Origin: Rhodothermales bacterium
GTDB lineage: Bacteria > Bacteroidota > Rhodothermia > Rhodothermales > UBA10348
Reading direction: 5' to 3'
Assembly: GCA_017643395.1 (NCBI GenBank)
Contig: JAEPNP010000005.1
Location: forward strand, 186,001 to 250,000
Length of the DNA: 64,000 bases
In this document: positions 1-64,000 of the stretch, piece by piece
Position numbering within the stretch: the first letter of the stretch is position 1
Layout of the letters: each line of letters begins with the position of its first letter
The notes under the pieces: generated by a model
What the model saw: the letters and a program-made list of their open reading frames with translations, nothing else
What the model was told of the DNA's origin: nothing
The model's database searches: none
Program-made: the position numbers and the translations under genes

Positions 1-1
1 C

Positions 2-121
2 TCAGGGCTTGGCGCGGACGGTGCCAACCTACCTAGTGGAAGACGCTTGAGATTCCCGAGAAAAGCCATGCGGGTGTCCAGTAGATCCGCGGAGCCATTT
101 TGGATTGAAAGGCTTGCCTGA
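2..121 (+). CDS. 3' end of an upstream gene (partial, unidentified)
   Basis: This frame is open from the left edge to a TGA at 119-121 and overlaps the start of the next gene by 17 bases, as expected for the last gene of a translationally coupled pair. The 39 visible residues are basic and end in WIERLA. No domain can be recognised. A second frame is also open from the edge to a TGA at 48-50 (ending YLVEDA) and is the alternative, so the true upstream gene cannot be decided from this window. Confidence 0.3.
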   Translation, partial: SGLGADGANLPSGRRLRFPRKAMRVSSRSAEPFWIERLA

Positions 122-1346
122 ATATCGTCGCTGGGCGCTGGCACTCTATGCCTGCTCCCTGAACTTGGAGTCCTTGGTGCCTGAGTCAGCCTTGGGGTCC
201 TTCTCGCTAGCCAAAGGGACAGGCTTTCTCTATCTCCTGTCCCTATTCCCCGACTACGGGACCTACTTGCTGGGCCGTGCGGAGGCGTACTTCTGGACGC
301 CCCTGTTGCTTTTTGTAGCGCTCTTTGTCGGCTCTAATCTAGCAAACGCTGGTAGCTCTAGCGTCTCTGTTCTCCCTGGAGTGTTGTTACTCAACATAGC
401 GGTCTTCGTGCTGGTGCTAAACCACCTATCTCTTGATAAGCGGGCCTTTCAATGGGCGCTCCGAGGGTTTGTGCTTGGGGCTTTGATTGTGTCGGTACTC
501 ATGGTGGTTGGGGTCGGCACCAGCCTTAATGCTGACATGCGCCTCAGTGTTTTCGGCGCAAACGAGAACGAAATGGGGATGAAGCTGGCATCGGCTTTGG
601 CGATCGTTGGAGCCTCGCTGGCGGGTGTGGGTGGCCGCATGCGGATTCACCCAATAGCGGCGGTTGGATTCTCGGGTCTTCTGCTTTGGGCTTTAGTCTT
701 GACCGGGTCCCGATCAGCACTAGTCGTGCTAATCGCCGGTCTACTTGTCCTCGGACTTCCCAGATCTTCAACACATAATCGCGGCGGACTCGACGGTAGT
801 CGGCGACAAATACTCATCTCACTGCTGTTGTTGGCGAGCACCCTCGTGGTTGTACTGCAGTCTGGGACTTTGCTTGAACGCCTAGCGGAAATTGCTACCG
901 ACGGCGATGCAGGCGGTCGACTGGCGCTGTGGGTGCTTGTCCTCCCGGTGATTGCCGACAACTGGCTCCTCGGAATTGGCGCGACCGGATTTTCGGCGTG
1001 GTCCCAAGATCTATTTGGAGCCACAATTAATCCACACAACGTCCTTCTTGAAGTCGCGATCTACGTGGGAGCCCTAGGACTGCTGGTTTTTGGGGTTTTT
1101 CTCTGGAGGGTAGGGCGAGCCGCCTGGGAAAAATGGAGCTACCATGGAGATGCCGTTGGAATGGTGTTGCTGAGTTCCGTCGCCGTGCTGCTAGCTGGGA
1201 ATCAGCTCCTGGGAGTCAAGACTGGGTGGCTTTTCCTTGCCCTTGCTGCCGGCAGTCATCACGCCCAAGTCCCACAGGCGACATCGACTCACAACCAGAC
1301 AAATCAGCTCCGAACGAATATCAATACCCGGCAGCCGAATGGGTGA
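105..1346 (+). CDS. O-antigen polymerase/ligase-like membrane protein (Wzy/WaaL type)
   Basis: The 413-residue product is almost entirely hydrophobic, with about ten to twelve predicted membrane segments. A late periplasmic-loop motif near residue 309 (NPHNVLLEVAIYVGALG) matches the conserved His-Asn of O-antigen ligase/polymerase proteins. Such proteins act in the inner membrane, either polymerising lipid-linked repeat units or moving finished glycan to an acceptor; sequence alone does not tell which. The start is a TTG at 105 with GGAG at 91-94, ten bases upstream; no ATG or GTG is available in frame. The gene overlaps the following ABC transporter gene by 8 bases (ATGGGTGA), so they are translationally coupled. 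A membrane polymerase beside an ABC flippase fits assembly of a surface glycan. Confidence 0.8.
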   Translation: MKGLPEYRRWALALYACSLNLESLVPESALGSFSLAKGTGFLYLLSLFPDYGTYLLGRAEAYFWTPLLLFVALFVGSNLANAGSSSVSVLPGVLLLNIAVFVLVLNHLSLDKRAFQWALRGFVLGALIVSVLMVVGVGTSLNADMRLSVFGANENEMGMKLASALAIVGASLAGVGGRMRIHPIAAVGFSGLLLWALVLTGSRSALVVLIAGLLVLGLPRSSTHNRGGLDGSRRQILISLLLLASTLVVVLQSGTLLERLAEIATDGDAGGRLALWVLVLPVIADNWLLGIGATGFSAWSQDLFGATINPHNVLLEVAIYVGALGLLVFGVFLWRVGRAAWEKWSYHGDAVGMVLLSSVAVLLAGNQLLGVKTGWLFLALAAGSHHAQVPQATSTHNQTNQLRTNINTRQPNG

Positions 1347-3099
1347 GAGTGTTCAGACTGTGCTCCGCTGGCTCAGCCGATCCCGAAGACTGCAGTTGGC
1401 GATGTTACTGGGACTGTCTCTGGCGGGGGCGGTTGCTGAGCTAGCAACACTTGGCGCGGTAATTCCGTTCATCGGGTTTCTTTCGGACCCAACTTCCGCC
1501 GTGGAGAGCCCCCTGGTTGCGACCGCGCTAGGGTTGCTCGGGTGGTCGGAGGGGGATTCGGCGATCGTACCCATGACGATCATATTCTTCGCGGTCGTGG
1601 TTGTCGCGGCCGGTATTCGGCTCGGCCTTGCTTGGGCGAGCGTCCATTTCGCGCGGGAGGTGGGGTACGAGTTAGGGGCGAAGATTTACGAACAGATGTT
1701 GTATCAGCCCTACTTATTCCACGTCTCGAAGAATACGAGCGAAATCATCGCTTCCGTCTCAAAGGTGGATGGAGTCATCCGGGGCGTCCTCACCCCCGCA
1801 CTCGACATGACCGTGGCCACGATTCTCTCAACGTTTATCCTGGGCGGGCTCTTCGCCATCGAGTTCAAGCTGACCGGGCTAGCGGCCGGTCTCTTCGGAC
1901 TCATATATGTGGCCGTAGGGGGACTGTCTCGATCCATGTTAGCACGGAACGCGAAGATAATTGGACAGAGCCAGACCCTGCGTGTGAAGTATATGCAGGA
2001 GGGCCTCGGAGGCATCCGTGACATCCTCCTTGATGGAAGCCAGCTTGTACACAAAGCGAGGTTCGCCAATGCCCACCTTGCCTACAACCGGGCAATTTCG
2101 CAGAACAATCTCTGGAGCCAGACACCACGATATGTCGTCGAGGCCCTCGGCATCGGGGTCATCGCCGGTTTGGCGGTGCTCATCGCCCAGCGAGACGGAG
2201 GGCTCGCTACGGCATTGCCGGCCTTGGCGGCCCTCGCCCTCGGCGCCCAGCGGCTGCTGCCGCTGTTTCAGCGCATTTATGCGGCCTGGAGTACGATCAA
2301 GGGAAACCGAGGGAATATTGATGATGTCGCCGTTCTCCTTGACACTGCTCTGCCCGAAGAGATTGCGGCACAAGGGGACCCCCTGCTGTTCCCATTTACG
2401 AAGAACATTTCTTTGCGCGAGCTCGGCTTTCGGTATGCCTCTGACCTGCCATTCGTCCTCAGATCCATCGACCTCCAGATCAGCAAGGGCCAGAGGATTG
2501 GGATTGTCGGCGAAACTGGATGCGGCAAGAGCACCTTGCTGGACCTCGTAATGGGTCTCTTAACCCCTTCGACTGGCAAGATTCTGGTGGACGGAAAGCC
2601 GTTGGATGCTGCAGCGCTGCCGCATTGGCAGGCAAGAATCGCCCATGTCCCGCAGACGATATTTCTCACTGATGCTAGCATTGAATCCAACATCGCGTTC
2701 GCAGAGCCGCCAGAGAGAATCGATCGCGAGCGCGTTGTTGAGGCTGCCCGACGTGCTCGTATTCACGACTTTATTCAAGGATTGCCCGAGCAGTACAGCA
2801 CCGAAGTTGGCGAAAGGGGTGTCAGAATCTCCGGCGGCCAACGTCAGAGAATTGGGATCGCACGTGCACTTTACCGCAAGGCCGACGTCCTGATTCTCGA
2901 CGAGGCGACGAGTGCCCTTGACAGTTCGACCGAAGAATCAGTCATGGAGGGCATCGATGCCTTGGGCGCGAACATCACGGTGTTCATGGTAGCGCACAGG
3001 CTGTCAACCCTGCGAAACTGTGACTTAATGGTCCACATGCTACCTGGCGGACTCGCCTCCGTGGAGCAAACGAACTCGAATCAAACGGCCCAGTTTTGA
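1339..3099 (+). CDS. ABC transporter, lipid-linked oligosaccharide flippase-like (MsbA/PglK type)
   Basis: This is a fused half-transporter of 586 residues. About six membrane segments fill the first 330 residues, followed by an ATPase domain with Walker A GETGCGKST near 391, signature RISGGQRQR near 495, Walker B ILDEATSALD near 517 and a switch histidine in VAHRLS near 551. All catalytic elements are present. The start at ATG 1339 was chosen because it overlaps the previous stop; an earlier ATG at 1237 would give a 34-residue polar extension lying inside the upstream gene. Next to sugar-biosynthesis genes and an O-antigen-type membrane protein, the likely role is flipping an undecaprenyl-linked glycan across the inner membrane, replacing Wzx. 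A lipid exporter remains possible. Confidence 0.85.
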   Translation: MGESVQTVLRWLSRSRRLQLAMLLGLSLAGAVAELATLGAVIPFIGFLSDPTSAVESPLVATALGLLGWSEGDSAIVPMTIIFFAVVVVAAGIRLGLAWASVHFAREVGYELGAKIYEQMLYQPYLFHVSKNTSEIIASVSKVDGVIRGVLTPALDMTVATILSTFILGGLFAIEFKLTGLAAGLFGLIYVAVGGLSRSMLARNAKIIGQSQTLRVKYMQEGLGGIRDILLDGSQLVHKARFANAHLAYNRAISQNNLWSQTPRYVVEALGIGVIAGLAVLIAQRDGGLATALPALAALALGAQRLLPLFQRIYAAWSTIKGNRGNIDDVAVLLDTALPEEIAAQGDPLLFPFTKNISLRELGFRYASDLPFVLRSIDLQISKGQRIGIVGETGCGKSTLLDLVMGLLTPSTGKILVDGKPLDAAALPHWQARIAHVPQTIFLTDASIESNIAFAEPPERIDRERVVEAARRARIHDFIQGLPEQYSTEVGERGVRISGGQRQRIGIARALYRKADVLILDEATSALDSSTEESVMEGIDALGANITVFMVAHRLSTLRNCDLMVHMLPGGLASVEQTNSNQTAQF

Positions 3100-4109
3100 T
3101 GATCCAAGATCGAAGTATTCTGATTACAGGAGGGACAGGTTCCTTCGGAAAAGCGTTTGTTAGGAGGCTGCTGAAGCAGAATCCCGACATACCCCGACTC
3201 GTCATTTACAGTCGCGACGAACTCAAACAGTACGAAATGTCGCTCGAGTTCCCGCCAGAGCGATACCCCGGAATCAGGTATTTCATAGGCGACGTTCGAG
3301 ACAAAGACCGTTTGCGTCGAGCTCTTGAGGGGATAGACACCGTCGTGCATGCCGCTGCACTCAAACAGGTGCCTGCGGCAGAGTACAACCCTTTCGAAGC
3401 AATCAAAACCAATGTTCTTGGGGCGCAAAACCTGATTGACAGCTGCCTGGAAGTTGGCGTCTCCAAGGTTGTGGCGTTGTCGACGGATAAGGCCGCGGCC
3501 CCAATCAATCTCTACGGTGCCACGAAGCTCTGTTCTGACAAACTCTTTACCGCGGCCGGCAACATTCGAGGCCAGCGTGATATCCGGCTAAGCGTGGTGA
3601 GGTACGGCAACGTCATGGGTAGTCGGGGGTCAGTCATTCCGTTCTTTCTCAAGCTTCGGTCTTCGGGGGTTTTGCCGATTACCGATCCCGAAATGACAAG
3701 GTTCAACATTAGCCTGGCCGAGGGCGTCGACATGGTCCTGTGGGCACATGAGACCATGAGAGGCGGCGAAATCTTCGTGCCAAAGATCCCCAGCTATCGA
3801 ATCACTGATGTCGCGACCGCTGTTGCGCCAAACTGTGAGCAGTCGATCATAGGTGTCCGTCCGGGTGAAAAGATCCACGAGGAGATGATCACAGCTAGTG
3901 ACTCCTTCTACACAGTCGACCTCGGGGACTACTTCGCGATTTTGCCGGTCGCCGGAAGGTTGAATCCCGACGACTACGCATCCGAAATGGGCGGATCGCG
4001 AGTGCCCCCTGGGTTCGCATACGACAGCGAATCAAACAAAGACTTCCTGTCAGTAGCGCAGCTGAGAGTCCTAATTAGAGAGCACGTCGACCCGACCTTT
4101 CGTGTCTGA
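3099..4109 (+). CDS. pseB: UDP-N-acetylglucosamine 4,6-dehydratase (inverting), PseB
   Basis: This extended SDR of 336 residues has the nucleotide-binding GGTGSFG at about residues 9-15 and the catalytic YxxxK as YGATK. PseB removes water from UDP-GlcNAc and inverts C5, giving UDP-2-acetamido-2,6-dideoxy-L-arabino-4-hexulose, the first step of pseudaminic acid synthesis. The Tyr distinguishes it from the PglF/WbpM type, which carries Met at this position, as the 23241-25199 gene does. The start is the ATG at 3099 overlapping the upstream TGA (TGATG). The following gene is PseC, which uses the product directly. CapE is a close relative and is the main alternative, given the CapF-like gene downstream. 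Confidence 0.9.
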   Translation: MIQDRSILITGGTGSFGKAFVRRLLKQNPDIPRLVIYSRDELKQYEMSLEFPPERYPGIRYFIGDVRDKDRLRRALEGIDTVVHAAALKQVPAAEYNPFEAIKTNVLGAQNLIDSCLEVGVSKVVALSTDKAAAPINLYGATKLCSDKLFTAAGNIRGQRDIRLSVVRYGNVMGSRGSVIPFFLKLRSSGVLPITDPEMTRFNISLAEGVDMVLWAHETMRGGEIFVPKIPSYRITDVATAVAPNCEQSIIGVRPGEKIHEEMITASDSFYTVDLGDYFAILPVAGRLNPDDYASEMGGSRVPPGFAYDSESNKDFLSVAQLRVLIREHVDPTFRV

Positions 4110-4113
4110 AGCC

Positions 4114-5247
4114 ATGATCCCATATGGTCGCCAGTCGATCTCTGAAGGTGATATCCAGGCCGTGATAAACGTCCTGCAATCGGACTTTCTCACCCAGGGA
4201 CCAATTGTACCAAAATTTGAGAGGGCTGTCGCGGATTACTGCCAGGCCTTACACGGGGTTGCAGCTAACAGTGCGACTAGCGCGCTACACATCGCCTGTC
4301 TGGCCCTAAATGTCCGACCAGGCGATTATGTCTGGACAAGTCCGATCACTTTCGTAGCCTCCGCCAACTGCGCCGCGTACTGCGGCGCGCATATCGATTT
4401 TGTTGATGTTGACCCGGAGACGGGAAACCTTTCCGTTCCTGCCCTAACCCAGAAGCTCATTTCCGCCGAAAGGGAAGGGGTTCTGCCCAAGGTGGTTATT
4501 CCGGTCCATCTTTCGGGGGAGCCCTGTGACATGGAGGCTCTGTGGCAATTGGGTCAGAGGTATGGGTTTCACATCGTTGAAGACGCCTCCCACGCCATCG
4601 GTGCACGCCACAAGTCAAGCCCTGTCGGGTCCTGCATTTTTAGCGACATCACCGTGTTTTCCTTCCATCCGGTGAAGATCATTACCACCGCCGAGGGCGG
4701 ACTCGCGGTGACAAACGACGCAGATTTAGCGCGCAGAATGCAGCTATTCCGTACGCATGGCATAACTAAGGAGGTGTCTGAAATGTCACTCCCCTCTCCT
4801 ATGCCGTGGTACTACGAACAAGTCTGCCTAGGCTTTAATTATCGCATGACGGATGTGCAGGCAGCGCTTGGTTTGTCACAACTCAACAGACTTGACAAGT
4901 TCGTAGAAAAAAGGCTACAGGTTGCTGCAATCTATGACCGGCTCTTAGGGGATCATGTCGATGTGCCTAGACGTGATCCTGCGAATAGGTCAGCAATGCA
5001 CCTTTATATTGTCCGCGTTGAAGACCGTGACGGGGTCTTTCGGGGCATGCGTGCCGCAGGAGTCGGAGTAAATGTGCACTATATCCCGGTTTATAAGCAG
5101 CCGTGGTATCAGCGGTTGGGAGCGTACGCCGAACTCCCGGGGGCCGAGAAGTTCTACGCCCGGTGTCTGAGCATTCCGATGTTTCCCTCGATCACATCCC
5201 TTCAGCAGGCGCAGGTAGCAACTGCGCTAATCGACCTCGTACCCTAA
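4114..5247 (+). CDS. pseC: UDP-4-amino-4,6-dideoxy-N-acetyl-L-altrosamine transaminase, PseC
   Basis: This PLP-dependent DegT/DnrJ/EryC1 aminotransferase has 377 residues. The N-terminus IPYGRQSISEGDI and the FLTQGP motif are typical of PseC. The PLP lysine lies in SFHPVKIITTAEGG, and VEDASHAIGA gives the PLP-nitrogen-binding aspartate. It transfers an amino group from glutamate to C4 of the PseB product. Start choice: a GTG at 4102 would overlap the pseB stop and add four residues, but family members start at the MIPY that follows, so ATG 4114 is preferred. Directly downstream of pseB, it commits the pathway to pseudaminic acid; pseG and pseI are found in the opposing operon. Confidence 0.9.
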   Translation: MIPYGRQSISEGDIQAVINVLQSDFLTQGPIVPKFERAVADYCQALHGVAANSATSALHIACLALNVRPGDYVWTSPITFVASANCAAYCGAHIDFVDVDPETGNLSVPALTQKLISAEREGVLPKVVIPVHLSGEPCDMEALWQLGQRYGFHIVEDASHAIGARHKSSPVGSCIFSDITVFSFHPVKIITTAEGGLAVTNDADLARRMQLFRTHGITKEVSEMSLPSPMPWYYEQVCLGFNYRMTDVQAALGLSQLNRLDKFVEKRLQVAAIYDRLLGDHVDVPRRDPANRSAMHLYIVRVEDRDGVFRGMRAAGVGVNVHYIPVYKQPWYQRLGAYAELPGAEKFYARCLSIPMFPSITSLQQAQVATALIDLVP

Positions 5248-5322
5248 CGACCTACCCGGTGTGAGGTTGGTCCGGGAGTTTTCGTTCGACTTTGCCGGCT
5301 ATTTCAGGCCTTTTGGGATACA

Positions 5323-6171
5323 GTGACCAACCGATTGATATTGGGCACCGCGCAGTTTGGCCTCCCTTATGGAATGGGGTCAGGAAGACAGACCCCACTC
5401 CAAACTGTCTCTAGAATTCTCAGGCTCGCTTGGGAATCGGGAGTCACTCAACTCGACACTGCCATTGCCTATGGAACTGCCGAATCCGCCTTGGGGGAGG
5501 TTGGCGTAAGGAACTGGGACGTAACCACAAAACTCCCAGAGCTCGACCTTAATCGTCCGCTCGAAGGTCAGGTGTACAGACTGATCGAGGGCTCGTTGCG
5601 CCGTGTCCGGTTAGACAAATTTAAGTGCGTACTCCTTCACCGCCCATTGCAGTTGATGAAGCCAAACGGCGAGCAACTGTATAGCGCGTTATTGAAGCTT
5701 CGAGACGATGACATTTGCGATTCGGTTGGGGTATCCATTTACAATCCAGTCGAGCTGAACCTCCTCAGCAAGAAATACCCGATAGGTGTCGTTCAAGGCC
5801 CGCTTAGCGTCGTGGATCGGAGACTTGCCGACGCAGGCTGGACTGCCAGTTGCTCCACCGAGTTTCAGGCGAGATCAGTTTTCCTCCAGGGACTCTTGCT
5901 TCGGGACTCCACGGCGAGACCCCCAAGCTTCGACCGGTGGGCAAAGGAACTACGACCCTTCGATGAATGGGCACGAGGGGTTGGTGCTGGACTCGCAGAG
6001 GCCTGCTTAGGGCACGTGTTAAGCTACCCCAATGTATCGAGAGTCGTTGTTGGGATTGAGTCCTTGGAGCAACTCCAGTCTGCGCTCAGGGCAGCCTCAA
6101 ATCCGAAACGTGCTCCCGAAAACATCGCAATTAGGGATGAGACTTTTCTTGATCCCAGACTTTGGCCGTAG
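5323..6171 (+). CDS. aldo/keto reductase family protein
   Basis: The 282-residue product is an AKR-family TIM barrel: an N-terminal LILGTAQFGLPYG, the DTAIAYGTAE segment carrying the catalytic Asp and Tyr, and a VVVGIESLEQL segment near the C-terminus where the family binds NADP. Such proteins occur often in nonulosonate and O-antigen clusters, where they are presumed to reduce or remodel sugar intermediates; the substrate cannot be read from sequence. The start is a GTG at 5323. A 75-base gap after pseC contains no gene and no clear hairpin, so the gene is probably in the same transcript. Confidence 0.75.
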   Translation: MTNRLILGTAQFGLPYGMGSGRQTPLQTVSRILRLAWESGVTQLDTAIAYGTAESALGEVGVRNWDVTTKLPELDLNRPLEGQVYRLIEGSLRRVRLDKFKCVLLHRPLQLMKPNGEQLYSALLKLRDDDICDSVGVSIYNPVELNLLSKKYPIGVVQGPLSVVDRRLADAGWTASCSTEFQARSVFLQGLLLRDSTARPPSFDRWAKELRPFDEWARGVGAGLAEACLGHVLSYPNVSRVVVGIESLEQLQSALRAASNPKRAPENIAIRDETFLDPRLWP

Positions 6172-6224
6172 CGGCCAGTGAAACTGCCACGTCGCCAAGA
6201 CTTCAACCTATACTTCGCACCCAA

Positions 6225-7343
6225 ATGACCCGAATTGGAATCACCGGCGCCAACGGTTTCTTAGGCACACACCTAAGGAATGTGCTCGGCTTGGCTGGAA
6301 AGGAATTCGAGTTGGTCGACTTTGATCGAGCATGGTTCGATGCCCCGCGCCAGCTTGACGATTTCGTGAGAGGCGTCGATGCAATCGTCCACCTAGCCGC
6401 CCTGAATCGACACCATGACCCCGACGAAATCTTCAATACGAACACTGGAATTACCCGAAGCCTGATCGATTCCTTGCTCCGCACGGGAGAAACTCCCCAT
6501 GTTCTGATATCCTCCTCAGTCCAGGAATTCCGCCCCGGCCGCTACGGTGACTCAAAGAGAGAGTCACGTCTCATGCTCGCAGATTGGGCGAAGGCTAGCG
6601 GAGCTAACTTCACAGGCCTGGTGATCCCAAACCTCTACGGCCCGTTTGGACACCCTCGTTATAATTCCGTTGTCGCGACGTTCTGCAGTCAGGTGTCGCG
6701 GGGACAGGAGGTCACGGTCGAGAACGATCCGGAGATCGATTTTCTTTACGTAGGCAGCCTTGCTGAGCGCATCGTGGCCATCCTGCGTGCACGTACGAAC
6801 GAACCGTTTCTCAGGATCGAGGCCGAGCACAGCGTCCGTATTTCCGAACTGAAGGGGCAAATCGAAGAAATCCGGCACACGTATCAAGAGGGCGGGGCGA
6901 TGCCACGGTTGAGGAGCCAGTTCGACCGTTGGCTCTTCCTCACCTATCAGTGTTACATGCCACTTGGTGAGTGCTTCCCAAAAGCCCTTTCCTCTCACTC
7001 AGATGAGCGAGGCTCGTTTGTTGAGGTGCTCCGGGCCAGAATCGACGGCCAAGTTTCGTTCTCAACCACAAACCCGGGGATCACGCGGGGAAACCACTAC
7101 CATACCCGAAAGACTGAACGTTTCGCCGTGATAAAGGGAGTCGCTGAAGTGGCCATCCGCCAAATTGGAACAGACCAAAGATTGGTGTTCCGGCTGGATG
7201 CGACGACACCATCATTTGTGGACATGCCAATATGGCACACCCACAATATCACCAACGTGGGCGAAGAACCGCTCTACACCGTATTCTGGATCAGCGAGGA
7301 ATACGACCCCACAGATCCGGACACTTACTTTGAGGTGGTATGA
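6225..7343 (+). CDS. capF: CapF-like bifunctional SDR reductase with C-terminal cupin
   Basis: The 372-residue product has an N-terminal SDR domain (GITGANGFLG at the start, catalytic YGDSK) and, from about residue 245, a cupin domain with GNHYHTRKTE and PIWHTHNITN, whose histidines would bind metal. This architecture and length match CapF/WbjC, which epimerises and reduces a 4-keto-6-deoxy-UDP-GlcNAc derivative toward UDP-L-FucNAc. ATG 6225 was chosen because the 21 residues between it and an earlier in-frame ATG (6162) are low-complexity and overlap the upstream gene. No separate CapE or CapG is visible, so the PseB product may feed it or the partner lies outside the window. It ends 5 bases before an opposing gene. 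Confidence 0.75.
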   Translation: MTRIGITGANGFLGTHLRNVLGLAGKEFELVDFDRAWFDAPRQLDDFVRGVDAIVHLAALNRHHDPDEIFNTNTGITRSLIDSLLRTGETPHVLISSSVQEFRPGRYGDSKRESRLMLADWAKASGANFTGLVIPNLYGPFGHPRYNSVVATFCSQVSRGQEVTVENDPEIDFLYVGSLAERIVAILRARTNEPFLRIEAEHSVRISELKGQIEEIRHTYQEGGAMPRLRSQFDRWLFLTYQCYMPLGECFPKALSSHSDERGSFVEVLRARIDGQVSFSTTNPGITRGNHYHTRKTERFAVIKGVAEVAIRQIGTDQRLVFRLDATTPSFVDMPIWHTHNITNVGEEPLYTVFWISEEYDPTDPDTYFEVV

Positions 7344-7348
7344 TGCCT

Positions 7349-8743
7349 TCATCGCCCAAGTACGATATCCCCACGATACTGTAGGCTATCGGATGGCGAC
7401 ATTTCTATATAGCCTATGCGTTCACCAAACGGACTACCGGTCTCCAAGATTTCGGCCCAAGTCGCTACGATCGCACCGTTGAAGCGGTAATGCCGTTCGC
7501 GTTCAAAAGTCAGTCCCGCCAATCGGCCTGGGTTCATGAGGACGAGGCCCTCTGGACCGTGTCGAAACATTGGATCCGGCTCCTCAAGAACCGAAACTAC
7601 AGAATCACTCTCGGTTAAGCGTAGCAGGCTTAGCGCCTTTTCGATATGAATCGCTCTCCGCCTGAACGCGTGGAGGCTGAGAAACGAAACAATATCTGGT
7701 TTCTGACCTGTAGCCTTGGCGAACGCTTCCGATCCCTCTCTCATGAGTGCGAGTAGGGGCAGGCCCCTACTCGTCGTGGAATCGGACTTCAGCAATCGGT
7801 GGTGCGGAGGTACAGTCCCTGAGAGCTCGAGTTCTTGTGAATAGGCGATTACGGCCTCACTGCTACTCGACACTACCACCGCCGTGACCTCAGGTACCCC
7901 GCTTGCCTCGGTGATGGCGCGCTCAAGCAGAGAGGCCCCTTCGACCTCCCGAAAAGGAATTCCCTCTTGACCGGGATACGACTCCTTTGCCGGTATGATG
8001 GCGACCGAGTTTAAAGGGTAGTCACCTTGAAGCTTTTCTCCCGCAGTGCGCAGGATTGCGGTTCTTGCCTGGAGGAGTCTCGCGTGATCACGACTGAGGG
8101 AGGAAGCGTGCTGCCTGTAGTAAAACACCGGCACATTTACGCTGGTCGCGCCCACCCGCTTATACAACTTAAACCAAAGATCCCAACCATCTTGAGCCCT
8201 GACATTTTCCAGGTATCCGCCCGCTGCTCTCATCGCCCGAACACGAAACAGGGTGCAGGCTCCATGCGGCGGCAGGTGACCCGACATGTCTTCTGTGCCA
8301 AGAGCGGGCCGGCGCTCCATGCCTATAACCGTGCCCCCTTCATCAACGTAGTAGTAGTTGCCATAAACCACACCGGCGTTTGGAAGTGACTCTAGCTTGT
8401 TGACCATCACCAACAATGCGCTCTCGTCGAGCCAGTCATCCGCGTCGAGTCTCATCATGTATTTGCCCTTCGCAAGCCTGAGCACTCGATTAGCAACTTT
8501 CTGTAGCCCTATCCGGGTTGGGAACGACAGCAGAGTTACACGATCCGGATCACGCAGACACGCCGCTTGAGCCAAAACGGACGTTTGGTCTGACGACCCC
8601 TCGTCCACAATGATCAATTCCCAATTCGTGTATAACTGCTTGAATACACTGTCTAAGCACTGCTGCAGGTAGCGCCCATAGTTGTGCGACGGGACATAGA
8701 CCGTCACGAGGGGTTGGTGCGCCGCCAAGGGGGGTGTAGCCAC
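7349..8743 (-). CDS. family 2 glycosyltransferase fused to a degenerate CMP-nonulosonate-synthetase-like domain
   Basis: The 464-residue product has a GT-A glycosyltransferase in residues 1-240: VTVYVPSHNYGRYL at the N-terminus, MRLDADDWLD as the metal-binding DxD, and HGACTLF further on. From about residue 245 it continues with SVAIIPAKES, an acylneuraminate cytidylyltransferase-like fold (IPFREVEGASLLERAI aligns with the K-N-x-x-x-x-G-x-P-L region). The CTP-binding IPARxGSKRxxxKN signature is eroded: Arg and Lys positions are replaced and the loop is altered. The second half may therefore bind rather than make CMP-sugar. The start is a GTG at 8743. It is the last gene of the 14.5 kb minus-strand operon, 23 bases after the fused synthase, so a nonulosonate-related role is inferred. 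Confidence 0.75.
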   Translation of the reverse strand: MATPPLAAHQPLVTVYVPSHNYGRYLQQCLDSVFKQLYTNWELIIVDEGSSDQTSVLAQAACLRDPDRVTLLSFPTRIGLQKVANRVLRLAKGKYMMRLDADDWLDESALLVMVNKLESLPNAGVVYGNYYYVDEGGTVIGMERRPALGTEDMSGHLPPHGACTLFRVRAMRAAGGYLENVRAQDGWDLWFKLYKRVGATSVNVPVFYYRQHASSLSRDHARLLQARTAILRTAGEKLQGDYPLNSVAIIPAKESYPGQEGIPFREVEGASLLERAITEASGVPEVTAVVVSSSSEAVIAYSQELELSGTVPPHHRLLKSDSTTSRGLPLLALMREGSEAFAKATGQKPDIVSFLSLHAFRRRAIHIEKALSLLRLTESDSVVSVLEEPDPMFRHGPEGLVLMNPGRLAGLTFERERHYRFNGAIVATWAEILETGSPFGERIGYIEMSPSDSLQYRGDIVLGR

Positions 8744-8766
8744 GGGCTTCTTGTTATCTCTCTAGA

Positions 8767-10482
8767 TCAACCGTTCAGTTCGATGTCTTGCCCGGGATGG
8801 AGGGCTTGGTACGCCTCAAGGTTTCTAAGTGCAACGGCGCCGACGAGTCTTTCGGCATCCCTTGCATCGCTGCCGAGGTTAGGCCTGAGCAGAACAATGT
8901 CCTGTGAGCGAATCGACTCTCCCTCGGAGATTCGGCGTCTGACGTAGGCGGCTCGCCTAAAGGAGTCTATGTGCCCGCTCTCGATCTCAGATGATTGAGG
9001 ACGCTTCACGCCGTCGCCTCTCAGGATTTGGGCCCGATTGAGCTTAGACCTGAGGTCCATGACCTCCTGAGGCGTTAGTGACACTTGGTGATCCCTAAAC
9101 ACTTTGCCTTCTCGAGTGTCGGTGAAATGAAACTCAAGCACACTGGCACCCATCCCTGCGGCCTGAAGTAGTGCATCGGATCTGGTGGTGTGATCGGAGT
9201 ACCCCACTGCTGTTCCGAACGAGCTTCGATATGTCTCCATTACCGCGAGGCCTGCTTCTTCATCTGGAATCGGATACATCGAGGTACATTGAAGCAGGCA
9301 TAGCATGGCCGGATCGAAGTACGCGTCATCAACAGCACGGATTTGCGCAACGGCATTCCGCACCTCCTCGTGCCCGGCCAGGCCGGTAGAGAGCACGATC
9401 GGCTTTCCTCGCTCTGCGAGGAGTCTGAGTAGAGGCCAAGCAGTAAGGTCCCCAGATCCAACTTTGTAGAAGGTCAAGAAGGGATCAATCCACTCCAGCA
9501 TTCTGGGGCTCCACACAGAGGACGAGTATAGTACTCCCCCACTCCTGCAAATCTCAGCAAGTGCAATGTGCTGATCCCGAGTTAGCTCAAACCGCTTGAA
9601 ATGCTGATACCTCGCAGGGCTCTCGAGCGGGCTAACTAACGTGTCACCGGAATAGATTTGAAACTTAACACACTCGACGCCGGAAGCAATCGCCAGATGA
9701 GCTAGGTCCCTTGCGTAGTCGAAGTCACCCTCGTGATTCCCGCCAATTTCAGCGATCAGCATCGGTTTCTTCCCCAGTCTCCACGGACCGTGGCTCGGAC
9801 CGGATCTCACAATGAGGGCGAGGTCTCGGGTAGTAATGTTATGCGGCTGAAGCCCCAACCGCTTGACAATTTCCTGCGCCCGCTCCAGATCCTCGGGGTA
9901 GTCAATCGCGAATCGATGGCCAGCAAGGTTCGGCCAGTCTGAGTTTTCGAACACATAGCGATTCCCGATTTCGGGATTCTCGTAGAACCAGGATGTGACA
10001 TGCTCCTGATCGCTGTCAGTCCACCCCAAGCGGAGTTGGCGACGAAAAAAACTGGTTTGCAGAACCTCGACACTCATGCCGTACGGAAACGTTCGGCGGG
10101 GGACGTTCGTGACAAGATCAAACTTGCCCGCTTGGGCTATACCGAGCATCGTTCTGACGACCCCGGGGTCGACAAACAGGTTGTCGCCGTTTATCCTGAC
10201 CGCAAACTTCAGATCAATCGACTCGGCGGCTTCAAGGAATCGCCTTGCAACGTTGTCCCTGCTGCCACGAAAACATGGGATTCCCCGCCAACGGCAGAAC
10301 TGGGCAACCCGATCGTCCTGGGGCTCTCGGGTGGTGGCGATAACGATCGGAATCGAAGGACCCAATCTTTCAAGCCTGTCAAGAATGACAGCCAAGAGGG
10401 GGCGGCCTGCTATCGGTGCCAGAGCCTTGCCGGGGAACCGCGTGGAGCCATACCGGGCAAGTACAACAACCCCTGACTTCAT
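8767..10482 (-). CDS. fused cytidylyltransferase (SpsF/PseF type) and nonulosonate synthase (NeuB/SpsE type)
   Basis: The 571-residue product joins two enzymes normally made separately. Residues 1-230 form an SpsF-like cytidylyltransferase (VVLARYGSTRFPGKAL, then INGDNLFVDP). Residues 240-500 form a NeuB-family condensing barrel (LIAEIGGNHEG, VKFQIYSGDTL, YKVGSGDL, STGLAGHEE), followed by an SAF antifreeze-like domain. NeuB enzymes join phosphoenolpyruvate to a six-carbon amino sugar to give a nine-carbon nonulosonate; the other half would activate it with CTP. The motif LEFHFTDTREGKVFRDHQVSL differs from the NeuB consensus, so the exact substrate is uncertain. The start has a good GGAGAG Shine-Dalgarno and overlaps the upstream gene by ATGA. 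Confidence 0.85.
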   Translation of the reverse strand: MKSGVVVLARYGSTRFPGKALAPIAGRPLLAVILDRLERLGPSIPIVIATTREPQDDRVAQFCRWRGIPCFRGSRDNVARRFLEAAESIDLKFAVRINGDNLFVDPGVVRTMLGIAQAGKFDLVTNVPRRTFPYGMSVEVLQTSFFRRQLRLGWTDSDQEHVTSWFYENPEIGNRYVFENSDWPNLAGHRFAIDYPEDLERAQEIVKRLGLQPHNITTRDLALIVRSGPSHGPWRLGKKPMLIAEIGGNHEGDFDYARDLAHLAIASGVECVKFQIYSGDTLVSPLESPARYQHFKRFELTRDQHIALAEICRSGGVLYSSSVWSPRMLEWIDPFLTFYKVGSGDLTAWPLLRLLAERGKPIVLSTGLAGHEEVRNAVAQIRAVDDAYFDPAMLCLLQCTSMYPIPDEEAGLAVMETYRSSFGTAVGYSDHTTRSDALLQAAGMGASVLEFHFTDTREGKVFRDHQVSLTPQEVMDLRSKLNRAQILRGDGVKRPQSSEIESGHIDSFRRAAYVRRRISEGESIRSQDIVLLRPNLGSDARDAERLVGAVALRNLEAYQALHPGQDIELNG

Positions 10483-11066
10483 CGTCTCTCTCCAATGACT
10501 CGAGCGGGAACTCCACCGACAATTGCGTTGGAGGGGACATCAGACTTCACAACTGACCCACCCGCGACCACGGCTCCCTCCCCTACCGTGACACCTGCTA
10601 GAATAATCGCGTGTGCTCCCACCCAGACATCGTTTTTGATTTTGATAGGAGCGGTTGTATTCGGCTGGCGATTCATGTTAATCCCCGGTGCCGTCCCATG
10701 GTTGCTGTCAACCAAATAGACAAACGGTGCTATCAGACAGTCTGCTCCAATCTCGATTGTGTGTGATGCATAAATCATCGTATAGAATCCTATAGTGGTT
10801 CGAGCCCCTATCCTAATGAGAGCGGATTGGTTACACGGGCAAAGATGGGCGCCCTTCTTCAACACCGTCGCCGGTCCCAGCGAGATTTGCGAAGGATAGC
10901 GAAGTAGCGATACGCCTGGGAAAATGACCGAGTCACGCTCGACTTCGACCCCGCGAAGCCTGTGCCGGACGCGGTTCAGCCCGGTCAACCACTTCGGTGG
11001 CAGGTGAGCCATCATCTGCCTATTAGGTCCAGCGTGCTCGCGACTGGCTGATTTCATTGGTGGCAC
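10479..11066 (-). CDS. left-handed beta-helix sugar O-acetyltransferase
   Basis: The 195-residue product shows hexapeptide repeats (I-G-A-R-T-T-I-G, V-W-V-G-A-H, V-T-V-G-E-G-A-V-V-A-G-G-S-V-V) and the closing GGVPARVIG typical of the xenobiotic/maltose acyltransferase branch of trimeric beta-helix enzymes. A histidine in VDSNHGTAPG is the probable catalytic base. It would transfer acetyl from acetyl-CoA to a sugar hydroxyl, or less likely an amine, of the glycan or a precursor. The start could be 11066 or a few codons later (Met at residue 4 or 18). It is coupled by ATGA to the fused synthase gene and follows a capsule-type gene by 12 bases. Confidence 0.8.
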   Translation of the reverse strand: MPPMKSASREHAGPNRQMMAHLPPKWLTGLNRVRHRLRGVEVERDSVIFPGVSLLRYPSQISLGPATVLKKGAHLCPCNQSALIRIGARTTIGFYTMIYASHTIEIGADCLIAPFVYLVDSNHGTAPGINMNRQPNTTAPIKIKNDVWVGAHAIILAGVTVGEGAVVAGGSVVKSDVPSNAIVGGVPARVIGERR

Positions 11067-11078
11067 CGATTCCCTGAT

Positions 11079-12608
11079 TCACTCCGCCGGAACACCCTCA
11101 ACCCACCTCTCCTGAGCGCTCAAGCCGCGAGTGAGCACGTTTTCCATGAGGTCACCAATGACCGTGGTTTGTACTTCATCGAAATGCTCGTCACCAAAAT
11201 TCGCAAAGCGCTGTTGAGTACTTCTGTTCTGATGGCCGGGGATGCAAATCTCCTTCAGACGCGACCTGAAAAAAGCCGCAACTCGCTCAGGCGGCTCAGC
11301 TACGGCCTCCATGAGTGAGAGGTAGGAAGTTAGGTCCGACCAATGAGACACATTGGGGCAGCCGTGAAACCACGTGTGACCAAACACAAGGGCCTTGCGA
11401 CCGAGAAGTGCGGTCTCGACAGCCACATTGCCCGTAATCGTGGCGACGAGCTCGGACTCAGTAATCAGCCGTCGCATATCACCCTCCGAGCCGAGGAAGA
11501 AAACGTTGTCCATTGCATTGATTGCGCGATAGAACAGGGGACTTCTGCCTCGGACGCCTTTGTTGGTCCCGAACAGTTGAGAGGGGTGCTCCTTTACGAG
11601 GATCGCAACTGAGGCCGGCACGGCCTCGCGCAGGCACGCTAGCGCGACCAGCTGGTCGTGAAAGTTCATTCCGTCGGGGTTCGTCGTTCGTTCCGGTTCG
11701 TAGTGCAGCGCGAACAACACGAACCTCTCTGGTATTGGAGCTCTGGTCTTGGAGCTCTTGCAGGCCCGAGAAAGGTTCGCTCTTCTCTTGCGCTTCAAGG
11801 CTGCCCTACCCAGGAGTCCGAAACGCGCTGGATTAAGAGGGTTGTATGCCCCCTTAGCTTTCCAATGATGATATGTCTCAGAGGCTACCCGCCGGGGGGC
11901 GGAGCGTAAGGCACGCAGAATACGAGACACGAGTCTGGACTGACGCCGTTGTCTCCGCATGTATTCCGGCTCAAAATCGAGCGCCCCCTGACTCCCTAGA
12001 ATCCGACTCAAAAAGACCTCTAGTTCGTCGCTCAATCTAGAGAAGACATCCTCTGGCCCCCTTGACTGAGGCCGATATATGAGCCCCGAATTCATTTCCT
12101 GAAGAAAGAGCACAGGTATAGGCGTCCAGGTGTGGAACCGGTATACGGGGATCTCCAAGTAGCGACAAATCTCATACGCTAAGTATTGCGCGTGTGAATG
12201 CGGGGCTTCAGCCATAACCAGCGCCTCCGGGGACTGTGACCGGATCCAGGAAGAAAGGTTGATCGCGAGGACGTTGAACTGAACCTCACGGTCAAGACGG
12301 CCGAAGAGGCCGGTTTCGTCTAGTCGGTCCATCATCTTCAGACACCTGTCTTTGGCTCTCAGGTAGTGCGGCGAAGTCAGGAAACCCTGATCGGGGTCCG
12401 GGACCGGGCTGTTTGTCAACTCCATCGGGCGATGGACGACGTGCAGCATCCGAGCGACCGCGTCGCGGCCGAAGAATTCGCAGGCCGAGTGATAATGTCG
12501 GTCGTCGCCAATCCACACTACTGGACGCGCGATCCCGCGTTCGTACAGCGTTTTCGCCACCCGCAGCCAGTGCTCGGATCCCGTCATGAAAAAAGCGTAG
12601 CGCCTCAA
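11079..12608 (-). CDS. capsule polysaccharide biosynthesis-type protein (KpsS/KpsC-like GT-B)
   Basis: The 509-residue product begins FFMTGSEHWLRVAKTLYERG, resembling GT-B folds. Its second half carries VLFALHYEPERTT, ILVKEHPSQ and the C-terminal GNVAVETALLGRKALVFGHTWFHG, which match the capsule synthesis family (Pfam Capsule_synth) that includes beta-Kdo transferases. The residues between about 200 and 290 are basic and poorly conserved, probably a linker. It may transfer an acidic sugar, possibly a nonulosonate, onto the glycan. That is inference from family and context; the donor is unknown. It sits in the minus operon between a GT4 gene and an acetyltransferase. Confidence 0.65.
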   Translation of the reverse strand: MRRYAFFMTGSEHWLRVAKTLYERGIARPVVWIGDDRHYHSACEFFGRDAVARMLHVVHRPMELTNSPVPDPDQGFLTSPHYLRAKDRCLKMMDRLDETGLFGRLDREVQFNVLAINLSSWIRSQSPEALVMAEAPHSHAQYLAYEICRYLEIPVYRFHTWTPIPVLFLQEMNSGLIYRPQSRGPEDVFSRLSDELEVFLSRILGSQGALDFEPEYMRRQRRQSRLVSRILRALRSAPRRVASETYHHWKAKGAYNPLNPARFGLLGRAALKRKRRANLSRACKSSKTRAPIPERFVLFALHYEPERTTNPDGMNFHDQLVALACLREAVPASVAILVKEHPSQLFGTNKGVRGRSPLFYRAINAMDNVFFLGSEGDMRRLITESELVATITGNVAVETALLGRKALVFGHTWFHGCPNVSHWSDLTSYLSLMEAVAEPPERVAAFFRSRLKEICIPGHQNRSTQQRFANFGDEHFDEVQTTVIGDLMENVLTRGLSAQERWVEGVPAE

Positions 12609-12655
12609 GTCACAGTCCCCCGACCCGAAAGCGGAACTCTGGGTTCACACAGGTC

Positions 12656-13783
12656 CTAGTCAATTAACGTTATGAACTGATCAGCCATCGAAGCCGCGGA
12701 GAACGAGCCGCGGACGAACCGCCGCCCCGCATCGCCGATGCGCACTCTGTCGCGCCGTGACGCCCCGAGTATGTTACCAATTGCCGTCGCCAGAGCTTCT
12801 CGATCCCCGGAAGGAAAAGTGGATCCGAATCGATCGTCTGGCACGATAATGGAATTGTCGCCCACGTCCGAGCAAACAACAGGTGCCCCACATGACATTG
12901 CCTCCAAGAGTACGTTCGGAAATCCTTCCCAAAGAGAAGGAAGCACGACCACGTCCGCCGCGGAGTATAGGGTCGGCATGTCGCTCCTCGGTCCGAGAAA
13001 CAAGAATTTCTCCTCTGCTCCCGCCCGTTTAATCACCGCCTTTAGAGACGTCACGATCGCATCGTCAAGCAGATTGCCCGCGAATCCCACCTTCCAAGCC
13101 CACCGCCCTGGTGGGAGTTCAAGACAGGCATCAACAAGCAATCGGTGATTCTTTTGTCGTTGAATCCGACCAGGGAGCAACACGAACAGTTCTGACTGCG
13201 CAATGCCGAGGTCGGCGCGCAATTGGTCAATCGCGCCTTGGTCCGCACGCTGAAAGTGCACTGAGTCCAAACCGTTTCTGATAAGCTTGACTCTTGACTC
13301 CGGAACGCCGCCTGAGACCAGTTGAGTTGCCGACTGCCGGGAGTTCACGACGACGTAGTCCGAGAGGCGCCAGAGCAGGCGCTCCAGACGCATTTCCGCC
13401 GACTCGGGGAAGTAGTTCGAGTTCCTCACCGACGTTATCACTATTGGCACTCTGGCTAGTCGTCCGACCAAACGCGCGTAAAAGCATGGGGTCGATAAGA
13501 ACGCGATCACCGCCCTTGGTTGCAGCAAGCGAAACAGCTTAAACAGCCCAACCATATATCCCAGCCCCAGCTTACCTCTGCGACGGACGAACCTCAAGGC
13601 AACTCTTCGTGAGAGCGTTGCCGACAACTGGTCCCCCGGGGAGTAAGTCACTAAGGTGACCTCAAACCCGCGGTCGGCCAGCTCGTTGGCAAGCATCACA
13701 ATTTGCCTCTGAGCGCCTCCGGCCAAGAGAGAATCGATGGCTAGCACCAATCGAGTAGGTATCGGTCGCCAATTTCGAAACAT
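12656..13783 (-). CDS. family 4 glycosyltransferase
   Basis: The 375-residue product is a GT-B fold enzyme. It has an N-terminal AIDSLLAGGAQRQ (the glycine-rich acceptor-side loop), then VLLPGRIQRQKNH at the start of the nucleotide-sugar half and LPSLWEGFPNVLLEAMSCGAPVV, the EX7E donor-binding motif of GT4 retaining transferases. It would add one sugar to the lipid-linked glycan at the cytoplasmic face. The donor and acceptor cannot be read. It follows the next GT4 gene by 12 bases, so the two are likely co-translated. Confidence 0.85.
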   Translation of the reverse strand: MFRNWRPIPTRLVLAIDSLLAGGAQRQIVMLANELADRGFEVTLVTYSPGDQLSATLSRRVALRFVRRRGKLGLGYMVGLFKLFRLLQPRAVIAFLSTPCFYARLVGRLARVPIVITSVRNSNYFPESAEMRLERLLWRLSDYVVVNSRQSATQLVSGGVPESRVKLIRNGLDSVHFQRADQGAIDQLRADLGIAQSELFVLLPGRIQRQKNHRLLVDACLELPPGRWAWKVGFAGNLLDDAIVTSLKAVIKRAGAEEKFLFLGPRSDMPTLYSAADVVVLPSLWEGFPNVLLEAMSCGAPVVCSDVGDNSIIVPDDRFGSTFPSGDREALATAIGNILGASRRDRVRIGDAGRRFVRGSFSAASMADQFITLID

Positions 13784-13795
13784 GCGGGACTGCAG

Positions 13796-14920
13796 TCAGC
13801 GAGTACTCGGCCTAGAGACCTGGTTAACCAGGTCGATGAGAGCGCGCGCCGCTGCTTCCAGACCAAAGAGAGACCGGGCCGTCTGGCGAGCGGCACATGA
13901 CAGTCGAGCCCTTTGTTGGGGATTGTCAACCAGTGAGTCAATTGCGGCCGCAAGTGCTCTCGGGTTTCGCGCTTCGGCAATCAATCCGTTCTCACCATTC
14001 TGGATCACGTCTGGCACGTTCCCCACGGGGGTGACAACGACCGGCAGCCCAGAAGCCATGGCCTCGATCATCGAGTTCGGCAGCCCTTCAACCCAAGACG
14101 GCAGCACAAACACATCTGCCCACGCGTACTCATCGAGGAGTTCTTCGGCGCTCTTCCAGCCCGCCAGCACCACCTCTCCACCCAAGCCGAGTTTCTCGAT
14201 CAATTTGGTAAGCTCTCTGCGAGCATCTCCATCACCAACCAACCGAGTGACTACGGGATAATCGGCCTCTCTCGTCGCCAACGCGTTAACGAGGTCAAAT
14301 ACTCCCTTCTCCCGCTTGAGCCACCCGACGAACAGCAGCCGCACAGGCCCTGTTTCCGAGGAGTTATATGCGATCGAGAGGTGCTTCGGCGTGGCAGACC
14401 AATTCCGTACGATGGGCGCATCTCCTTGCAGACGCCCGACACCGTGGACCATCAATCGCTGCCAGGATTCGCCCTGACAAAGCACCTTTGTTGGTATCTT
14501 CAACGCGACTCGAACCCAGAACGAAAGAGCCGCACGCTCGCGGTAGCGCCTCAGGATTCCACCGCCACGGGGAAATAGCAGCACGGGTCGTCGCAGCATA
14601 CGTGCCATGAACGACATGAGGCTTTTCTCCGCAAGACTGGGACCGGAACCACAGAAAATCAGCACCGTGTCGGGTCGGTGCAGGAACAGTTTGACGATAA
14701 ACTCGACGATTCGGCGCGACGCATCGAGTGCTCTACGAGTCACCCCGGGTGGAGGAACCGAGCGCTGCGTGCTGTCCAGGAGAACGAGCTCGAGATCCTT
14801 CTCGAGCGACGATTGCAAGAGCAAGCGGCAACTAGTGAGCACCCCTCCATGGACCCCCTCGGCGGATTCACCGGGGAAGGCACCCACAAACAAGAGCCTC
14901 AGGCGCCTACGGTTGTCCAT
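13796..14920 (-). CDS. family 4 glycosyltransferase
   Basis: This 374-residue GT-B protein starts RLRLLFVGAFPGES with the glycine-rich GVHGGVL, and has RLLFVGWLKREKGV in the middle and LPSWVEGLPNSMIEAMASGLPVVVT as the EX7E donor motif. Both halves are complete. It belongs to the retaining GT4 family and probably adds one residue of the repeat unit. It lies 39 bases after the aminotransferase gene in the same operon. Specificity is not readable. Confidence 0.85.
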   Translation of the reverse strand: MDNRRRLRLLFVGAFPGESAEGVHGGVLTSCRLLLQSSLEKDLELVLLDSTQRSVPPPGVTRRALDASRRIVEFIVKLFLHRPDTVLIFCGSGPSLAEKSLMSFMARMLRRPVLLFPRGGGILRRYRERAALSFWVRVALKIPTKVLCQGESWQRLMVHGVGRLQGDAPIVRNWSATPKHLSIAYNSSETGPVRLLFVGWLKREKGVFDLVNALATREADYPVVTRLVGDGDARRELTKLIEKLGLGGEVVLAGWKSAEELLDEYAWADVFVLPSWVEGLPNSMIEAMASGLPVVVTPVGNVPDVIQNGENGLIAEARNPRALAAAIDSLVDNPQQRARLSCAARQTARSLFGLEAAARALIDLVNQVSRPSTR

Positions 14921-14959
14921 ATCTCGGACATGGCGGGTTTTGCCCGGAGTCCATCAGTC

Positions 14960-16108
14960 TCAGACTCCCCTGTTGGCCTTCGCTTGCACTAGCTCTAGGA
15001 CCGCTGCAATGACTCGGTCTTGATTCCCTTCTGTCATGCTAGAACCGGACGGCAAGCATACACCAGCTCGAAATAGGGTCTCCGAAACAATTCCTCCAAC
15101 CTTTGGAGCGTCCTTCAGGTAAGGCTGCAGGTGCATGGGTTTCCAAAGCGGCCGGGCCTCGATGTTGCGGTCCGCAAGAGCCGTGATTATTTCGGCACTC
15201 GTCGCGCCGCAGGCGTCGGAGTCTACAGTCATGCATGACAGCCATCGAGTTGAGCGCCCCCAAGTTGCCTCTGTTTGAAGGTCCAAGCCGGGGATGGTAC
15301 TAAACGCGCTCTTGTAACGGTCGAACACGCGTTGCCTGGCCCGAACCCGGGAGTCAAGCACTGTGAGCTGACCTCGACCGATTCCCGCCAACACATTCGA
15401 CAGCCTGTAATTGTAACCCAGCTCCTTGTGCTCATAATGCGGGGCGGGCTCGCGGGATTGAGTGGCGACCTTCTTAACGTGTCTGGCAAGGTGCTCGTCC
15501 TCCGTAACAAGCATTCCTCCTCCCGAAGTCGTAATAATCTTGTTGCCATTAAACGAATAGACCCCTGCAGACCCGAATACTCCTGGACTTCGGCCCTTGT
15601 ATGTGGCGCCGAGGGCTTCAGCGGCATCCTCAATCAGAGCGACACCATATCGGTCGCAGAGTTGGCATATTGGATCCAAGTCTGCTGCCTGGCCATAGAG
15701 GTGGACAGCGACAAGCGCCTTCGGGAGCCGTCCTCGTCGCGCCCTCATCCTAAGTGCATCCTCGACCAAGTTCGGATCGAGGTTCCACGACTCGTATTCG
15801 CTGTCGATCAGCACGGGCACGCCGCGCTCGTACAGAATCGGATTCACGCTGGCACAGAATGTCAACGTCGAGACCAATACCTCATCCCCGACGCCGACTC
15901 CAACTTCCCGCAATGCTAAGTGCAGTGCAGCGGTACCAGACGAAAGTGCCACCGCGAAAGTCGCACCGACTCGATCGGCGAACTCATTTTCAAATGCGTC
16001 AACGTGCGGTCCGACAGGTGCGATCCAGTTCGTCTCGAACGCCTCGAGGACGTGACTCAGTTCCCTCTGCCCCATGTGTGGCGGAGAGAGTAAAATCCTC
16101 TCAGGCAT
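14960..16108 (-). CDS. DegT/DnrJ/EryC1 sugar aminotransferase (PglE-like)
   Basis: The 382-residue PLP enzyme opens with ILLSPPHMGQRE and IAPVGPHVDAFE, the signature of UDP-4-keto-sugar aminotransferases of the PglE/WlbE group. The PLP lysine is in SFNGNKIITTSGGG and the PLP-binding aspartate in IEDAAEALGA. It would aminate C4 of UDP-2-acetamido-4-keto-6-deoxyglucose, the product expected from the PglF-type dehydratase at 23241-25199, giving a bacillosamine precursor. A phosphoglycosyl transferase of the PglC type is encoded immediately downstream, supporting a bacillosamine-like first sugar. No PglD-type acetyltransferase is certain; the beta-helix gene at 10479-11066 could serve. Confidence 0.85.
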   Translation of the reverse strand: MPERILLSPPHMGQRELSHVLEAFETNWIAPVGPHVDAFENEFADRVGATFAVALSSGTAALHLALREVGVGVGDEVLVSTLTFCASVNPILYERGVPVLIDSEYESWNLDPNLVEDALRMRARRGRLPKALVAVHLYGQAADLDPICQLCDRYGVALIEDAAEALGATYKGRSPGVFGSAGVYSFNGNKIITTSGGGMLVTEDEHLARHVKKVATQSREPAPHYEHKELGYNYRLSNVLAGIGRGQLTVLDSRVRARQRVFDRYKSAFSTIPGLDLQTEATWGRSTRWLSCMTVDSDACGATSAEIITALADRNIEARPLWKPMHLQPYLKDAPKVGGIVSETLFRAGVCLPSGSSMTEGNQDRVIAAVLELVQAKANRGV

Positions 16109-16143
16109 ATAAAGCGCGGTTCATTGCGTTCGAACGGAAGTAT

Positions 16144-16908
16144 TCAGCTAAATGGAGAAGATTCAGCCCACAGGGCCGCCACCCAGAATGGCGCGCCAGT
16201 GCTCGAGACCCACTTCGACGTCGACAGCACTCGCCTGACAAATTTCGAAGGCATCAGTGTAAGCGCTATCCAAAAGAGGTCTCCTGCGAATGTAATGCTT
16301 TCGGCGTACAGACGGGCTAGGCGGACCTTCTCTGGGAAGATCACAGAGTCGTTATACCCTATCGGGTCGGCTTGTTGAGAAAGCAGAAGTTCCTCGTTCC
16401 TGAATACCACAGCACCGGGACCCGTAATCCCCGGGCGCAGCTGGGTCAGTCGGTCCGAGTCAGGCAGTTCATCCCAGTATCCCGGAACGTCTGGGCGATG
16501 GCCAACGAGGGACATGGACCCGTTCAAGACATTGAGCAACTGAGGGAGCTCGTCAAGCTTCGAACGACGCAGGAGGCGTCCCCAAGGAGTAATCCGCGAG
16601 TCGGCCCGTGTTGTAATTGTCACCGTCGAGACAGGGTCGACTCTCATGGTGCGGAGCTTTATCACCCAGAATCTAGATTTGCACTTTCCGACCCGCTCTT
16701 GCCGGAACAGCACAGGCCGCCCCTGAACTCCAAGCGATATCGCGGCGACAACAACTAAAATTGGCACCAGTACCACTAGTGCTGCCAGGGAGGATGCTAG
16801 GTCGAAAAGCCGTTTTCCGCGCCGCTGATAAAAAGAGGTGGGGGCGCTTTTCACGCGGGGTCGACCACTGGCGTACTTCGGGGAGCGGACACGGGAGCTC
16901 TTCGACAA
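16144..16908 (-). CDS. undecaprenyl-phosphate sugar-1-phosphate transferase (PglC-like)
   Basis: The 254-residue product is a short bacterial sugar transferase: a basic N-terminus, one membrane-associated hairpin (residues 35-60), then RQERVGK, VIKLRTMRVD, RITPWGRLLRRSKLDELPQLLNV and LVGHRP, with the catalytic DE pair in LDELPQ and the RPGITG loop. It moves a sugar-1-phosphate from UDP-sugar to undecaprenyl phosphate and so starts the repeat unit. It lacks the extra membrane domain of WbaP types. The partner aminotransferase directly upstream in transcription order of the neighbouring genes suggests a diamino-trideoxy sugar as substrate. It is the only initiating transferase seen in this window. 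Confidence 0.88.
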   Translation of the reverse strand: MSKSSRVRSPKYASGRPRVKSAPTSFYQRRGKRLFDLASSLAALVVLVPILVVVAAISLGVQGRPVLFRQERVGKCKSRFWVIKLRTMRVDPVSTVTITTRADSRITPWGRLLRRSKLDELPQLLNVLNGSMSLVGHRPDVPGYWDELPDSDRLTQLRPGITGPGAVVFRNEELLLSQQADPIGYNDSVIFPEKVRLARLYAESITFAGDLFWIALTLMPSKFVRRVLSTSKWVSSTGAPFWVAALWAESSPFS

Positions 16909-16923
16909 CCCGGAGTTCGCCGT

Positions 16924-17772
16924 CTAGACAATGGACTTGATGTGCCTGACATCTTCAGATGACAACTCTGACTTCCACCGTCCAACACTGCTAGTGGAGA
17001 CAGTTGTCGCGATTTCTTCAAGTCGACGCTGTGACACCGACTCGCCCAAGAACTCCGTTATGATACCCAGCCATCGCACCGGGTCGACCACGAAGTCCTC
17101 GTACTGAACAGTGACACTTCTTCCGGAATCTAGCAAAGCAAGGTCTCGCCTCGCTGCCTGAACGCAGGCCCTCCACTGGAGCGCACAAACGGCGGCCAAT
17201 GGTTGTTCTTCCAGCGCTAGGTCCATTCCCGGGAATCTCGGGCCCCATGAACTAAGCCGAGACTTGCCGCCAAAGACCTTGCTACATCTGTTCATGAGGT
17301 ATCTGGATCCGTAGTACGGAACATCGGCCGCCGGGACAAACCGAGCCTTTCTCGCTAGGTATCTCCAGTCGACCGGAGCACTCCAGCGCTTGAGCGCAGA
17401 GTTCACCACATCCATACCATTGCGTTCGATGCAGACGAACCTAGCGTTAGGAAGTACCTCATCGACAAAAGGAACTCTCAGGCTGTTCGCGCACGTTTTT
17501 TCGACCACTGCGAACCAATTGGCTTGCTGTCGCAATTGCTCAAACCGTCCAACTATGTACTTCTTTACTTCCGGCCGAGCGTGATGTCTGCGGAGTTCAT
17601 CGGTCGGGTGCGATGCATTTCCATGGCGCCAAATGTAGTTGATTTCATCGCAGGGCCAAGTGCCTACATTTGATGCGGCTCGCGTGACAGCATCCCGAAG
17701 CATGTTCGTACCTGACCTGCCAGCCCCGATAATGACGACAGGGTTTGGGGTCGTTCGTTGCCGCTTGGTCAT
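16924..17772 (-). CDS. PAPS-dependent sulfotransferase family protein
   Basis: The 282-residue product begins PVVIIGAGRSGTNMLRDAV, the 5'-phosphosulfate-binding loop of sulfotransferases, and has a 3'-phosphate-binding-like segment at VCIERNGMDVVNSALKRW. A C-terminal VQYEDFVVDPVRWL is typical of the sulfotransferase_1/3 families. It would move sulfate from PAPS to a hydroxyl or amine of the glycan or another acceptor. Sulfated glycans are common in marine bacteria, but no PAPS-synthesis gene is in the window. The 3' end of the upstream GT4 gene overlaps its start by 4 bases. Confidence 0.8.
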   Translation of the reverse strand: MTKRQRTTPNPVVIIGAGRSGTNMLRDAVTRAASNVGTWPCDEINYIWRHGNASHPTDELRRHHARPEVKKYIVGRFEQLRQQANWFAVVEKTCANSLRVPFVDEVLPNARFVCIERNGMDVVNSALKRWSAPVDWRYLARKARFVPAADVPYYGSRYLMNRCSKVFGGKSRLSSWGPRFPGMDLALEEQPLAAVCALQWRACVQAARRDLALLDSGRSVTVQYEDFVVDPVRWLGIITEFLGESVSQRRLEEIATTVSTSSVGRWKSELSSEDVRHIKSIV

Positions 17773-19001
17773 GCGTGTGCCATTTCCAGGAGTGCGTGTT
17801 CTATCGATTTTGCTTGATGGTCTAGCGTGTAGTGATCCAGGTACGCCTTACGAGCCCGGCTTCCAAACAAACCACGCTCCCGGGGGCTTAGGCTCGCAAA
17901 TCGTTGAATTTCCGCGGCCATGGATACGGAGTCTTCCGGCGGGCACGAAAATCCGCATTCGTGACTCAGAACGACCTGCGCCGCGGCACCTTGAAACGCG
18001 CAGACGCTTGGTTTACCGCACGCCATGTAGGCTATGACTTTCGACGGCATCTGCAAGCGAAAAATCGGACGATCTATTAGATGTACAACCATAAGGTCTG
18101 CGAGTGCGATGAAGTGGCGAATTTGGTCCATAGGTTGCCGGTCGATGAAGACGACGTTGTCCAATCCAGCTTCCGATGCAAGCCCCACCAGCCTCTCGCG
18201 TTCGGTCCCGTCACCGACAAGAACGAACTGAACGTTGGCGTTGCCCCGAAGTACAGCCCCCGCCCTTAGAACGGTGTCGAGGCCTTGGGCGGAACCCATA
18301 TTGCCAGCATACATCGCAACGAATTTGTCATGTTCGATCCCGTGCTTTCTAGCAAGCTGAAGGTCGGGTTGCTCCGGACGAAACAGCCCCTCGTCCGCCC
18401 ATTCTATAACAACTCTAGTTTTGTCTCGGGGAATTCCGCCTTTGAGTGTCAACGATTCAAACCCGGGAGAGTCCAGACAAACCAAATCCGCCGCTCGAAG
18501 GAGTGTCTTCTCACCAGCTGCCACCCAATCGCACAGTAGGTTATCAAACCCGAGAGCACGCAAGTTCTCTGCCCAGATGTCGGTTATCCAGAACGCGAGA
18601 GGCGCGTTAGTCAAAAAGCGGATGAGGAATGCCGGCAAACCAAGCGTTGTCGGCGCCAGATAACAGAAGAGGGCGTCGGGACGGAAGCGCAAGGCGAAAA
18701 ACGTTCCGAGAAACGTAACCGACATGGCAAAGGAGAGATAATTTGCCAAGCGACCAACGGGGGAATGACCGTGGTAGGGAAACAAGGGAAGGCGTACGAT
18801 CTCCGCGCCCAAATGCGACTCCTTTGAGACAGGGCGAAGTCGATACCCGGGGTAAAACCTCCCTCTTGGATGATTCGGGATTCCGGTGATAACCATCACC
18901 TCGTGTCCCGATGATGCGAGCTTCCCGGCGAGTGCGGCGATATTGTTGGGGGCTGTCCGCTGCTCAGGCCAAAAAAACTGGGAAACGATCAGGATTTTCA
19001 T
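17769..19001 (-). CDS. family 4 glycosyltransferase (WbuB-like)
   Basis: The 410-residue product starts MKILIVSQFFWPEQRTAPNN, the usual N-terminus of WbuB-type transferases, and continues with GHEVMVITGIPNHPRG. The nucleotide-sugar half has KFVAMYAGNMGSAQGL and the donor region AYMACGKPSVCAF. A short amphipathic segment around residues 85-110 suggests membrane attachment. ATG 19001 is chosen over an ATG 24 bases upstream because family members begin at MKIL. It is coupled to the sulfotransferase gene by a 4-base overlap; the 77-base gap upstream to pseI holds no gene. Confidence 0.85.
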   Translation of the reverse strand: MKILIVSQFFWPEQRTAPNNIAALAGKLASSGHEVMVITGIPNHPRGRFYPGYRLRPVSKESHLGAEIVRLPLFPYHGHSPVGRLANYLSFAMSVTFLGTFFALRFRPDALFCYLAPTTLGLPAFLIRFLTNAPLAFWITDIWAENLRALGFDNLLCDWVAAGEKTLLRAADLVCLDSPGFESLTLKGGIPRDKTRVVIEWADEGLFRPEQPDLQLARKHGIEHDKFVAMYAGNMGSAQGLDTVLRAGAVLRGNANVQFVLVGDGTERERLVGLASEAGLDNVVFIDRQPMDQIRHFIALADLMVVHLIDRPIFRLQMPSKVIAYMACGKPSVCAFQGAAAQVVLSHECGFSCPPEDSVSMAAEIQRFASLSPRERGLFGSRARKAYLDHYTLDHQAKSIEHALLEMAHA

Positions 19002-19078
19002 AAGTGGCCTGTTTGGCTCGAGCAATGCGCATCATTCTGAGCCTACCATTGACCAGCCCGCAGACTAGTCGTCGCTTC

Positions 19079-20149
19079 TCATTTTTCGAGAAGGTCCCAA
19101 GTCAACGCGGTGCCACGGGACGCATCCTTTGCCAGAGGCAGGCCTGAGATAACTCTAAGGTACTTTGGTGCAAGGCCGTGACCGGGCCTTACGATCCTCA
19201 CGTTGTGTGGCCCAAGGGTCTCACCGCTTTTTACATCCTGAGACAAGTATAGCGAACGGCGGAAGACACGACTACCCTGCTCGGACTCAGTTGGGCCGTA
19301 TGTCGGAGATCCCAAGGATCGCCAGGCCCGAGCAGTCTCAAGAACGAGAGCCTGCAATTCCCTGGGCTCCAGTGAAAAGGCTGAGTCTACTCCACCATCC
19401 GACCTTTTTAGAGTGAAGTGCTTCTCGATGACAGTCGCACCATGTGCCACCGCGGCAACCGGTACTCCGATGCCAGGTGTGTGATCAGAAAGCCCAACCT
19501 GACAGTCGAACATATCTGCGAGGTGGGGAATGGTAGTTACGTTACTATTCGACGCATCTGCGGGGTAGGCGCTCGTACATTTCAACAATATCAGATCTTT
19601 GCAGCCGGCTGCCCGAAGAGCTCTGACGGATTCGTCCAGTTCAGCGAGCGTAGCCATGCCCGTTGACATTATCACCGGCTTCCCCGTCGACGCTACAGCC
19701 TCCAAGAGCGGCAAGTGATTGCTCTCAAATGAAGCTATCTTGTAGGCAGGAGAGCCGAGATCCTCAAGGAAATTTACGGCAGCAAGATCGAACGGTGTGC
19801 TAAAACACAGCATCCCGAGCTCTGCGCTTCTAGCGAATATTTGGGGATGCCAATCCCAGGGCGTTTGTGCCTCCTGGTACAGCTCATAGAGGCTCCTTCC
19901 TTGCCAAGGATTATCCGCATCATCCAAAAAAAAGTCGCCGTCAGCCACATCTAGAGTAAGACTGTCTGGGGTGTAGGTCTGCAACTTCAGAGCGTGCGCC
20001 CCAGCTACCGCGGCTGCCTCGACGAGCAGTAAGGCACGCTCCAAGGAACCGTTGTGATTACCCGACATCTCGGCTATGATCAACGGCTCTTCTGTCGGCC
20101 CTACGCGGCGGCCTCCAATACGGATTGCGCTCGCCTTACCCATCCACAC
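19079..20149 (-). CDS. pseI: pseudaminic acid synthase, PseI
   Basis: The 356-residue NeuB-family enzyme has PLIIAEMSGNHNGSLERAL near the N-terminus (the SGNHNG form marks PseI), LKLQTYTPDSLTLD, the condensing-barrel segments YKIASFESNHLPLL and STGMATLAEL, then SDHTPGI and VIEKHFTLKRSDGGVDSAFSLEP, which again is the PseI variant. A C-terminal SAF domain follows (FRRSLYLSQDVKSGE). It condenses 2,4-diamino-trideoxy-altrose with phosphoenolpyruvate to give pseudaminic acid. The start at 20149 overlaps the upstream formyltransferase by 14 bases; a Met two codons later is possible. With PseB, PseC and PseG this leaves only the PseH and PseF roles to assign. Confidence 0.92.
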   Translation of the reverse strand: MWMGKASAIRIGGRRVGPTEEPLIIAEMSGNHNGSLERALLLVEAAAVAGAHALKLQTYTPDSLTLDVADGDFFLDDADNPWQGRSLYELYQEAQTPWDWHPQIFARSAELGMLCFSTPFDLAAVNFLEDLGSPAYKIASFESNHLPLLEAVASTGKPVIMSTGMATLAELDESVRALRAAGCKDLILLKCTSAYPADASNSNVTTIPHLADMFDCQVGLSDHTPGIGVPVAAVAHGATVIEKHFTLKRSDGGVDSAFSLEPRELQALVLETARAWRSLGSPTYGPTESEQGSRVFRRSLYLSQDVKSGETLGPHNVRIVRPGHGLAPKYLRVISGLPLAKDASRGTALTWDLLEK

Positions 20150-20789
20150 TACCCTCCTTCCTAATTTCGAGAATGTATTTGTGACCGTTCAGGTAAAAGA
20201 AAGCCGGGTATCGTTCGTTGTCGACGATGCGCAGCAAATTGAACTGTTCTGCCAGGGACTTTCTTGGATCTAACTGACTGTCAACCGGCCGTCGCCTTCC
20301 ATAGAAGGTCGGCTCTCCCGTTTGTGCCTGCCCCGCTGCCACCAAGCTGGCATGGTTTTCGAGAAACTCCTGACAAAGTCGGCAAACCGTTGAGCCCAAC
20401 AGCTCTCGGAGTTCCGGGAGGAGTTCATGACCTTCCAACTGGATGGCATCCTGCAGGTAAATTCTGCCGCTATCTAGTTCTTCCTCTGCTTCAAATAGTG
20501 TCACCGGTATAGTGTTGACGCCTTCTAGCACCTGCCAAGTCATTGGGGACATGCCTCGCCCTTGCGGTAGTGCGCTTGCGTGGACAACCAAATTGTGCTT
20601 GTGCTTGGCAAGGGTAGGCCCGTCGATGATCTCCAGGCAGCTGAGGACGAAGCAAAAGTCTCCGTCCTCGATCTGGGATGCCTTGTGTAGCCATCGGACT
20701 TCGTTGTCAGATTGCCACGAGCGGACCAAGGACGGAATCCACTTGTTCATCCAAGTGGAGGGACTCGAGACGATCGTGATTCGCGCCAT
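20136..20789 (-). CDS. sugar N-formyltransferase-like protein (in the PseH position)
   Basis: The 217-residue product has the formyltransferase core: NLVVHASALPQGRGMSPM contains the Asn and His of the catalytic triad followed by the P-x-x-RG loop, and LDSGRIY gives the Asp. This matches methionyl-tRNA and sugar formyltransferases that use N10-formyl-tetrahydrofolate. A tRNA enzyme would be longer and not placed here. It lies exactly between pseG and pseI, adjoining the former and overlapping the latter. No PseH-type GNAT is nearby, so it probably formylates the 4-amino group before PseG acts. A methionyl-tRNA-like side activity cannot be excluded. Confidence 0.75.
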   Translation of the reverse strand: MARITIVSSPSTWMNKWIPSLVRSWQSDNEVRWLHKASQIEDGDFCFVLSCLEIIDGPTLAKHKHNLVVHASALPQGRGMSPMTWQVLEGVNTIPVTLFEAEEELDSGRIYLQDAIQLEGHELLPELRELLGSTVCRLCQEFLENHASLVAAGQAQTGEPTFYGRRRPVDSQLDPRKSLAEQFNLLRIVDNERYPAFFYLNGHKYILEIRKEGSVDG

Positions 20790-21905
20790 CTAGGAGACCT
20801 TTGACTGGATAAAGCTTAGCATTTCCCGAGCAACCCGCGCGGTTCCTTGGCCGTCTACAAGGCTCGCTCCGGCTCTCACGGCGCCTGCCTCCAATACTGG
20901 CCCCGAGAGCGCATCGGCCAGAGCCGCCCGAATTTTCGAGTCTTGAACCGATTTGGACGCACCGAGATATTTGATGTATCCGTCCCGAGCAAGGTGCTGA
21001 CAAAACCTGACCTGATTGTCCGCAACGCTTATTACCAAGGAAGGTAGGCTCACGCATAACCGCTCCCAGGTTGTGGAACCGCCTGCGCCTATGGCAAAGT
21101 CTGCTCGAGCCATGAGTTCTGCCATCTTTGGAGTCTGTACAAAAAGCGCCAGGCGGGCAGACTGAATCACCAACTCCTCTACGAGGGGGATGTGAGGGTT
21201 GTTCTGACCTACGACCACGTCGATCTCTAAACTGCTAAACATCGGCTTCGACAGAATTCTTAGGCAGCGGGACGTGAGGTTCTCGACGTCAGATCCTCCA
21301 AACGACACTAGGAGCCGGCTTCTCCCACGACGTTTCTCGTTTGCGTTGCCTCTGTGTCGACGAAACTCGGGCCTGAGAAGTGCATAGGCGGGCCCAACCA
21401 AGAGATCGCACCGGGACGGCGTAAGCCGCTTGTAAGGGTGCCGTCCTTTCGACCAGTAGTTCTGATCCAAGAGCAGATCACAGCCATAACTGCGGTCTGC
21501 GAGGTCGTCAATCGTCATCACCGGGAAGTGTCGAGCAACGGCAGTCTCCCATTCATGCGCGACACCGTAGTGGTCAACTAGCACTAGGTTCGGTCCCGTC
21601 TCGCGCGCAACCGCAACTGTGTCAACGGCATCCTCAACCTGGGAGGCTCCAAGCCAATTGCTGTAGGCCGCCCTAGGCGTGGATGGCTCCCGCCTCAACT
21701 CGCCTCGGGCCGGAGGCAACCGATCCAGGGCAAACCCCGCCTTCTCTACGAGGTGTCCTAGGTGTCCTGGATGAAGGCGAGAAACGAATCGAACAACGAC
21801 GTCCAATTCGCGCAGTCCCTCAGCGAGGGCCAAACAGCGCTGGATGTGCCCAGAACCGATGACGGAAGAGGAATCTACCCTGATAAGGACCTGTTTCGAC
21901 CCCAA
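20790..21905 (-). CDS. pseG: UDP-2,4-diacetamido-2,4,6-trideoxy-L-altropyranose hydrolase, PseG
   Basis: The 371-residue GT-B-like hydrolase begins VLIRVDSSSVIGSGHIQRCLALA, containing the GSGH-x-x-RC signature whose histidine is the PseG catalytic base. It also has LVDHYGV, LLVSFGGSD and a GAGGSTTWERLCVSLPSLV motif in the nucleotide-binding half. It releases the free altrose derivative from UDP for PseI. The start is a TTG at 21905 just inside an in-frame stop; no better start exists. It is the first recognised gene of the 14.5 kb minus operon, so the main promoter should lie in 21906-22088. Confidence 0.9.
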   Translation of the reverse strand: MGSKQVLIRVDSSSVIGSGHIQRCLALAEGLRELDVVVRFVSRLHPGHLGHLVEKAGFALDRLPPARGELRREPSTPRAAYSNWLGASQVEDAVDTVAVARETGPNLVLVDHYGVAHEWETAVARHFPVMTIDDLADRSYGCDLLLDQNYWSKGRHPYKRLTPSRCDLLVGPAYALLRPEFRRHRGNANEKRRGRSRLLVSFGGSDVENLTSRCLRILSKPMFSSLEIDVVVGQNNPHIPLVEELVIQSARLALFVQTPKMAELMARADFAIGAGGSTTWERLCVSLPSLVISVADNQVRFCQHLARDGYIKYLGASKSVQDSKIRAALADALSGPVLEAGAVRAGASLVDGQGTARVAREMLSFIQSKVS

Positions 21906-21937
21906 GACCTTTCGCTTCTGTGGCGGATGCTAGCGTC

Positions 21938-21955
21938 GTTCGGATGCGTCCGAAC
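21938..21955 (-). promoter_or_regulatory. 7-bp stem-loop in the pseG leader
   Basis: GTTCGGA-TGCG-TCCGAAC forms a perfect seven-pair stem with a four-base loop, 33 bases upstream of the pseG start. It could be an attenuation or antitermination element for the long operon, as used in Bacteroides capsule loci, or an mRNA stability element. There is no U-run after it on the transcribed strand, so it is not a clear terminator. Confidence 0.35.
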
Positions 21956-22088
21956 ATAGCCACGAGCGCGATGATGTGCCGCAACCAAGGTCACGCCGCG
22001 AGGTGTCTCAGTCTGCGACCGGCCTCGCGTTCGCGACCCACCAGATCTTCCGGAATTGAATCCGACATCCGCGGCGAAATTCCAGCCG

Positions 22089-22187
22089 CTACCCGGGAAA
22101 TAGGTACCGATCCATATAAAGAAACAGCAGCGTACTAGCCGTGCTAATCCACAACAGGAAAAACACAACCAGCATCGCCAGTTTCAT
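22089..22187 (-). CDS. possible small single-span membrane protein
   Basis: A 32-residue frame starts at ATG 22187 after a GGGTGAGGC Shine-Dalgarno-like sequence. It encodes one hydrophobic helix (LAMLVVFFLLWISTAS then LLFLYMDRYLFPG). The same frame is open upstream to 22454, which would give a 121-residue protein with a polar, proline-rich N-terminal part before the helix; the ATG at 22397 is another option. The function is unknown. The position between glycan operons is compatible with an accessory membrane protein, but a chance frame is possible in this GC-rich region. Confidence 0.35.
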   Translation of the reverse strand: MKLAMLVVFFLLWISTASTLLFLYMDRYLFPG

Positions 22188-22610
22188 CGCCTCACCCTTC
22201 GGTGTCCTCACCGAACGAGGCATCGACTGCGCTACCGGAACGGCTCGCGCAAACCCATCACCGCTCACCTGCGGCATCTGACCAAGATTCGGACTCACGA
22301 CAGGCTCCGCCAAAAACGCATCGCTTCGGGAGCCTTGCCCATCTCCGGAGGGCGCAACAGGCCAAAGAACCTGGCTGGGGGCGCCGTCGGACGTCATCTG
22401 TGAAAACTGCACCGGGGCATGATCTCTCCGAGCGGTTGGTATCGTTCCTCGCATGGGCGTGGGGTGCGGGGGGCGGGCCGGTGCAACAGTGACTTACAGA
22501 AAGAGGGTACGCGGCAAAGCAGAGAATTCGTGTAGACACCGAAGCGGTTTTTCGTTTTTGTCGATGGGCTCCCGGCCGATACACGAAGGGCACAGCTACC
22601 CCATGCCCTC

Positions 22611-23105
22611 ATGCGCACTCTCCTGGCCCTTTTCGCCGCTGTTCTCCTCGCCTCGCCTGTCCAGGCCCAACTCGAAGACTGGGAATTCTCCCGTCGCAAC
22701 ACGGCCGCGTACTACAACTATGCTGAGCAGGGTGATGTCACCGTGCACGCCTCAGTTTGGGGCGCCGTGCGCTACCCGGGCCTCTACGAGGTTCCTGTCG
22801 GCACGGCAATGTCCGAGCTTCTTTCGATCGCCGGCGGCCCCAGTGTCGGAGAGCGTGTTCGACGCGCCAAACGCACGGTGACCATCAAGCTCTACCGGGA
22901 CTCCGGCGCCGGCCGCCAGGTCATCTACGAGCAGAAGGCCAAGAACACGGTGGATGCCGGAGGCCGCGACATTCAGATCATGGAGGGCGATGTGCTCGCG
23001 ATTGAATCTGTGGTCAAGCAGGGGCTGTCCTGGCGCGACATGTTCAGCGTGATCGCCGCCTTTGCCAGCGTCGCCCTGGCCATCGAGCGCATCACCGGAT
23101 CATAG
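22611..23105 (+). CDS. SLBB-domain protein with signal peptide and C-terminal membrane segment
   Basis: The 164-residue product has a signal peptide (RTLLALFAAVLLASPVQAQ, cleaved near residue 20). An SLBB/soluble-ligand-binding domain follows, with VTVHASVWGAVRYPGLYEV and SELLSIAGGP, then a hydrophobic C-terminal helix (MFSVIAAFASVALAIER). SLBB domains occur in Wza-type polysaccharide export proteins, but this one is far shorter than Wza and lacks the Poly_export domain, so it is an accessory or regulatory periplasmic protein rather than the export channel. It probably heads a short plus-strand unit with the dehydratase gene 135 bases on. Confidence 0.7.
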   Translation: MRTLLALFAAVLLASPVQAQLEDWEFSRRNTAAYYNYAEQGDVTVHASVWGAVRYPGLYEVPVGTAMSELLSIAGGPSVGERVRRAKRTVTIKLYRDSGAGRQVIYEQKAKNTVDAGGRDIQIMEGDVLAIESVVKQGLSWRDMFSVIAAFASVALAIERITGS

Positions 23106-23148
23106 TCAGCCGCAGCCTGACCCCTGATTCTCCCGTCCATCGCGTATC

Positions 23149-23180
23149 TTGGAGGACGAGGTCGATTCCTCTATCCTTTG
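23149..23180 (+). promoter_or_regulatory. candidate Bacteroidota-type promoter before the dehydratase gene
   Basis: A TTG at 23149-23151 is followed after 20 bases by TATCCTTTG at 23172-23180, close to the Bacteroidota -33 TTG and -7 TAnnTTTG consensus with one extra base. It lies about 60 bases before ATG 23241. Seen by eye only. Confidence 0.25.
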
Positions 23181-23240
23181 TAGATCATTGAGAAGCACCA
23201 GGGGCGCCCCAGGATTATTGTCGGCGGCTTTGGGACCTGG

Positions 23241-25199
23241 ATGGACTTTAGGCGACTTGCTGACTGGTTTCTGGGCGTCCGCAACCGGCATGTGCTGGTA
23301 GCGGACATCGAATTTTCCCTCCTCGCGGCTGCGGCTGCCCTGCTGGTCAGAACCGAGTCCTGGAGCTCGCTTGCGCAGTTTTGGGACTCGCTGTTGGTCG
23401 TTGCTATTTGCTTCACGACCATCAGGGTGGCGGTCTTCTTCCGCTTTAAGCTGTATCACCGGCTCTGGCGGTATGCGTCTATTGATGAGCTTGCACGGCT
23501 GGGACTGGGAGCATTTGTTGCGCTGGTTCTCCAGCTTGTGGTGTTCTTCTTGATCTTGCGGCCTTTGGGCTTCGTCGAAGCCGGATTCCCACGATCGGTA
23601 CCGTTCATTGAGGCCCTGATCGCCCTGCCGCTGGTTTCCCTTCCTCGCTTGGGTCCCCGCATGGCGCAGCGCATCGACGAGCGAATGAACCGCGGCGGTC
23701 GGGCCAAGCGGGTTGTTGTGGCCGGAGCGGGAGAGGCAGGGGTCATGATTGTCCGCGAGATGCAGTCCAACCCTGGCCTGGGGCTAGCTCCAGTCGCATT
23801 CGTCGACGACTCTCCCGGCAAGCAGGGTCTTCGCATCCGCGGAATTGAAGTGCTGGGCACTACCTGCGAGCTAGGTGAGGTAGCTAAGCAAAACGGCGCT
23901 CAAACCATCGTCGTCGCCATGCCAACGGCAACCGGCAAGGTTATCCGCCACATCTCCAGCACAGCAGCCGAGGCGGGCCTTGAGGTCAATGTCGTACCCG
24001 GCATTTTCGAGTTGCTGGATGGCTCAGTCCGGGTCAATCAGCTTCGCCCAATTCAGGTGGAGGACTTGTTGAGGCGCGCGCCGGTTTCCCACCATCCCGA
24101 CCGCATCCGAGGACTGATCGGCGGGCGCCGTGTCCTGGTGACCGGGGCAGGAGGATCGATCGGCTCCGAGCTTGTGCGCCAAATTGCACGGTTCGAACCA
24201 TCCGAACTCGTCCTCGTCGGCCACGGCGAAAACTCAATCTTCGGTATCGAGCAGGAGATCCTCACTGGCACTACCACCGAAACTCGGATCAAGCCGGTGA
24301 TCGCCAACGTGCGTGACTCTGCCAGACTGGACCGGTTGTTCTACCGCCATCGGCCCGAAGTGGTGTTCCATGCTGCGGCGCACAAGCACGTCCCTCTCAT
24401 GGAGGGCAACCCGGAAGAGGCCGTCACCAACAACATACTGGGCACCAGAAACCTGCTGGATGCGGCCACCAAATATGGCGTGCACGCTTTCGTCATGATC
24501 TCCACCGACAAGGCCGTCAATCCCGGCAATGTCATGGGCTCAACGAAGCGCATCGCGGAGATGCTCGTCTACCGGACCGCCGAACGCACCGGCAAGCCAT
24601 ATATGGCCGTCAGGTTCGGAAATGTTTTGGGTAGCCGAGGTAGCGTCCTTCAGACCTTCCGCAATCAGGTCGCGAAAGGGGGGCCACTAACCGTCACCCA
24701 CCCCGACATGAAGCGTTACTTCATGACGATTCCTGAGGCGGTCGCTCTGGTGCTAGAGGCTTCTACGCTGGGCAGAGGCGGGGAAGTATTCGTCCTCGAC
24801 ATGGGTGAGCCGGTAAAGATCAGCGATCTGGCCAAGGACGTCATCCGCCTCAGCGGTCTCAAGGAGGGCGATGACATCGACATCGTCTACACCGGCTTGC
24901 GTCCGGGAGAGAAGATGTTCGAGGAACTCTTCATGGACGGAGAGGACTACGTTCGCACGGAGCACCGGAGTATTTTCGTGTGTGCCTCAGCCAAGGACGC
25001 CGCTGAACCGGCGGGCGGGGATGGAGCCGGCGGGGCTGACCAGGCCTTCATGTTCGATGAGCTGGTCGACGGTCTAATAGAGGCCGCCCAAGCGGGGCGA
25101 GACACCGACATTCGGGAAAAGCTTGCGCTCCTGGTGCCGACATTTGGAACCGTAGGGATGGATTCGGTCCCCGTGATCGACGCCGGGGCGACGGGCTAG
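23241..25199 (+). CDS. membrane-bound nucleotide-sugar 4,6-dehydratase (PglF/WbpM/CapD type)
   Basis: The 652-residue product has four N-terminal membrane segments (residues 15-140), a Rossmann CoA-binding-like domain (RVVVAGAGEAG at about 153) and a catalytic SDR domain from about 295 (VLVTGAGGSIGSE). The catalytic tyrosine is replaced by Met in NVMGSTKR, as in PglF, WbpM and FlmA. This gives retaining dehydration of UDP-GlcNAc to UDP-4-keto-6-deoxyGlcNAc, the substrate for the PglE-like aminotransferase at 14960-16108. After the dehydratase domain there is a short acidic/Gly-rich linker (near residue 590) and a helical tail. It converges with the NeuB-type gene, separated by 25 bases. Confidence 0.9.
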   Translation: MDFRRLADWFLGVRNRHVLVADIEFSLLAAAAALLVRTESWSSLAQFWDSLLVVAICFTTIRVAVFFRFKLYHRLWRYASIDELARLGLGAFVALVLQLVVFFLILRPLGFVEAGFPRSVPFIEALIALPLVSLPRLGPRMAQRIDERMNRGGRAKRVVVAGAGEAGVMIVREMQSNPGLGLAPVAFVDDSPGKQGLRIRGIEVLGTTCELGEVAKQNGAQTIVVAMPTATGKVIRHISSTAAEAGLEVNVVPGIFELLDGSVRVNQLRPIQVEDLLRRAPVSHHPDRIRGLIGGRRVLVTGAGGSIGSELVRQIARFEPSELVLVGHGENSIFGIEQEILTGTTTETRIKPVIANVRDSARLDRLFYRHRPEVVFHAAAHKHVPLMEGNPEEAVTNNILGTRNLLDAATKYGVHAFVMISTDKAVNPGNVMGSTKRIAEMLVYRTAERTGKPYMAVRFGNVLGSRGSVLQTFRNQVAKGGPLTVTHPDMKRYFMTIPEAVALVLEASTLGRGGEVFVLDMGEPVKISDLAKDVIRLSGLKEGDDIDIVYTGLRPGEKMFEELFMDGEDYVRTEHRSIFVCASAKDAAEPAGGDGAGGADQAFMFDELVDGLIEAAQAGRDTDIREKLALLVPTFGTVGMDSVPVIDAGATG

Positions 25200-25224
25200 G
25201 GCGCCAAAGTTCGCCAAGCTTAGT

Positions 25225-26292
25225 TCAGGGGACACGTTCCCCAATCGCCTCCCCCGCCGCATACCCCCGCGACGCCCGCCTCCCCACCACATCCCAATAC
25301 TCCAAACCCGAAATCCCATCCCCCGGACGCCGCGTAGTCAAATCCGCCGCCTCAATCACCGCCCCGGCCTCAATCGCCCGAGCCGCAACCAGACTCTTCC
25401 GCGCTACCGCGCGATTCGGCGCCTCACTCGCCTGGCACACCTTCTCCCCTGTGCCGAACGCGGTCTCAATGGCTCGCGCTCCCTCAACCAGAGCCGCCAG
25501 TTCATCCGGCTCCAGCGACGCCTTGTGATCCGGCCCCGGCAACTCCCGCGACAGCGTGAAGTGCTTCTCCAGCACCGTCGCCCCCAGCGCCACAGCCGCC
25601 AGACCGATCGATATCCCTTCGGAATGATCAGAAAAACCGACGGGAAGGCTGAAATGCCGGCCCAGGGTCTGCATGGCGCGCAGATTGATTTCTTCGGGCG
25701 ATGTGGGGTATTGCGTGGTGCAGTGCAGCAGAGTGACCCGGCCTTCCAGTCCGTCCAGCCGTTCAAAATCCACGGCACCGCGCGGCACGTCGGCAGATCG
25801 GTAGCCGAACGCCAGCACGCCCAGCGCCCTTTCCACCTCGGGCATATCCGCCATTCCCGTGGACAAAATGACTTCGCACCCCGCCTGGGCGGCCGCCAGC
25901 AAGAGGGGGCCATCGGTCATGTTGCCTGAGCCGATTTTGAGGGTGGAGGCACCCATGCGCTGCACGAGAAACTCCAGGCTGGGCATGTCGAACGGCGTCG
26001 ACAAGAAGTCGATGCCGCACTCCGCGCACGCGTCTCGCAGCACGAAATGCGCATCGTGCGGCAACTCCAGCGGTCGAAGCATATCCGCCTGCGAAACCGA
26101 ACTGCCGGTATTCTTCTTCTGGTACACCGCCATGGGCGCGCGCTCGGACACCAGCTCCCACACACGAAACGTTTGAAACTTGACGGCATTGGCCCCGCAC
26201 CGAGCCGCCACGCGCACCATTTCCAGCGCCCGGTCGGTCGACCCGTTGTGGTTGACGCCGGCCTCGGCGATGATGTAGGTGCTCGTGCTCAT
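25225..26292 (-). CDS. neuB: nonulosonic acid synthase, NeuB/LegI type
   Basis: The 355-residue product starts STYIIAEAGVNHNG, continues NAVKFQTFRVW, LKIGSGNMTDGPL, ILSTGMADMPEVE, LLHCTTQYPTSPEE, GFSDHSEGI and the active-site segment ELPGPDHKASLEPDEL. That last motif is the form of N-acetylneuraminate and legionaminate synthases and differs from PseI. A C-terminal SAF domain follows (ARKSLVAARAIEAG). It condenses an N-acyl mannosamine derivative with phosphoenolpyruvate. ATG 26292 was chosen over an in-frame start 48 bases upstream that would overlap the divergent gene. It is divergent from the NeuC-type gene with only about 29 bases between the starts. Confidence 0.9.
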   Translation of the reverse strand: MSTSTYIIAEAGVNHNGSTDRALEMVRVAARCGANAVKFQTFRVWELVSERAPMAVYQKKNTGSSVSQADMLRPLELPHDAHFVLRDACAECGIDFLSTPFDMPSLEFLVQRMGASTLKIGSGNMTDGPLLLAAAQAGCEVILSTGMADMPEVERALGVLAFGYRSADVPRGAVDFERLDGLEGRVTLLHCTTQYPTSPEEINLRAMQTLGRHFSLPVGFSDHSEGISIGLAAVALGATVLEKHFTLSRELPGPDHKASLEPDELAALVEGARAIETAFGTGEKVCQASEAPNRAVARKSLVAARAIEAGAVIEAADLTTRRPGDGISGLEYWDVVGRRASRGYAAGEAIGERVP

Positions 26293-26321
26293 GTCGCTTC
26301 CAGAATCCGCCCGAAAACTAA

Positions 26322-27521
26322 TTGACGGAGTCGCTTCCAACCCAGCGCCGCGTGGCCGTGCTGACCGTGGCCCGATCCGACTTCGGGATCTATCGACCGG
26401 TCCTGCGCGCCGTCCGCGAACACCCGGATCTGGAACTGCGCATTATCGCCACGGGCACACACCTGTCGGAGCGCCACGGCGCCACGCGCTCCGAAATCCT
26501 TGAGGCGGGATTCGAGATCGATGCGGAGATCCCCAGCACCGAAATCTCGGACGCCCCTGAAGACATCACCCGGGCGATGGGCACCATAACCCGGGGCATG
26601 GCCCAGGCCCTGGCCCGCCTCAAGCCAGACTGGCTGCTCGTGCTCGGCGACCGCTACGAGATGCACGCCGGCACCGTCGCCGCCCTCCCCTTCCGCATCC
26701 CGGTCGCCCATATTCACGGCGGCGAAGTCACCGAGGGCGCCTTCGACGATTCTCTCCGGCACGCCGTCACCAAGCTCAGCCACCTGCACTTTGCCACGAC
26801 CGAGGACTACGCCCGGCGGATCCGGCAATTGGGTGAGGAGGACTGGCGCGTGCACGCCGTCGGTTCTCCCAACCTGGACAACCTGACCCAGCTGGACCTG
26901 CTGTCGCGGGAGGAGCTGTGGGCGCACTACGCCTGGCCTGCGCACCCGACCAACGCCGGACGGGCGGATCGACCCTTTGTGATGGTGACGTTCCATCCGG
27001 TAACGCTCCAGTGGGACGAGTCGGAGCGACATCTGAAGGAACTGCTGGCTGCGGCGCGTGCGGTCGATGCGTTCTATGTGTTTTCCGGCGTCAATGCCGA
27101 CACGGGGGCGAATCCGCTGGCGGCTGCGGTGCATCGGTTTGTCAAGGCGTCGGTCGACTCGGCTGCGTTTGTCGAGAGCTTTGGCGTGACGCGCTATTTC
27201 AGCGCGCTCGCGTGCGCAGATGCCATGCTCGGCAACAGCTCGAGCGGGATTCTCGAGAGTCCGCTGTTTGAGCTGCCTGTGGTGAACGTCGGAGATCGCC
27301 AAAAAGGACGTATCCGCGGCAATAACGTGATCGATGTGCCACCCGAGCGCGGGCGAATCGAAGCAGCACTCCGAAGGGCACTCACGGCCGGCTTTCGCGC
27401 CGGCCTGCGCGGCATGCACAATCCGTACGGAACCGGCGGCGCGTCTGAGGCCATCGCGGAGGCCATCGCCCGTACACCGATTAACCAGCGACTCATCCAG
27501 AAGGCCTTCATCGACCGATGA
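26322..27521 (+). CDS. neuC: hydrolysing UDP-GlcNAc 2-epimerase, NeuC/LegG type
   Basis: The 399-residue GT-B-like protein has VAVLTVARSDFGIYRPVL, LVLGDRYEMHAGT, AHIHGGEVTEGAFDDSLRHAVTKLSHLHFATTE, TFHPVT and GNSSSGILESPLFELPVVNVGDRQKGR, all hallmarks of NeuC/NnaA. It produces the free mannosamine-type sugar used by NeuB. The start is a TTG at 26322; a GTG at 26352 is an alternative and would give a slightly longer intergenic space to the divergent neuB. The 3' end overlaps the following formyltransferase gene (ATGA), suggesting co-translation. Whether the substrate is UDP-GlcNAc (sialic acid) or a 6-deoxy diamino sugar (legionaminic acid, LegG) cannot be told. Confidence 0.9.
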   Translation: MTESLPTQRRVAVLTVARSDFGIYRPVLRAVREHPDLELRIIATGTHLSERHGATRSEILEAGFEIDAEIPSTEISDAPEDITRAMGTITRGMAQALARLKPDWLLVLGDRYEMHAGTVAALPFRIPVAHIHGGEVTEGAFDDSLRHAVTKLSHLHFATTEDYARRIRQLGEEDWRVHAVGSPNLDNLTQLDLLSREELWAHYAWPAHPTNAGRADRPFVMVTFHPVTLQWDESERHLKELLAAARAVDAFYVFSGVNADTGANPLAAAVHRFVKASVDSAAFVESFGVTRYFSALACADAMLGNSSSGILESPLFELPVVNVGDRQKGRIRGNNVIDVPPERGRIEAALRRALTAGFRAGLRGMHNPYGTGGASEAIAEAIARTPINQRLIQKAFIDR

Positions 27522-28174
27522 GAATCCTCTTCATAGCCAAGCGCGGCGAATCGTCCGTAGATGCGGCGATTTCGTTTTGCCGTGAGCGTGGGGCCGAGGT
27601 GGATGTGTTTTTGCACGACTGGGGCGAGTCGATTCCCGAGGCGTGCCTGCGCTGGACGGGCGATCTGATCGTGTGCTATCTGGCGCGGTGGATCTTGCCG
27701 GCGTCGCTGCTGGATGCGGCTTCCCTGGCTGCGATCAACTTCCATCCGGCCTCTCCGGAGTATCCGGGGGTCGGGTGCAACAACATGGCGCTGTACGACG
27801 AGGTGGATGAGTTCGGGGTGACCTGCCACCACATGGCGGCGAAGGTGGACAGTGGGCCGATCGTTGCTGTGCGTCGATTTCCCGTGGCGGAAAACGACAC
27901 CGTGGCGAGCCTGCTCGAACGGACATATGCCGAATTGGCTGTGCTTTTCCGGGGAGTTATGGCACCGGTGTTGGCCGGAGAAGGCCTGCCCGCGTCATCG
28001 GAAACCTGGGGTGATCGCCTCTTCACACGGCGGGATCTGCAGGAACTGGAGCGCATCACTCCGGACATGGAGACCGATGAAATCCGGCGACGCGTGCGGG
28101 CTACCACCTTCGGCTCGTGGCGGCCCTACGTGGAGTTGGGCGGATTCCGTTTTGAGGTGGTTGACCCGGACTAG
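27518..28174 (+). CDS. formyltransferase-family protein coupled to NeuC
   Basis: The 218-residue product has a Rossmann start (RILFIAKRGE) and the formyltransferase core INFHPASPEYPGVGCNN, with Asn and His of the triad, and KVDSGPIV with the Asp. It lacks the C-terminal tRNA-binding domain, so a sugar amine is the likely acceptor. The C-terminal 50 residues (ATTFGSWRPYVELGGFRFEV) resemble the tail seen on sugar formyltransferases. It overlaps neuC by 4 bases. Its stop codon (28172-28174) shares the tetranucleotide CTAG with the stop of the opposing sulfatase gene. Confidence 0.75.
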   Translation: MRILFIAKRGESSVDAAISFCRERGAEVDVFLHDWGESIPEACLRWTGDLIVCYLARWILPASLLDAASLAAINFHPASPEYPGVGCNNMALYDEVDEFGVTCHHMAAKVDSGPIVAVRRFPVAENDTVASLLERTYAELAVLFRGVMAPVLAGEGLPASSETWGDRLFTRRDLQELERITPDMETDEIRRRVRATTFGSWRPYVELGGFRFEVVDPD

Positions 28175-29670
28175 CGCACTCCGTATCGGGCACCATGCGC
28201 GCGCACGGCGGCCCGCTTGGCGTCAAACCGGGTGCGCAGCGAGTCCAGCGTGGCCTGCGCGGCCGGGTGGCGTGCCAGATTCGTGAATTCCCCCGGGTCG
28301 TTGAAATGATCGTATAGCTCCTCGTTCTCGGCACCTGGCGCATCTCCCCATCGGCTATAGCGATAGCGATCCGTGCGCAGCGCCGCGCCCCCGTTTGTGA
28401 TGATGTAGGCCTCGCCACCCCCGTGACTGCCCGGTGCCTGAAGTGCGTGCGAGAAGTCCCGCCCCTGCACCGTTTCCGAAGCGTCCAGCCCGGCAGCCGC
28501 CGCAATAGTCGCATACAGGTCGATAAGTTCTGTGATTCCCTCCGCGCGCCCCTGGCCAACGGCCGGGCCAGCCACAATCAGCGGCACGCGCGTCGCGTCT
28601 TCCCACAGCGAGAGTTTCTGCCAGGCGCTGTGCTCTCCCAGGTTGAATCCGTGATCAGAGACAAAGACGATGAGCGTATTGCCGGCCTGACCGGACTGCT
28701 CCAGCGCACGGAGAATGCGGCCCACCTGCTCGTCCATGAATGACACGCTGGCATGGTAGGCGGCGACGGCCTTGCGCTGTTCGGGCTCGCTCATTCGGTA
28801 GCGCCGGGCGTTGCTCATGCGCTGCGCCTGGGTTGGCACGTCCCTGAGGTCGCCGGCGGGAACGTGCGGCAGCGGCGCGTCCGCGTCGGGATGCATGCGG
28901 GCGTGCCGCTCCGGGTAGATCAGCGGCACATGCGGTCGCACCAACCCGACGGCCAGGAAGAAGGGCGCGTCCGGCTTTAGCCGCGTACGGTTCGTGGCAC
29001 CGTCCGGAATGCGGCCCGTGCGGCTCTGGATGATCGCGATGGCCTGGTTCGCGGCCAGCACATCTGCCTGTGTGGATTCGTCGCCGTCCGGCAGCACCAT
29101 CCGGGCAAAGTTGCTGCCGTAGTGCGGGCCTCTGGAGAGAGTCTCGAGCGTGCCCGGCGTGAGCGTCTCGGGAGCGGTCAGATTGACTGCAAAGTCCCAG
29201 GCGTCGGGGTCGTCCGATCCGCTTTCCCCGCGCTCGATCCCGCCCGGCACGCCCATATGCCAGATTTTGGAGACGCGCGCGGTGTAATAGCCTTCGTCGC
29301 GGAATAACTGAGGGAGCGATGGGTGCTCTACCAGCCCCGGCGTGGTCTTGTGGTTGGCGTTCTCGAATCCGTTCGTCGTCACGCCGATGGACTCCGGATA
29401 CATCCCGGAGAGAATCGAGGCGCGCGAAGGACCACAAACAGGAAATTGCGCATATGCCCGGGTGAATGTCACTCCGCGTGCGGCCAGACTGTCCAGGTTC
29501 GGCGTGTGCACGGGGATGTGCGGCGGAGCGTAGGGGCCGATGCGCGTGTTGAGGTCGTCGGCGATGATCAGCAGGACATTCGGCCCCGCGGCGGAATCCG
29601 GCGCTGGAGCGGGCGCAGCAAGCACGAACCCTGCTGTAAGTACAAACGCTACGAGTCTAACGCTTCTCAT
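28171..29670 (-). CDS. secreted sulfatase (iduronate-2-sulfatase/arylsulfatase family)
   Basis: The 499-residue product starts with a signal peptide (VRLVAFVLTAGFVLAAPA) followed by PNVLLIIADDLNT, which supplies the metal-binding aspartates. CGPSRASILSGMYP contains the C-x-P-S-R sulfatase signature whose Cys becomes formylglycine, and VSDHGFNLGEHSAWQK gives the second metal-binding DH. Type I sulfatases of this group remove sulfate esters from glycans in the periplasm or outside the cell. It converges with the formyltransferase gene and is followed 51 bases upstream by a minus-strand membrane protein gene. No maturase (anSME) is in the window. It might act on host or environmental glycans rather than on the cell's own. 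Confidence 0.88.
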   Translation of the reverse strand: MRSVRLVAFVLTAGFVLAAPAPAPDSAAGPNVLLIIADDLNTRIGPYAPPHIPVHTPNLDSLAARGVTFTRAYAQFPVCGPSRASILSGMYPESIGVTTNGFENANHKTTPGLVEHPSLPQLFRDEGYYTARVSKIWHMGVPGGIERGESGSDDPDAWDFAVNLTAPETLTPGTLETLSRGPHYGSNFARMVLPDGDESTQADVLAANQAIAIIQSRTGRIPDGATNRTRLKPDAPFFLAVGLVRPHVPLIYPERHARMHPDADAPLPHVPAGDLRDVPTQAQRMSNARRYRMSEPEQRKAVAAYHASVSFMDEQVGRILRALEQSGQAGNTLIVFVSDHGFNLGEHSAWQKLSLWEDATRVPLIVAGPAVGQGRAEGITELIDLYATIAAAAGLDASETVQGRDFSHALQAPGSHGGGEAYIITNGGAALRTDRYRYSRWGDAPGAENEELYDHFNDPGEFTNLARHPAAQATLDSLRTRFDAKRAAVRAHGARYGVR

Positions 29671-29721
29671 GGGCTGACAGACGACGCGCTGCCCATCGCA
29701 CGTATTCGGCCATGCCAGCGA

Positions 29722-30147
29722 TCACTTCTCACGGACCTGCACCGGTGCCGCGGGCTTCCGAAAAGCCTGCGCCACAGCGGCTATGAGCATCCCGAAGCAG
29801 CTTGCCGCCAACGCGTCCACAGGGGTTGAATCGTCAGATCCGTCCCAGACGGCCAATGCCCAAAAAGCAATGCCACAGTAGACCACAAAGTAGAGCACCG
29901 CGACGATGTCGGTGAACGCCCGATCGGCACGCCTCCAGGCAGCCCGTTCCACAGCTACGCCCACCAGTCCTGCCACGGCAGCGCCAACCGCCCCGGTGGC
30001 CGCCAGCATGACATCCGGGTCGAGCAGGTCGTCGCTTGTCCAAGTCACACCATCGCTCGCAGCGAGGTAACGCCACATGTGGAAAGCCCAAAAAGCGAGG
30101 AGAACCAGCGCGAGGACAGGGGCGCCGAGTCGAGCGAGCCACTTCAT
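29722..30147 (-). CDS. small four-span membrane protein of unknown function
   Basis: The 141-residue product has four predicted membrane helices, at about 8-30, 45-68, 80-102 and 110-130, with a basic segment between helices two and three (ERAAWRRADRAF). I recognise no family. It is transcribed away from the response-regulator gene; the 236-base space between them holds two direct-repeat elements and presumably both promoters. Confidence 0.6.
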   Translation of the reverse strand: MKWLARLGAPVLALVLLAFWAFHMWRYLAASDGVTWTSDDLLDPDVMLAATGAVGAAVAGLVGVAVERAAWRRADRAFTDIVAVLYFVVYCGIAFWALAVWDGSDDSTPVDALAASCFGMLIAAVAQAFRKPAAPVQVREK

Positions 30148-30223
30148 CGATCCGAGGGTTTGTTTGACGGATATATAGAAACGAACCTCCCCCGATGCCG
30201 CGGTTGAGGCATTCAGAACCAGA

Positions 30224-30269
30224 AATAGTCGTTTTTGACCTGCCGGTTTAGTGTCTGCCTGCCATGGCT
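30224..30269 (+). promoter_or_regulatory. pair of 23-bp direct-repeat elements upstream of the response regulator
   Basis: Two elements begin at 30224 (AATAGTCGTTTTTGACCTGCC) and 30247 (TTTAGTGTCTGCCTGCCAT), 23 bases apart. They share an initial TAGT and a final CTGCC and resemble the array at 37455-37562. The spacing of about two helical turns suggests a protein bound on one face of the DNA. The response regulator itself is the first candidate. Confidence 0.45.
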
Positions 30270-30383
30270 CGGGTACCGGAGGACCCTACACTCTCCGTGT
30301 CCCTTCGGAAGCGAATCCAGCGGTCTGCAGATCTCATGCAATCGCGGGATGCAACTCCGCGCGAATACCCCGAGGTTGGGGCC

Positions 30384-31049
30384 ATGATGGAAACCTCCCG
30401 GCAAATAGTCATCTGGATGGTCGAAGACGACGCGGACTACCGCGCGACCATGTCCTCCGTCCTGCAGCTGTCCCCGGAGACATCGCTTTCCCGCTCGTTC
30501 GGGTCGTGCGAGGAGGCGTTTGCCTTTGTGGCCTCGAAGGAATTCGCGGAGGCCGATGAGCCTGTACCGGATGTCATGCTCCTGGATGTCAACCTCCCCG
30601 GCGCTAGCGGCCTCGAGAGCATCACGCAACTGAAGAACGAATTGCCGGGCATGGCCATCGTCATGCTCACCATCCGTAACGAAACGGAGACCATCTTCTC
30701 GGCCTTCCGGTTTGGCGCGTCGGGCTACCTGCCCAAGGACTCGCCCATCGACGAAATCCTGGACGCGGTGCGCGAGGCGAGCCGGGGAGGAACACTAATG
30801 CCCGCCCTGGTGGCCGGCGAAGTGCTCTCCTTGCTAAGGGAGGCACCGGAAAAGGACTACGGCCTGTCAGACCGCGAAACCGATGTATTGCGGGAGATGA
30901 CGCTCGGGAAGAGCCAGCAGGCCATCGCCGATGCGCTCTTTGTGAGCCGGCACACCGTGAACACCCACATCCAGCATATCTACGAAAAGCTGCACGTGCA
31001 CTCAGGGATCGAAGCCGTGGCGAAGGCGCTGCGGGAGCGCATTGTGTAG
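30384..31049 (+). CDS. LuxR/NarL-family response regulator
   Basis: The 221-residue product has a receiver domain (residues 7-125) with the acidic pair in VEDDADYR, the phospho-acceptor Asp68 in MLLDVNLPGASG, the Thr in VMLTIRNE and the Lys in YLPKDSP. A C-terminal LuxR-type helix-turn-helix runs from about 155 (LSDRETDVLREMTLGKSQQAIADAL). The start is ATG 30384 (or 30387); the frame is open upstream to an ATG at 30264, but that adds 40 residues unlike any receiver. It is the first of a four-gene unit ending in a histidine kinase of the matching HisKA_3 type. The gap to the next gene is 19 bases. Confidence 0.9.
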   Translation: MMETSRQIVIWMVEDDADYRATMSSVLQLSPETSLSRSFGSCEEAFAFVASKEFAEADEPVPDVMLLDVNLPGASGLESITQLKNELPGMAIVMLTIRNETETIFSAFRFGASGYLPKDSPIDEILDAVREASRGGTLMPALVAGEVLSLLREAPEKDYGLSDRETDVLREMTLGKSQQAIADALFVSRHTVNTHIQHIYEKLHVHSGIEAVAKALRERIV

Positions 31050-31068
31050 CCCCCAGACCCCTAAATCC

Positions 31069-31905
31069 ATGGCACAAGACAAATGGAACATCAGCTACCG
31101 GCAATTTCGCACGGTAGCCTGTGTGTGCAACGCGAACAATGGTGGACTAGCAGACCGCATCCTGGACCATGAGGATGGCAGCGATATCGCCAAGGCCGCG
31201 GTCGCCGATCCGAATAGCCTCATCGAAGTGCTGCGGAAAGTCGCTACAGCCAAAGGCAAGGATCTCCAATGGGCGGCCGACAGCCCGGATCTGAAGTTCT
31301 ACCACGGCGGAACGGGCGACATTGGGGCGGGCAGGGATGGCGACTTCGTGCTGACCGAGGACGCGATGTACCTCCCTTGGCCGTTGCCTCTTTCGAACTT
31401 GCCGGACGAGGCGGTCGATACAGATCAGCCAGAGAGCATCCCCTGGGAAGAACTCCAGCGCAAGCGGGCCGCCCTACTCGAGAAAGGCCTCGACTTCACT
31501 GACGCACCGCTGCCCGATCTGCAAACCACTCCGCACATCATTTTCGTGCGGGACCTCGACGGAATCATCGACGCCACCGCAAGAATTGCACGAGCTCATG
31601 CGAATGGAACGGCACCAGGTAGCATCGTAGGAGACGACAAGAAGTTTTTCGAGGATCCAACCTTCCTGATCCATGGAAACCTTGAGAAAGGGTACATAAG
31701 GTCTTCAGCCGTCTACCTATCGCCAACTGATTCTGGGAATTGGAAGGTCTCGCTCCCAGTCGAATGGAAGAGTGGCATCAGTGACGGAAAGATCGATTGG
31801 CCGGAAAAACCCGATCCGGATTTTCCGCTGGTGCCTCTCGACGACCTGGACGAGAAGGACTTCACCGCCACCTGCCACGCCTTCTGGAACGAGCCGCCCG
31901 AATGA
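31069..31905 (+). CDS. unrecognised 278-residue protein, partner of the YcaO enzyme
   Basis: The product is soluble, acidic in its middle and C-terminal parts, and has no signal peptide or membrane segment. Features seen include a Cys pair in VACVCNANNGG near residue 17, a KFYHGGTGDIGAGRDGDFVLTED segment near 75, and a Pro/Asp-rich tail ending CHAFWNEPPE. Weak similarity of AKAAVADPNSLIEVL to RiPP leader peptides was noticed but is not convincing. It overlaps the YcaO gene by 4 bases (ATGA), so it is likely made in step with it and could be its substrate, partner or delivery protein. The function is unknown. Confidence 0.6.
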   Translation: MAQDKWNISYRQFRTVACVCNANNGGLADRILDHEDGSDIAKAAVADPNSLIEVLRKVATAKGKDLQWAADSPDLKFYHGGTGDIGAGRDGDFVLTEDAMYLPWPLPLSNLPDEAVDTDQPESIPWEELQRKRAALLEKGLDFTDAPLPDLQTTPHIIFVRDLDGIIDATARIARAHANGTAPGSIVGDDKKFFEDPTFLIHGNLEKGYIRSSAVYLSPTDSGNWKVSLPVEWKSGISDGKIDWPEKPDPDFPLVPLDDLDEKDFTATCHAFWNEPPE

Positions 31906-33068
31906 GCCTGCAGTCGGCCCTCCGCACGTTCGGCGGAGGGCCGCGGATTTCCGCATCCGAACGCATCGGCTCCCGAATCCACATTCTGGACCTTGAATGC
32001 GTTCACGGCGGAAAGCGCCACCGCGCCCAGGGCAAGGGACTCACACATGCCGCGGCCCTCGCAAGCGCCCAGGGCGAGCTCCTGGAACGCCTCTGTGCCA
32101 GGGCGCCGGAGCGGCCGCTCGAATGCGCCCCGATCGAGGCCGCCGGTCCGGGCGCAATTGATCCCCGATCGACGCTTCTCTTCAGCGAGCGCCAGTACCG
32201 TGATCGCCGCCCCCCGCGAGAAGCGCTCGCCATCGGGGACGTGCTTGTTCCGGATCCGATCACCGCGCAGACCAAGTTCGCCTGGACGGGCGCATCGCAC
32301 TACCAAATCGGGCAAATTCGCCGCGTGGCGGCGGCAGCGACCTACTTCGGCTTCCTGGCCGAGGGCGCCGCGCACTGCATCGCCGACTCGAATGGGATGG
32401 CGGTCGCCGAGACCCGATCGGACGCGGTGCGGCACGGGCTACTCGAACTCGTCGAGCGCGACGCCGTCGCCATATGGTGGTACAATCGCCTGCTGAGGCC
32501 GCCGGTACCCGCGGCCTGGACGGATTCCGCTGACTGCCGGGCGCTGCTCGAGGACCTGTCGGATTTCGGGCCTGAATTGCTGGACCTCACGCACGATCTG
32601 GCCATCCCTGTCGTCGCCGCCACCGGATTCACGCCACACGGTTTTCTGGCGATGGGCTTCGGCGCGCACCCGGACCCCGCCTCCGCCGCACGCTCGGCCT
32701 TGCTGGAATTCGCCCAGTGCGTCGTCAACCGCGGAAAATCGCCACCTGGCCAATCGCCGGTGAGAGCTTCTGCATGGAGCCGGCGGGACGATCAGCCCTT
32801 CCTGCATGCGCAGCCCGAGGCGGCCCGGGCTGACCGTGGACCCGTTTCGGACCCCGCCGAGCATTTGGCACGACTCGGCCTGGACGTTATCGTGGTGGAC
32901 TTCGAAAGCCCCCTCGAAATATCGTGCGTGAAGGTCGTCGTCCCCGGTCTACGCCCCTGGTTCAGGAGACTCGCGCCGGGACGGCTGTACGATGTGCCCG
33001 TCTCGCTCGGCTGGCTGTCCCGCCGGCTGCCCGAAGAAGCGCTCAATCCGGCCGCATTCGACTTGTAG
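31902..33068 (+). CDS. YcaO-family ATP-dependent enzyme (azoline cyclodehydratase-like)
   Basis: The 388-residue product has the YcaO ATP-binding pattern: GKGLTHAAALASAQGELLERL, the central CIADSNGMAVAETRSDAVRHGLLELVERDAV, and ARSALLEFAQC. Its C-terminus, VPGLRPWFRRLAPGRLYDVPVSLGWL then NPAAFDL, matches cyclodehydratases that make thiazole or oxazole rings in peptides. YcaO enzymes activate a backbone amide by phosphorylation. No E1-like partner, dehydrogenase or obvious precursor peptide is present, which is unusual for an azole synthase. The genes on either side are an unknown protein and a two-component system. Start ATG 31902 overlaps the upstream stop. Confidence 0.85.
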   Translation: MSLQSALRTFGGGPRISASERIGSRIHILDLECVHGGKRHRAQGKGLTHAAALASAQGELLERLCARAPERPLECAPIEAAGPGAIDPRSTLLFSERQYRDRRPPREALAIGDVLVPDPITAQTKFAWTGASHYQIGQIRRVAAAATYFGFLAEGAAHCIADSNGMAVAETRSDAVRHGLLELVERDAVAIWWYNRLLRPPVPAAWTDSADCRALLEDLSDFGPELLDLTHDLAIPVVAATGFTPHGFLAMGFGAHPDPASAARSALLEFAQCVVNRGKSPPGQSPVRASAWSRRDDQPFLHAQPEAARADRGPVSDPAEHLARLGLDVIVVDFESPLEISCVKVVVPGLRPWFRRLAPGRLYDVPVSLGWLSRRLPEEALNPAAFDL

Positions 33069-33073
33069 CTCTC

Positions 33074-36000
33074 TTGGCCCTCTTGGAGCTGGTCGCCTCG
33101 GTGGAGGTCGCGGCGCAGGCGCCATCGCCCGAACCTGACCCGCCGCGATTTCGATCGCTCACCCTGGATGACGGCTTGCCGAACTACACGGTCATGAGCC
33201 TGCTGCAGGACGGCCCGGGCTACATGTGGATCGGCACGCAGATCGGTCTTTCACGGTTTGACGGGCGTCATCATCGCATTTACCGGGCGTCTTCGGCGCA
33301 GGCGGATTCGCTGGGAGACGGGTTTATCACATCGTTGGCACGAACGACCGACGATTCCGCGGCCGTCTGGGTCGGTACGAAGCTGGCCGGTGTGCATCGA
33401 TTTCGCCCTGCTGACGACGCGTTTGAGCGCATTCCGGGGCCCGATGAGGCAGCCGCCCGTCACGTGTTGAGTCTTCTGGATGTCGACGGCATTTTGCTGG
33501 TAGGCACAGACGGGGCGGGCCTCCTGACCCTGTTCCCGGGGGCCGATTCCCTGCGCGGCCCGCCCTCCCCGCTGGGTCGGAGCGTTTCCGGTTTTTCGGT
33601 CGTTCCGCAGGCGCCAAATCTGGTCCTCGTACTGTCTGAGCTCGGCCTCGCAGCACTCCGCCTGCCCGACATGGTCCCGGTGCCGGTACAAGTCTCGGGG
33701 GCAGATCTGTCGCGGCCCGTTTCCATGGCCTGGCTGTCTCCGGAGCGCGCCGTTATCGCCACAGACTCCGGCCTGAAAGAAGCGGAAATCCGCATCTCAG
33801 GCACCGAATTGACCCTGCATATTCAACCGGTCGCGGGCATTTCGAGCCAGGATGTGCGCAGTGTGCTGGTTCGAGACTCTGAAGTGTGGGTGGGCATGGG
33901 CGACGCCGGGGTGGATGTACTGGACGCGGAGCTGACGGTCACGCATCGCCTGTCGGCCACCGGTCCGGAGAGCATCGCCGATGATGCGATTCAGACGCTT
34001 GCGCTCGACCGCGAGGGCTTGGTCTGGATTGGAACCTGGGCCAACGGATTGTCCATCGAACGACCCGCCCGTCGATTCGCCCAAGTCCACCACGCCGCCG
34101 ATAACCCGGAGGGACCACCTCCGAGCAACGTATTCGGCATTCTGGAGGACAGGAATCGGCCGGGCACGATGTGGGTCGGATTCATGTATGGCGGTCTGGC
34201 GCACTGGGACCCGAAGCGCGGTGTGTTTGAGAAACGGTATGCAGACCCGGACCACCCGCTCAATTCGGTGTCTGCCCTCGGCTATGACCACGACGGCGGG
34301 CTATGGGCCCTCGGGCGCAGGAACTCTGTCTTCAGGCTGCGTGCTGACGGCAGCATCCTGGACCGCGTGGCGCTCGATTTGCCCCCCGACAGCGCCGACG
34401 GCTGGGTCACGTTCCTGCACCCGCGACGAGCTGGCGGAGACCTCCTCATCGGCACGCGCGGGCATGGGCTCGTAGTGTTTGATCCCGTGCGCGGCGTTGT
34501 TCGGCATCGCTACGGCCGGCGGGGAGCGCTCAGTGCCCATCGCTTGGATTCGGACGACATCTGGCAGCTTGTCGAGGAGGAGGACGGCACGTTGTGGGTG
34601 GCCACGGGGCTGGGCCTGGCGCGGATCGGGCCGGATGGCGCGGTCTCTGCATTCCATGCACACGACCCCGATGATCCGGAGTCCTTGAGTGGGCCCCTGG
34701 TCAGTTCCGTGGTGAGGGACGCGCACGGCATGCTCTGGTTGGGCACGCCGGACGCCGGTCTGAATCGATTTGACCCGACCTCCGGCAGGGTGGTGCGGCT
34801 GTCGCAAGAGCACGGATTACCCAACTCGGACGTCGGCGGAATCGTGCCTGACGAGTCCGGTCGACTCTGGCTGTCCTCCAGTCGTGGACTCGCCGTCCTG
34901 GACCCCTCGACGCTGGAAATCGCACGATTTGGCCCGCTGGATGGCGTGTTGGAGCAGACGTTTCAGTATCGCGCGCGCACGCGCCTCGCCTCCGGGCACA
35001 TCGCTCTCGGCGGGCCAAACGGAACACTGACCGTGTTCGATCCAGCCGGCATTGTGGTCGATTCGACCCCGGCCATGGCGCGTGTGACCGACATTCTGGT
35101 TGGAGGCCGCAGGGTGCCGCCAGGCGCGTGGAGTACGATCTCCCTCGGCCACCAGGAGGGCGATGTGCTTTTTCGCTTTTCGGACCTGTCCTTCGCCACG
35201 CCCGAGAAGGTGCGGTACCGGGTCAGACTGTCGGGCGGCGAATCCGGCTGGACACCGGCGGACGATGCGGAAGTCGGATTTGCCCGGCTGGGTCCCGCTT
35301 CCTACCGGTTTGAGGTAGTGGCCACCAATCGGGATGGCCTGTGGGGCGCTCCCGGGCCTGCCGTCGAACTGACCGTGCGCCCCCCGTTCTGGCAAACATG
35401 GTGGTTCAGTGGGTTGATGCTGGCGCTGATCGCAGGAATGACGGCGGCCGCGTTCCAGTACCGCATCCGCCAGATCAGGCGCCTGGAGGCGGAGCGCAAC
35501 CGCATCGCCAACGACCTGCATGACGATCTCGGCAGCAAGCTGGGTTCACTTGCTTTGCGGCTGGAGCTGCTGGCGCGGCGGGTCCCCGAGCAGCAAGAAT
35601 CACTGACCAGCCTGGCGAGTTTTTCTAGGGGCGCGATTCAGAACCTGCGCGATACCATCTGGCTGGTTGCCACCGGACACGGCGCGGTGCGGGACCTGCG
35701 CGAGCGCCTGGAGCATGCCGCAGGGGAGATCCTGGTCGATATCCCATTCGCGTTTGAGGTGTCGGGCGGTCCGATGACCCAGGAGATGGATCCGTTGCGG
35801 CGGCGCGCCCTGTTGCTGGCGGTTCGGGAGGCGCTTCACAACGTCGCCAAACACTCAGGGGCGGATCGCGTGGATGTGGGCATGGAGGTGTGGCCCCGGC
35901 GCGTTCAGGTTACGGTCCGGGACAATGGGCGCGGGATTGCGGCGGCGGCGGAGCGGGCTGGCCGAGGGATTGCGCCTGCGGTCAGGCGGACCGGGCGGGG

Positions 36001-36103
36001 GATGCACACCATGGTTGACCGCGTGGAGGCGGCCGGCGGTGAGACGGAGGTGTCTACTGAGGCGGGCGTGGGCACGGTGGTGCGGATTTCGATGCCCATT
36101 TAG
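33074..36103 (+). CDS. two-component-propeller sensor histidine kinase
   Basis: About 1010 residues: a hydrophobic signal-like segment, a long periplasmic region of Reg_prop propeller repeats (MWIGTQIGLSRFDG, MWVGFMYGGLAHW, LWLGTPDAGLNRFD), a Y_Y_Y domain, and one membrane helix (SGLMLALIAGMTAAAF). These are followed by a HisKA_3 domain with the phospho-His in NDLHDDLGSKL and an HATPase domain (ALHNVAKHSGA, VRDNGRGI, GRGMHTM). The start is uncertain. No ATG or GTG lies between a GTG at 32924, inside the YcaO gene, and TTG 33074, and the best signal peptide would begin at an ATT at 33056. It is the probable cognate kinase of the LuxR regulator. Confidence 0.88.
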   Translation: MALLELVASVEVAAQAPSPEPDPPRFRSLTLDDGLPNYTVMSLLQDGPGYMWIGTQIGLSRFDGRHHRIYRASSAQADSLGDGFITSLARTTDDSAAVWVGTKLAGVHRFRPADDAFERIPGPDEAAARHVLSLLDVDGILLVGTDGAGLLTLFPGADSLRGPPSPLGRSVSGFSVVPQAPNLVLVLSELGLAALRLPDMVPVPVQVSGADLSRPVSMAWLSPERAVIATDSGLKEAEIRISGTELTLHIQPVAGISSQDVRSVLVRDSEVWVGMGDAGVDVLDAELTVTHRLSATGPESIADDAIQTLALDREGLVWIGTWANGLSIERPARRFAQVHHAADNPEGPPPSNVFGILEDRNRPGTMWVGFMYGGLAHWDPKRGVFEKRYADPDHPLNSVSALGYDHDGGLWALGRRNSVFRLRADGSILDRVALDLPPDSADGWVTFLHPRRAGGDLLIGTRGHGLVVFDPVRGVVRHRYGRRGALSAHRLDSDDIWQLVEEEDGTLWVATGLGLARIGPDGAVSAFHAHDPDDPESLSGPLVSSVVRDAHGMLWLGTPDAGLNRFDPTSGRVVRLSQEHGLPNSDVGGIVPDESGRLWLSSSRGLAVLDPSTLEIARFGPLDGVLEQTFQYRARTRLASGHIALGGPNGTLTVFDPAGIVVDSTPAMARVTDILVGGRRVPPGAWSTISLGHQEGDVLFRFSDLSFATPEKVRYRVRLSGGESGWTPADDAEVGFARLGPASYRFEVVATNRDGLWGAPGPAVELTVRPPFWQTWWFSGLMLALIAGMTAAAFQYRIRQIRRLEAERNRIANDLHDDLGSKLGSLALRLELLARRVPEQQESLTSLASFSRGAIQNLRDTIWLVATGHGAVRDLRERLEHAAGEILVDIPFAFEVSGGPMTQEMDPLRRRALLLAVREALHNVAKHSGADRVDVGMEVWPRRVQVTVRDNGRGIAAAAERAGRGIAPAVRRTGRGMHTMVDRVEAAGGETEVSTEAGVGTVVRISMPI

Positions 36104-36110
36104 AGGGGCC

Positions 36111-37385
36111 TCACATCATCATCGGCGACTCCGTCCCTCCCCTCCCAAGCAACACGTCCAGCTTTTCCAACTGCCCCCTCGCAGAGTCCATCATCCAGTC
36201 CTGGTGTGGAAGGGCCTCGAGTTTCTGGCGGATGAGACCCTCGCTCGGGTCCTGCAGTCCGTGTAGACTCTCCAGCAGCGAAGCACCGCGCCAAAAGAGC
36301 TCGGGACTTCCGTCCGCTGGATCGGCGTCCAGAACATCCTTTGTAAGGTCCCGCACCCTCGACCAGGCCTCCACAGCCCGAAACTGATCGACTTCGGCTT
36401 CTCTCGGGTCAGGCGAGAATTCCTTTGCCCTCAGGCGGAGGAGATAGGCGTAGTTGACACCGTTGTAGTGGTCGTCGCGAAGCACGAAGCCGCGTCGGTA
36501 GGAGGTGATAGCGTGCTCAAGATCCTGCATACGCTCGTCATGGGACCGGTCCGGGTGTTCTGCGAGACGCTTGTGAATGGCGCCCCAGATCCCCAGGGTC
36601 TCCGGATCGGTGCTCCCTGCAGGGTCCAGCCGGTCGCTGAGTACCGTCCTGGCCTCCAACAGATCGGCGACAGGAGCCGGCTGCCCGTCGCGTTCGTTCC
36701 GCTTGTAGAGCGCCAGCGCCAACTGTTGCGAAATCCACGGGTCGTTGTCCGGCTGTTCACGCAGCAGCTCGACCACGCTGGTCCAGTCCCCCTGGGCCTT
36801 GAGCTCATCGGTCCGCGCCATGATTCCGGCCAGTGATTCCCGGGCGGGAATTGTGTCATGAGGCCCACCGGGAGGAGGGCCGCCTTGCCACGACGGCGGA
36901 ATGAGCTCCTCTCCAAGCAGCGTGTAAATCAAACTGTCCGGCTCGTTCGCCCGGCGTGCTTCGCGGCAAACATCCGCCAACAGGGGCCGGAATCGGTCCA
37001 CCTCGTCGGCGTCCAGTGCCTTCCCGTGATGGGAGTAGGTGAAGAACCGCTCCTGGCTCAGGTTGAAGGGGATCTTGGTGTCGTCAGCCGCAATAACGAT
37101 CGTCGCCTTCGGCCGGAATGCCATGCGAACACCCAGTTCGTACATGGCATTCGCGTTAAGCGTGGTCAGGTCTGCGATAACGAGGTCGGCATGGAAGAGC
37201 CAGTAGTACATCTGTCGCTCGATTCGACCGGGGCGAATGACCTCATCGGACCGCACCACGGAAAAGCCCGCCGCCTCGGCCGCCGGCTTGATGAGCTGGC
37301 GGTACGACTTGTCCAGATCATACTCCTTTCCGGTATCCGGATCGGACTTGGTCCGGTAGCCCATAACCACGAAGCAGGTCGCCAT
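36111..37385 (-). CDS. TPR-containing protein with N-terminal nucleosidase-like (DUF4071/TRAFs-binding type) domain
   Basis: The 424-residue product opens with CFVVMGYRTKSDPDTGKEYDLDKSY. A Rossmann-like region carries LVIADLTTLNANAMYELGVRMAF, in which the Asn-x-x-x-x-Glu-Leu-Gly resembles nucleoside 2-deoxyribosyltransferase and TIR-like folds. From about residue 180 it is helical with TPR-like repeats (WTSVVELLREQPDNDPWISQQLALALYKRN). This is the architecture of proteins annotated as DUF4071 or TRAFs-binding, several of which occur in bacterial conflict systems. It faces away from the patatin operon across a 185-base region with repeat elements, and may be the sensor. Its own enzymatic activity is unproven. 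Confidence 0.7.
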   Translation of the reverse strand: MATCFVVMGYRTKSDPDTGKEYDLDKSYRQLIKPAAEAAGFSVVRSDEVIRPGRIERQMYYWLFHADLVIADLTTLNANAMYELGVRMAFRPKATIVIAADDTKIPFNLSQERFFTYSHHGKALDADEVDRFRPLLADVCREARRANEPDSLIYTLLGEELIPPSWQGGPPPGGPHDTIPARESLAGIMARTDELKAQGDWTSVVELLREQPDNDPWISQQLALALYKRNERDGQPAPVADLLEARTVLSDRLDPAGSTDPETLGIWGAIHKRLAEHPDRSHDERMQDLEHAITSYRRGFVLRDDHYNGVNYAYLLRLRAKEFSPDPREAEVDQFRAVEAWSRVRDLTKDVLDADPADGSPELFWRGASLLESLHGLQDPSEGLIRQKLEALPHQDWMMDSARGQLEKLDVLLGRGGTESPMMM

Positions 37386-37454
37386 CGTTCTCCCCTCTTC
37401 CTATCCGGAAAACCGTACGAACCGTGATCTCGATGCGCAAGCCGGCGCGCGCCG

Positions 37455-37562
37455 AATAGTGTCTCCCTGCCTGTTCGATAGTGTAAAACTGCCATGCACA
37501 TTAGTGTCTGCACGCCATTGCGCCATGACGGCACGGGCAAATAGTCTCTCCAGGACTACAAG
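37455..37562 (+). promoter_or_regulatory. array of four direct-repeat elements in the divergent patatin/TPR promoter
   Basis: Elements start at 37455 (AATAGTGTCTCCCTGCC), 37477 (GATAGTGTAAAACTGCC), 37500 (ATTAGTGTCTGCACGCC) and 37540 (AATAGTCTCTCCAGG); the first three are 22 and 23 bases apart. The consensus is close to WTAGTGTCTnCCTGCC. The last copy lies about 10-30 bases before the patatin start. The same element precedes the response regulator at 30224-30269. These are likely operators for a common regulator. Confidence 0.5.
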
Positions 37563-37570
37563 AGACGGCG

Positions 37571-38701
37571 ATGGCGCTTCTGGACAGACTGGACTCCGAG
37601 GCCCCCAAACGAATTCTGTCCCTGGACGGCGGAGGCATACGGGGCATTCTGACTCTGGGCTTCCTGGAGCGTGTGGAACAGATTCTGAAGGAGCGAGCCG
37701 ACCGGAATGACTTTGTACTGGCCGACTACTTCGACTTGATCGGCGGCACCTCGACCGGGTCCATTCTTGCCGCCGGACTGTCCACCGGGATGCACGTAAA
37801 GGACCTCATCGCCCTGTATGAGGACCTCGGCAGCAAGGTCTTCCGGGGCTCTGCACTCAGAGGCGGACTCCTGTTCGAGAAGTTTCCTTCCGGCCCCTTG
37901 CGCCGGGAGCTCACCAGGCAGTTCGGCACCATGCAACTGAGCGATCCCGAGATTCGCACGGGCTTGCTCGTGATGACCAAACGGTTGGACTCCGGCAGCG
38001 CCTGGCCGATCCACAATCATCCGCGGGGACGCTTCTACAGTGGAGCTCCCGTAGCGGGCACGGTACCGTTTCCCAACAAGGACTTTTCCCTGGCTCAAGT
38101 GGTTCGGGCCTCAACTGCGGCTCCTTCTTTCTTCGAGCCGGAAGACATCATTGTCGGCGATCACCAGGGCCGGGCCTTTTCGGGCAGCTTCGTCGATGGC
38201 GGCGTGAGCCCACACAACAATCCTGCGCTTCAGCTGCTCATGTTGGCAACCATGAGCGGACATGGATTCGGATGGACGATGGGACCTGAGGACCTGTTTA
38301 TGCTCTCCCTCGGCACGGGCTCGAAGGTGCCTGGTGCTTCCGCCAAAGGCGTTTCGGCGTCGGTGGCCATCAAAGCGCTCAAATCCCTCATGGATGACTG
38401 CGCGGAACTGGTGGAAACCATCATGCAGTGGGTGTCCGAGTCGCCCACCGCCCGCCCCATTGACCTGGCCGTCGGGGACCTGGCCGGCGAATTGCTCGGA
38501 GGGCGTGAGCTGCTGACGTACGTGCGCTACAACGTCTTCTTTGACGTCGAGTGGATGCAGACACAGCTGGGCGTGATGAACGTGACCGCCACCCAGCTCT
38601 CGGAGCTGAGCAAGATGGACGAGCCCGACCACGTACACCAGTTGCTCCATCTCGGCCGGATTGCCGCGCACAAGCTGGTAGATCCAGCCCACCTGCCCTG
38701 A
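37571..38701 (+). CDS. patatin-like phospholipase
   Basis: The 376-residue product is a complete patatin: oxyanion-hole DGGGIRG at about residues 19-25, nucleophile Ser61 in GTSTG, and catalytic Asp209 in VDGG. It has no signal peptide or membrane helix, so it acts in the cytoplasm, presumably on inner-membrane lipids. The closest role model is the CapV-type patatin effector of CBASS, where membrane damage kills infected cells; no cyclase gene is seen here, so control would have to differ. It is the first gene of a four-gene operon; the TIR gene follows after 5 bases. A metabolic lipase is possible but would not explain the neighbours. Confidence 0.85.
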   Translation: MALLDRLDSEAPKRILSLDGGGIRGILTLGFLERVEQILKERADRNDFVLADYFDLIGGTSTGSILAAGLSTGMHVKDLIALYEDLGSKVFRGSALRGGLLFEKFPSGPLRRELTRQFGTMQLSDPEIRTGLLVMTKRLDSGSAWPIHNHPRGRFYSGAPVAGTVPFPNKDFSLAQVVRASTAAPSFFEPEDIIVGDHQGRAFSGSFVDGGVSPHNNPALQLLMLATMSGHGFGWTMGPEDLFMLSLGTGSKVPGASAKGVSASVAIKALKSLMDDCAELVETIMQWVSESPTARPIDLAVGDLAGELLGGRELLTYVRYNVFFDVEWMQTQLGVMNVTATQLSELSKMDEPDHVHQLLHLGRIAAHKLVDPAHLP

Positions 38702-38706
38702 ATCCG

Positions 38707-39363
38707 ATGTACCGCGAGATCTTCGTCAGCTACAGCAGGAAGAACAAGGGCCTCATGAACGATGTGGTCCGGCATCTGTCCGGAGGCACGCACGGCATGG
38801 TCTGGTCCGACGAGGATATCGCCGTGGGGCAGGAATGGGACGTTGAAATCGGTGAGGCACTGGCCGACTGCCGCATGGCGGTCCTGCTCGTATCCGGGTA
38901 CTGGCTGTCTTCCGAATACATCCTGAAGAGGGAGGTGCCCTTGATCCGGGAGTTGCGGGGAGATGGCGGACTGGTTTACCCCGTGCGCGGCGGGTCTGCC
39001 GACTGGGCGCGACTTCCCTGGCTTGCGGCCCTGCAATGGTTTCCGCGCGAAGGCCCGGTGCTGTTGGAGCTCAAAGGTCATGCTCGGGATCGCGTGCTCG
39101 CGGAGATGGCGGCCGATGTGAGGGTGCAGCTGGCCAACACGCCCGCCAGGGCGACCCGTCGCTGGAGAGAAAGCGCGATCCGGCCAGTGCCGATGTGGTC
39201 CTGCCTCCTGCTGGTACTTCTTGTACTGCTCAAGAACGTGCTGGCCGGCGCAGATCCGACTACCAGCGAGGTCGTGCTGTGTCTTTCGCTGGCGACTGCC
39301 GGCTCGCTGTACTACGTCTTTGATCGATTCACCACCATTTTCAATGCCGCGCGACTCCGATAA
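38707..39363 (+). CDS. TIR-domain protein with C-terminal membrane segments
   Basis: The 218-residue product begins with REIFVSYSRKNKGLMND and continues MVWSDEDIAVGQEW and VLLVSGYWLSSEYILKREV, the typical TIR fold. Glu76 in KREV, aligned with the WxxxE/SxWCxxE region, is the probable NAD-cleaving residue. Residues 165-210 form two membrane helices with a basic segment before them, so the TIR domain is tethered to the inner membrane. TIR domains of bacterial defence systems degrade NAD or make signalling nucleotides. ATG 38707 is chosen; earlier in-frame starts lie inside the patatin gene. It overlaps the next small gene by about 20 bases. Confidence 0.85.
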   Translation: MYREIFVSYSRKNKGLMNDVVRHLSGGTHGMVWSDEDIAVGQEWDVEIGEALADCRMAVLLVSGYWLSSEYILKREVPLIRELRGDGGLVYPVRGGSADWARLPWLAALQWFPREGPVLLELKGHARDRVLAEMAADVRVQLANTPARATRRWRESAIRPVPMWSCLLLVLLVLLKNVLAGADPTTSEVVLCLSLATAGSLYYVFDRFTTIFNAARLR

Positions 39364-39643
39364 TTTTCTGACCCGCATGCCGCGGTCGGCTCGTCAGAGC
39401 TTCTTTGTTTTCGTGGCCTGGGTGGGCCTGATGGGAGTGACTCTGATCGTCGTGGTTCTGTGGGCCTCGTCCACGCTTCAGACGGCCGCGAGCGTAAACG
39501 ACGAGCATACCACGGAACGCATCAACGTCCTGACGGCAAAGGTGGACTCGATGAGCACCCGTCTGACGGCGCTTGAGAGAGCCAGGCCGCGCGGCGGCAC
39601 CCCCCGAAACCCAACCGTGCGCCGTCCGAATGGCTCACGCTAA
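39344..39643 (+). CDS. small membrane protein with coiled-coil
   Basis: The 99-residue product (ATG 39344; a Met at 39377 is the alternative) has one membrane helix (residues 19-43, FFVFVAWVGLMGVTLIVVVLW). A helical heptad-like stretch follows (TTERINVLTAKVDSMSTRLTALERA), then a basic Pro-rich tail. No family is recognised. It overlaps the TIR gene at its start and the next gene by 14 bases at its end, so all are translated together. A scaffold or membrane anchor joining TIR and downstream protein is plausible. Confidence 0.6.
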   Translation: MPRDSDNFLTRMPRSARQSFFVFVAWVGLMGVTLIVVVLWASSTLQTAASVNDEHTTERINVLTAKVDSMSTRLTALERARPRGGTPRNPTVRRPNGSR

Positions 39644-40280
39644 ATATGATCTGCGCGTCTTCGTCAACTGCCCGTTCGATGACGCTTACACCGAGATGTT
39701 CGAGGCGCTGATCTTCACGGTTACCGCCTGCGGACTGGTCGTGGTCAGTTCGAAGGCCGTGCTCAACGGTGCCGAAGACCGCATGTCCAAACTGAAGGAC
39801 CTGATCGGCTCGTGTCGCTACGGCATTCACGACATTTCCCGCACAGACCTGGACCTCGACACGGGCCTTCCGCGGTTCAACATGCCGCTGGAGTTGGGCA
39901 TGTTTCTCGGTGCCCGGTCCTTTGGGGGTAAGCGCCAGAAGCAGAAGTCCTGCGCCATCCTGGACGTTTCCGAGTATCGATACCGCGACTTCATCTCGGA
40001 CCTGGCCGGGTACGAGGTGATGGCGCACGGCAACAGGGTCGACCAGTTGATCCGACAGGTCCGGAACTGGATTCGTGCACTTCCGGATCCAGACCGTACC
40101 AGGGTTCGGGGCTGGGAAGTGATCTCGAAGCTGTACACCCAGTTTCGTGAGGACCTGCCGGTCATCTGTAGAAATCTCGGTCTCGAACCGGACACCCTGG
40201 GGTTTCACGACTTCGTCGCCATCCTGGTCGACTGGCTTCGGGACCCGCCCGACCCTCCTCCTGCCGAAAACGATCGGTGA
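39630..40280 (+). CDS. TIR/nucleoside-deoxyribosyltransferase-like cytosolic protein
   Basis: The 216-residue product begins YDLRVFVNCPFDDAYTEMFEALIFTV, continues KLKDLIGSCRYGIHDISRTD and FNMPLELGMFLGAR, then CAILDVSEYRYRDFISDLAGYEV. The N-x-P-x-E-L-G segment parallels N-A-N-A-M-Y-E-L-G in the divergent TPR protein, suggesting the same Rossmann fold with a glutamate in the base-cleaving position. Proteins of this type are found with HEPN, TIR or STAND genes, but I cannot name the exact family. No membrane segment. The C-terminal tail is proline-rich. A cytosolic nucleotidase or NADase effector, or a nucleotide sensor, is inferred. Confidence 0.65.
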   Translation: MAHAKYDLRVFVNCPFDDAYTEMFEALIFTVTACGLVVVSSKAVLNGAEDRMSKLKDLIGSCRYGIHDISRTDLDLDTGLPRFNMPLELGMFLGARSFGGKRQKQKSCAILDVSEYRYRDFISDLAGYEVMAHGNRVDQLIRQVRNWIRALPDPDRTRVRGWEVISKLYTQFREDLPVICRNLGLEPDTLGFHDFVAILVDWLRDPPDPPPAENDR

Positions 40281-40346
40281 ATCACACAAAGAACACACCC
40301 AACGGTCTAACTTTTCAGGACTTACACGTATTGAGAAGTAATAGAC

Positions 40347-40375
40347 TTGAGCCGATACCAGTTACATGTATCTTG
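40347..40375 (+). promoter_or_regulatory. candidate Bacteroidota-type promoter
   Basis: TTG at 40347-40349 and TATCTTG at 40369-40375 are separated by 19 bases, near the -33 TTG and -7 TAnnTTTG pattern. The small gene begins about 68 bases downstream. Seen by eye only. Confidence 0.25.
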
Positions 40376-40442
40376 CCTCCTGCCTCTGTTCAAGTGGGAG
40401 CAATCCACGTATCGAGGCTCTGCAGTCCCCTAGACAGGCACT

Positions 40443-40613
40443 ATGGCTAAGTATCGAACCATCAAAGACCCCGCAGCCCGCGGCACGCTGTCACGAGAGC
40501 GTGTTCTGGCCGCAATTGATGCCCTCCGCAGTGAGCGCCAGAAAGCCAAGCGGCAATTCGAGAAGGCGCGCAAGGAGGCAGAGCGGGAGGTAGAACTGAC
40601 CTCAGCGAGGTAG
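40443..40613 (+). CDS. small basic helical protein, 56 residues
   Basis: A frame of 56 codons from ATG 40443 to TAG 40613 follows AGG-containing leader sequence and the candidate promoter above. The product is highly charged and helical: AIDALRSERQKAKRQFEKARKEAERE. No motif is recognised. It resembles small antitoxin- or DNA-binding-like accessory proteins only in composition, not by any conserved signature. Position after the patatin/TIR operon and before hipBA (opposite strand) is notable. Confidence 0.45.
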   Translation: MAKYRTIKDPAARGTLSRERVLAAIDALRSERQKAKRQFEKARKEAEREVELTSAR

Positions 40614-40674
40614 AAGGTCCGGATCCAGCATGGGAGCATGGTGTCGACACCATCCGCTACCCGGACACGGCCTC

Positions 40675-40790
40675 GTCACCCGAACACCTCTTCCCGCCGC
40701 TCCTGGAGTGCGGTCGAAATCGCCGCGGTCAGGTCACCCGAACACCTCTTCCCGCCGCTCCTTCAGCGCCGCCGAAATCGCCGCCGTCGC
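40675..40790. repeat. 58-base tandem duplication at the hipA 3' end
   Basis: Two copies begin at 40675 and 40733; the first 29 bases (GTCACCCGAACACCTCTTCC...) are identical and the rest is similar. The inner copy encodes the hipA C-terminus and stop; the outer copy lies just beyond it. The period of 58 is not a multiple of three, so the copy is not in frame. Confidence 0.7.
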
Positions 40791-42035
40791 ATCGCCCGGA
40801 ACTGCGCACTCTGCCGCCGCTGACTCCCACCGCGAAAGCGCATCCGCTACCCGCTCTACGATCTGCCTGGGTCGTTTTACCGCAAAGGTCTGTGCCACTT
40901 CCAGCAGGTCCGCGAGCACGATACCGCTCGTTTTGCCGTTCACGCGCATCTGGTGCCACCGCGTCCACCCCTGCCCGCGCGCAAACGTCAAATCGTACGC
41001 TGGGCTTAGTCGCCAGACGCCGTTCTGCCCCAGGTGGAACGACAGATTCTTTACGTGATCGTCCTGATTGACCGCGAGTACGTTGAACGCCATGCGACGA
41101 AATGCCTCCTGCAGCGCGCCGCCGGACATGCCGAGCGCCAGGGCTGATCGCAGGTACTCTTCATAGCTGCTCGCAGCAGGATCGTTGTAGTCCACGTGCA
41201 GCAATCCGCCCAGGGTGTGCTGGTGCAGCGAAGTGCCGTCCTCCCCAAGGTCGAACCGCGGAATCAGCAGATGTGCGTGGCCATCATCGCTCTCCAGGAT
41301 GCGCACGTCCACGACACCTAGTCCGGCATTCCGGGCGATGCGCGCATAGGCCGCCTCCACCCGGTTGAACGGCTGCGGTTTTCCCATCTGCCCGGGGCTT
41401 GCGTTGGGATCGACCCCATCGAACTTCAGGATGGCCGGCTGATCCCCGGGCCGCGGATCAGCGAAGGCCGACCGGATCACGCCGTTGTTGTGCAGCACTA
41501 CCGCTTTGGGGCGCATCCCTCCGGCGGAACTGCCGATTCGGTAGATCTCGGGAACGGCGATATCCGCTTTACCCTCGACAATGCGTCTTGCGTCGCGGAC
41601 CAACGCTGCGATTTCCAGAGCCTGCTCGTCTTGCGGCCGCGTCTCGAGATCCGCCGCGGGCCGGAATTCCAGCGCGCCGATGGCCCGGGGTCCCACGTAG
41701 AGCAGGTGCTGCACGGGACTCAGCGCCTTTTGCATTTCGCCCCGCGACGTGAAGTACGTGCGGATGACTGTTTTGCCGAAGCTGTCGGGCAGGGCGTCTG
41801 CCAGCACACCCGGAAGGCCGTTGAACCCCGGCCGGCGCGCCAGTTCGGGAAACGCGAATACGCCTGGTCTGGCCGGCACGTTGAGAGGCGAAATCTCGAT
41901 ACCCCGGGCGATGTGGTCCTGGCTGTACTCAAAGAAGATGCGCCCGTCCTCCATTTCGGCGACGGCTCCGACAAACTGGCCCCAGAGCCAAACCTCCGCG
42001 ACTGCGCTCGGGTCAGCCACGGCCGACCAGCTCAA
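40734..42035 (-). CDS. hipA: HipA-family serine/threonine kinase toxin
   Basis: The 433-residue product has a HipA N-terminal domain (EVWLWGQFVGAVAEMEDGRIFFEYS) and the kinase core: SAGGMRPKAVV (the phosphate-binding loop region), HLLIPRFDL, NVLAVNQDDHVKNLSF with the catalytic Asp, and LSPAYDLTF with the metal-binding Asp. HipA phosphorylates glutamyl-tRNA synthetase in E. coli and causes growth arrest; this one may have the same or another target. It overlaps the antitoxin gene by 23 bases. All active-site motifs are intact, so the toxin is likely functional. Confidence 0.9.
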   Translation of the reverse strand: MSWSAVADPSAVAEVWLWGQFVGAVAEMEDGRIFFEYSQDHIARGIEISPLNVPARPGVFAFPELARRPGFNGLPGVLADALPDSFGKTVIRTYFTSRGEMQKALSPVQHLLYVGPRAIGALEFRPAADLETRPQDEQALEIAALVRDARRIVEGKADIAVPEIYRIGSSAGGMRPKAVVLHNNGVIRSAFADPRPGDQPAILKFDGVDPNASPGQMGKPQPFNRVEAAYARIARNAGLGVVDVRILESDDGHAHLLIPRFDLGEDGTSLHQHTLGGLLHVDYNDPAASSYEEYLRSALALGMSGGALQEAFRRMAFNVLAVNQDDHVKNLSFHLGQNGVWRLSPAYDLTFARGQGWTRWHQMRVNGKTSGIVLADLLEVAQTFAVKRPRQIVERVADALSRWESAAAECAVPGDATAAISAALKERREEVFG

Positions 42036-42291
42036 GGGGGCTGACTTCCGGCTCGGGGATGAAGTCGGCGACCGCGCCGATGCGCCCGTACACCCGCAGC
42101 AATCGCAGAAGCGTCAGCAGTGTAGGATTCCGGCCCTTTTCGGCGCCCACCACCGTGGATTTGTTGAGCGATGCGCGGTCGGCGGCCTCCTCCAGCGTGA
42201 GGCCCTGGTCCTTGCGCAACCCGCGGAGCCGCTTCCCGAGGAGAGTGAGCAGCTCGGCGTCTGATGTGAAGTATGTGGTTTTATCCGTCAT
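42013..42291 (-). CDS. hipB: HipB-like helix-turn-helix antitoxin
   Basis: The 92-residue product has an XRE-type helix-turn-helix: KRLRGLRKDQGLTLEEAADRASLNKSTVVGAEKGRNPTLLTLLRLLR. It would bind HipA and the promoter. It precedes and overlaps hipA by 23 bases. Four palindrome-related operator-like elements lie at 42275-42444, one over its first codons. The start at ATG 42291 gives TDKTTYF as the N-terminus. Confidence 0.85.
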   Translation of the reverse strand: MTDKTTYFTSDAELLTLLGKRLRGLRKDQGLTLEEAADRASLNKSTVVGAEKGRNPTLLTLLRLLRVYGRIGAVADFIPEPEVSPLELVGRG

Positions 42292-42444
42292 TACGGACCT
42301 TATTGATGCCCAATGATGGTTTTATCCGCCATACGATCTCGGGAGCGCCCAGGTTTCAGTTGGACTCCCGGACTCCGCGGTATTTAGACGGTTTAATCCG
42401 CGGATAGCACGATTTTTATTGCGTTTTGACGGTTATAACCGCCA
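42275..42444. promoter_or_regulatory. four HipB operator-like elements
   Basis: Related elements at 42275-42290 (GTGGTTTTATCCGTCA), 42315-42332 (GATGGTTTTATCCGCCAT), 42387-42404 (GACGGTTTAATCCGCGGA) and 42428-42444 (GACGGTTATAACCGCCA, nearly a perfect palindrome). The core is GGTTtTAtCCG. HipB of E. coli binds several TATCC-N8-GGATA sites in the same position; the similarity is in arrangement. The region from 42292 to 42459 contains no gene. Confidence 0.6.
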
Positions 42445-42459
42445 AACGAAACCGCTACC

Positions 42460-45400
42460 CTATCGAACCACCACCAACTGCCGGGTACGCACCTCGGTAC
42501 CGGCTCGCAACCGGACCACGTACACGCCGGCTGCCAGCGTCCTCACCTGCAGGACCTGCTCAAACCACCCCGCGCCGCGCGGCTCCTCCGAGACCAACGC
42601 TACGCGCCGACCGAGCAGGTCAAAGACTTCCATGCGCACGTCCACCGGCTCGGGCAAGCCAAAGCCGATGCGCGCCGATGTCGCGGCCGGATTTGGATAG
42701 AGAGCGTCTAGCGTAACACGCTCAGGCAATTCACGGCCTTCATCCACGCCCACGGAAGACGGATGCCCCGGCGCTATGCGCGCCAGGTTGCTGAAGGGGC
42801 TCAGATTGCGCCCGTCATCCTCGGCCCGAAGCAGGAAAAACCAGTTTTGACCGTCCGCCAAAGCGGATATGACGAAGGTTTCTTCGGTGAACGCAGCCGA
42901 TGGGCGCGGCAAATCAACCGGGGTTGCGGCTTCCCACCACCCGGCCCAGTCCTGGCCCGGAGGCTCCGCGGCATATCGCAGCTGGTAGCCCATCGCCCGT
43001 CCGCTCGTGCCGTCGTCTCCGGGGGCGAACCACGTAAGCTCGATGTCGTCTGCAACACGGGCCGCCCGCAGCGAGGCAACAGCCGACGGCGGCACGTCGT
43101 CCGTCGGGTCGCCGCTCATCCAGGTCACGGCAGCGCGCAGGAGTGCACCGGCTTCCCCATCAGTGGCATCCGCGGGGTGAAATCCCGCCAGCACAGAGCG
43201 GTGTGTTCCGCTGTCGTAGCGGACCGCAGCGGCAGACCCATTCTCCCAACTCATGACCGTAGCGTCTCCGCCAGCCACCGCGTCTCCGGTCGTCGAGATG
43301 GTCAACTCGGCACCCACGACATCGTCGGCGACGCCGGAGGCGGTACCGGCGCCCTCACCCACCGCGGACGCGCCGAACCACTCCAGCAACCAATCCGCCG
43401 GTAGCGCGGCAGGTATGCCCGCGGCTGCAAGCAGCACAGAGCCGCCCTGGGTCATGTGGCCTGCCAGCGAAATGCGGGTCTCTTCCGGCAGGAAGTTCGT
43501 CAGCGTCGAGAAGCTACCCTGCGGGGCGAGGTAAATGATCGATCCGTCGTAGGCAGATAGCACATTGCCCGACAAATCGCGGCCGTGCACGTAGGAACGC
43601 CACGTATCGACACTGAGACCGGCGGTTTCGGCGACCGACGCCACGCGCCGTCCGGCCTCATCTCCATAGCCGTTGACAGCGTCGACGACGATGAGATTGC
43701 GAGCGGCGGGCGTGAACCCTCGCGTGGTGAAACCCTGATACGCGCCGCCCTCGGCCGTTCCCGTGTTTCCTGCCGAGTCGCTCGCTTCGTAGGCAACCTC
43801 AAAGTCTCCTACACGGTCCGTGGTCCAACTGCCGGCCCATCGCCCGTCTTCGCCCCGGCTCATGGGCACGCGAGCGATTTCCTCGCCGTTCTCCATCACG
43901 AGGGCGCCGACTGTGGCGACCGGTCCGGGCTCGTAGACATTGCCTGAAACGGTGACCGCGTCGCCAAGAGCATAGGTGCGCGCCAGGAATCTATTGTCAG
44001 AAATGAAGGGGGGCGTATCGTCCCCTGCTCTGACCGTGACCGGGTAGTCGTGCACGTCGATCGGGTAGCCGTCGTCCCCCAAAAACCACAGGCGAATGGC
44101 CAACTCGGTACCGACCGGTGTCTCGGATCCGACCGTGAATTGCGGCCACACGGTGGTCGGGTCTGGCCCAACCTGGCCGACAAACCCGGAATACGCGACA
44201 TAAACGCCGCCATCCGAATAGCCTCCGGTAACCTGCGCGGTGACGGCATCCACCACCGATCCGCCCGCGCTCGACACCTCCGCCGTCAGGTAGATCGTTT
44301 CTCCGGCCCCTACCAGGCCGTCCGACCCCTGATAGGCACCGACCACATCGACCGTCAGTACCGATTGCGTTTCGACCCAGACAGAATTCGAAATACCGGA
44401 GGCATTTCCAGCGTCGTCGTAGGCCCGAAAGGCGACATAATTGCTGAAGCCCTCCGGCAGATCGAGTGCTACCAGTCGCTCCTGCCCGCCCGCCGCGCCG
44501 GGCACCGTGGCGAGCGGCGTGGCAAAGTCAAAATTGTCGATGGGCGTTTCGAAGTATCGAAATTCCAGGCTGTCGACCGTTCCGCCGGTTGCATCGTCCG
44601 TGGGTTCGGTAAATCGAAGCACGGCCCCGGTTCGATAGGCCCTTACCAGCGTCAGATCCTGCGTTTGCGGCGGCGCCTCGTTGTCATTCTGCACGACAAC
44701 CGCGGCCTGCAGCTCCAGCGTGCGACCGCCCGCGTCGGTGACCGACACTATCAGCTCCGCCTCTGTGCCATCTGCCGTCGACGCGTCCGCCGCAACTCGG
44801 ACGGTCAGATCGGCACTTCCCTGCGCCGGTACAGCCAGCATGGCCGGACTGACCGAAATCACGGACAAGCCCGTGGCAGCGACATCCACGCTCAGCGCCT
44901 CGTAGTCTGCCGTGCCGCTGTTGTAGAGTTCCAGGAGCAGGTCCGCCTCCTGCCCGGCATCAAGCGCACCGTCGTCATCAAGCACGGTGACTGATCGCAC
45001 GACGGGCAAGCCGACATCCAGCGCGGTGAGCGCCACCGGCACCAGGATCGAGCGCTGCGTCGGATCCGTGGACCGCACGCGGAGCAGGGCCTCCTGATCG
45101 TCCCCCGGCATACGACCGGAGGTAGCTACAAGCGCCGCCGCACTTTCGCCCGACTCGATACGCGCTGCCCGGCGCCCCGACAGATCCGCCCATCGCGGCC
45201 GACCCAGGCGGTAAAGCAGCATATTCTCGAAGTAGAGCAGATCATCCTCGACCAACTGTCCTGTCGCCAGGATGGCGCCGTCTCCAAAGGGGAATTCGAC
45301 CGTCACCGGTTGTCCCTCGGTCGCCCCGACCAGTAGCGTATCGGCCCCCGCCGGCACCTCGGTAAACCAGGTATCGGCGAACGGGAAACTGTCGTCACCG

Positions 45401-48400
45401 ACCGATTGAATCGCCCAGGGTTCGGAGTACGTGGGATGTGCCGCGTCGAGAATCGCCCCGTCTCCGAACACAAACTGCTGCACCTTGCGCAGGCCCCCGA
45501 CGAGTGGCTCGAAATGGTTGTTGAACGCCAGGTGGAGTTGGAGAAAACCGCCGGCGCTGACCCAGTCCTCCAGCCACTGCCGATGCGTCTCCAGCCCACT
45601 GGCAAACTCGGTGGGCTGGTTTGAAACCAGGATAATCTTGTCATAGGGGCTGAGGTCCAGGCTGCCCATTGCCGCCGCAGGCATCACGTCATAGGGCACT
45701 CCGTGGGCGTCCAGCAGCGCCTCGGTGAACGGATTGCCGAGTGGGTCATCCTCCTTTAGCAGCAAAAGGCGCCCCCAGATCCAATCGGTGTCGGGGCCTG
45801 CAACCGGGTCTGGCGCGGGGGGTGGATCGAACAAAAAGTCGCCGTACCGCGAGTTCAGCCCACCGGGCACCCAGTCCAGGTGCACGCTGACTGCTGCGTC
45901 GCCCGTGCCGGAAAGTGTCAGGGCCTGGGTCTCGGTGTCATGGAGTGCGATCTCGCTGGTGATTGCCGTCGGTGAGATCTCAAGGCCGGGTCGAGTGAGG
46001 CTGAAGCGCAGTCCCGCGGTGTCGGGTGGCACGCTGATCGGGCGCCTGACCGATTCGGCGTAGGCCGAGCCGCCGGCCCAGATGAGGTAGTCCCCGTCAG
46101 GCAATTCCGCCGTGAACGATCCGTCCGCACCCGAGGTGGTTTGACCTTCGGCCGCGGTGCCGGTCCATGATACCGGTTCGTTGGCGATGGCACCCGTGCC
46201 TGACACAACGGTCCCACTTACGGTGCTGGTTCGCGAGACTGTAAGGCGCGATTGCCCGGTCCAGGTCATGCCCGCCGAGGCCGCTGCCTCCAGACTCATC
46301 AATACCGGAGTGCCATCCGGTGTGTCTGCAGCAACGGCCGCACTTGCCTGCGCCGTAAACGATTCGCCTGGTTGAAGTACCGGAATACCGGCGTTCTGAA
46401 CGGAAAACCCGACATATGTGCTGTTTGTCGTGACCTCCAGGGACGTCGTGGGCGCGGGCTCCGTACCCAGATTCAACACGATTATCTGAATCTGGGATGC
46501 GGATTCCCCCGCGCGCAGGTCGGCGCTCACACTGAAGGCGAGTTGTGCTGCGGCACTCGCACTGAGCTGAATCGGCAGCAGTTGCTGCGGCGGATCGTTT
46601 GAGTCTACGAGCAGTGCCGCTGACCCGATTGCGCCCGGCCCCAGAAGGCCGGCGTTTAGCATCACTGGTGCCGTGGCCGATTCTCCCATCGTTATGGTGA
46701 AGTTGCCCTCCTGAACACCGAGCCACGGCACGTCAAAAGCGGCGTGCAGTATCGCGTTGTAGACAAGCTGCCGATCTGCCTCGCGGGACGAATTCGCGGC
46801 AGCGTGGGAGAAGAACACCCGCCTGCCATGGGTTGCGATCACGCCGCCGCCGTCATCGGTTTGGCCGGCCAGATCGGCTGTGACGACGGCGTCCGTCCAG
46901 GACGCATCGAATGGACGCGTCCGCGCCTGCGCGGCCGGGGCGTATGGAAACGAAATGCGCCTGCCGAGACCGCCACCCGGCCCATGCGAGAATCGGGACG
47001 GCTCACTTTCCAGGATGTACTCGAGCGTCGGCTCGAAACCCAGGAGTTCTGCCAGCACTTCCGTCTGGGCGGGCGCCAGGTCGGAGTCCAGTGCACCGGC
47101 CGCAACCAGGCCGCCGCCTGCCTCGACGAACGCGCGCACCACGGCGATCTCCTCGGCAGTGAGCGCATCGCCCGGCTCCGGAGGGCCGATGAACAGCACG
47201 TCCGGCGCCAGGGCGTTGAGCACGCCCGCGCTCACGGTGCCGCTCAGTGCAGCCGCATCAATGGAGACGGCCACCGGCCTGCCTACTGCCTCAAGGGCGG
47301 TCCAGGTCGGGCCGCCACCGGCGATCGACGCACTACGAACCACGGCCACCTTCACCGTGGGGACGGGTAGGGTCGAGCCCGCCGGCAATTCGATCAGGTC
47401 GGCTCGTAGATCGTCCGTGCCGGCGTTCTCGATGGTCAGATTGACCGTGGCTTGTTCACCCCAGGCCAATTCGGCCGCAGCTGGCGGGGCAATTCGCAAT
47501 TCTGGTGCTCCTAGCTGAAAATCCTGCACGGCCGGCGCAGTCAAATGCAGACCTTCCGGTGCGGAAGGCGAAAAACCGGTTGCCGACGCAGTCAATGTGA
47601 TATCGCCGCTCAGCAAACCAGAGATTTCGTACGCACCATCGTGATCGGTCAGGGCGAAGTCTGCCCGTGAACCGTCAAAGCTGACCCGCGCATTGGGGAT
47701 CGGCCTGCCGGTTCCCCGCTCCGTGACCACGCCGGTAATGGACGTGGCCTCGGCCACCGGCAACGCGTACGAAAGCGTCCAGCTGTTCCCGTCTCCGTCC
47801 GTGACGTCAATCGTGAGATCCACGGCCTGACCGGGAGTCGCGCTGGAGGGCACAAAGAGCCGGAACGGTTCGCCGCTGGCGGCGCCGGATGTCAGGAAGG
47901 GAATATCCCCGTAGGTCGCGGATCCGGTCTGCACCTGGGCCGCGTTCGCGGACAATCTCGCGGAAACGGCCGTAGCGGACTGAGCCCCCACATTCGAGAG
48001 ACGTACCCAAAGCTCTATGGTCTCGCCGGGTCCCGCGGCGCCGTCCAGGTTGCCCGAACTGAGTCCAAATTGATCATCGTCCACACGCACGCTCGTGATC
48101 TGGAGTCTTGGGGTGGCCGGAAGCAGGGCCTGATGCACATTCAGCCGTCCGCTGCCCAATTTGCCCTCGTAGCCGGGATTCAGGTGGTCGATCGGGTCTG
48201 CGGTGTCCTTGAGGCGGGCACGAATCTGGTCGGCGGTCCAATCCGGGTGCTCCGCTTTCAGGAGTGCCGCGGCGCCCGCCACCTGCGGCGAGGCCATCGA
48301 TGTCCCGCTGAGCCTACTGTACGATTCCGCCGGGAACGTGCTCAGAATGGCCGAGCCGGGAGCAGAGATTTCTACCCAGGTGCCATGCGTCGAGAAGTCG

Positions 48401-49587
48401 GAAACGAGGTCGTCATGGGTGGTGCTCGAGACTGCCATCGCAACCGCTTGCGCCGCAGGAAAATGCTCATCTTCCGTCGCGTCATTGCCCGCGGCGGCGA
48501 CAAACAGGTGACCGGAATCCTGGGCCAGCTGCAGGAGATCGCCCATCGCCTCCGACTGCCCGCCGCCGCCCCAACTATTGTTCGAAATGGGCGCCCCGGT
48601 GACCAGCCCATAGGCGACCGCCTCTTCCGCCGCACTGCCCGATCCGCCCGGCCCGAGAAACTTGACGGCGATCAATTTGACCTGCCACGCCATGCCCGTG
48701 ACACCGATACCGTTGTTGCCGACCGCCCCGACCGTGCCGGCGACATGCGTGCCGTGAAACTGATCGTCCATCGGGTCCGAGTCGCCGTGGAAGAAATCAT
48801 AGCCGTGCACATCATCGACGTAGCCGTTCTGGTCGTCGTCGATGCCGTTGGCCGGAATCTCGCCGGGATTCGTCCAGATGTTGGCAGCCAGATCCGGGTG
48901 GAGGTAATCGATGCCGGAGTCGATGACCGCAACGACCACATCGTGGCTGCCGGTCTTGATGTCCCAGGCCTCGAGGGCATCGGTGTCGGAGTCGGCGGTG
49001 CCGCCGGTTTGGCCGGTGTTGTGCTGGGCGTATTGGGCTCCGAAACGCGGATCGTCCGGGGTGGCCGCCTCCGCTGGGTGTGGTAGCCCTGAATGGTGTG
49101 CTCCCGCGTTTTTTGGAGTTGGGGTCTGTGCTGGGGCGTGGGCGTATGGAAGAGCTCGGTAGGTTTGGCGGGGTTCGGCGTAGGCTACTTGGGGGAGGGC
49201 GTTGAGGCGGGCGAGAATGACGTCAATGCTGGCGTGCTCGGGGAACTGGAACTCGGTTAGGGTCCAGGTCGAGGCGTGCGGGTCGGTCTTGCGTGCCGGG
49301 AGTTTTCGGGCGATGTGGTCTTGCGCCAGGCGGGGGATAAGGGCGCGTTTTGTCGTCGCCTGCAGGTCTCTGAGGGTAGCGTCTACCTCTGCCAATCCTG
49401 TCCATGGCGACGGTGCTTTTGCCGCAGGTGCTTCGCCAAATGACGCGGGCCGATAGTCATTTACCGCTCTATCAACCGTCGGACTGGCGTAGAACTTGAC
49501 CAGGATCCGGTGCTGTGCCTGAGCGGGGTGCCACGCGGCGAGTGCGGCGACAGAAACGGCGAGAAGCAACGCGCAGAGACGCAGCAT
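42460..49587 (-). CDS. giant subtilisin-like (S8) protease with T9SS sorting domain
   Basis: The 2375-residue product has a signal peptide (residues 1-25, VSVAALAAWHPAQAQ), an inhibitor-like propeptide, and an S8 domain with catalytic Asp223 (AVIDSGID), His281 (FHGTHVAG) and Ser430 (SGTSMASP). A long region of repeated beta-sandwich modules follows, including a carboxypeptidase-regulatory-like module (ITGVVTERGTGRPIPNARV) and several CARDB-like ones. At the end is a type A T9SS sorting domain (LYPNPAATSARIGF, EVFDLLGRRVALV, GVYVVRLRAG). It is therefore exported through the Sec and type IX systems and probably bound to the cell surface. The start is ATG 49587. Both flanking regions hold no gene. 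Confidence 0.93.
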   Translation of the reverse strand: MLRLCALLLAVSVAALAAWHPAQAQHRILVKFYASPTVDRAVNDYRPASFGEAPAAKAPSPWTGLAEVDATLRDLQATTKRALIPRLAQDHIARKLPARKTDPHASTWTLTEFQFPEHASIDVILARLNALPQVAYAEPRQTYRALPYAHAPAQTPTPKNAGAHHSGLPHPAEAATPDDPRFGAQYAQHNTGQTGGTADSDTDALEAWDIKTGSHDVVVAVIDSGIDYLHPDLAANIWTNPGEIPANGIDDDQNGYVDDVHGYDFFHGDSDPMDDQFHGTHVAGTVGAVGNNGIGVTGMAWQVKLIAVKFLGPGGSGSAAEEAVAYGLVTGAPISNNSWGGGGQSEAMGDLLQLAQDSGHLFVAAAGNDATEDEHFPAAQAVAMAVSSTTHDDLVSDFSTHGTWVEISAPGSAILSTFPAESYSRLSGTSMASPQVAGAAALLKAEHPDWTADQIRARLKDTADPIDHLNPGYEGKLGSGRLNVHQALLPATPRLQITSVRVDDDQFGLSSGNLDGAAGPGETIELWVRLSNVGAQSATAVSARLSANAAQVQTGSATYGDIPFLTSGAASGEPFRLFVPSSATPGQAVDLTIDVTDGDGNSWTLSYALPVAEATSITGVVTERGTGRPIPNARVSFDGSRADFALTDHDGAYEISGLLSGDITLTASATGFSPSAPEGLHLTAPAVQDFQLGAPELRIAPPAAAELAWGEQATVNLTIENAGTDDLRADLIELPAGSTLPVPTVKVAVVRSASIAGGGPTWTALEAVGRPVAVSIDAAALSGTVSAGVLNALAPDVLFIGPPEPGDALTAEEIAVVRAFVEAGGGLVAAGALDSDLAPAQTEVLAELLGFEPTLEYILESEPSRFSHGPGGGLGRRISFPYAPAAQARTRPFDASWTDAVVTADLAGQTDDGGGVIATHGRRVFFSHAAANSSREADRQLVYNAILHAAFDVPWLGVQEGNFTITMGESATAPVMLNAGLLGPGAIGSAALLVDSNDPPQQLLPIQLSASAAAQLAFSVSADLRAGESASQIQIIVLNLGTEPAPTTSLEVTTNSTYVGFSVQNAGIPVLQPGESFTAQASAAVAADTPDGTPVLMSLEAAASAGMTWTGQSRLTVSRTSTVSGTVVSGTGAIANEPVSWTGTAAEGQTTSGADGSFTAELPDGDYLIWAGGSAYAESVRRPISVPPDTAGLRFSLTRPGLEISPTAITSEIALHDTETQALTLSGTGDAAVSVHLDWVPGGLNSRYGDFLFDPPPAPDPVAGPDTDWIWGRLLLLKEDDPLGNPFTEALLDAHGVPYDVMPAAAMGSLDLSPYDKIILVSNQPTEFASGLETHRQWLEDWVSAGGFLQLHLAFNNHFEPLVGGLRKVQQFVFGDGAILDAAHPTYSEPWAIQSVGDDSFPFADTWFTEVPAGADTLLVGATEGQPVTVEFPFGDGAILATGQLVEDDLLYFENMLLYRLGRPRWADLSGRRAARIESGESAAALVATSGRMPGDDQEALLRVRSTDPTQRSILVPVALTALDVGLPVVRSVTVLDDDGALDAGQEADLLLELYNSGTADYEALSVDVAATGLSVISVSPAMLAVPAQGSADLTVRVAADASTADGTEAELIVSVTDAGGRTLELQAAVVVQNDNEAPPQTQDLTLVRAYRTGAVLRFTEPTDDATGGTVDSLEFRYFETPIDNFDFATPLATVPGAAGGQERLVALDLPEGFSNYVAFRAYDDAGNASGISNSVWVETQSVLTVDVVGAYQGSDGLVGAGETIYLTAEVSSAGGSVVDAVTAQVTGGYSDGGVYVAYSGFVGQVGPDPTTVWPQFTVGSETPVGTELAIRLWFLGDDGYPIDVHDYPVTVRAGDDTPPFISDNRFLARTYALGDAVTVSGNVYEPGPVATVGALVMENGEEIARVPMSRGEDGRWAGSWTTDRVGDFEVAYEASDSAGNTGTAEGGAYQGFTTRGFTPAARNLIVVDAVNGYGDEAGRRVASVAETAGLSVDTWRSYVHGRDLSGNVLSAYDGSIIYLAPQGSFSTLTNFLPEETRISLAGHMTQGGSVLLAAAGIPAALPADWLLEWFGASAVGEGAGTASGVADDVVGAELTISTTGDAVAGGDATVMSWENGSAAAVRYDSGTHRSVLAGFHPADATDGEAGALLRAAVTWMSGDPTDDVPPSAVASLRAARVADDIELTWFAPGDDGTSGRAMGYQLRYAAEPPGQDWAGWWEAATPVDLPRPSAAFTEETFVISALADGQNWFFLLRAEDDGRNLSPFSNLARIAPGHPSSVGVDEGRELPERVTLDALYPNPAATSARIGFGLPEPVDVRMEVFDLLGRRVALVSEEPRGAGWFEQVLQVRTLAAGVYVVRLRAGTEVRTRQLVVVR

Positions 49588-49982
49588 GGACAGTGGCCAG
49601 ATTGGATGCGGGTGCCGGGCAAACTACACCACTTAGCGCGCTGTTGTTGAGGTGTGCGGGCCAGTCGCGGGCCTTAGCCCGGAGCAGTGCGGGCCACGCG
49701 CGGGCCTCAGCCTAGAGACGTGCGGCCACGGGTGACCTGACGTGGGTTGGGACCCCAGCGAGCTGCCCCTCCCCTCATGATGGATCCCGGATCCGTGGTG
49801 AAATCGTTCGCAGCGCCCCCCAGATCTGGCCATAATCTGGGGTTCACGGAAATCCACGAACTGCCCGCGCAAATTCCGTCAGTTGACGGCGCGATTGCGG
49901 GTGTCCTACAGCCAGGTATCCGACCGCCAGGGCCCGACAGCCACGAGCCCGACAACCTGCCCACCGCTTCCGGAGTGCGAGA
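49588..49982. other. 395-base intergenic region with tandem repeats
   Basis: The region between the S8 protease start and the HtrA stop contains the 33-base repeats at 49654-49752 and otherwise GC-rich sequence. Short palindromic parts such as GGATCCCGGATCC (near 49785) are present. No credible gene was seen; minus-strand frames here are Pro/Arg-rich shadows. Confidence 0.5.
49654..49752. repeat. 33-base tandem repeat, about three copies
   Basis: Copies start with GTGCGGGCC (third: GTGCGGCC) at 49654, 49687 and 49720, exactly 33 bases apart; the third is degenerate. They lie in a non-coding stretch upstream of the S8 gene. The function is unknown. Confidence 0.65.
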
Positions 49983-51521
49983 CTACGGCCGACGCAACTC
50001 GAAAAACGCCCGCTCTCCGCTCCGTCGCACCACTTCCAGAAGCGGCGCACCGTCCCCGGCTTCCAGGGCTAGCTCCACGTCCTCGGCCGAGGTCACCGAA
50101 GCCCCGTCAACCGAGACGATGACCGTGTTGCGGGGCAAGCCGGCAATGGACGCCGGGCCCCCGTTCTCCACGTAGGCGACATACGCACCCTGCTCGAGGT
50201 CAAACAGGCGCTGGAAGCGGTCGGTCATTTCGAACAGTCCGATGCCCCACTCCGGCACTTCCACGATTTCCCCGTGCGGTGAACTCTCGGCCTCGGGCTC
50301 GGCCTCTGGCTGCACCTCGTCACTCTGATCCAGCTGGGCAAACCAGCGCTGGGTCGTCGGATTGTCGCGGCCGAGCAACTCAACGGCAAAAAAGCGCCGA
50401 CCGCCGTCTCGCCAGACCTCAACGCCAAGCTGCTCGCCTGGCCTGTAGAGGGCAATAATCGACTGAAGCTCGTTGGGCTCGTAGATGGGTCGTCCTTCCA
50501 CGCTCAAGAGCACATCGCCCGAGCGCAGACCGGCCTGATCGGCGGCAAGGCCGGCAAATACATTGTTGAGCAGGACGCCCTGCACGGTTGTGAGGCCCAG
50601 ACCGGCCGCCCGTTGCGCATCGACCGGCCAGATGTCGACGCCCAGGTAGCCCCGCTGGACCTCCCCGAACTCAATTAGGTCGCGCACCACTCGCTCGACC
50701 AGGCGCATCGGCACCGCGAACCCATACCCTTCGTAGCTGCCACTCTCGGTGGCAATGGCCGTGGCAATTCCGACTAACTCACCGCGCAGATTGACCAGGG
50801 CACCGCCCGAATTGCCCGGGTTGATTGCCGCATCCGTCTGGATGAAGGACTCGATTCCGAACGAGTCCTCAATGATGTTAACCGAGCGCCCGAGCGCCGA
50901 GACGATGCCGGCAGTGACGGTCGATGTCAGACGGAACGGATTGCCCACGGCAAGAACCCATTCGCCCACCTGAAGCGCGTCGGAGTCGCCGAAATCGATG
51001 GCAGGTACGGGCGCATCATTTTCGAGCTTGAGCACGGCCAGATCGGTATTCGGGTCTTCGCCTAGAACGGTCGCCGGATACTCACGCTTATCACTGAGCG
51101 TCACGCGGATCTCGGCGGCGCCCTCGATGACGTGATAGTTGGTAACCACGTGCCCCGCCTCGCTGATGATCACGCCGCTGCCCGCTGACTGGGCCAAACC
51201 TCTATTCCTGCGGAAAAACGACCTTCCCGCGGTCTCGACCTCCACGAAGACCACGCTGGGCGTGACGAAACCGGACACGGTCTTGAAGGCCTCATTCAGT
51301 GTCAGCGCATCCACGTAGCCGCGCGTCGCCAGGGTTTCCGGTAGCACTACGGGCGGAAATGCCGCCCCGGAGCCAAATCGTATCGTCTCCACCATGGAAC
51401 GGTCGGGCACGGTGTACTCCGGATAGGTGCGCCACAGGGTCCCGAGTACTCCGATCAGCAGGCCGACAATGACCAGGCTGGAATAGAAAAGCGGTCGTCT
51501 GAAGTCGGTCCGTGGAGACAT
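49983..51521 (-). CDS. HtrA/DegQ-type periplasmic serine protease
   Basis: The 512-residue product has an N-terminal membrane anchor (SSLVIVGLLIGVLGTLW), then a chymotrypsin-like protease domain with the triad His (VVTNYHVIEG), Asp (NTDLAVLKL) and Ser (GNSGGAL). Two PDZ domains follow, the first around RGYLGVDIWPVDAQ and the second in the last 80 residues. It degrades or refolds misfolded envelope proteins. ATG 51521 was chosen because the 60-residue upstream extension to 51701 is basic and lies before the anchor. A linker rich in Glu and Pro separates the PDZ domains. Confidence 0.9.
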   Translation of the reverse strand: MSPRTDFRRPLFYSSLVIVGLLIGVLGTLWRTYPEYTVPDRSMVETIRFGSGAAFPPVVLPETLATRGYVDALTLNEAFKTVSGFVTPSVVFVEVETAGRSFFRRNRGLAQSAGSGVIISEAGHVVTNYHVIEGAAEIRVTLSDKREYPATVLGEDPNTDLAVLKLENDAPVPAIDFGDSDALQVGEWVLAVGNPFRLTSTVTAGIVSALGRSVNIIEDSFGIESFIQTDAAINPGNSGGALVNLRGELVGIATAIATESGSYEGYGFAVPMRLVERVVRDLIEFGEVQRGYLGVDIWPVDAQRAAGLGLTTVQGVLLNNVFAGLAADQAGLRSGDVLLSVEGRPIYEPNELQSIIALYRPGEQLGVEVWRDGGRRFFAVELLGRDNPTTQRWFAQLDQSDEVQPEAEPEAESSPHGEIVEVPEWGIGLFEMTDRFQRLFDLEQGAYVAYVENGGPASIAGLPRNTVIVSVDGASVTSAEDVELALEAGDGAPLLEVVRRSGERAFFELRRP

Positions 51522-51707
51522 GGGGCGCTGCTGTTTGCGGCAATCTGCAACATACGTACGCCAAGAGGACCCGAGGGTTACTCCGCGTAACGGTTCGGCC
51601 CTCCGCTGAGCCGGTTGGGCTGGTCGGGCGATGGGCTGTCGGGACTCCCCGAGGTGCAATAGTCCACGCGCGGCGTGCGTTTGTCCATCAACCCGGAGCA
51701 CAGGATA

Positions 51708-52040
51708 ATGACCCGTCTTCTGATACTGCTGGCCGCGATAACCACGGCTGAAGCCTCAGGCCAAGCGCTCAAGGCCGACAAGCTGCATTTTCAACCATTG
51801 CACGACTACTATCGCGCAAAGATCGATGCGCAGGTACTACAGCGGATCGCTCATCCTTCTACTTGCCCGGCACCTGTCGATCCGGAGTTCACACGCATCC
51901 CGGAGGCGGCCTCCGCCCCCATGAAGATTTACGTGCCGCCTCCGGTCCGGGCCAAAATGGCACCCGTAGGTTGCCCTCCCCTGTCGCGCGACGCGACCAG
52001 AAGCCGCCCAACCCCTCGTCGCGACAGCGATCCGGGCTAA
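51708..52040 (+). CDS. small secreted protein of unknown function
   Basis: The 110-residue product has a signal peptide (MTRLLILLAAITTAEASGQA) and a polar mature part with two cysteines and a proline-rich C-terminus. AGGATA precedes ATG 51708, a fair Shine-Dalgarno. The stop overlaps that of the opposing acyltransferase gene. I do not recognise a family. Confidence 0.55.
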   Translation: MTRLLILLAAITTAEASGQALKADKLHFQPLHDYYRAKIDAQVLQRIAHPSTCPAPVDPEFTRIPEAASAPMKIYVPPPVRAKMAPVGCPPLSRDATRSRPTPRRDSDPG

Positions 52041-52828
52041 CCCTCAACCAGATCGCCGGCAAGCTCCCGCACGGCCTGCTCCGCTAGTGCGGCCAACTCC
52101 TTCCGGTCCATGCCCGCACAGGCGATGGGCTCCCCGATGCGAACCTCGACGGTGATCGACTTCTGACGGAGCCAACCGAAAACGCTCTCCATCATGGGCT
52201 GCTCGGGAGTCCAGCCCATGATCTCCCGGTCATCAATTGTTGTTGGGGCGCCGTTGATGCGCACGGCGTTGTGGTAGACCGGCAGCACCGAGCCGTCCTC
52301 CAAACCAGCGACCGCTGCGAACCCGGCGGTCTTGAACGTACGAATGGTGCGCCCGTCTCCGGTGGTACCCTCGGGAAACACCAGCACCGATACGCCGGAT
52401 TTGCCGGCCTCCCGCAACTCCTCTACAAACCTCGCCGCCGCCAGGCGACGGTCCCGCTCCACAAATATGATCCCGACCGTGCGGCAGATCCACCCCATCA
52501 CGGGCCACCCGGCCATCTCGGCCTTGGCGGCAAATGCTACCGGGAGCACGGCCGCAAGGATCCAGGGGTCAGCCAGTCCGAGGTGATTCGCCACGACTAC
52601 CGTCGACCCGGAGGGACGTGCTCCGCCTACCGATACCAGCTCGATTCCCAGAATGCGGCAGAACTTTCTGCACGCCCGCTCCTGTCGCCAGGCCCGGTAC
52701 CGCGCGCGGTCCGACTCCGGCTTGAAATGCACCAACAGGGCCAATTTTGATGTTTCCCACACCAACGCCCAGGCAAATCGCGCCGCTCTGACGCGGGCCC
52801 GGAGCATGCTTTCGTTGCGATTCGCCAC
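52037..52828 (-). CDS. 1-acyl-sn-glycerol-3-phosphate acyltransferase-like protein (PlsC family)
   Basis: The 263-residue product has the acyltransferase HX4D motif in VANHLGLADPW and the substrate-binding FPEGTTGDG block (motif III), with a hydrophobic N-terminal part for membrane association. It would acylate lysophosphatidate or another lipid hydroxyl. It follows the amidohydrolase gene by 3 bases, so the two are one transcription unit, although no shared function is evident. Confidence 0.85.
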   Translation of the reverse strand: MANRNESMLRARVRAARFAWALVWETSKLALLVHFKPESDRARYRAWRQERACRKFCRILGIELVSVGGARPSGSTVVVANHLGLADPWILAAVLPVAFAAKAEMAGWPVMGWICRTVGIIFVERDRRLAAARFVEELREAGKSGVSVLVFPEGTTGDGRTIRTFKTAGFAAVAGLEDGSVLPVYHNAVRINGAPTTIDDREIMGWTPEQPMMESVFGWLRQKSITVEVRIGEPIACAGMDRKELAALAEQAVRELAGDLVEG

Positions 52829-52831
52829 CGG

Positions 52832-54469
52832 CTACAATGCGTGGGCTTCTTCCGGCAACGAAAAGACTTCCACGCCGCCGATCACAGTGCGGAGCACGCC
52901 GACATCCTTGATGAGCTCCGCCGGGATGCTCCGGATGTCTTCGCCGAGCACGACAAAATCTGCCAACTTGCCTTCCTGCAGCGTGCCGAGCTGATCGGCT
53001 TGCCCGCCGGCCTCGGCATTCGCCACCGTGTATGCCCTCAAGGCATCCTCTACTGCAATCTTTTGGGACGGGATCCAGCCGTCCGGATTTGCGCCGTCGA
53101 TGGTGGCTCGCGTCACGGCAGCGTGGATGCCGAGCAGCGGGTTGAGCGGCGCAACCGTCCAATCAGATCCGAAGGTGAGCGGCGCGCCCGCATCCAGCAG
53201 GGACCGGAACGCGTAGGTGCGTTCGGCGCGCTCCCGGCCGATGCGGTTTTCAGCCCATCGCCCATCATCCACTGCGTGATACGGCTGCATGGACGGCACC
53301 ACGCCGAGCTCGGCGAACCGGGCGATTGCCGCGTCTGACAGATGCTGTGCGTGCTCGATACGCGGGGGCAATCGGTCCCGGAACGGAAGCCCAGCGAACA
53401 CATCGAGCAACCAGTCATTTGCCCGATCCCCGATCGCGTGAATGGCCAGCTGCAATCCCGCCGAGTCCGCCCCGGCGATGTCTGTGGCCAATTCGCCCAG
53501 CGGCGTTACCGTTAATCCGGTTGTTTGCGGCGTGTCCAGGTAGGGGTCGTAGAACCAGGCGGTGGTCGACCCCAGCGATCCGTCCACAAATCCTTTCACA
53601 CCTCCCCACCGCAGTACCGAATCACCCGTGCCCTCTTTCTCCACCAGGCGAGCGATGCGCTCCCAGCCCGAAATGGCCACGATGCTGTAGATCCGTAGCG
53701 AAAGGGCACTTTCCGCGTGGGCCGCTCGATACACCTCAAGATCCTGAAAGCCTCCATATGTGCCTACGTCGTGCACCTGTGTCACGCCAAGAGAAAACGC
53801 ATGCGCCTGAGCGCGATCCAGCGCCTCGCGAAACTCCTGGGGCGACGGATCGGGGATGACCGAAAACACCAGGTTCATGGCCTCGTCCTTCAGCACGCCG
53901 GCGGGTGATCCGTTCGCCAATCGCACGATTTCCCCGCCTTCGACATCCGGGGTCTCAGCCGTCAAACCGGCAAGCTCCAGCGCCAGCGAATTCGCCACCG
54001 CCATGTGCGCATCCAACCGCTGCACGAACACCGGATTGTTCGGTGTCGCGGCATCGATCCAATCGGCCCCGGGCAATTTACCCCCCCATCGTTCGTGATC
54101 CCACGATCCGCCCAGAATCCAGCGCCCGGGCTCCAATCCGGCGGCGAACTCACCGATTCGACGGGCAAATTCTTCGGGCGAATCCGCATCGCGCAGATCG
54201 ACCGACGCCAGCTGCATGCCGCCCATGAGCAGATGCACGTGATTGTCGATGAACCCGGGAATAACGAATGCGCCGTTCAAATCGACGATTTCGCCTGCGG
54301 CCGGGGCACCATCCGCATCGCCCACCCAGGAAATCCGGTCACCAGTCACCGCCAGGGCCGACGCTTCGGCCCCGGTCCCGGTCCAAATGACGGCGTTGGT
54401 GTAGAGCGTGTCGGCGGGCTGGGAGCAGGCGCTCATCAGGACAGCTGCCGCGAGAATGCAGGCGCGCAT
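52832..54469 (-). CDS. amidohydrolase family lipoprotein (YtcJ-like)
   Basis: The 545-residue product has a lipoprotein-type leader (RACILAAAVLMSAC, lipid-attachable Cys at about 15), then TLYTNAVIWTGTG, FIDNHVHLLMGG (metal-binding HxH) and further histidines in VTQVHDVG, AIHAIGDRAND and RIEHAQHL, plus FGSDWTVAPLNPLLGI. It is an amidohydrolase_3 enzyme of unknown substrate acting in the periplasm. Start ATG 54469 is chosen for the signal; the frame is open upstream to 54703 through repeat DNA. Confidence 0.88.
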   Translation of the reverse strand: MRACILAAAVLMSACSQPADTLYTNAVIWTGTGAEASALAVTGDRISWVGDADGAPAAGEIVDLNGAFVIPGFIDNHVHLLMGGMQLASVDLRDADSPEEFARRIGEFAAGLEPGRWILGGSWDHERWGGKLPGADWIDAATPNNPVFVQRLDAHMAVANSLALELAGLTAETPDVEGGEIVRLANGSPAGVLKDEAMNLVFSVIPDPSPQEFREALDRAQAHAFSLGVTQVHDVGTYGGFQDLEVYRAAHAESALSLRIYSIVAISGWERIARLVEKEGTGDSVLRWGGVKGFVDGSLGSTTAWFYDPYLDTPQTTGLTVTPLGELATDIAGADSAGLQLAIHAIGDRANDWLLDVFAGLPFRDRLPPRIEHAQHLSDAAIARFAELGVVPSMQPYHAVDDGRWAENRIGRERAERTYAFRSLLDAGAPLTFGSDWTVAPLNPLLGIHAAVTRATIDGANPDGWIPSQKIAVEDALRAYTVANAEAGGQADQLGTLQEGKLADFVVLGEDIRSIPAELIKDVGVLRTVIGGVEVFSLPEEAHAL

Positions 54470-54540
54470 GGAGGGAGGGGCTTCGCCGCCATGATAGTAC
54501 GGAGGCGGACGGTGCAGCAACGCGGGCGTGGGCTCGCGTC

Positions 54541-54660
54541 TTGGGCGGCTACGATTCGCCGGGCCCGGGTCGGCGACTGCTAGGATTCGCGGGGCCCGGG
54601 CCGGCAACCGCTTCGATTCGGCGGGCGCCGCTCGGCGACCGTTGCTATTCGCCGGTGGAC
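54541..54660. repeat. 31-base tandem repeat, about four copies
   Basis: Copies begin at about 54541, 54572, 54603 and 54634, exactly 31 bases apart, each with a GATTCGCCGGGCCCGGG-like core (GATTCGCGGGGCCCGGG, GATTCGGCGGGCGCCG). They lie between the amidohydrolase start and the nucleotidyltransferase stop. The copies diverge, so it is an old repeat. Confidence 0.65.
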
Positions 54661-54669
54661 CTGTCCGCC

Positions 54670-55749
54670 CTAGGCAGCGCGCCTTCGCTCCAGACCCGGC
54701 CACTCGGTGCGGGCGCGCTCGAGATCGTCGTGTTTGCCGATGTCCAGCCAGTACTCATGAATCGGAAAAACCGCGGCCGCATCGCCCTGATCGCGAATGC
54801 GTTCAAAGAGCGTCGTCATCTCGAAATACTCGTCCGACGGAATCATGTCGAGCACCGACGCTTCCAGCGCATAAATGCCGGCATTGACATGGAAGGTCTG
54901 ACTCGGCTTCTCAATGATGCCCCGAAAACTGGTCTGATCCGCATCGACCACGCCGTACGGAATCTGCAGGGTGTAATCGCGTACGCACATGGTGCCGAGC
55001 GCACGATTATCGTGGTGGAAGGCCAGGAGACTGCGCAGATCCACCGCCGTGAGCACGTCACTATTCATCACGACCAACGATCCTTCCGGCCGCTCCGGAA
55101 GCAGTGACAAGGCGCCCGCCGTGCCCATGCGCTTCCGCTCCACGGTGTAGGAAATCTCCGCGCCGAGCTGGTGCCCGTCGCCGAAGTAGTCCCGGATGAC
55201 GTTGCCCATGTAGTTGAGCGTGACCACGAATCGCGTGAAGCCTTGCTCGACCAGTCGCGAGACGATGGTCTCGATCACGGGACGGCCGCCGACCTGGATC
55301 ATGGGTTTGGGCAGATTTTCCGTGAGCGGCCGAAGCCTGGTGCCCATTCCGCCGGCCATTAGCACCACGATGGCGTGCGATGGATCGATCCCGGGTGACT
55401 CAAGAAACTCGACGTCCACCACGCGGCCGCTCTCGTCCACGATTGGAATCTGTTGCACAGCGGCGCGGCGCATGATCTCCCGGGCAAACCCGCGCGCGTT
55501 CACGGAAAGCGAGCGCGGACGGCCGTTCATGACGGTGTGCACCGGATCATGGAGCTGCGACCCGCGCAGAAGGCCGCGTCGCACGTCACCATCGGTCATT
55601 ACACCCCGCAACCGGCCGGCCTGGTCGACGACGACCACGGCCTGGGACGACTCGCGCGTGATCACGGCGAGAGCGTCCAGGATCGGCATGTCCTCGGGTA
55701 CGAGGATGCGGGAGTAATGAGTCATGAGGCGGTTGGGGCCGTCGGACAT
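54670..55749 (-). CDS. CBS-domain nucleotidyltransferase, PtmE-like
   Basis: The 359-residue product carries two CBS domains in its first 125 residues (VVVVDQAGRLRGVMTDGDVRRGLL and QQIPIVDESGRVVDVEF) followed by a sugar-1-phosphate nucleotidyltransferase (VLMAGGMGTRLRPLTENLPKPMIQVGG). The same architecture is seen in PtmE, which makes GDP-glucosamine for legionaminic acid in Campylobacter. CBS domains may sense adenine nucleotides. Start ATG 55749 or 55725 (Met at THYSRIL) fits best; the frame is open to 55893. It is divergent from the dehydrogenase operon. Confidence 0.8.
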   Translation of the reverse strand: MSDGPNRLMTHYSRILVPEDMPILDALAVITRESSQAVVVVDQAGRLRGVMTDGDVRRGLLRGSQLHDPVHTVMNGRPRSLSVNARGFAREIMRRAAVQQIPIVDESGRVVDVEFLESPGIDPSHAIVVLMAGGMGTRLRPLTENLPKPMIQVGGRPVIETIVSRLVEQGFTRFVVTLNYMGNVIRDYFGDGHQLGAEISYTVERKRMGTAGALSLLPERPEGSLVVMNSDVLTAVDLRSLLAFHHDNRALGTMCVRDYTLQIPYGVVDADQTSFRGIIEKPSQTFHVNAGIYALEASVLDMIPSDEYFEMTTLFERIRDQGDAAAVFPIHEYWLDIGKHDDLERARTEWPGLERRRAA

Positions 55750-56009
55750 GCCGGCATTCTGGCAATGGTCGTGCCAGCAGCGGTCATGGACGATGCGGTC
55801 CAGCCGCACCCGAGCCGCGGCGCTAACGAACGGAAAACCGGCGCACGGCTGCCGGCAAAGCGGCAATGCCTTCCGGCAAATCGGACAATCCAACCGGCGG
55901 AATTCGCTGCAGCAGGCCTGCCGGTGCCAGCAAACGGCCTGGGTGAACGATGCGGGAGGGCGCCGCCCCTGGCCCTGCGGCGGGTATCGCTTTTGCTTTT
56001 CGCGTGGGT

Positions 56010-57449
56010 ATGGATATTTCTGTCACTCCCATCGCGCGCTCGGGGCGCCGGACTGCCGGCGTCGGCCAGGACTCAACCACCATCTGCGTGCAGGGTCTGG
56101 GATTCGTGGGCATCGCGATGGCCACGGCCGCCGCCGAGGCTGTCGGACCCGACGGCCGTCCGCTCTACCGGGTGGTCGGCGTTGAAAAACAGGGACCGCG
56201 CGGCGAACGCATTGCCGGCGACATTCGAGCGGGCATTCTTCCCATCGCCACGACGGATGCACGCCTGCATCAGGCCTTCCATGAGGCTGTCGCCCGCGGC
56301 AATCTGACGGCCACGACCAATCCGGCCGTCTATGCGGAGGCCGATGTGGTGATCGTCGATATCAACCTCGACGTGCAGCTGGAAGCGAATCCGCCCACGG
56401 CAAATCTGTCATGGATCCGGGACGCGGCGCGCACGATCGGCCGGCATATCCGCCCCGGGGCACTGGTTTTGGTCGAAACGACCGTGCCGCCGGGCACCTG
56501 TGAGCAGGTCATCCGCCCTGCGCTGGCCGAATCGCTCACCGAGCGCGGCCTGGACCCGGGCACAGTGCACATCGCCCATTCCTACGAGCGGGTCATGCCG
56601 GGGCCGCACTACCTGGATTCGATTGCCAACTACTGGCGCGTCTACGCGGGCCTCACGCCCGAGGCCGCCGACAAATGCGAGACGTTTCTGAAGTCCATCA
56701 TCAACACGTGCGACTATCCGCTGACCCGGCTCGCGAGCACGACGGCCTCCGAGATGGGCAAAATCCTCGAAAACACCTATCGGGCCACGACAATCGCTCT
56801 CATGGACGAGTGGGGCCGGTTCGCGGAAGCTGCGGGGGTGGACCTGTTTGAGGTGATCGACGCGATCCGCATGCGCCCTACGCACGCGAACATGCGGCAG
56901 CCCGGTCTTGGCGTGGGCGGCTACTGTCTGACCAAGGATCCGATGATGGCAGGCATCGCGGCGCGTCAGATACTCGATTTGCCTGACGCACGATTTCCCC
57001 TGTCAGAGATGGCGGTGCGCACCAACCAGCGCATGCCGGAGGCGGCGATTGACCGGGCGCGCACGCTGCTTGGCGGATTTGCCGGCAAACGTGTGCTGCT
57101 CTGCGGGGCCTCGTACCGGTCCGACGTGGCCGACACGCGCTATTCCCCCTCCGAGACGTTCTATCGTGGTGCGATGGCGGAGGGAGCGGCCGTCACGGTG
57201 CAGGACCCGCTGGTCACGCATTGGGACGAACTGGGCCTCGCGCCGACCGCTGAGATCCCGGAATGGCACCGATTTGACGCGGTCATATTCGCCGTGGCGC
57301 ACGCGGAGTACGGCGAAATCAACTTTTCCCACCTGCCCGAGAACGGTTCGACCGTCTTTTTGGACGCCAACCGGGTGCTTTCACCTGCGCAGGTCTCCCA
57401 CATTCGATCCGCCGGCTACGAGCTGGCTTTCATCGGCCGAGGCACATGA
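56010..57449 (+). CDS. UDP-glucose/UDP-ManNAc-type nucleotide-sugar dehydrogenase
   Basis: The 479-residue product has the NAD-binding VQGLGFVGIAMATAAAE, VETTVPPGTCEQV, SEMGKILENTYRATTIAL, PGLGVGGYCLTKDP (with the catalytic Cys in GGYC) and a C-terminal VLLCGASYRSDVADTRYSPS. It oxidises a nucleotide-sugar C6 to a uronic acid. No tail identifies glucose or N-acetylmannosamine as substrate. ATG 56010 was chosen by length; an in-frame GTG or ATG further up (55950) is possible. It is coupled to the next gene by a 4-base overlap. Confidence 0.85.
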   Translation: MDISVTPIARSGRRTAGVGQDSTTICVQGLGFVGIAMATAAAEAVGPDGRPLYRVVGVEKQGPRGERIAGDIRAGILPIATTDARLHQAFHEAVARGNLTATTNPAVYAEADVVIVDINLDVQLEANPPTANLSWIRDAARTIGRHIRPGALVLVETTVPPGTCEQVIRPALAESLTERGLDPGTVHIAHSYERVMPGPHYLDSIANYWRVYAGLTPEAADKCETFLKSIINTCDYPLTRLASTTASEMGKILENTYRATTIALMDEWGRFAEAAGVDLFEVIDAIRMRPTHANMRQPGLGVGGYCLTKDPMMAGIAARQILDLPDARFPLSEMAVRTNQRMPEAAIDRARTLLGGFAGKRVLLCGASYRSDVADTRYSPSETFYRGAMAEGAAVTVQDPLVTHWDELGLAPTAEIPEWHRFDAVIFAVAHAEYGEINFSHLPENGSTVFLDANRVLSPAQVSHIRSAGYELAFIGRGT

Positions 57450-58435
57450 AGAAAATCCTGATCACCGGCGGCGCCGGTTTCATTGGCTACCACCTGGCCA
57501 GGCACCTGCTGGAAACCGGGCACGAGGTGGAACTGCTGGACGATTTCTCCCGCGGCGTGCGCGACGACGCCCTGGTCGCCCTGTTCGAACACCCGGGGCT
57601 TTCTTTGCGCTCTGCGAACCTTTTGACGCAGGACATGGACGATTTGCCCGCGGACTATTCGGCCATCGTGCATCTGGCGGCGATGATTGGGGTCGCCCAC
57701 GTGATGCGGCGGCCCTATCGCGTGTTGACGGACAATGTGCGCATGCTGGACGCTGCGCTGGCCATCGGGCACAGGCAAAACGATCTCGACCGGTTCCTAT
57801 TCGCGTCTACCAGCGAGATCTACGCCGGAACGCTGCGCAGCATCGGCATGACGATTCCGACGCCAGAGAGCACATCGCTCGTATTGCCCCCGCTGACTGA
57901 AGCGCGCACATCCTACATGCTCTCGAAGGCCTACGGCGAAGCCATGTGCTTTCAGTCTGGCCTACCGTGCACGGTTTTCCGGCCACATAACGTATACGGC
58001 CCGCGCATGGGCCTCAGCCATGTCATCCCGGAGTTGCACCGCAAAACGCGCGATTTGCCGGTGGGCGGCGTGCTTGAGGTCGCGTCGCCCGAACACCGGC
58101 GCACGTTCTGCTACGTGGAGGACGCGGCGCGGCAAATCGCCGCCATGTTGACGGGCGATGTTGTCGGAGAATCCCTGAATCTGGGTCAACCGGGTCCGGA
58201 AATCCCGATGCGTAAGCTGGCAAAAACGCTTTTGCGGGCTATCGGTCGGTCCGATGTCGAAGTGCGCGGCCTGCCGGACACGCCGGGCTCACCCACGCGG
58301 CGATGCCCGGACATGAGTCGCACATTCGACCGGCTGGGCCTTGCACCGGGTGTATCCTTGGAAGAGGGGCTGCGCCGGACCACCAGCTGGTACGAAGAAC
58401 ACGTCTTTTCGGGCGCGGGGGTCAGCGCGGTATGA
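57446..58435 (+). CDS. NAD-dependent epimerase/dehydratase (extended SDR)
   Basis: The 329-residue product has GGAGFIGYHL at the start, an IVHLAAMIGV core, STSEIYAG and the YMLSK catalytic pair, then FRPHNVYGPRMG. It may be a uronic-acid epimerase or decarboxylase acting on the product of the preceding dehydrogenase, or the 4,6-dehydratase LegB for legionaminic acid; sequence does not decide. It overlaps both flanking genes by 4 bases. Confidence 0.8.
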   Translation: MKKILITGGAGFIGYHLARHLLETGHEVELLDDFSRGVRDDALVALFEHPGLSLRSANLLTQDMDDLPADYSAIVHLAAMIGVAHVMRRPYRVLTDNVRMLDAALAIGHRQNDLDRFLFASTSEIYAGTLRSIGMTIPTPESTSLVLPPLTEARTSYMLSKAYGEAMCFQSGLPCTVFRPHNVYGPRMGLSHVIPELHRKTRDLPVGGVLEVASPEHRRTFCYVEDAARQIAAMLTGDVVGESLNLGQPGPEIPMRKLAKTLLRAIGRSDVEVRGLPDTPGSPTRRCPDMSRTFDRLGLAPGVSLEEGLRRTTSWYEEHVFSGAGVSAV

Positions 58436-59646
58436 TTCCCCTGGCCATCCCCAACATGGCGGGCAACGAGGCCCGCTACCTGGCCGAGTGCGTCGAAACC
58501 AACTTCGTTTCGTCCGTCGGTCGATTCGTCACGCGGCTTGAAGAGCAGTGTGCCGGGATTGCCGGTACGCGTCGGGCCGTGGCTACCTCCGCCGGCACCA
58601 CCGGCCTGCAGCTTGCGCTTCTGGGCGTCGGCGTGCGTCCGGGCGATGTGGTCATAACTCCCGCCCTGAGCTTCATCGCCACGGCCAACGCCGTGCGCCA
58701 TTGTGGAGCCGAACCCTGGTTCGTGGACATCGATGCGGACTCCTGGTCGCTTTCGCCGGATCAACTTTCCGAGGCCCTGGAGGCGCAGGGGCGGCGAACT
58801 GCAGATGGATGGGTGCATCGCCCGTCCGGCCGCAGGATCGCTGCCATTTTGCCGGTGCACCTGAACGGAATACCGGCACTAATGCAGGAATTACGCGCTA
58901 TTGCGGACCGATTTGACGTGCCGCTGGTCGCCGATGCCGCCGCAGCCATCGGCGCGTCCCTTCACCATGGGCAATTGTTCGATCTGGCCGACGCATCGGT
59001 CTTTTCCTTCAATGGCAACAAGACGGTCACCGCGGGAGGCGGCGGCTGTGTGGTCACGAATGACGAGCAGGTCGCCGACCGCATGAAGCATTTGTCGACG
59101 ACCGCGCGCACCGGGCCGGACTACGATCACGACGAGGTCGGCTTCAATTTCCGCATGACCAACCTGCAAGCGGCGGTAGGCTGCGCGCAGTTGGAGCAGG
59201 TCGAAACGTTTTTGGCGCACAAACGCACCATCCAGGAGCGGTATGACCGTGCGTTTGCCGGCACGCTGGGCGCATCCCCGCACATCGACTATGGCACATC
59301 TGCCTGCTGGCTGTCCGTGGCGATGACCTCGGGACTCGACGAGACCCGAAGCCTTATCGCCGGGCTCGCTGAGCGCGGTGTAATGGCCCGCACGTTTTTC
59401 AAGCCGCTGAACCGGCAAATCCCGTATGTCGACGCTCCTTCCGAGGCCACCCCGGTTAGTGACCGGATCTGGGGGCGCGTGCTGACGCTCCCCTGCTCGA
59501 CGGGCCTTACGGAGGCGGAGCAGGAAACGGTCATCGCCGCCGTGCACGACGCAGTAGGTGCACGGGTCGAAGCCGGCGCCGAGTTCGAAGCCGGCGCCGG
59601 GGCGGCCGAAACGCTCGCTACCCACTCGGATTCAAGGGCAGCATGA
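58432..59646 (+). CDS. legC: LegC-type sugar aminotransferase
   Basis: The 404-residue PLP enzyme starts IPLAIPNMAGNEARYL and FVSSVGRFVTRLE, the LegC variant of DegT enzymes. It has the PLP lysine in SFNGNKTVTAGGGG and a VADAAAAIGA aspartate. LegC aminates C4 of the 4-keto-6-deoxy sugar in legionaminic acid synthesis. The last 25 residues (EAGAEFEAGAGAAE) come from an 18-base direct repeat (59567-59598) and may be disordered. It is coupled by ATGA to both neighbours. Start ATG 58432; a longer frame open to 58303 lies inside the previous gene. Confidence 0.85.
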   Translation: MIPLAIPNMAGNEARYLAECVETNFVSSVGRFVTRLEEQCAGIAGTRRAVATSAGTTGLQLALLGVGVRPGDVVITPALSFIATANAVRHCGAEPWFVDIDADSWSLSPDQLSEALEAQGRRTADGWVHRPSGRRIAAILPVHLNGIPALMQELRAIADRFDVPLVADAAAAIGASLHHGQLFDLADASVFSFNGNKTVTAGGGGCVVTNDEQVADRMKHLSTTARTGPDYDHDEVGFNFRMTNLQAAVGCAQLEQVETFLAHKRTIQERYDRAFAGTLGASPHIDYGTSACWLSVAMTSGLDETRSLIAGLAERGVMARTFFKPLNRQIPYVDAPSEATPVSDRIWGRVLTLPCSTGLTEAEQETVIAAVHDAVGARVEAGAEFEAGAGAAETLATHSDSRAA

Positions 59647-60323
59647 GCGTAATCGGACTCATTACCGCGCGCGCCGGCTCAAAGCGCATTCCGGACAAGA
59701 ACGTCCGAACGCTCGGAGGCCGGCCGCTCATCTGCTGGACATTCGAGTCGGCAACCGAGGCCCGGTCGCTGGACCGCGTCGTGCTATCGACCGATTGTCC
59801 CTACATGGCTCATCTGGCCCGCCAGCAAGGGGTAGAAGTACCCTTTCTGCGGCCTGCCGAACTTGCGGGTGACCACTCCAGTCATGACGACGTGGTTCGA
59901 CATGCCGTCGAAGCCCTCGAGGGGGTCGAGTGGGTGGTGCTGCTGCAGCCCACATCGCCCTTTCGATCCGCAGGGGACATTGACGCCGCCGTGGAGCTGG
60001 CCCGCCGCACGGGCGATGCCGTCATTGGGGTAGCCGAGGCGCCGGCACCGCTGGCGCTCATGTGGCAGCCGTCCGCCGCGGGCACGCTGCGGCCGCTGCA
60101 ATCGCCAGACGGCACCTACATCCGGTCGCAGGACCAGCCGCCGGTGTACTACACGAACGGGGCACTGTACGTGTTTAGCCGGGAGCAGGCCGTCGGCGGC
60201 TCGATACTTGAGTCCAGACTGCGCCCCTACGTGATGCCGGCAGATCGTTCGCTCGACATCGACACGCTGGAGGATTTTGACCGCGCGGAGTTGCGGTTTG
60301 GCGGGGTGAGAAGGGCTGCCTGA
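59643..60323 (+). CDS. CMP-nonulosonic acid synthetase (NeuA/LegF type)
   Basis: The 226-residue product has the complete signature LITARAGSKRIPDKNVRTLGG, LLQPTSPFRSAGDID, YYTNGALYVF and SLDIDTLEDF. It activates a nonulosonate by CTP. Unlike the two fused cytidylyltransferase-like domains at 7-10 kb, its CTP-binding residues are intact. As the last gene of a unit with LegC, a legionaminic-type substrate is likely. A 12-base gap separates it from the opposing RHH gene. Confidence 0.9.
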   Translation: MSVIGLITARAGSKRIPDKNVRTLGGRPLICWTFESATEARSLDRVVLSTDCPYMAHLARQQGVEVPFLRPAELAGDHSSHDDVVRHAVEALEGVEWVVLLQPTSPFRSAGDIDAAVELARRTGDAVIGVAEAPAPLALMWQPSAAGTLRPLQSPDGTYIRSQDQPPVYYTNGALYVFSREQAVGGSILESRLRPYVMPADRSLDIDTLEDFDRAELRFGGVRRAA

Positions 60324-60334
60324 CGGTCCCTAAG

Positions 60335-60625
60335 CTATGGTGAGACTAGCGGAAGCGTCGCACCCAGCCCGTAGCCTTCCAAGTACCGCGGATTTGTGGC
60401 GAGGTCACGGGGTCCGGTTTTGATGCTCCCGACGAGATGTCGCACAGGATCAAGCACTGAGTCTTCCGGAATGTCCAAGGCTGCATCCTGCTGCATCGCA
60501 TCCTCGACCAGACGGAGCACGGTCTCCTTGGCAGATAGGCCCTCTCTCGCGGCGAGGCGCTTGATCATGTCTTTTTGTTCTCTGGTCAGCTTCATTCCGA
60601 ACCAGACAGGCTTTTGCTTGGACAT
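60335..60625 (-). CDS. ribbon-helix-helix (CopG-like) protein
   Basis: The 96-residue product has a short beta strand and two helices: KPVWFGMKLTREQKDMIKRLAAREGLSAKETVLRLVEDAM, the CopG/RHH fold. A C-terminal 45 residues of unclear fold follow. It could be a transcription factor or an orphan antitoxin; no toxin is adjacent. The 81 bases upstream contain no gene. Confidence 0.6.
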   Translation of the reverse strand: MSKQKPVWFGMKLTREQKDMIKRLAAREGLSAKETVLRLVEDAMQQDAALDIPEDSVLDPVRHLVGSIKTGPRDLATNPRYLEGYGLGATLPLVSP

Positions 60626-60706
60626 TCTCCTGTAGAGGATTCGCCTTCGAAAAAAGTAACGGAGTGAGGTGTTGCAACGTTCCAGCCGGGAGTTGCAACC
60701 CAGGAC

Positions 60707-61939
60707 TTACGCTGCCTTCCGCCTCACATCATCTGCCCCCGTCCCACCAACCGTGTGACGCAGCTTCCAAGCCCCATCCACCTGTGTCCACAGGTGCTTG
60801 GGCCGGAAGCGATCGGTGATTTCGTGGAATTGCTCCTCGGGCAAATCGAGGTATTCCATGACTTCCGAGAAGTACCGGTCGGGGAATTCGCCGTCGAAGC
60901 GCTCCACCAGTGCGATGCCCTCTTCGCGGGTCAGATGACCGTTGCGAATCTCCTGGCTCGCCTCATAGGTGGCGCGGCCGATTCCAAATTTGATATACGT
61001 GGTGTAGTAGTGCAGGTCGTCGATCTTGTCATCGATCGAAATGTACTTGGAGTAGGTGCCCTGCGTGCGGAACGGGCGGGCCTTGAAGCCGGTGTTCTCC
61101 ACCGCGTAGTAATAGATCTCCTGCGGGATCCACTTCAGGTAGTAGCCCAGGTAGTGCACCTCGAACTCGCGACCTTTCATCTGGTCGGGGCTGACAGGCA
61201 AATAGGGCTGCAGGTCGGCAAGTGACACGCCGTGCTGCTCCCGCAACTCAGCCACCGTCACGCCCCCCAGGGCCAGATCGTCCAGATTGTCGTAGGTAAA
61301 GAACGATTTGTCGCGGAGAGATGTCTGATTGTCTGCGATGGGATTGCCGTATTCGGCTTCGTTCTCTCCGTAGAAAATGAGCGGGATATCCAGATCGACC
61401 GCGAGCCGCGGGGCGAGGTTCTTCTGCCCTAGAATGAACGTCTGGAACGGGTGATACAGGTTCTCGATGGAGAGCTTCGTGAGCAGCTTCATCACCCGTC
61501 CATTGCGGCGAAAGCTGATGTTGTCGAAGCCACCGACATCGATCCAGTTCTGCCAGTTCTTGAGGCCGTACTCGGTGTACAGGATGGGCGGCCAGGTCAC
61601 CGTGAGCGGGTTCATCCCATACTTGTACTTCAGGATGTGCGCCTGAAACGCCGAGTCCTTGCCTCCCGAACCGGGCACCAGGCAGTCATATCGACCGTCG
61701 CTCCGGCGATGCTTGTCCAGCAGTCGGACCAGTTCTTCCTCCCGCTTTTCCCAGTTGATGGCCAGCTTGTTGTCGGCAGTGCGACATGCATCGCAGATGC
61801 CGTCGTCGTCGATGTTCATCGTCGGCTTCTTCTGCTGCATGGTGTGCTTGAATTCAGGCACACTGGCAGGCCGCTGGTTCGAAATGACACAGCGCTTGCA
61901 GAAAATGACCTCTTCAGGCAGGCCGTACGTGTTCTCCAT
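60707..61939 (-). CDS. N-acetyl sugar amidotransferase (PseA/WbpG family)
   Basis: The 410-residue product has an N-terminal Cys pair (CKRC), a second CDAC pair for zinc, and the PP-loop SGGKDSAF that binds ATP. Family members (WbpG, PseA) convert an N-acetyl group to acetamidino, using ammonia from a HisH/HisF-like pair; neither partner is seen here. It is consistent with an acetamidino-modified nonulosonate or other amino sugar. ATG 61939 fits the conserved start. Confidence 0.8.
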   Translation of the reverse strand: MENTYGLPEEVIFCKRCVISNQRPASVPEFKHTMQQKKPTMNIDDDGICDACRTADNKLAINWEKREEELVRLLDKHRRSDGRYDCLVPGSGGKDSAFQAHILKYKYGMNPLTVTWPPILYTEYGLKNWQNWIDVGGFDNISFRRNGRVMKLLTKLSIENLYHPFQTFILGQKNLAPRLAVDLDIPLIFYGENEAEYGNPIADNQTSLRDKSFFTYDNLDDLALGGVTVAELREQHGVSLADLQPYLPVSPDQMKGREFEVHYLGYYLKWIPQEIYYYAVENTGFKARPFRTQGTYSKYISIDDKIDDLHYYTTYIKFGIGRATYEASQEIRNGHLTREEGIALVERFDGEFPDRYFSEVMEYLDLPEEQFHEITDRFRPKHLWTQVDGAWKLRHTVGGTGADDVRRKAA

Positions 61940-61988
61940 GGGAGCGATCGGGAAAAGTGAATCCGGTATCACTCCCGCGGGGGCAAAG

Positions 61989-62040
61989 GCCGTGCCGGGG
62001 CGCTGGCCGGCGGCCGTGCCGGGGCGATGGCCGGCGGCCG
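61989..62040. repeat. 24-base tandem repeat, two copies plus a part
   Basis: GCCGTGCCGGGGCGCTGGCC (extending to 62012) begins at 61989 and again at 62013 with one change, followed by a partial copy at 62037. It is in the intergenic space between the amidotransferase start and the deacetylase stop. No gene in 61940-62068. Confidence 0.6.
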
Positions 62041-62068
62041 AAGACTCCGCAGTCTCGGCGTCCTGCCC

Positions 62069-63013
62069 CTACTCGAACGGAATCTGATTCGTATCGAACC
62101 GCGGGAGCAGATAACGATGGTGTCGGTCCAGATCGGCCGCCTCGCCTTCGTCCGCCAGAGCCAGCAGCCCCAGCGCACAATCGAACTGCTCAAGGACGCC
62201 GAGCAGCCCCTCGTTCCACCCGCCGTAGGGGTAGCACATGACCCAGAAATCGTCCACCGGGCTACCGATTTCCCGCAGAAACGCCAGCGAGCCCTCGATT
62301 TCCCGCCGCTGGGTCTCCTCATCCACGGAATTCAGCCAATAGTGCGAATCGCCGTGTGAGCCCACATACATCCCGTTTTTCTGCATGTGGCGCAACTGAT
62401 CGACGCTGCAGTACAACTCCCGCGCAAACGCCTCCTCACTCACACCGACGTGACGAGCAAAAAGATCACGGGCGATGCGGCCGCGCAATTCCTCAGGCAG
62501 CGCCACCTGCAGCATGCGCTTCACATAGATGGTCTCCGGGTCGTCGAATACGAACGTTTTTGCCCACTTTGACCGGTATTCCGACGGTTTCTGGAGGTCA
62601 TATTCGTCGCGGTGCGCATCCACCGCTTCATCCACCTCCCGACCCAGCGTCTGCACATCCGCGCTGGCCAGCACGAAATGCACCCGGTTGACGTCCAGCA
62701 GTTCGCGCCGCACGGCAGGCCCCACAGGAGGAAAAAACGCTGCCGGCATACCCCGCTCTGCAAGCATGGGAAATGCGACCGTGTAGTGGTCGATATACCC
62801 GTCGTCAAAGGTCAAAAGTGCCGCATTCGGCGGCAGATCGTCCCCTGTCCGCGCGGCGTGAACCACCTGCGCCATACTTACCGGGGAAAAATGACGGGCG
62901 ATGTGGTCCAGCTGAAAGCGGAAGGTGTCGATTGACCGCCCCTTGATGCCCGGGTAGCGGGAGTGCTCAAGCTCCCGGACATAGTGGTACATAATGATCG
63001 TGACGCGGCGCAT
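62069..63013 (-). CDS. polysaccharide deacetylase family protein
   Basis: The 314-residue product has the NodB-type motifs LTFDDGYIDHY, with the metal Asp pair, and GSHGDSHYWLNS, with the HxxxH-type metal histidines, then CYPYGGWN. A 100-residue insert between the motifs is unusual. No signal peptide, so it would deacetylate a cytoplasmic or lipid-linked glycan. It is coupled to the following GNAT-like gene by TGATG. Confidence 0.8.
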   Translation of the reverse strand: MRRVTIIMYHYVRELEHSRYPGIKGRSIDTFRFQLDHIARHFSPVSMAQVVHAARTGDDLPPNAALLTFDDGYIDHYTVAFPMLAERGMPAAFFPPVGPAVRRELLDVNRVHFVLASADVQTLGREVDEAVDAHRDEYDLQKPSEYRSKWAKTFVFDDPETIYVKRMLQVALPEELRGRIARDLFARHVGVSEEAFARELYCSVDQLRHMQKNGMYVGSHGDSHYWLNSVDEETQRREIEGSLAFLREIGSPVDDFWVMCYPYGGWNEGLLGVLEQFDCALGLLALADEGEAADLDRHHRYLLPRFDTNQIPFE

Positions 63014-63996
63014 CAGAGGCGGTTCGGACGGTCCTGATCCGTATCGCCGCGCAGGAGACGGATGGGCAGGGAGCCGGCCCCGGCCTTGAAAGCCATGCGC
63101 AGCGGCACGTTGCGTTGTTCGAACGGCTCGAAATAGTTGGGCAGGACGAGCTCCGCATGCTCACGAACCTCCACCCAACCCGGTAGCGCCTCGTCCGGCA
63201 CGCCGTAGTGGACCAGGTCCAGATACGCACATTCCTGCTCACGCGTCAGGGCGCGAAGCGCGGGGGTACACGATGCGAGCGCGCCCGCATCGCCCACGAG
63301 ATCTACGATTCTCAGGACGGCACCCTTGGGCGAATCGACTTTGCGCAGGACCAACAGGGCGTCGTCGTTGTGCGCGAACTGATACTCGTACCAGGGGTGC
63401 TCCGCGTAGCGTGCGCGCAGGTAGTCCAGAGACTTGCGCGGACGGCTCGCCACGGGCGGCAGGTTTTCCGGCAGTTTGCGGGTAATTGTCAGTTTTCCTG
63501 CGCCCGATGCGTGCTCGCGCGCAACATCGGGCACACCGCCCGCCGGCCCATCCGGGCCGATCTCGGGAAACAGCGCCGCGTGCGCCATCGGCCCCACGGT
63601 GTAGCCCAGCGCCCGGTAAATCGGCACCACCATGTCCGAAATGCCCACTGCGCAAATCAGATCTGGCCGCCGAATTCGCTTTACCGTGTTGAGGAGTTGC
63701 AGGCCCAGCCCGGGTGCAGCGGCGTCATCGCGCACCTTCCACACAGCGAGCGCCAGGTCTTTCCAGTCCGCGGCCGGATCGAATCGCCGGAAGGGAATAA
63801 AGCCCAGAAGCCCCAGCAATTCTCCGTCGCGCAACGCCAGCACGAAGGTCAACGCCTCGGCATCATCGGGATCCTGATGTTGCCATCGCAGGAGTTCCGG
63901 GTGTCGCACAAAGACGTGCCCTTTCTGCCAATGCGTATCCAGAAACGCCAGAATCGCGGCCTCATCGACCTTTTTGGCCTGTCGGATCTCCATCAT
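63013..63996 (-). CDS. GNAT-like N-acyltransferase protein
   Basis: The 327-residue product starts MEIRQAKKVDEAAILAFLDTHWQKGHVF. A GNAT-like acetyl-CoA-binding segment follows (LALAVWKVRDDAAAPGLGLQLLNTVKR), with a GISDMVVPIYRALGYTVG step. The C-terminal half (about residues 190-327) is a second, less clear domain. It may acylate an amino sugar, possibly filling the LegH or PseH role. ATG at 63996 is close to the window edge, so the start could not be tested upstream. Confidence 0.7.
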   Translation of the reverse strand: MMEIRQAKKVDEAAILAFLDTHWQKGHVFVRHPELLRWQHQDPDDAEALTFVLALRDGELLGLLGFIPFRRFDPAADWKDLALAVWKVRDDAAAPGLGLQLLNTVKRIRRPDLICAVGISDMVVPIYRALGYTVGPMAHAALFPEIGPDGPAGGVPDVAREHASGAGKLTITRKLPENLPPVASRPRKSLDYLRARYAEHPWYEYQFAHNDDALLVLRKVDSPKGAVLRIVDLVGDAGALASCTPALRALTREQECAYLDLVHYGVPDEALPGWVEVREHAELVLPNYFEPFEQRNVPLRMAFKAGAGSLPIRLLRGDTDQDRPNRL

Positions 63997-64000
63997 CGCG

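Follow-up and report, generated by a model that had tools for sequence, protein, structure and literature searches.

Azoline-forming YcaO enzymes usually require an RRE partner, and the RRE/E1-like half normally presents the leader peptide to the YcaO. In LynD, TruD and MusD, the C-terminal domains act on Cys, Ser and Thr residues of peptides. We analyzed a window of 64,000 nucleotides (the whole stretch introduced above) in which a YcaO gene lies in an operon with a propeller sensor kinase, a LuxR-type regulator and a protein of 278 residues (U278, or U). The catalytic domain of this YcaO aligns with those of LynD, TruD and MusD (residues 34-385), with the ATP-site motifs and the C-terminal region in NP retained. 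It differs from them by the lack of the N-terminal RRE/E1-like half, by its C-terminus (NPAAFDL), and by its location in a two-component operon where no short precursor was found.

Others systems with a standalone YcaO have been described. The bottromycin YcaOs function without a partner (PMC8442711, PMC7136475). The clusters of the RiPPs bottromycin and streptamidine (PMC8442711) resemble the window locus in having an unfused YcaO next to an unclassified protein, whereas in the window no short precursor was found, the genes belong to a kinase/regulator operon, and U also occurs without a YcaO nearby. The YcaO of E. coli directly modifies the folded protein uL16 (PMC13063428); it is thus a standalone YcaO acting on a protein and not on a short peptide, as is only proposed for the window. 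However, it belongs to another YcaO group, with a thioamide chemistry and a ribosomal target. Finally, the hybrid and classical Reg_prop two-component systems of Bacteroidota combine a propeller kinase with a LuxR-type regulator, and have many paralogues in the window genome, but the operon in the window also carries U and the YcaO.

Operon organization and conservation

The first-pass annotation had placed a response regulator, an unknown protein, a YcaO and a propeller kinase in this order, with gaps of 19, -4 and about 5 bases. This description matches the ORFs, coordinates and spacing in the window (Table 1), the intergenic distances being 19, -4 (ATGA overlap) and 5 bases. The kinase most likely starts at the TTG codon at 33074. 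The Reg_prop, HisKA_3 and HATPase_c domains, together with the LuxR-type receiver regulator, assign the pair to the propeller two-component systems.

Table 1. Genes of the operon in the window.
Feature	Coordinates	Strand	Evidence
NarL/LuxR-type response regulator, 221 aa	30384..31049	+	Response_reg 8e-18, GerE 1.4e-16; 69% identical copy in the congener (L019 8030-8692)
U278 (U), acidic soluble protein, 278 aa, putative YcaO substrate	31069..31905	+	No profile match; congener homologue; motif relatives in L048 and L059; composition
YcaO, LynD/TruD-like cyclodehydratase domain, 388 aa, without RRE/E1-like domain	31902..33068	+	PF02624 6e-60; TIGR03604 4e-47 but below cut-off; LynD 1.8e-41; motifs
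Periplasmic beta-propeller sensor histidine kinase (Reg_prop, Y_Y_Y, HisKA_3, HATPase_c)	33074..36103	+	Domain profiles; congener copy 35% identical over 1037 aa

In a congener (G450, Bacteroidota bacterium, MAG, JAJCYP010000102.1), U, the YcaO and the propeller kinase occur in the same order as in the window, with identities of 25-30% for U (BLASTP E 4e-12), 37-39% for the YcaO and 35% for the kinase. The congener regulator, 69% identical, is located about 2.6 kb downstream of the kinase. This contig starts just 5' of U, in an assembly with a contamination rating of 5%. The operon is not due to a chance arrangement, because the congener retains the order of these three genes with the regulator nearby. 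U was found together with a YcaO in two genomes only, those of the window and of the congener; the pairing of the two genes pointed out at first reading is real and conserved in one congener.

At 25225-29670, on the 5' side of the operon, the window has genes that read by eye as a NeuB-like synthase, a UDP-sugar epimerase-like and a formyltransferase-like protein, and a sulfatase gene (PF00884). The adjoining genes at 36111-40280 look like a defence patch: a TPR-S protein (minus strand) with a TIR-like stretch, a patatin phospholipase that hits PADLOC effector models with E 1.3e-41, a TIR protein similar to ThsB (7e-11), and a protein of 235 aa weakly resembling CAP12-TIR.

A YcaO without its usual partners

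The match to PF02624 (6e-60) and the ATP-site motifs SxxxExxER (55-63) and ExxQ (ALLEFAQ, 266-272) identify the enzyme as a member of the YcaO superfamily. Among solved structures, LynD, TruD and MusD have the most similar YcaO domains (E 2e-41 to 2e-37, residues 34-385 aligned). No domain is fused to the 388-aa enzyme, the leader-binding/E1-like half of these relatives being absent. The curated cut-off of TIGR03604 (SagD family, 219.25 bits) was reached neither by the window YcaO (160.9 bits) nor by that of the congener (213.4). The window YcaO also stayed below the cut-offs of the thioamide family TIGR03266 (84.8 vs 365 bits) and of the RimO-linked/uL16 family NF040716 (27.9 vs 700 bits).

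The YcaO gene is single-copy in the window genome (G000) and in G450, and no TOMM E1-like partner over the TIGR03882 cut-off was found in either whole genome. The sole TIGR03882 match in the window genome is far below the cut-off and at the level of control genomes such as E. coli; therefore no leader-binding partner of the usual type was detected in trans. Among the ORFs flanking the operon, we found neither an RRE or E1-like gene nor a short precursor rich in Cys, and in a six-frame check around the operon, no Cys-tailed short ORF in coding orientation was convincing as a precursor. The lack of usual partners and precursor reported in the first-pass annotation is thus confirmed beside the YcaO and, for E1-like proteins over the cut-off, genome-wide.

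Properties and distribution of U

U278 has a pI of 4.5 and three cysteines, at positions 18, 20 and 269. Profile searches against Pfam, NCBIfam, PHROGs and PADLOC gave no match. Beyond its own genome, U was not detected in plasmids, in viral contigs or among 296 and 394 genomes from the phylum, and the search of genome contigs gave the congener only. Weak matches of the U profiles in the class (E 0.004-0.1) were judged to be chance. Structure prediction from the two sequences gave a mean pLDDT of 34 and 31. Both proteins have a C-terminal tail bearing Cys and Thr, TATCHAFWNEPPE in the window and SCTAKCDNFWSSMQGK in the congener; the window tail contains one Cys and is not a typical core. A likeness of U to NHLP-type leaders was seen by eye only, with no library match, and was discarded.

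The closest relative of the window regulator outside the genus is found at locus G413:C3. At this locus and at G412:C1, in two genomes of another family, a protein of 265 and 252 aa, respectively, lies directly 5' of the kinase, followed by the regulator. There was no YcaO within the 18 kb fetched around these two loci, and G412 was absent from the matches of the class-wide search for YcaO. U278 showed no significant alignment with the 265/252-aa proteins in shuffle, BLAST-type and profile tests, and a global profile test gave scores near zero and was uninformative. U281 as a homologue of U278 was not significant by alignment, and was retained on motifs and synteny only. Three motifs in the same order are nevertheless common to four U proteins, [ILV][SH][YW]xx[FY]xxxxC in the N-terminal part, [LF]x[LIM]x8WP in the middle and CxxF at the C-terminal end. 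Only these four proteins, out of the 784 ORFs in the fetched loci, contain the three motifs together, the motifs having been fitted after viewing them. This co-occurrence is suggestive of relatedness. We assigned to the U family the proteins combining the three motifs in order, drawn post hoc, with a place 5' of a propeller kinase or of a YcaO-kinase pair, and the link across families, made of three short motifs and gene position, is likewise suggestive. With one genome searched per species, U was thus seen in three genomes of the class besides that of the window (n = 4). At L059 (9040-9057), the U of G412 ends at a TAG codon, and the G413 copy runs seven residues further.

In the kinase tree, which is independent of the motifs, the kinases of the four U loci cluster in a single clade (99/97), and the regulator tree agrees weakly (61/59). 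U occurs without a nearby YcaO but with the same kinase/regulator clade, and so it seems to be inherited as a component of the signalling cassette, with the YcaO as an apparent addition in one branch. As for the role of U as a partner of the YcaO, suggested at first reading, U remains the best substrate candidate, but it is not a dedicated YcaO partner, being also present at kinase/regulator loci with no YcaO nearby.

YcaO, kinase and regulator in the order

The propeller kinase, the LuxR regulator and a YcaO are found together at 7 of the 14 YcaO loci examined (window, L019, L020, L021, L023, L024, L032). With about 15 propeller frames in the window genome, roughly 3% of genes are expected near one, and the probability of at least seven linked loci among 14 is about 6e-8 under independence of the loci, an assumption that does not hold fully. 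Mapped on the YcaO tree, the linkage label needs 2 changes against 5.0 on shuffled labels, and 4 of 500 shuffles were as low.

Among the five linked loci without U, four (L020, L021, L023, L032) have an E1-like part over the TIGR03882 cut-off, and at L024 an N-terminal half precedes the YcaO in a fusion protein. In at least three of the five, a recognisable E1-like gene or domain is combined with a candidate short Cys-tailed precursor, located upstream where the E1-like part is present. These candidates, revealed by the search for short precursors in relatives suggested in the first-pass annotation, end in TNQCEPCLTDAPGHTA (L020), THGTCESCPPVC (L023, with an AGGAG ribosome site) and TTCTWTCQIPGYTA (L024); no convincing candidate was found at L021 and L032. 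The ending PG[HY]TA is common to the candidates of L020 and L024, which belong to different families. An ordinary azole gene set in relatives had been regarded at first reading as an argument against an unusual role of this YcaO. This is in part what the order presents, since its YcaO-kinase-regulator loci have an E1-like partner and candidate precursors, a fairly ordinary azoline set. The kinase/regulator pair is thus repeatedly joined to a product gene, either a short peptide with azoline enzymes, or U with or without a YcaO. A kinase/regulator pair was noted in one RiPP cluster in a survey of Bacteroidales (PMC10352776). The literature that we searched, largely without subscription papers, contained no report of YcaO linkage to a histidine kinase or response regulator, whether two-component or propeller.

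Proposed role of U and alternative explanations

We hypothesize, with a probability of about 0.4, that the locus is a three-part signalling cassette (U, propeller histidine kinase and LuxR-type regulator) with a recruited LynD/TruD-type YcaO acting on U. U is the sole product-like gene beside a partnerless YcaO, is ATGA-coupled to it and has a tail with Cys and Thr; it is therefore taken as the substrate. The YcaO would have been recruited into the cassette, its RRE/E1-like half lost or never had, and would act directly on the neighbouring, translationally coupled U by backbone cyclodehydration at a Cys/Thr-bearing end, either the C-terminal TATCHAFW tail or the N-terminal Cys18/20. Expression of both genes would be controlled by the kinase and the regulator, and an envelope signal connected with the product may be perceived by the kinase propeller. 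We infer in this way the substrate, the modified residue, the azoline chemistry and the control circuit. Autoregulation of such clusters by their own kinase/regulator pair is as simple as product sensing by the kinase, and it is quite unlikely that ring modification of the cassette protein U by the partner-free LynD-type YcaO tunes or creates the signal for the propeller kinase. Against U as the substrate counts the fact that its N- and C-terminal Cys are conserved also at loci without a nearby YcaO; Cys conservation is therefore not explained by the YcaO. The single Cys of the atypical window tail, the RRE partner usually required by azoline-forming YcaOs, the non-significant alignment of U across families and the co-occurrence of U and YcaO in just two genomes also weigh against it.

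U occupies the slot just 5' of the YcaO, which is the place of the E1-like gene in L020, and could be a very divergent leader-binding partner (a cryptic RRE/E1-like protein such as streptamidine AmiB), the true substrate being a short peptide from another locus. Although no domain is recognised in AmiB, it was modelled on TruD residues 4-315 (PMC8442711), and the sizes are comparable (278 aa for U vs about 315). We consider this unlikely, as U gave no signal when compared with RRE/E1-like profiles from the order (several column shuffles scored higher than its 15.4), has no conserved CxxC zinc pairs, and occurs at L048 and L059 without a YcaO nearby. A short precursor may also have been missed, near or far in the genome, as short ORFs are easily overlooked and precursors may be unlinked; with the negative six-frame check around the operon and no leader-binding partner found, this is highly improbable.

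Doubtful too is a degenerated azoline cluster that has lost its RRE, E1-like gene and precursor. U would then derive from the ancestral kinase cassette and have no relation to the function of the YcaO, which would be a remnant or act on an unlinked target. Such a history is consistent with the E1-like genes and candidate precursors retained at the other YcaO-kinase-regulator loci, with U found without YcaO, and with the fast divergence of the YcaO (37-39% identity in the congener vs 69% for the regulator). However, the ATP-site motifs are intact in both enzymes, and an open YcaO at the same place with a coupled start in two diverged congeners argues for selection. The YcaO could also target the kinase or the regulator, or else a protein of the cell outside the cassette, for instance a ribosomal one, and YcaOs modifying cellular proteins are known (McrA, uL16; PMC13063428). 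But these enzymes belong to other groups (TIGR03266, NF040716), with cut-offs far above the scores of the window YcaO, and paralogues of the kinase and of the regulator occur without YcaO, which makes this very unlikely.

If U is the substrate, the locus would offer a LynD-type heterocyclase that modifies a protein of nearly 280 residues with no help from a leader-binding partner, within a two-component system. Azoline YcaOs would then have a broader substrate range than is known, and backbone modification would be tied to signalling in a testable way. Even if it is not, the linkage of YcaO, propeller kinase and LuxR regulator in this order guides the finding of peptide clusters and of their regulation.

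Other YcaO loci

At L031 (12997-15303 and flanks), an E1-YcaO fusion is accompanied by several tandem precursors sharing a PqqD-like N-terminus, a RRRFVRKIGLVGSLTLLLP stretch and Ser/Cys/Asp-rich repeats. The YcaO-kinase-regulator locus of L020 adjoins a GEVED-like protein of 683 aa (1906-3957), with a 907-aa relative in G401 (L042 4054-6777); only 2 of 245 genomes have this protein, both with a linked YcaO. A QFR N-terminal motif that it shares with U was discarded as evidence, the motif being internal in the L042 protein. At L023 (7468-9376), the YcaO of G401 is apparently separated from the E1-like ORF by a frame change; it has no usual GKG/ExxER motif and is possibly degenerate.

Follow-up and report, generated by a model that had tools for sequence, protein, structure and literature searches.

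The described systems closest to the locus reported here are the TPR-S conflict systems, which Burroughs and Aravind reportedly predicted in 2020, CBASS with the CapV phospholipase, and Thoeris. TPR-S is catalogued in Pfam as PF20308 (Tetratricopeptide Repeats-Sensor). The locus shares with the TPR-S systems a TPR-S domain above the Pfam cut-off, a DRHyd/NDT-type N-terminal domain with a conserved acidic residue and a linked TIR gene; it appears to differ from them in its patatin effector, its divergent TPR-S gene, an extra TM/coil protein and a DNPH1/TIR-like enzyme. With CBASS it shares the patatin fold and catalytic dyad, and its TIR protein matches a ThsB model (Thoeris) in PADLOC but TIR_2, not ThsB_TIR, in Pfam. 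A further parallel is Swarozyc, whose TIR-like NADases of the DUF4062 type, a different domain, serve in antiphage defence (PMC13174449); the main text of that publication names no patatin, TPR or DUF4071. A literature search found no paper on a patatin with TPR-S, although most subscription papers lay outside its reach and such absence is thus unproven.

We propose that the locus brings about abortive infection through nucleotide signalling, as a system of the TPR-S type whose effector is a patatin phospholipase, a proposal that we hold to be evenly poised, and that it most likely acts as a suicide switch against viruses.

Gene content of the locus

The locus and the two-component genes beside it have the following positions in the window, i.e. 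the whole 64,000-nucleotide stretch of DNA that was analysed.

30264–31049: response regulator, upstream of the locus
32924–36103: hybrid-propeller kinase, upstream of the locus
36111–37385, minus strand: DRHyd-TPR-S protein P0005, 424 aa, ASK1-like; predicted nucleotide sensor or enzyme
37386–37570, no strand: divergent intergenic region, 185 bp, with direct repeats as possible operators
37571–38701, plus strand: patatin-like phospholipase P0001, 376 aa, Ser61/Asp209; predicted effector
38707–39363, plus strand: TIR protein P0002, 218 aa, Glu76; C-terminal membrane helices, one clear and one weak
39344–39643, plus strand: TM/coil protein P0003, 99 aa; single TM and six-position heptad coiled coil
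39630–40280, plus strand: DNPH1/TIR-like enzyme P0004, 216 aa; probably a second module

An earlier note on this DNA, made from the letters alone, had described these five genes, and their intact ORFs, coordinates, motifs and spacings (+5, -20 and -14 bases from P0001 through P0004) all agreed with that description. GC3 was 0.75–0.78 in each gene, within the same range for P0003 outside its overlaps and similar to neighbouring genes, so all five look coding. The gene types given there were likewise supported for the patatin, the TIR protein at the membrane, the protein with a TM helix and coiled coil, and the divergently encoded TPR protein, whose N-terminal domain is related. The Pfam scan of the locus proteins also returned a MAP3K_TRAF_bd match (E 1.2e-9).

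The patatin matched Pfam Patatin (E 2e-27) and the PADLOC phospholipase effector model (E 1.3e-41), and its nearest solved relative was CapV, whose structure was matched by profile A1 with E 1.3e-37. Both the GxSxG serine S61 and the DGG/A aspartate D209 were present and were invariant in 7 aligned sequences. CBASS was nevertheless dropped as an assignment: the lipase scored below the cut-off of the CBASS_lipase model (102.7 versus 200 bits), and PF18144, the sole CD-NTase model used genome-wide, had 0 matches in the genome of the locus at E 0.01, leaving it without a SMODS-type CD-NTase match.

P0002 matched Pfam TIR_2 (E 7.4e-11) and the PADLOC ThsB model (E 4.3e-11), with no match to ThsB_TIR in Pfam or to any sequence in the PDB, and its relatives were weak with none close. 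By motif, E76 occupies the position expected of the catalytic Glu. Of the two membrane helices attributed to this protein, the one scored over a segment from residue 161 is strong (mean hydropathy 2.15) and the second, scored from residue 187, is weak (1.43). Thoeris was also dropped, since no ThsA (SIR2-SLOG, macro-TM or caspase-like) adjoined the TIR gene among the window proteins scanned; TPR-S and patatin stand where ThsA would. In keeping with the earlier note, which had described the locus as free of cyclase, SAVED and sirtuin-type genes, the CD-NTase model had no match across the genome and none of the seven neighbouring proteins scanned with Pfam matched a CBASS or Thoeris core. P0003 proved to be the one-helix coiled-coil protein that had been described, with one strong TM (hydropathy 2.75) and a heptad run of I60, L63, V67, M70, L74 and L77.

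Homology of the divergent protein to ASK1

P0005 and the N-terminal half of human ASK1 (MAP3K5) are homologous. Residues 201–316 were assigned to TPR-S by Pfam (E 2.4e-20; 73.4 bits against a cut-off of 27.6), and the N-terminal part is a DNPH1-like (DRHyd) domain. The P0005 profile matched human ASK1 over its DRHyd remnant and TPR region (8qgy, E 2.1e-13), and in its C-terminal half the AF2 model (mean pLDDT 84) was closest in fold to the ASK1 central regulatory region (5ulm, Z 15.3); P0005 has no kinase. A fold check on the N-terminal domain encoded in 36111–37385, which the earlier note had suggested, gave a DNPH1/NDT-type fold (DNPH1 8qhr, Z 13.0) at a sequence identity of about 20%. That note had called the protein a divergent TPR sensor candidate; the divergent TPR protein stands, but the term candidate is too cautious for an ASK1-type DRHyd-TPR-S protein, a class named sensor in Pfam. 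Its TPR-S domain had gone unrecognised, and the reading of the locus changes with it.

The conserved residues of P0005 are D72, N77, N79 and E83, the last three of which were invariant in 21 aligned bacterial proteins of this type, a pattern that points to a functional nucleotide pocket in DRHyd. The role that we propose for P0005 is one in signalling. An infection or damage cue would activate the nucleotide-glycosidic enzymes, i.e. the TIR tethered to the membrane and possibly also the DRHyd domain of P0005 itself, and an NAD+- or nucleotide-derived product would be read by the DRHyd-TPR-S protein. With this product bound, P0005 would license the patatin, which would cut membrane phospholipid and thereby kill or stall the cell. 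P0003 may cluster the TIR at the membrane, and P0004 would form a separate DNPH1/TIR-like enzyme module on the same transcript.

The TPR region of ASK1 is a protein scaffold in animals. The locus might accordingly use no diffusible messenger, with the DRHyd-TPR-S protein binding patatin and TIR directly, switched by an infection-linked protein, and with a structural DRHyd domain. The ASK1 fold match agrees with such a scaffold, as do the separate adjacent genes that encode the TPR-S protein and the patatin in most cases, and the catalytic-position Glu is missing in ASK1, which has His where P0005 has E83 (aligned FYHLG motif). We consider it rather unlikely, given the invariant E83, N77 and N79 in the bacterial proteins and the association of TPR-S with SLOG-like and TIR domains, which suggests nucleotide signalling.

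Recurrence of the TPR-S/patatin pair

The earlier note had asked whether homologues of the five proteins occur together. TPR-S and patatin do, as a real recurrent pair in several bacterial phyla, and TIR genes adjoin each of them. Of at least 574 patatin relatives, the 80 best were used for the locus counts, and the sample therefore leans to close relatives. Around these 80, 22 DRHyd genes were found within 1 kb of the patatin (156 kb of sequence), compared with 2 matches at 1–3 kb and 1 farther away than 3 kb (about 646 kb). Of the 22, 19 were co-directional with the patatin, none was head-to-head with it as in the window, and 7 came from Bradyrhizobium. All 152 patatin-adjacent proteins of the same 80 loci were scanned (those of more than 900 aa by their first 700 residues), and the commonest Pfam families were TPR-S (17) and TIR_2 (16). 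These ORFs were called mechanically and include some antisense artefacts, and the Pfam tallies are safer than our loose TIR profile, which matched a pentapeptide-like protein in one locus (L182). In the reverse direction, a co-directional patatin adjoined 7 of the 28 TPR-S loci in other genomes (two families, 5 loci from one), and 8 of the 28 carried a TIR gene within the sequence retrieved. A single SLOG-like domain was seen in three settings, by itself, C-terminally on TPR-S proteins and N-terminally on a patatin (BLAST E as low as 1e-57); from this distribution, the clustering within 1 kb and the reverse count we conclude that the pair is real.

Gene runs of the form TIR-TIR-DRHyd/TPR-S-patatin were found in four loci (L127, L130, L131 and L105), with TPR-S genes beside ThsB-type TIRs in L105, and the order DRHyd-TPR-S-SLOG, TIR-TM-coil, patatin in another (L237). 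The pair in its simplest natural form, DRHyd-TPR-S(-SLOG) and patatin, is represented by L244 and L245. For plasmids, 65 records matched, and in 5 of the 6 regions inspected among them the TPR-S gene lay beside an annotated TIR gene. Both a TIR and a TPR-S gene lay near the patatin in 10 of the 80 patatin loci sampled, where independent occurrence predicts 9.7, and they may thus be alternative, not joint, partners of patatin; 34 of these 80 loci had no DRHyd/TPR-S, TIR or SLATT within 3 kb. A PADLOC scan of the patatin-adjacent proteins (25 of 30 families listed) gave single-member matches to Pycsar cyclase models, and SAVED-TIR model matches in 1 and 3 members that were taken as TIR parts.

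Somewhat short of an even chance, in our view, is the broader reading that these loci form an unnamed widespread defence family, in which a bacterial ASK1-like protein that has kept its nucleotide-cleaving site either senses or produces an NAD+-derived messenger and activates a patatin, with TIR, SLOG-like and SLATT domains as interchangeable inputs or membrane anchors. The window would add to this a TIR that is tethered to the membrane and encoded apart from its coiled coil, as well as a second, independently mobile DNPH1-like module. If this is true, the family would represent a bacterial ASK1 signalosome that predates the addition of the kinase. It would link an animal apoptosis regulator to a suicide pathway in bacteria whose executioner is defined, and would make it testable whether the inactive-looking DRHyd of ASK1 formerly acted as an enzyme or as a nucleotide receptor.

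The fourth gene as a probable separate module

The AF2 model of P0004 (mean pLDDT 88) matched DNPH1 (8rps, Z 14.2, 2.6 Å over 124 residues) and the SPARTA TIR (8ifl, Z 13.9) in a tie, which bears out the TIR/nucleoside-deoxyribosyltransferase-like character claimed for it. The fold of DNPH1/Rcl and nucleoside 2-deoxyribosyltransferases is thus common to P0004 and the N-terminal domain of P0005; identity of P0004 to DNPH1/Rcl is about 10%, and it is an enzyme by prediction from the model. The invariant residues of its family are N13, H67, D68, R82, N84 and E88 (E88 across 30 sequences), and a PDB sequence search with its profile returned no match at E up to 1.

No patatin or DRHyd gene was found within 3 kb of P0004 relatives (42 ORFs examined). 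A DUF2188-like gene lay directly upstream of the relative in 17 of 39 loci, and 17 of the 18 DUF2188-like ORFs found in such loci adjoined it, by a profile seeded from genes beside P0004 relatives, with Pfam confirming 6 of 10 tested. P0004 belongs to another family, of DNPH1/TIR-like fold, and since its relatives had no patatin neighbours within 3 kb and usually have a small partner of their own, it probably represents a second module. The single unnamed set of five genes envisaged in the earlier note was accordingly dropped: the recurrent unit is the TPR-S protein with the patatin, no relative of P0003 could be detected in the 80 patatin loci sampled, and those of the TIR-2TM protein are weak.

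The locus may even consist of two independent modules, one of TPR-S, patatin and TIR, the other of P0003 and P0004, which would work as a two-gene defence pair or in the manner of a toxin and antitoxin, a division that we rate just below even and that is compatible with the signalling system proposed above. The DUF2188-like neighbours and the missing patatin and DRHyd genes speak for it. Against it, P0003 overlaps both the TIR gene before it and P0004 after it, much as genes do that are translationally coupled in a single unit, and small upstream ORFs (40–140 aa) are common by chance, preceding 68 of 162 control genes as well as 31 of 37 P0004 relatives. TPR-S/patatin and P0004/DUF2188 are two conserved and nameable modules.

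Surroundings, regulation and distribution

The remaining window encodes mainly glycan biosynthesis, with no recognised defence island, which counts against the proposed abortive-infection system, as do the chance-level co-occurrence of TIR and TPR-S beside patatins, the 34 patatin loci with none of the partner genes, the absence of the head-to-head arrangement from the 22 DRHyd loci, the lack of close relatives of P0002 and P0003 and the few families behind the counts. In the divergent intergenic region, the repeat ATAGTGT-N5-CTGCC occurs at 37456, 37478 and 37501, with a weaker copy at 37541, and these may serve as operators; a sigma-70 scan of 36000–40800 found no promoter-like site. We searched two genomes of the same genus, and homologues of the locus were absent from both. 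In the same genus, a HipA relative is retained in G092 (73% DNA identity), where the operon is missing; with the two-component genes on the other side of that relative, G092 was rejected as a clean empty site.

The response regulator and hybrid-propeller kinase upstream of the locus, and a further exact copy of the repeat, found immediately upstream of the regulator ORF at position 30249, would also fit a stress or envelope-lipid pathway under these two-component genes and no role in immunity. We regard this as improbable beside abortive infection, because the patatin is of effector type by its PADLOC model and CapV match, and because the locus has a horizontally moving pattern: it is absent from both same-genus genomes searched and patchy in the order (patatin in 2, TPR-S protein in 4 and P0004 in 7 of 114 genomes), and homologues of its proteins occur on conjugative plasmids.

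Gene content of the locus

The feature at 36111-40280 comprises five genes, for which the coordinates, spacing and motifs reported in the earlier note were all confirmed.

36111-37385, (-): P0005, divergent gene, 424 aa, DRHyd-TPR-S protein (DRHyd, DNPH1-like N-terminal domain)
37571-38701, (+): P0001, patatin
38707-39363, (+): P0002, TIR protein with C-terminal membrane helices (TIR-2TM)
39344-39643, (+): P0003, 99 aa, TM/coiled-coil protein
39630-40280, (+): P0004, DNPH1/TIR-like protein

GC content by codon position indicated that all five are coding, the 99-aa P0003 included. A Pfam scan of the five proteins identified Patatin, TIR_2 and, in P0005, TPR-S (2.4e-20) with MAP3K_TRAF_bd (1.2e-9); P0004 had no family over the cut-off (best CAP12 TIR, E 0.065, sub-threshold) and P0003 gave only a PspB match below threshold.

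Similarity of the divergent protein to ASK1

Positions 61-422 of a profile built from 13 sequences of the TPR-S protein matched human ASK1 (8qgy, E 2.1e-13). The profile also matched 5ulm, the central region of ASK1 (E 1.9e-11), with weaker matches to DNPH1 (E 0.003 upward) and to Cap12 TIR (E 0.0046). In an AlphaFold2 model of P0005 (mean pLDDT 84, pTM 0.61), the nearest fold to residues 179-414 was again ASK1 5ulm (Z 15.3, 3.0 A, 208 residues), followed by the next TPR row at Z 11.6. The N-terminal domain, which had been proposed for fold comparison, was nearest to DNPH1 (residues 1-142; Z 13.0, 2.5 A, 119 residues). The YELG of DNPH1 and the bacterial proteins corresponds to FYHLG in ASK1 in the profile alignment, and E83, N77 and N79 were invariant among 21 aligned bacterial sequences. 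PMC9503650 and PMC7159879 treat the DRHyd, TIR and SLOG domains of bacterial conflict systems as relatives that act on nucleotides or NAD+; passage searches of the two papers did not find patatin. In 31 phage records, mainly of Staphylococcus and Streptococcus phages, the match to the TPR-S protein is confined to its N-terminal part, with ~28-36% of the protein covered in the ten listed (H73-H82).

Pairing of TPR-S proteins with patatins

We examined the loci of the best 80 of at least 574 patatin relatives (36-50% identity at the best segment), to which all counts in this paragraph refer. A refined DRHyd profile gave 25 matches, of which 22 were within 1 kb of the patatin (156 kb searched), 2 at 1-3 kb and 1 beyond 3 kb (~646 kb searched). 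Nineteen of the 22 close genes were co-directional with the patatin and none had the head-to-head arrangement of the window; by record title, these loci belonged to Pseudomonadota (15, including 7 Bradyrhizobium), Bacteroidota (6) and Acidobacteriota (1). Curated models assigned to the 152 genes adjoining patatins agreed with this result (TPR-S 17, TIR_2 16, nSTAND1 9, DUF4231 7). The earlier reading of all five genes as one set was not supported: within 3 kb of the patatin, 34 of the 80 loci had neither DRHyd/TPR-S nor TIR nor SLATT, and TIR and sensor occurred jointly in 10 loci versus 9.7 expected.

TPR-S was detected in 26 of 394 genomes sampled from Bacteroidota (threshold E 1e-8), and the 28 stretches fetched around TPR-S genes covered all 34 matches outside the window's own genome. 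A co-directional patatin adjoined the TPR-S gene in seven stretches from two families and three genera (L237, L239, L240, L243-L246), and a TIR gene was present in eight of the 28. TPR-S exceeded the Pfam cut-off in five of these proteins scanned, with patatin neighbours or similar. The C-terminal ~190 residues of TPR-S proteins of this group form a SLOG-like domain; one of four tested gave a weak YspA-type SLOG match that stayed below the cut-off (E 0.001). By BLAST, L042 and L047 carry this domain as a gene of its own, and in the Rhodococcus plasmid L044 it makes up the N-terminus of a patatin; in one form or another it was seen in L042, L044, L047, L065, L240 and L244. That the TPR-S protein and the patatin have this domain in common argues that the two work together. 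In L237, a TIR-TM-coil protein sits between the TPR-S gene and the patatin, and the TIR-2TM and TM-coil genes of the window look like a split version of it.

Among plasmids, a TPR-S-type gene adjoined the patatin in two of five patatin regions viewed (L042, L044). The TPR-S protein matched 65 plasmid records, and annotated TIR genes adjoined its gene in five of six regions viewed, the sixth being unannotated there. In the Citrobacter plasmid L052, two TIR genes and then a DUF4231 gene come after the TPR-S gene, and closely similar TPR-S genes are carried by many enterobacterial plasmids, including those of E. coli (H54, H64).

QueC-type genes adjoin TIR genes and the TPR-S gene in L105 and L050, as does Ogg-HhH in L105, recalling the accessory genes of type IV CBASS; no cyclase was noted there.

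A probable second module around the fourth gene

The predicted fold of P0004 (mean pLDDT 88) was tied between DNPH1 (Z 14.2) and SPARTA TIR (Z 13.9), so its earlier TIR/nucleoside-deoxyribosyltransferase label is upheld. N13, H67, D68, R82, N84 and E88 were invariant in 30 family sequences. Relatives were found in 7 of 114 Rhodothermales genomes, 33 of the 394 Bacteroidota genomes and 17 plasmid records. A DUF2188-like gene lay directly upstream on the same strand, nearly touching, in 17 of 39 loci; 17 of the 18 DUF2188-like ORFs in such loci were so placed, and PF09954 was confirmed in six of ten proteins tested. The two genes (loci L172-L184, L021-L023, L127, L149, L150, L163) make up a two-gene module that is apparently undescribed. 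At least four relatives (L138-L141) have an extra C-terminal domain that reads like a formylglycine-generating enzyme. In the surroundings of 42 P0004-family ORFs, no patatin or DRHyd gene was found within 3 kb, some stretches being shorter than that; in L127, the relative lies ~6 kb from a TIR-TIR-TPR-S-patatin run. P0004 is thus probably a second module.

Proposed mechanism and novelty

TIR or DRHyd chemistry would produce a nucleotide signal, for which the TPR-S protein may be the receptor, and the receptor would in turn act through the patatin to damage the membrane. TPR-S was reportedly predicted in a 2020 paper to sense NAD+-derived signals, as its Pfam name also says, and the locus is therefore not new in kind. 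What seems new is the TPR-S/patatin pair with its common SLOG-like domain, the Glu retained in bacterial DRHyd proteins where ASK1 has His, and the P0004/DUF2188 module; no description of these three was found in the literature searched, which mostly excluded subscription papers.

Mobility and surroundings

The patatin, TPR-S protein and P0004 were absent from both same-genus genomes searched at the thresholds used, and the patatin occurred in 2 of the 114 Rhodothermales genomes. This distribution fits a patchy, horizontally moving locus, compatible with defence and no proof of it. The remainder of the window is mostly devoted to glycan biosynthesis. Further features of the window are listed here.

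19079-20149 and 25225-26340: two NeuB-family genes within a long glycan-biosynthesis stretch
30264-33068: run of three consisting of a response regulator, an unknown 287-aa ORF and a YcaO gene (E 6e-60); may be a cluster for peptide modification
37456-37556: 16-nt direct repeats, three close and one weaker, 22, 23 and 40 nt apart, in the divergent promoter
40734-42291: genes for a HipA-like kinase and an HTH protein, in convergent orientation to the operon (37571-40280)

The same-genus genome G092 has a HipA relative with 73% DNA identity but lacks the operon. The promoter-repeat sequence TAGTGTNNNNNTGCC had 11 exact sites in the genome, one of them at 30249, upstream of the response regulator ORF, versus 3 for the reversed control.
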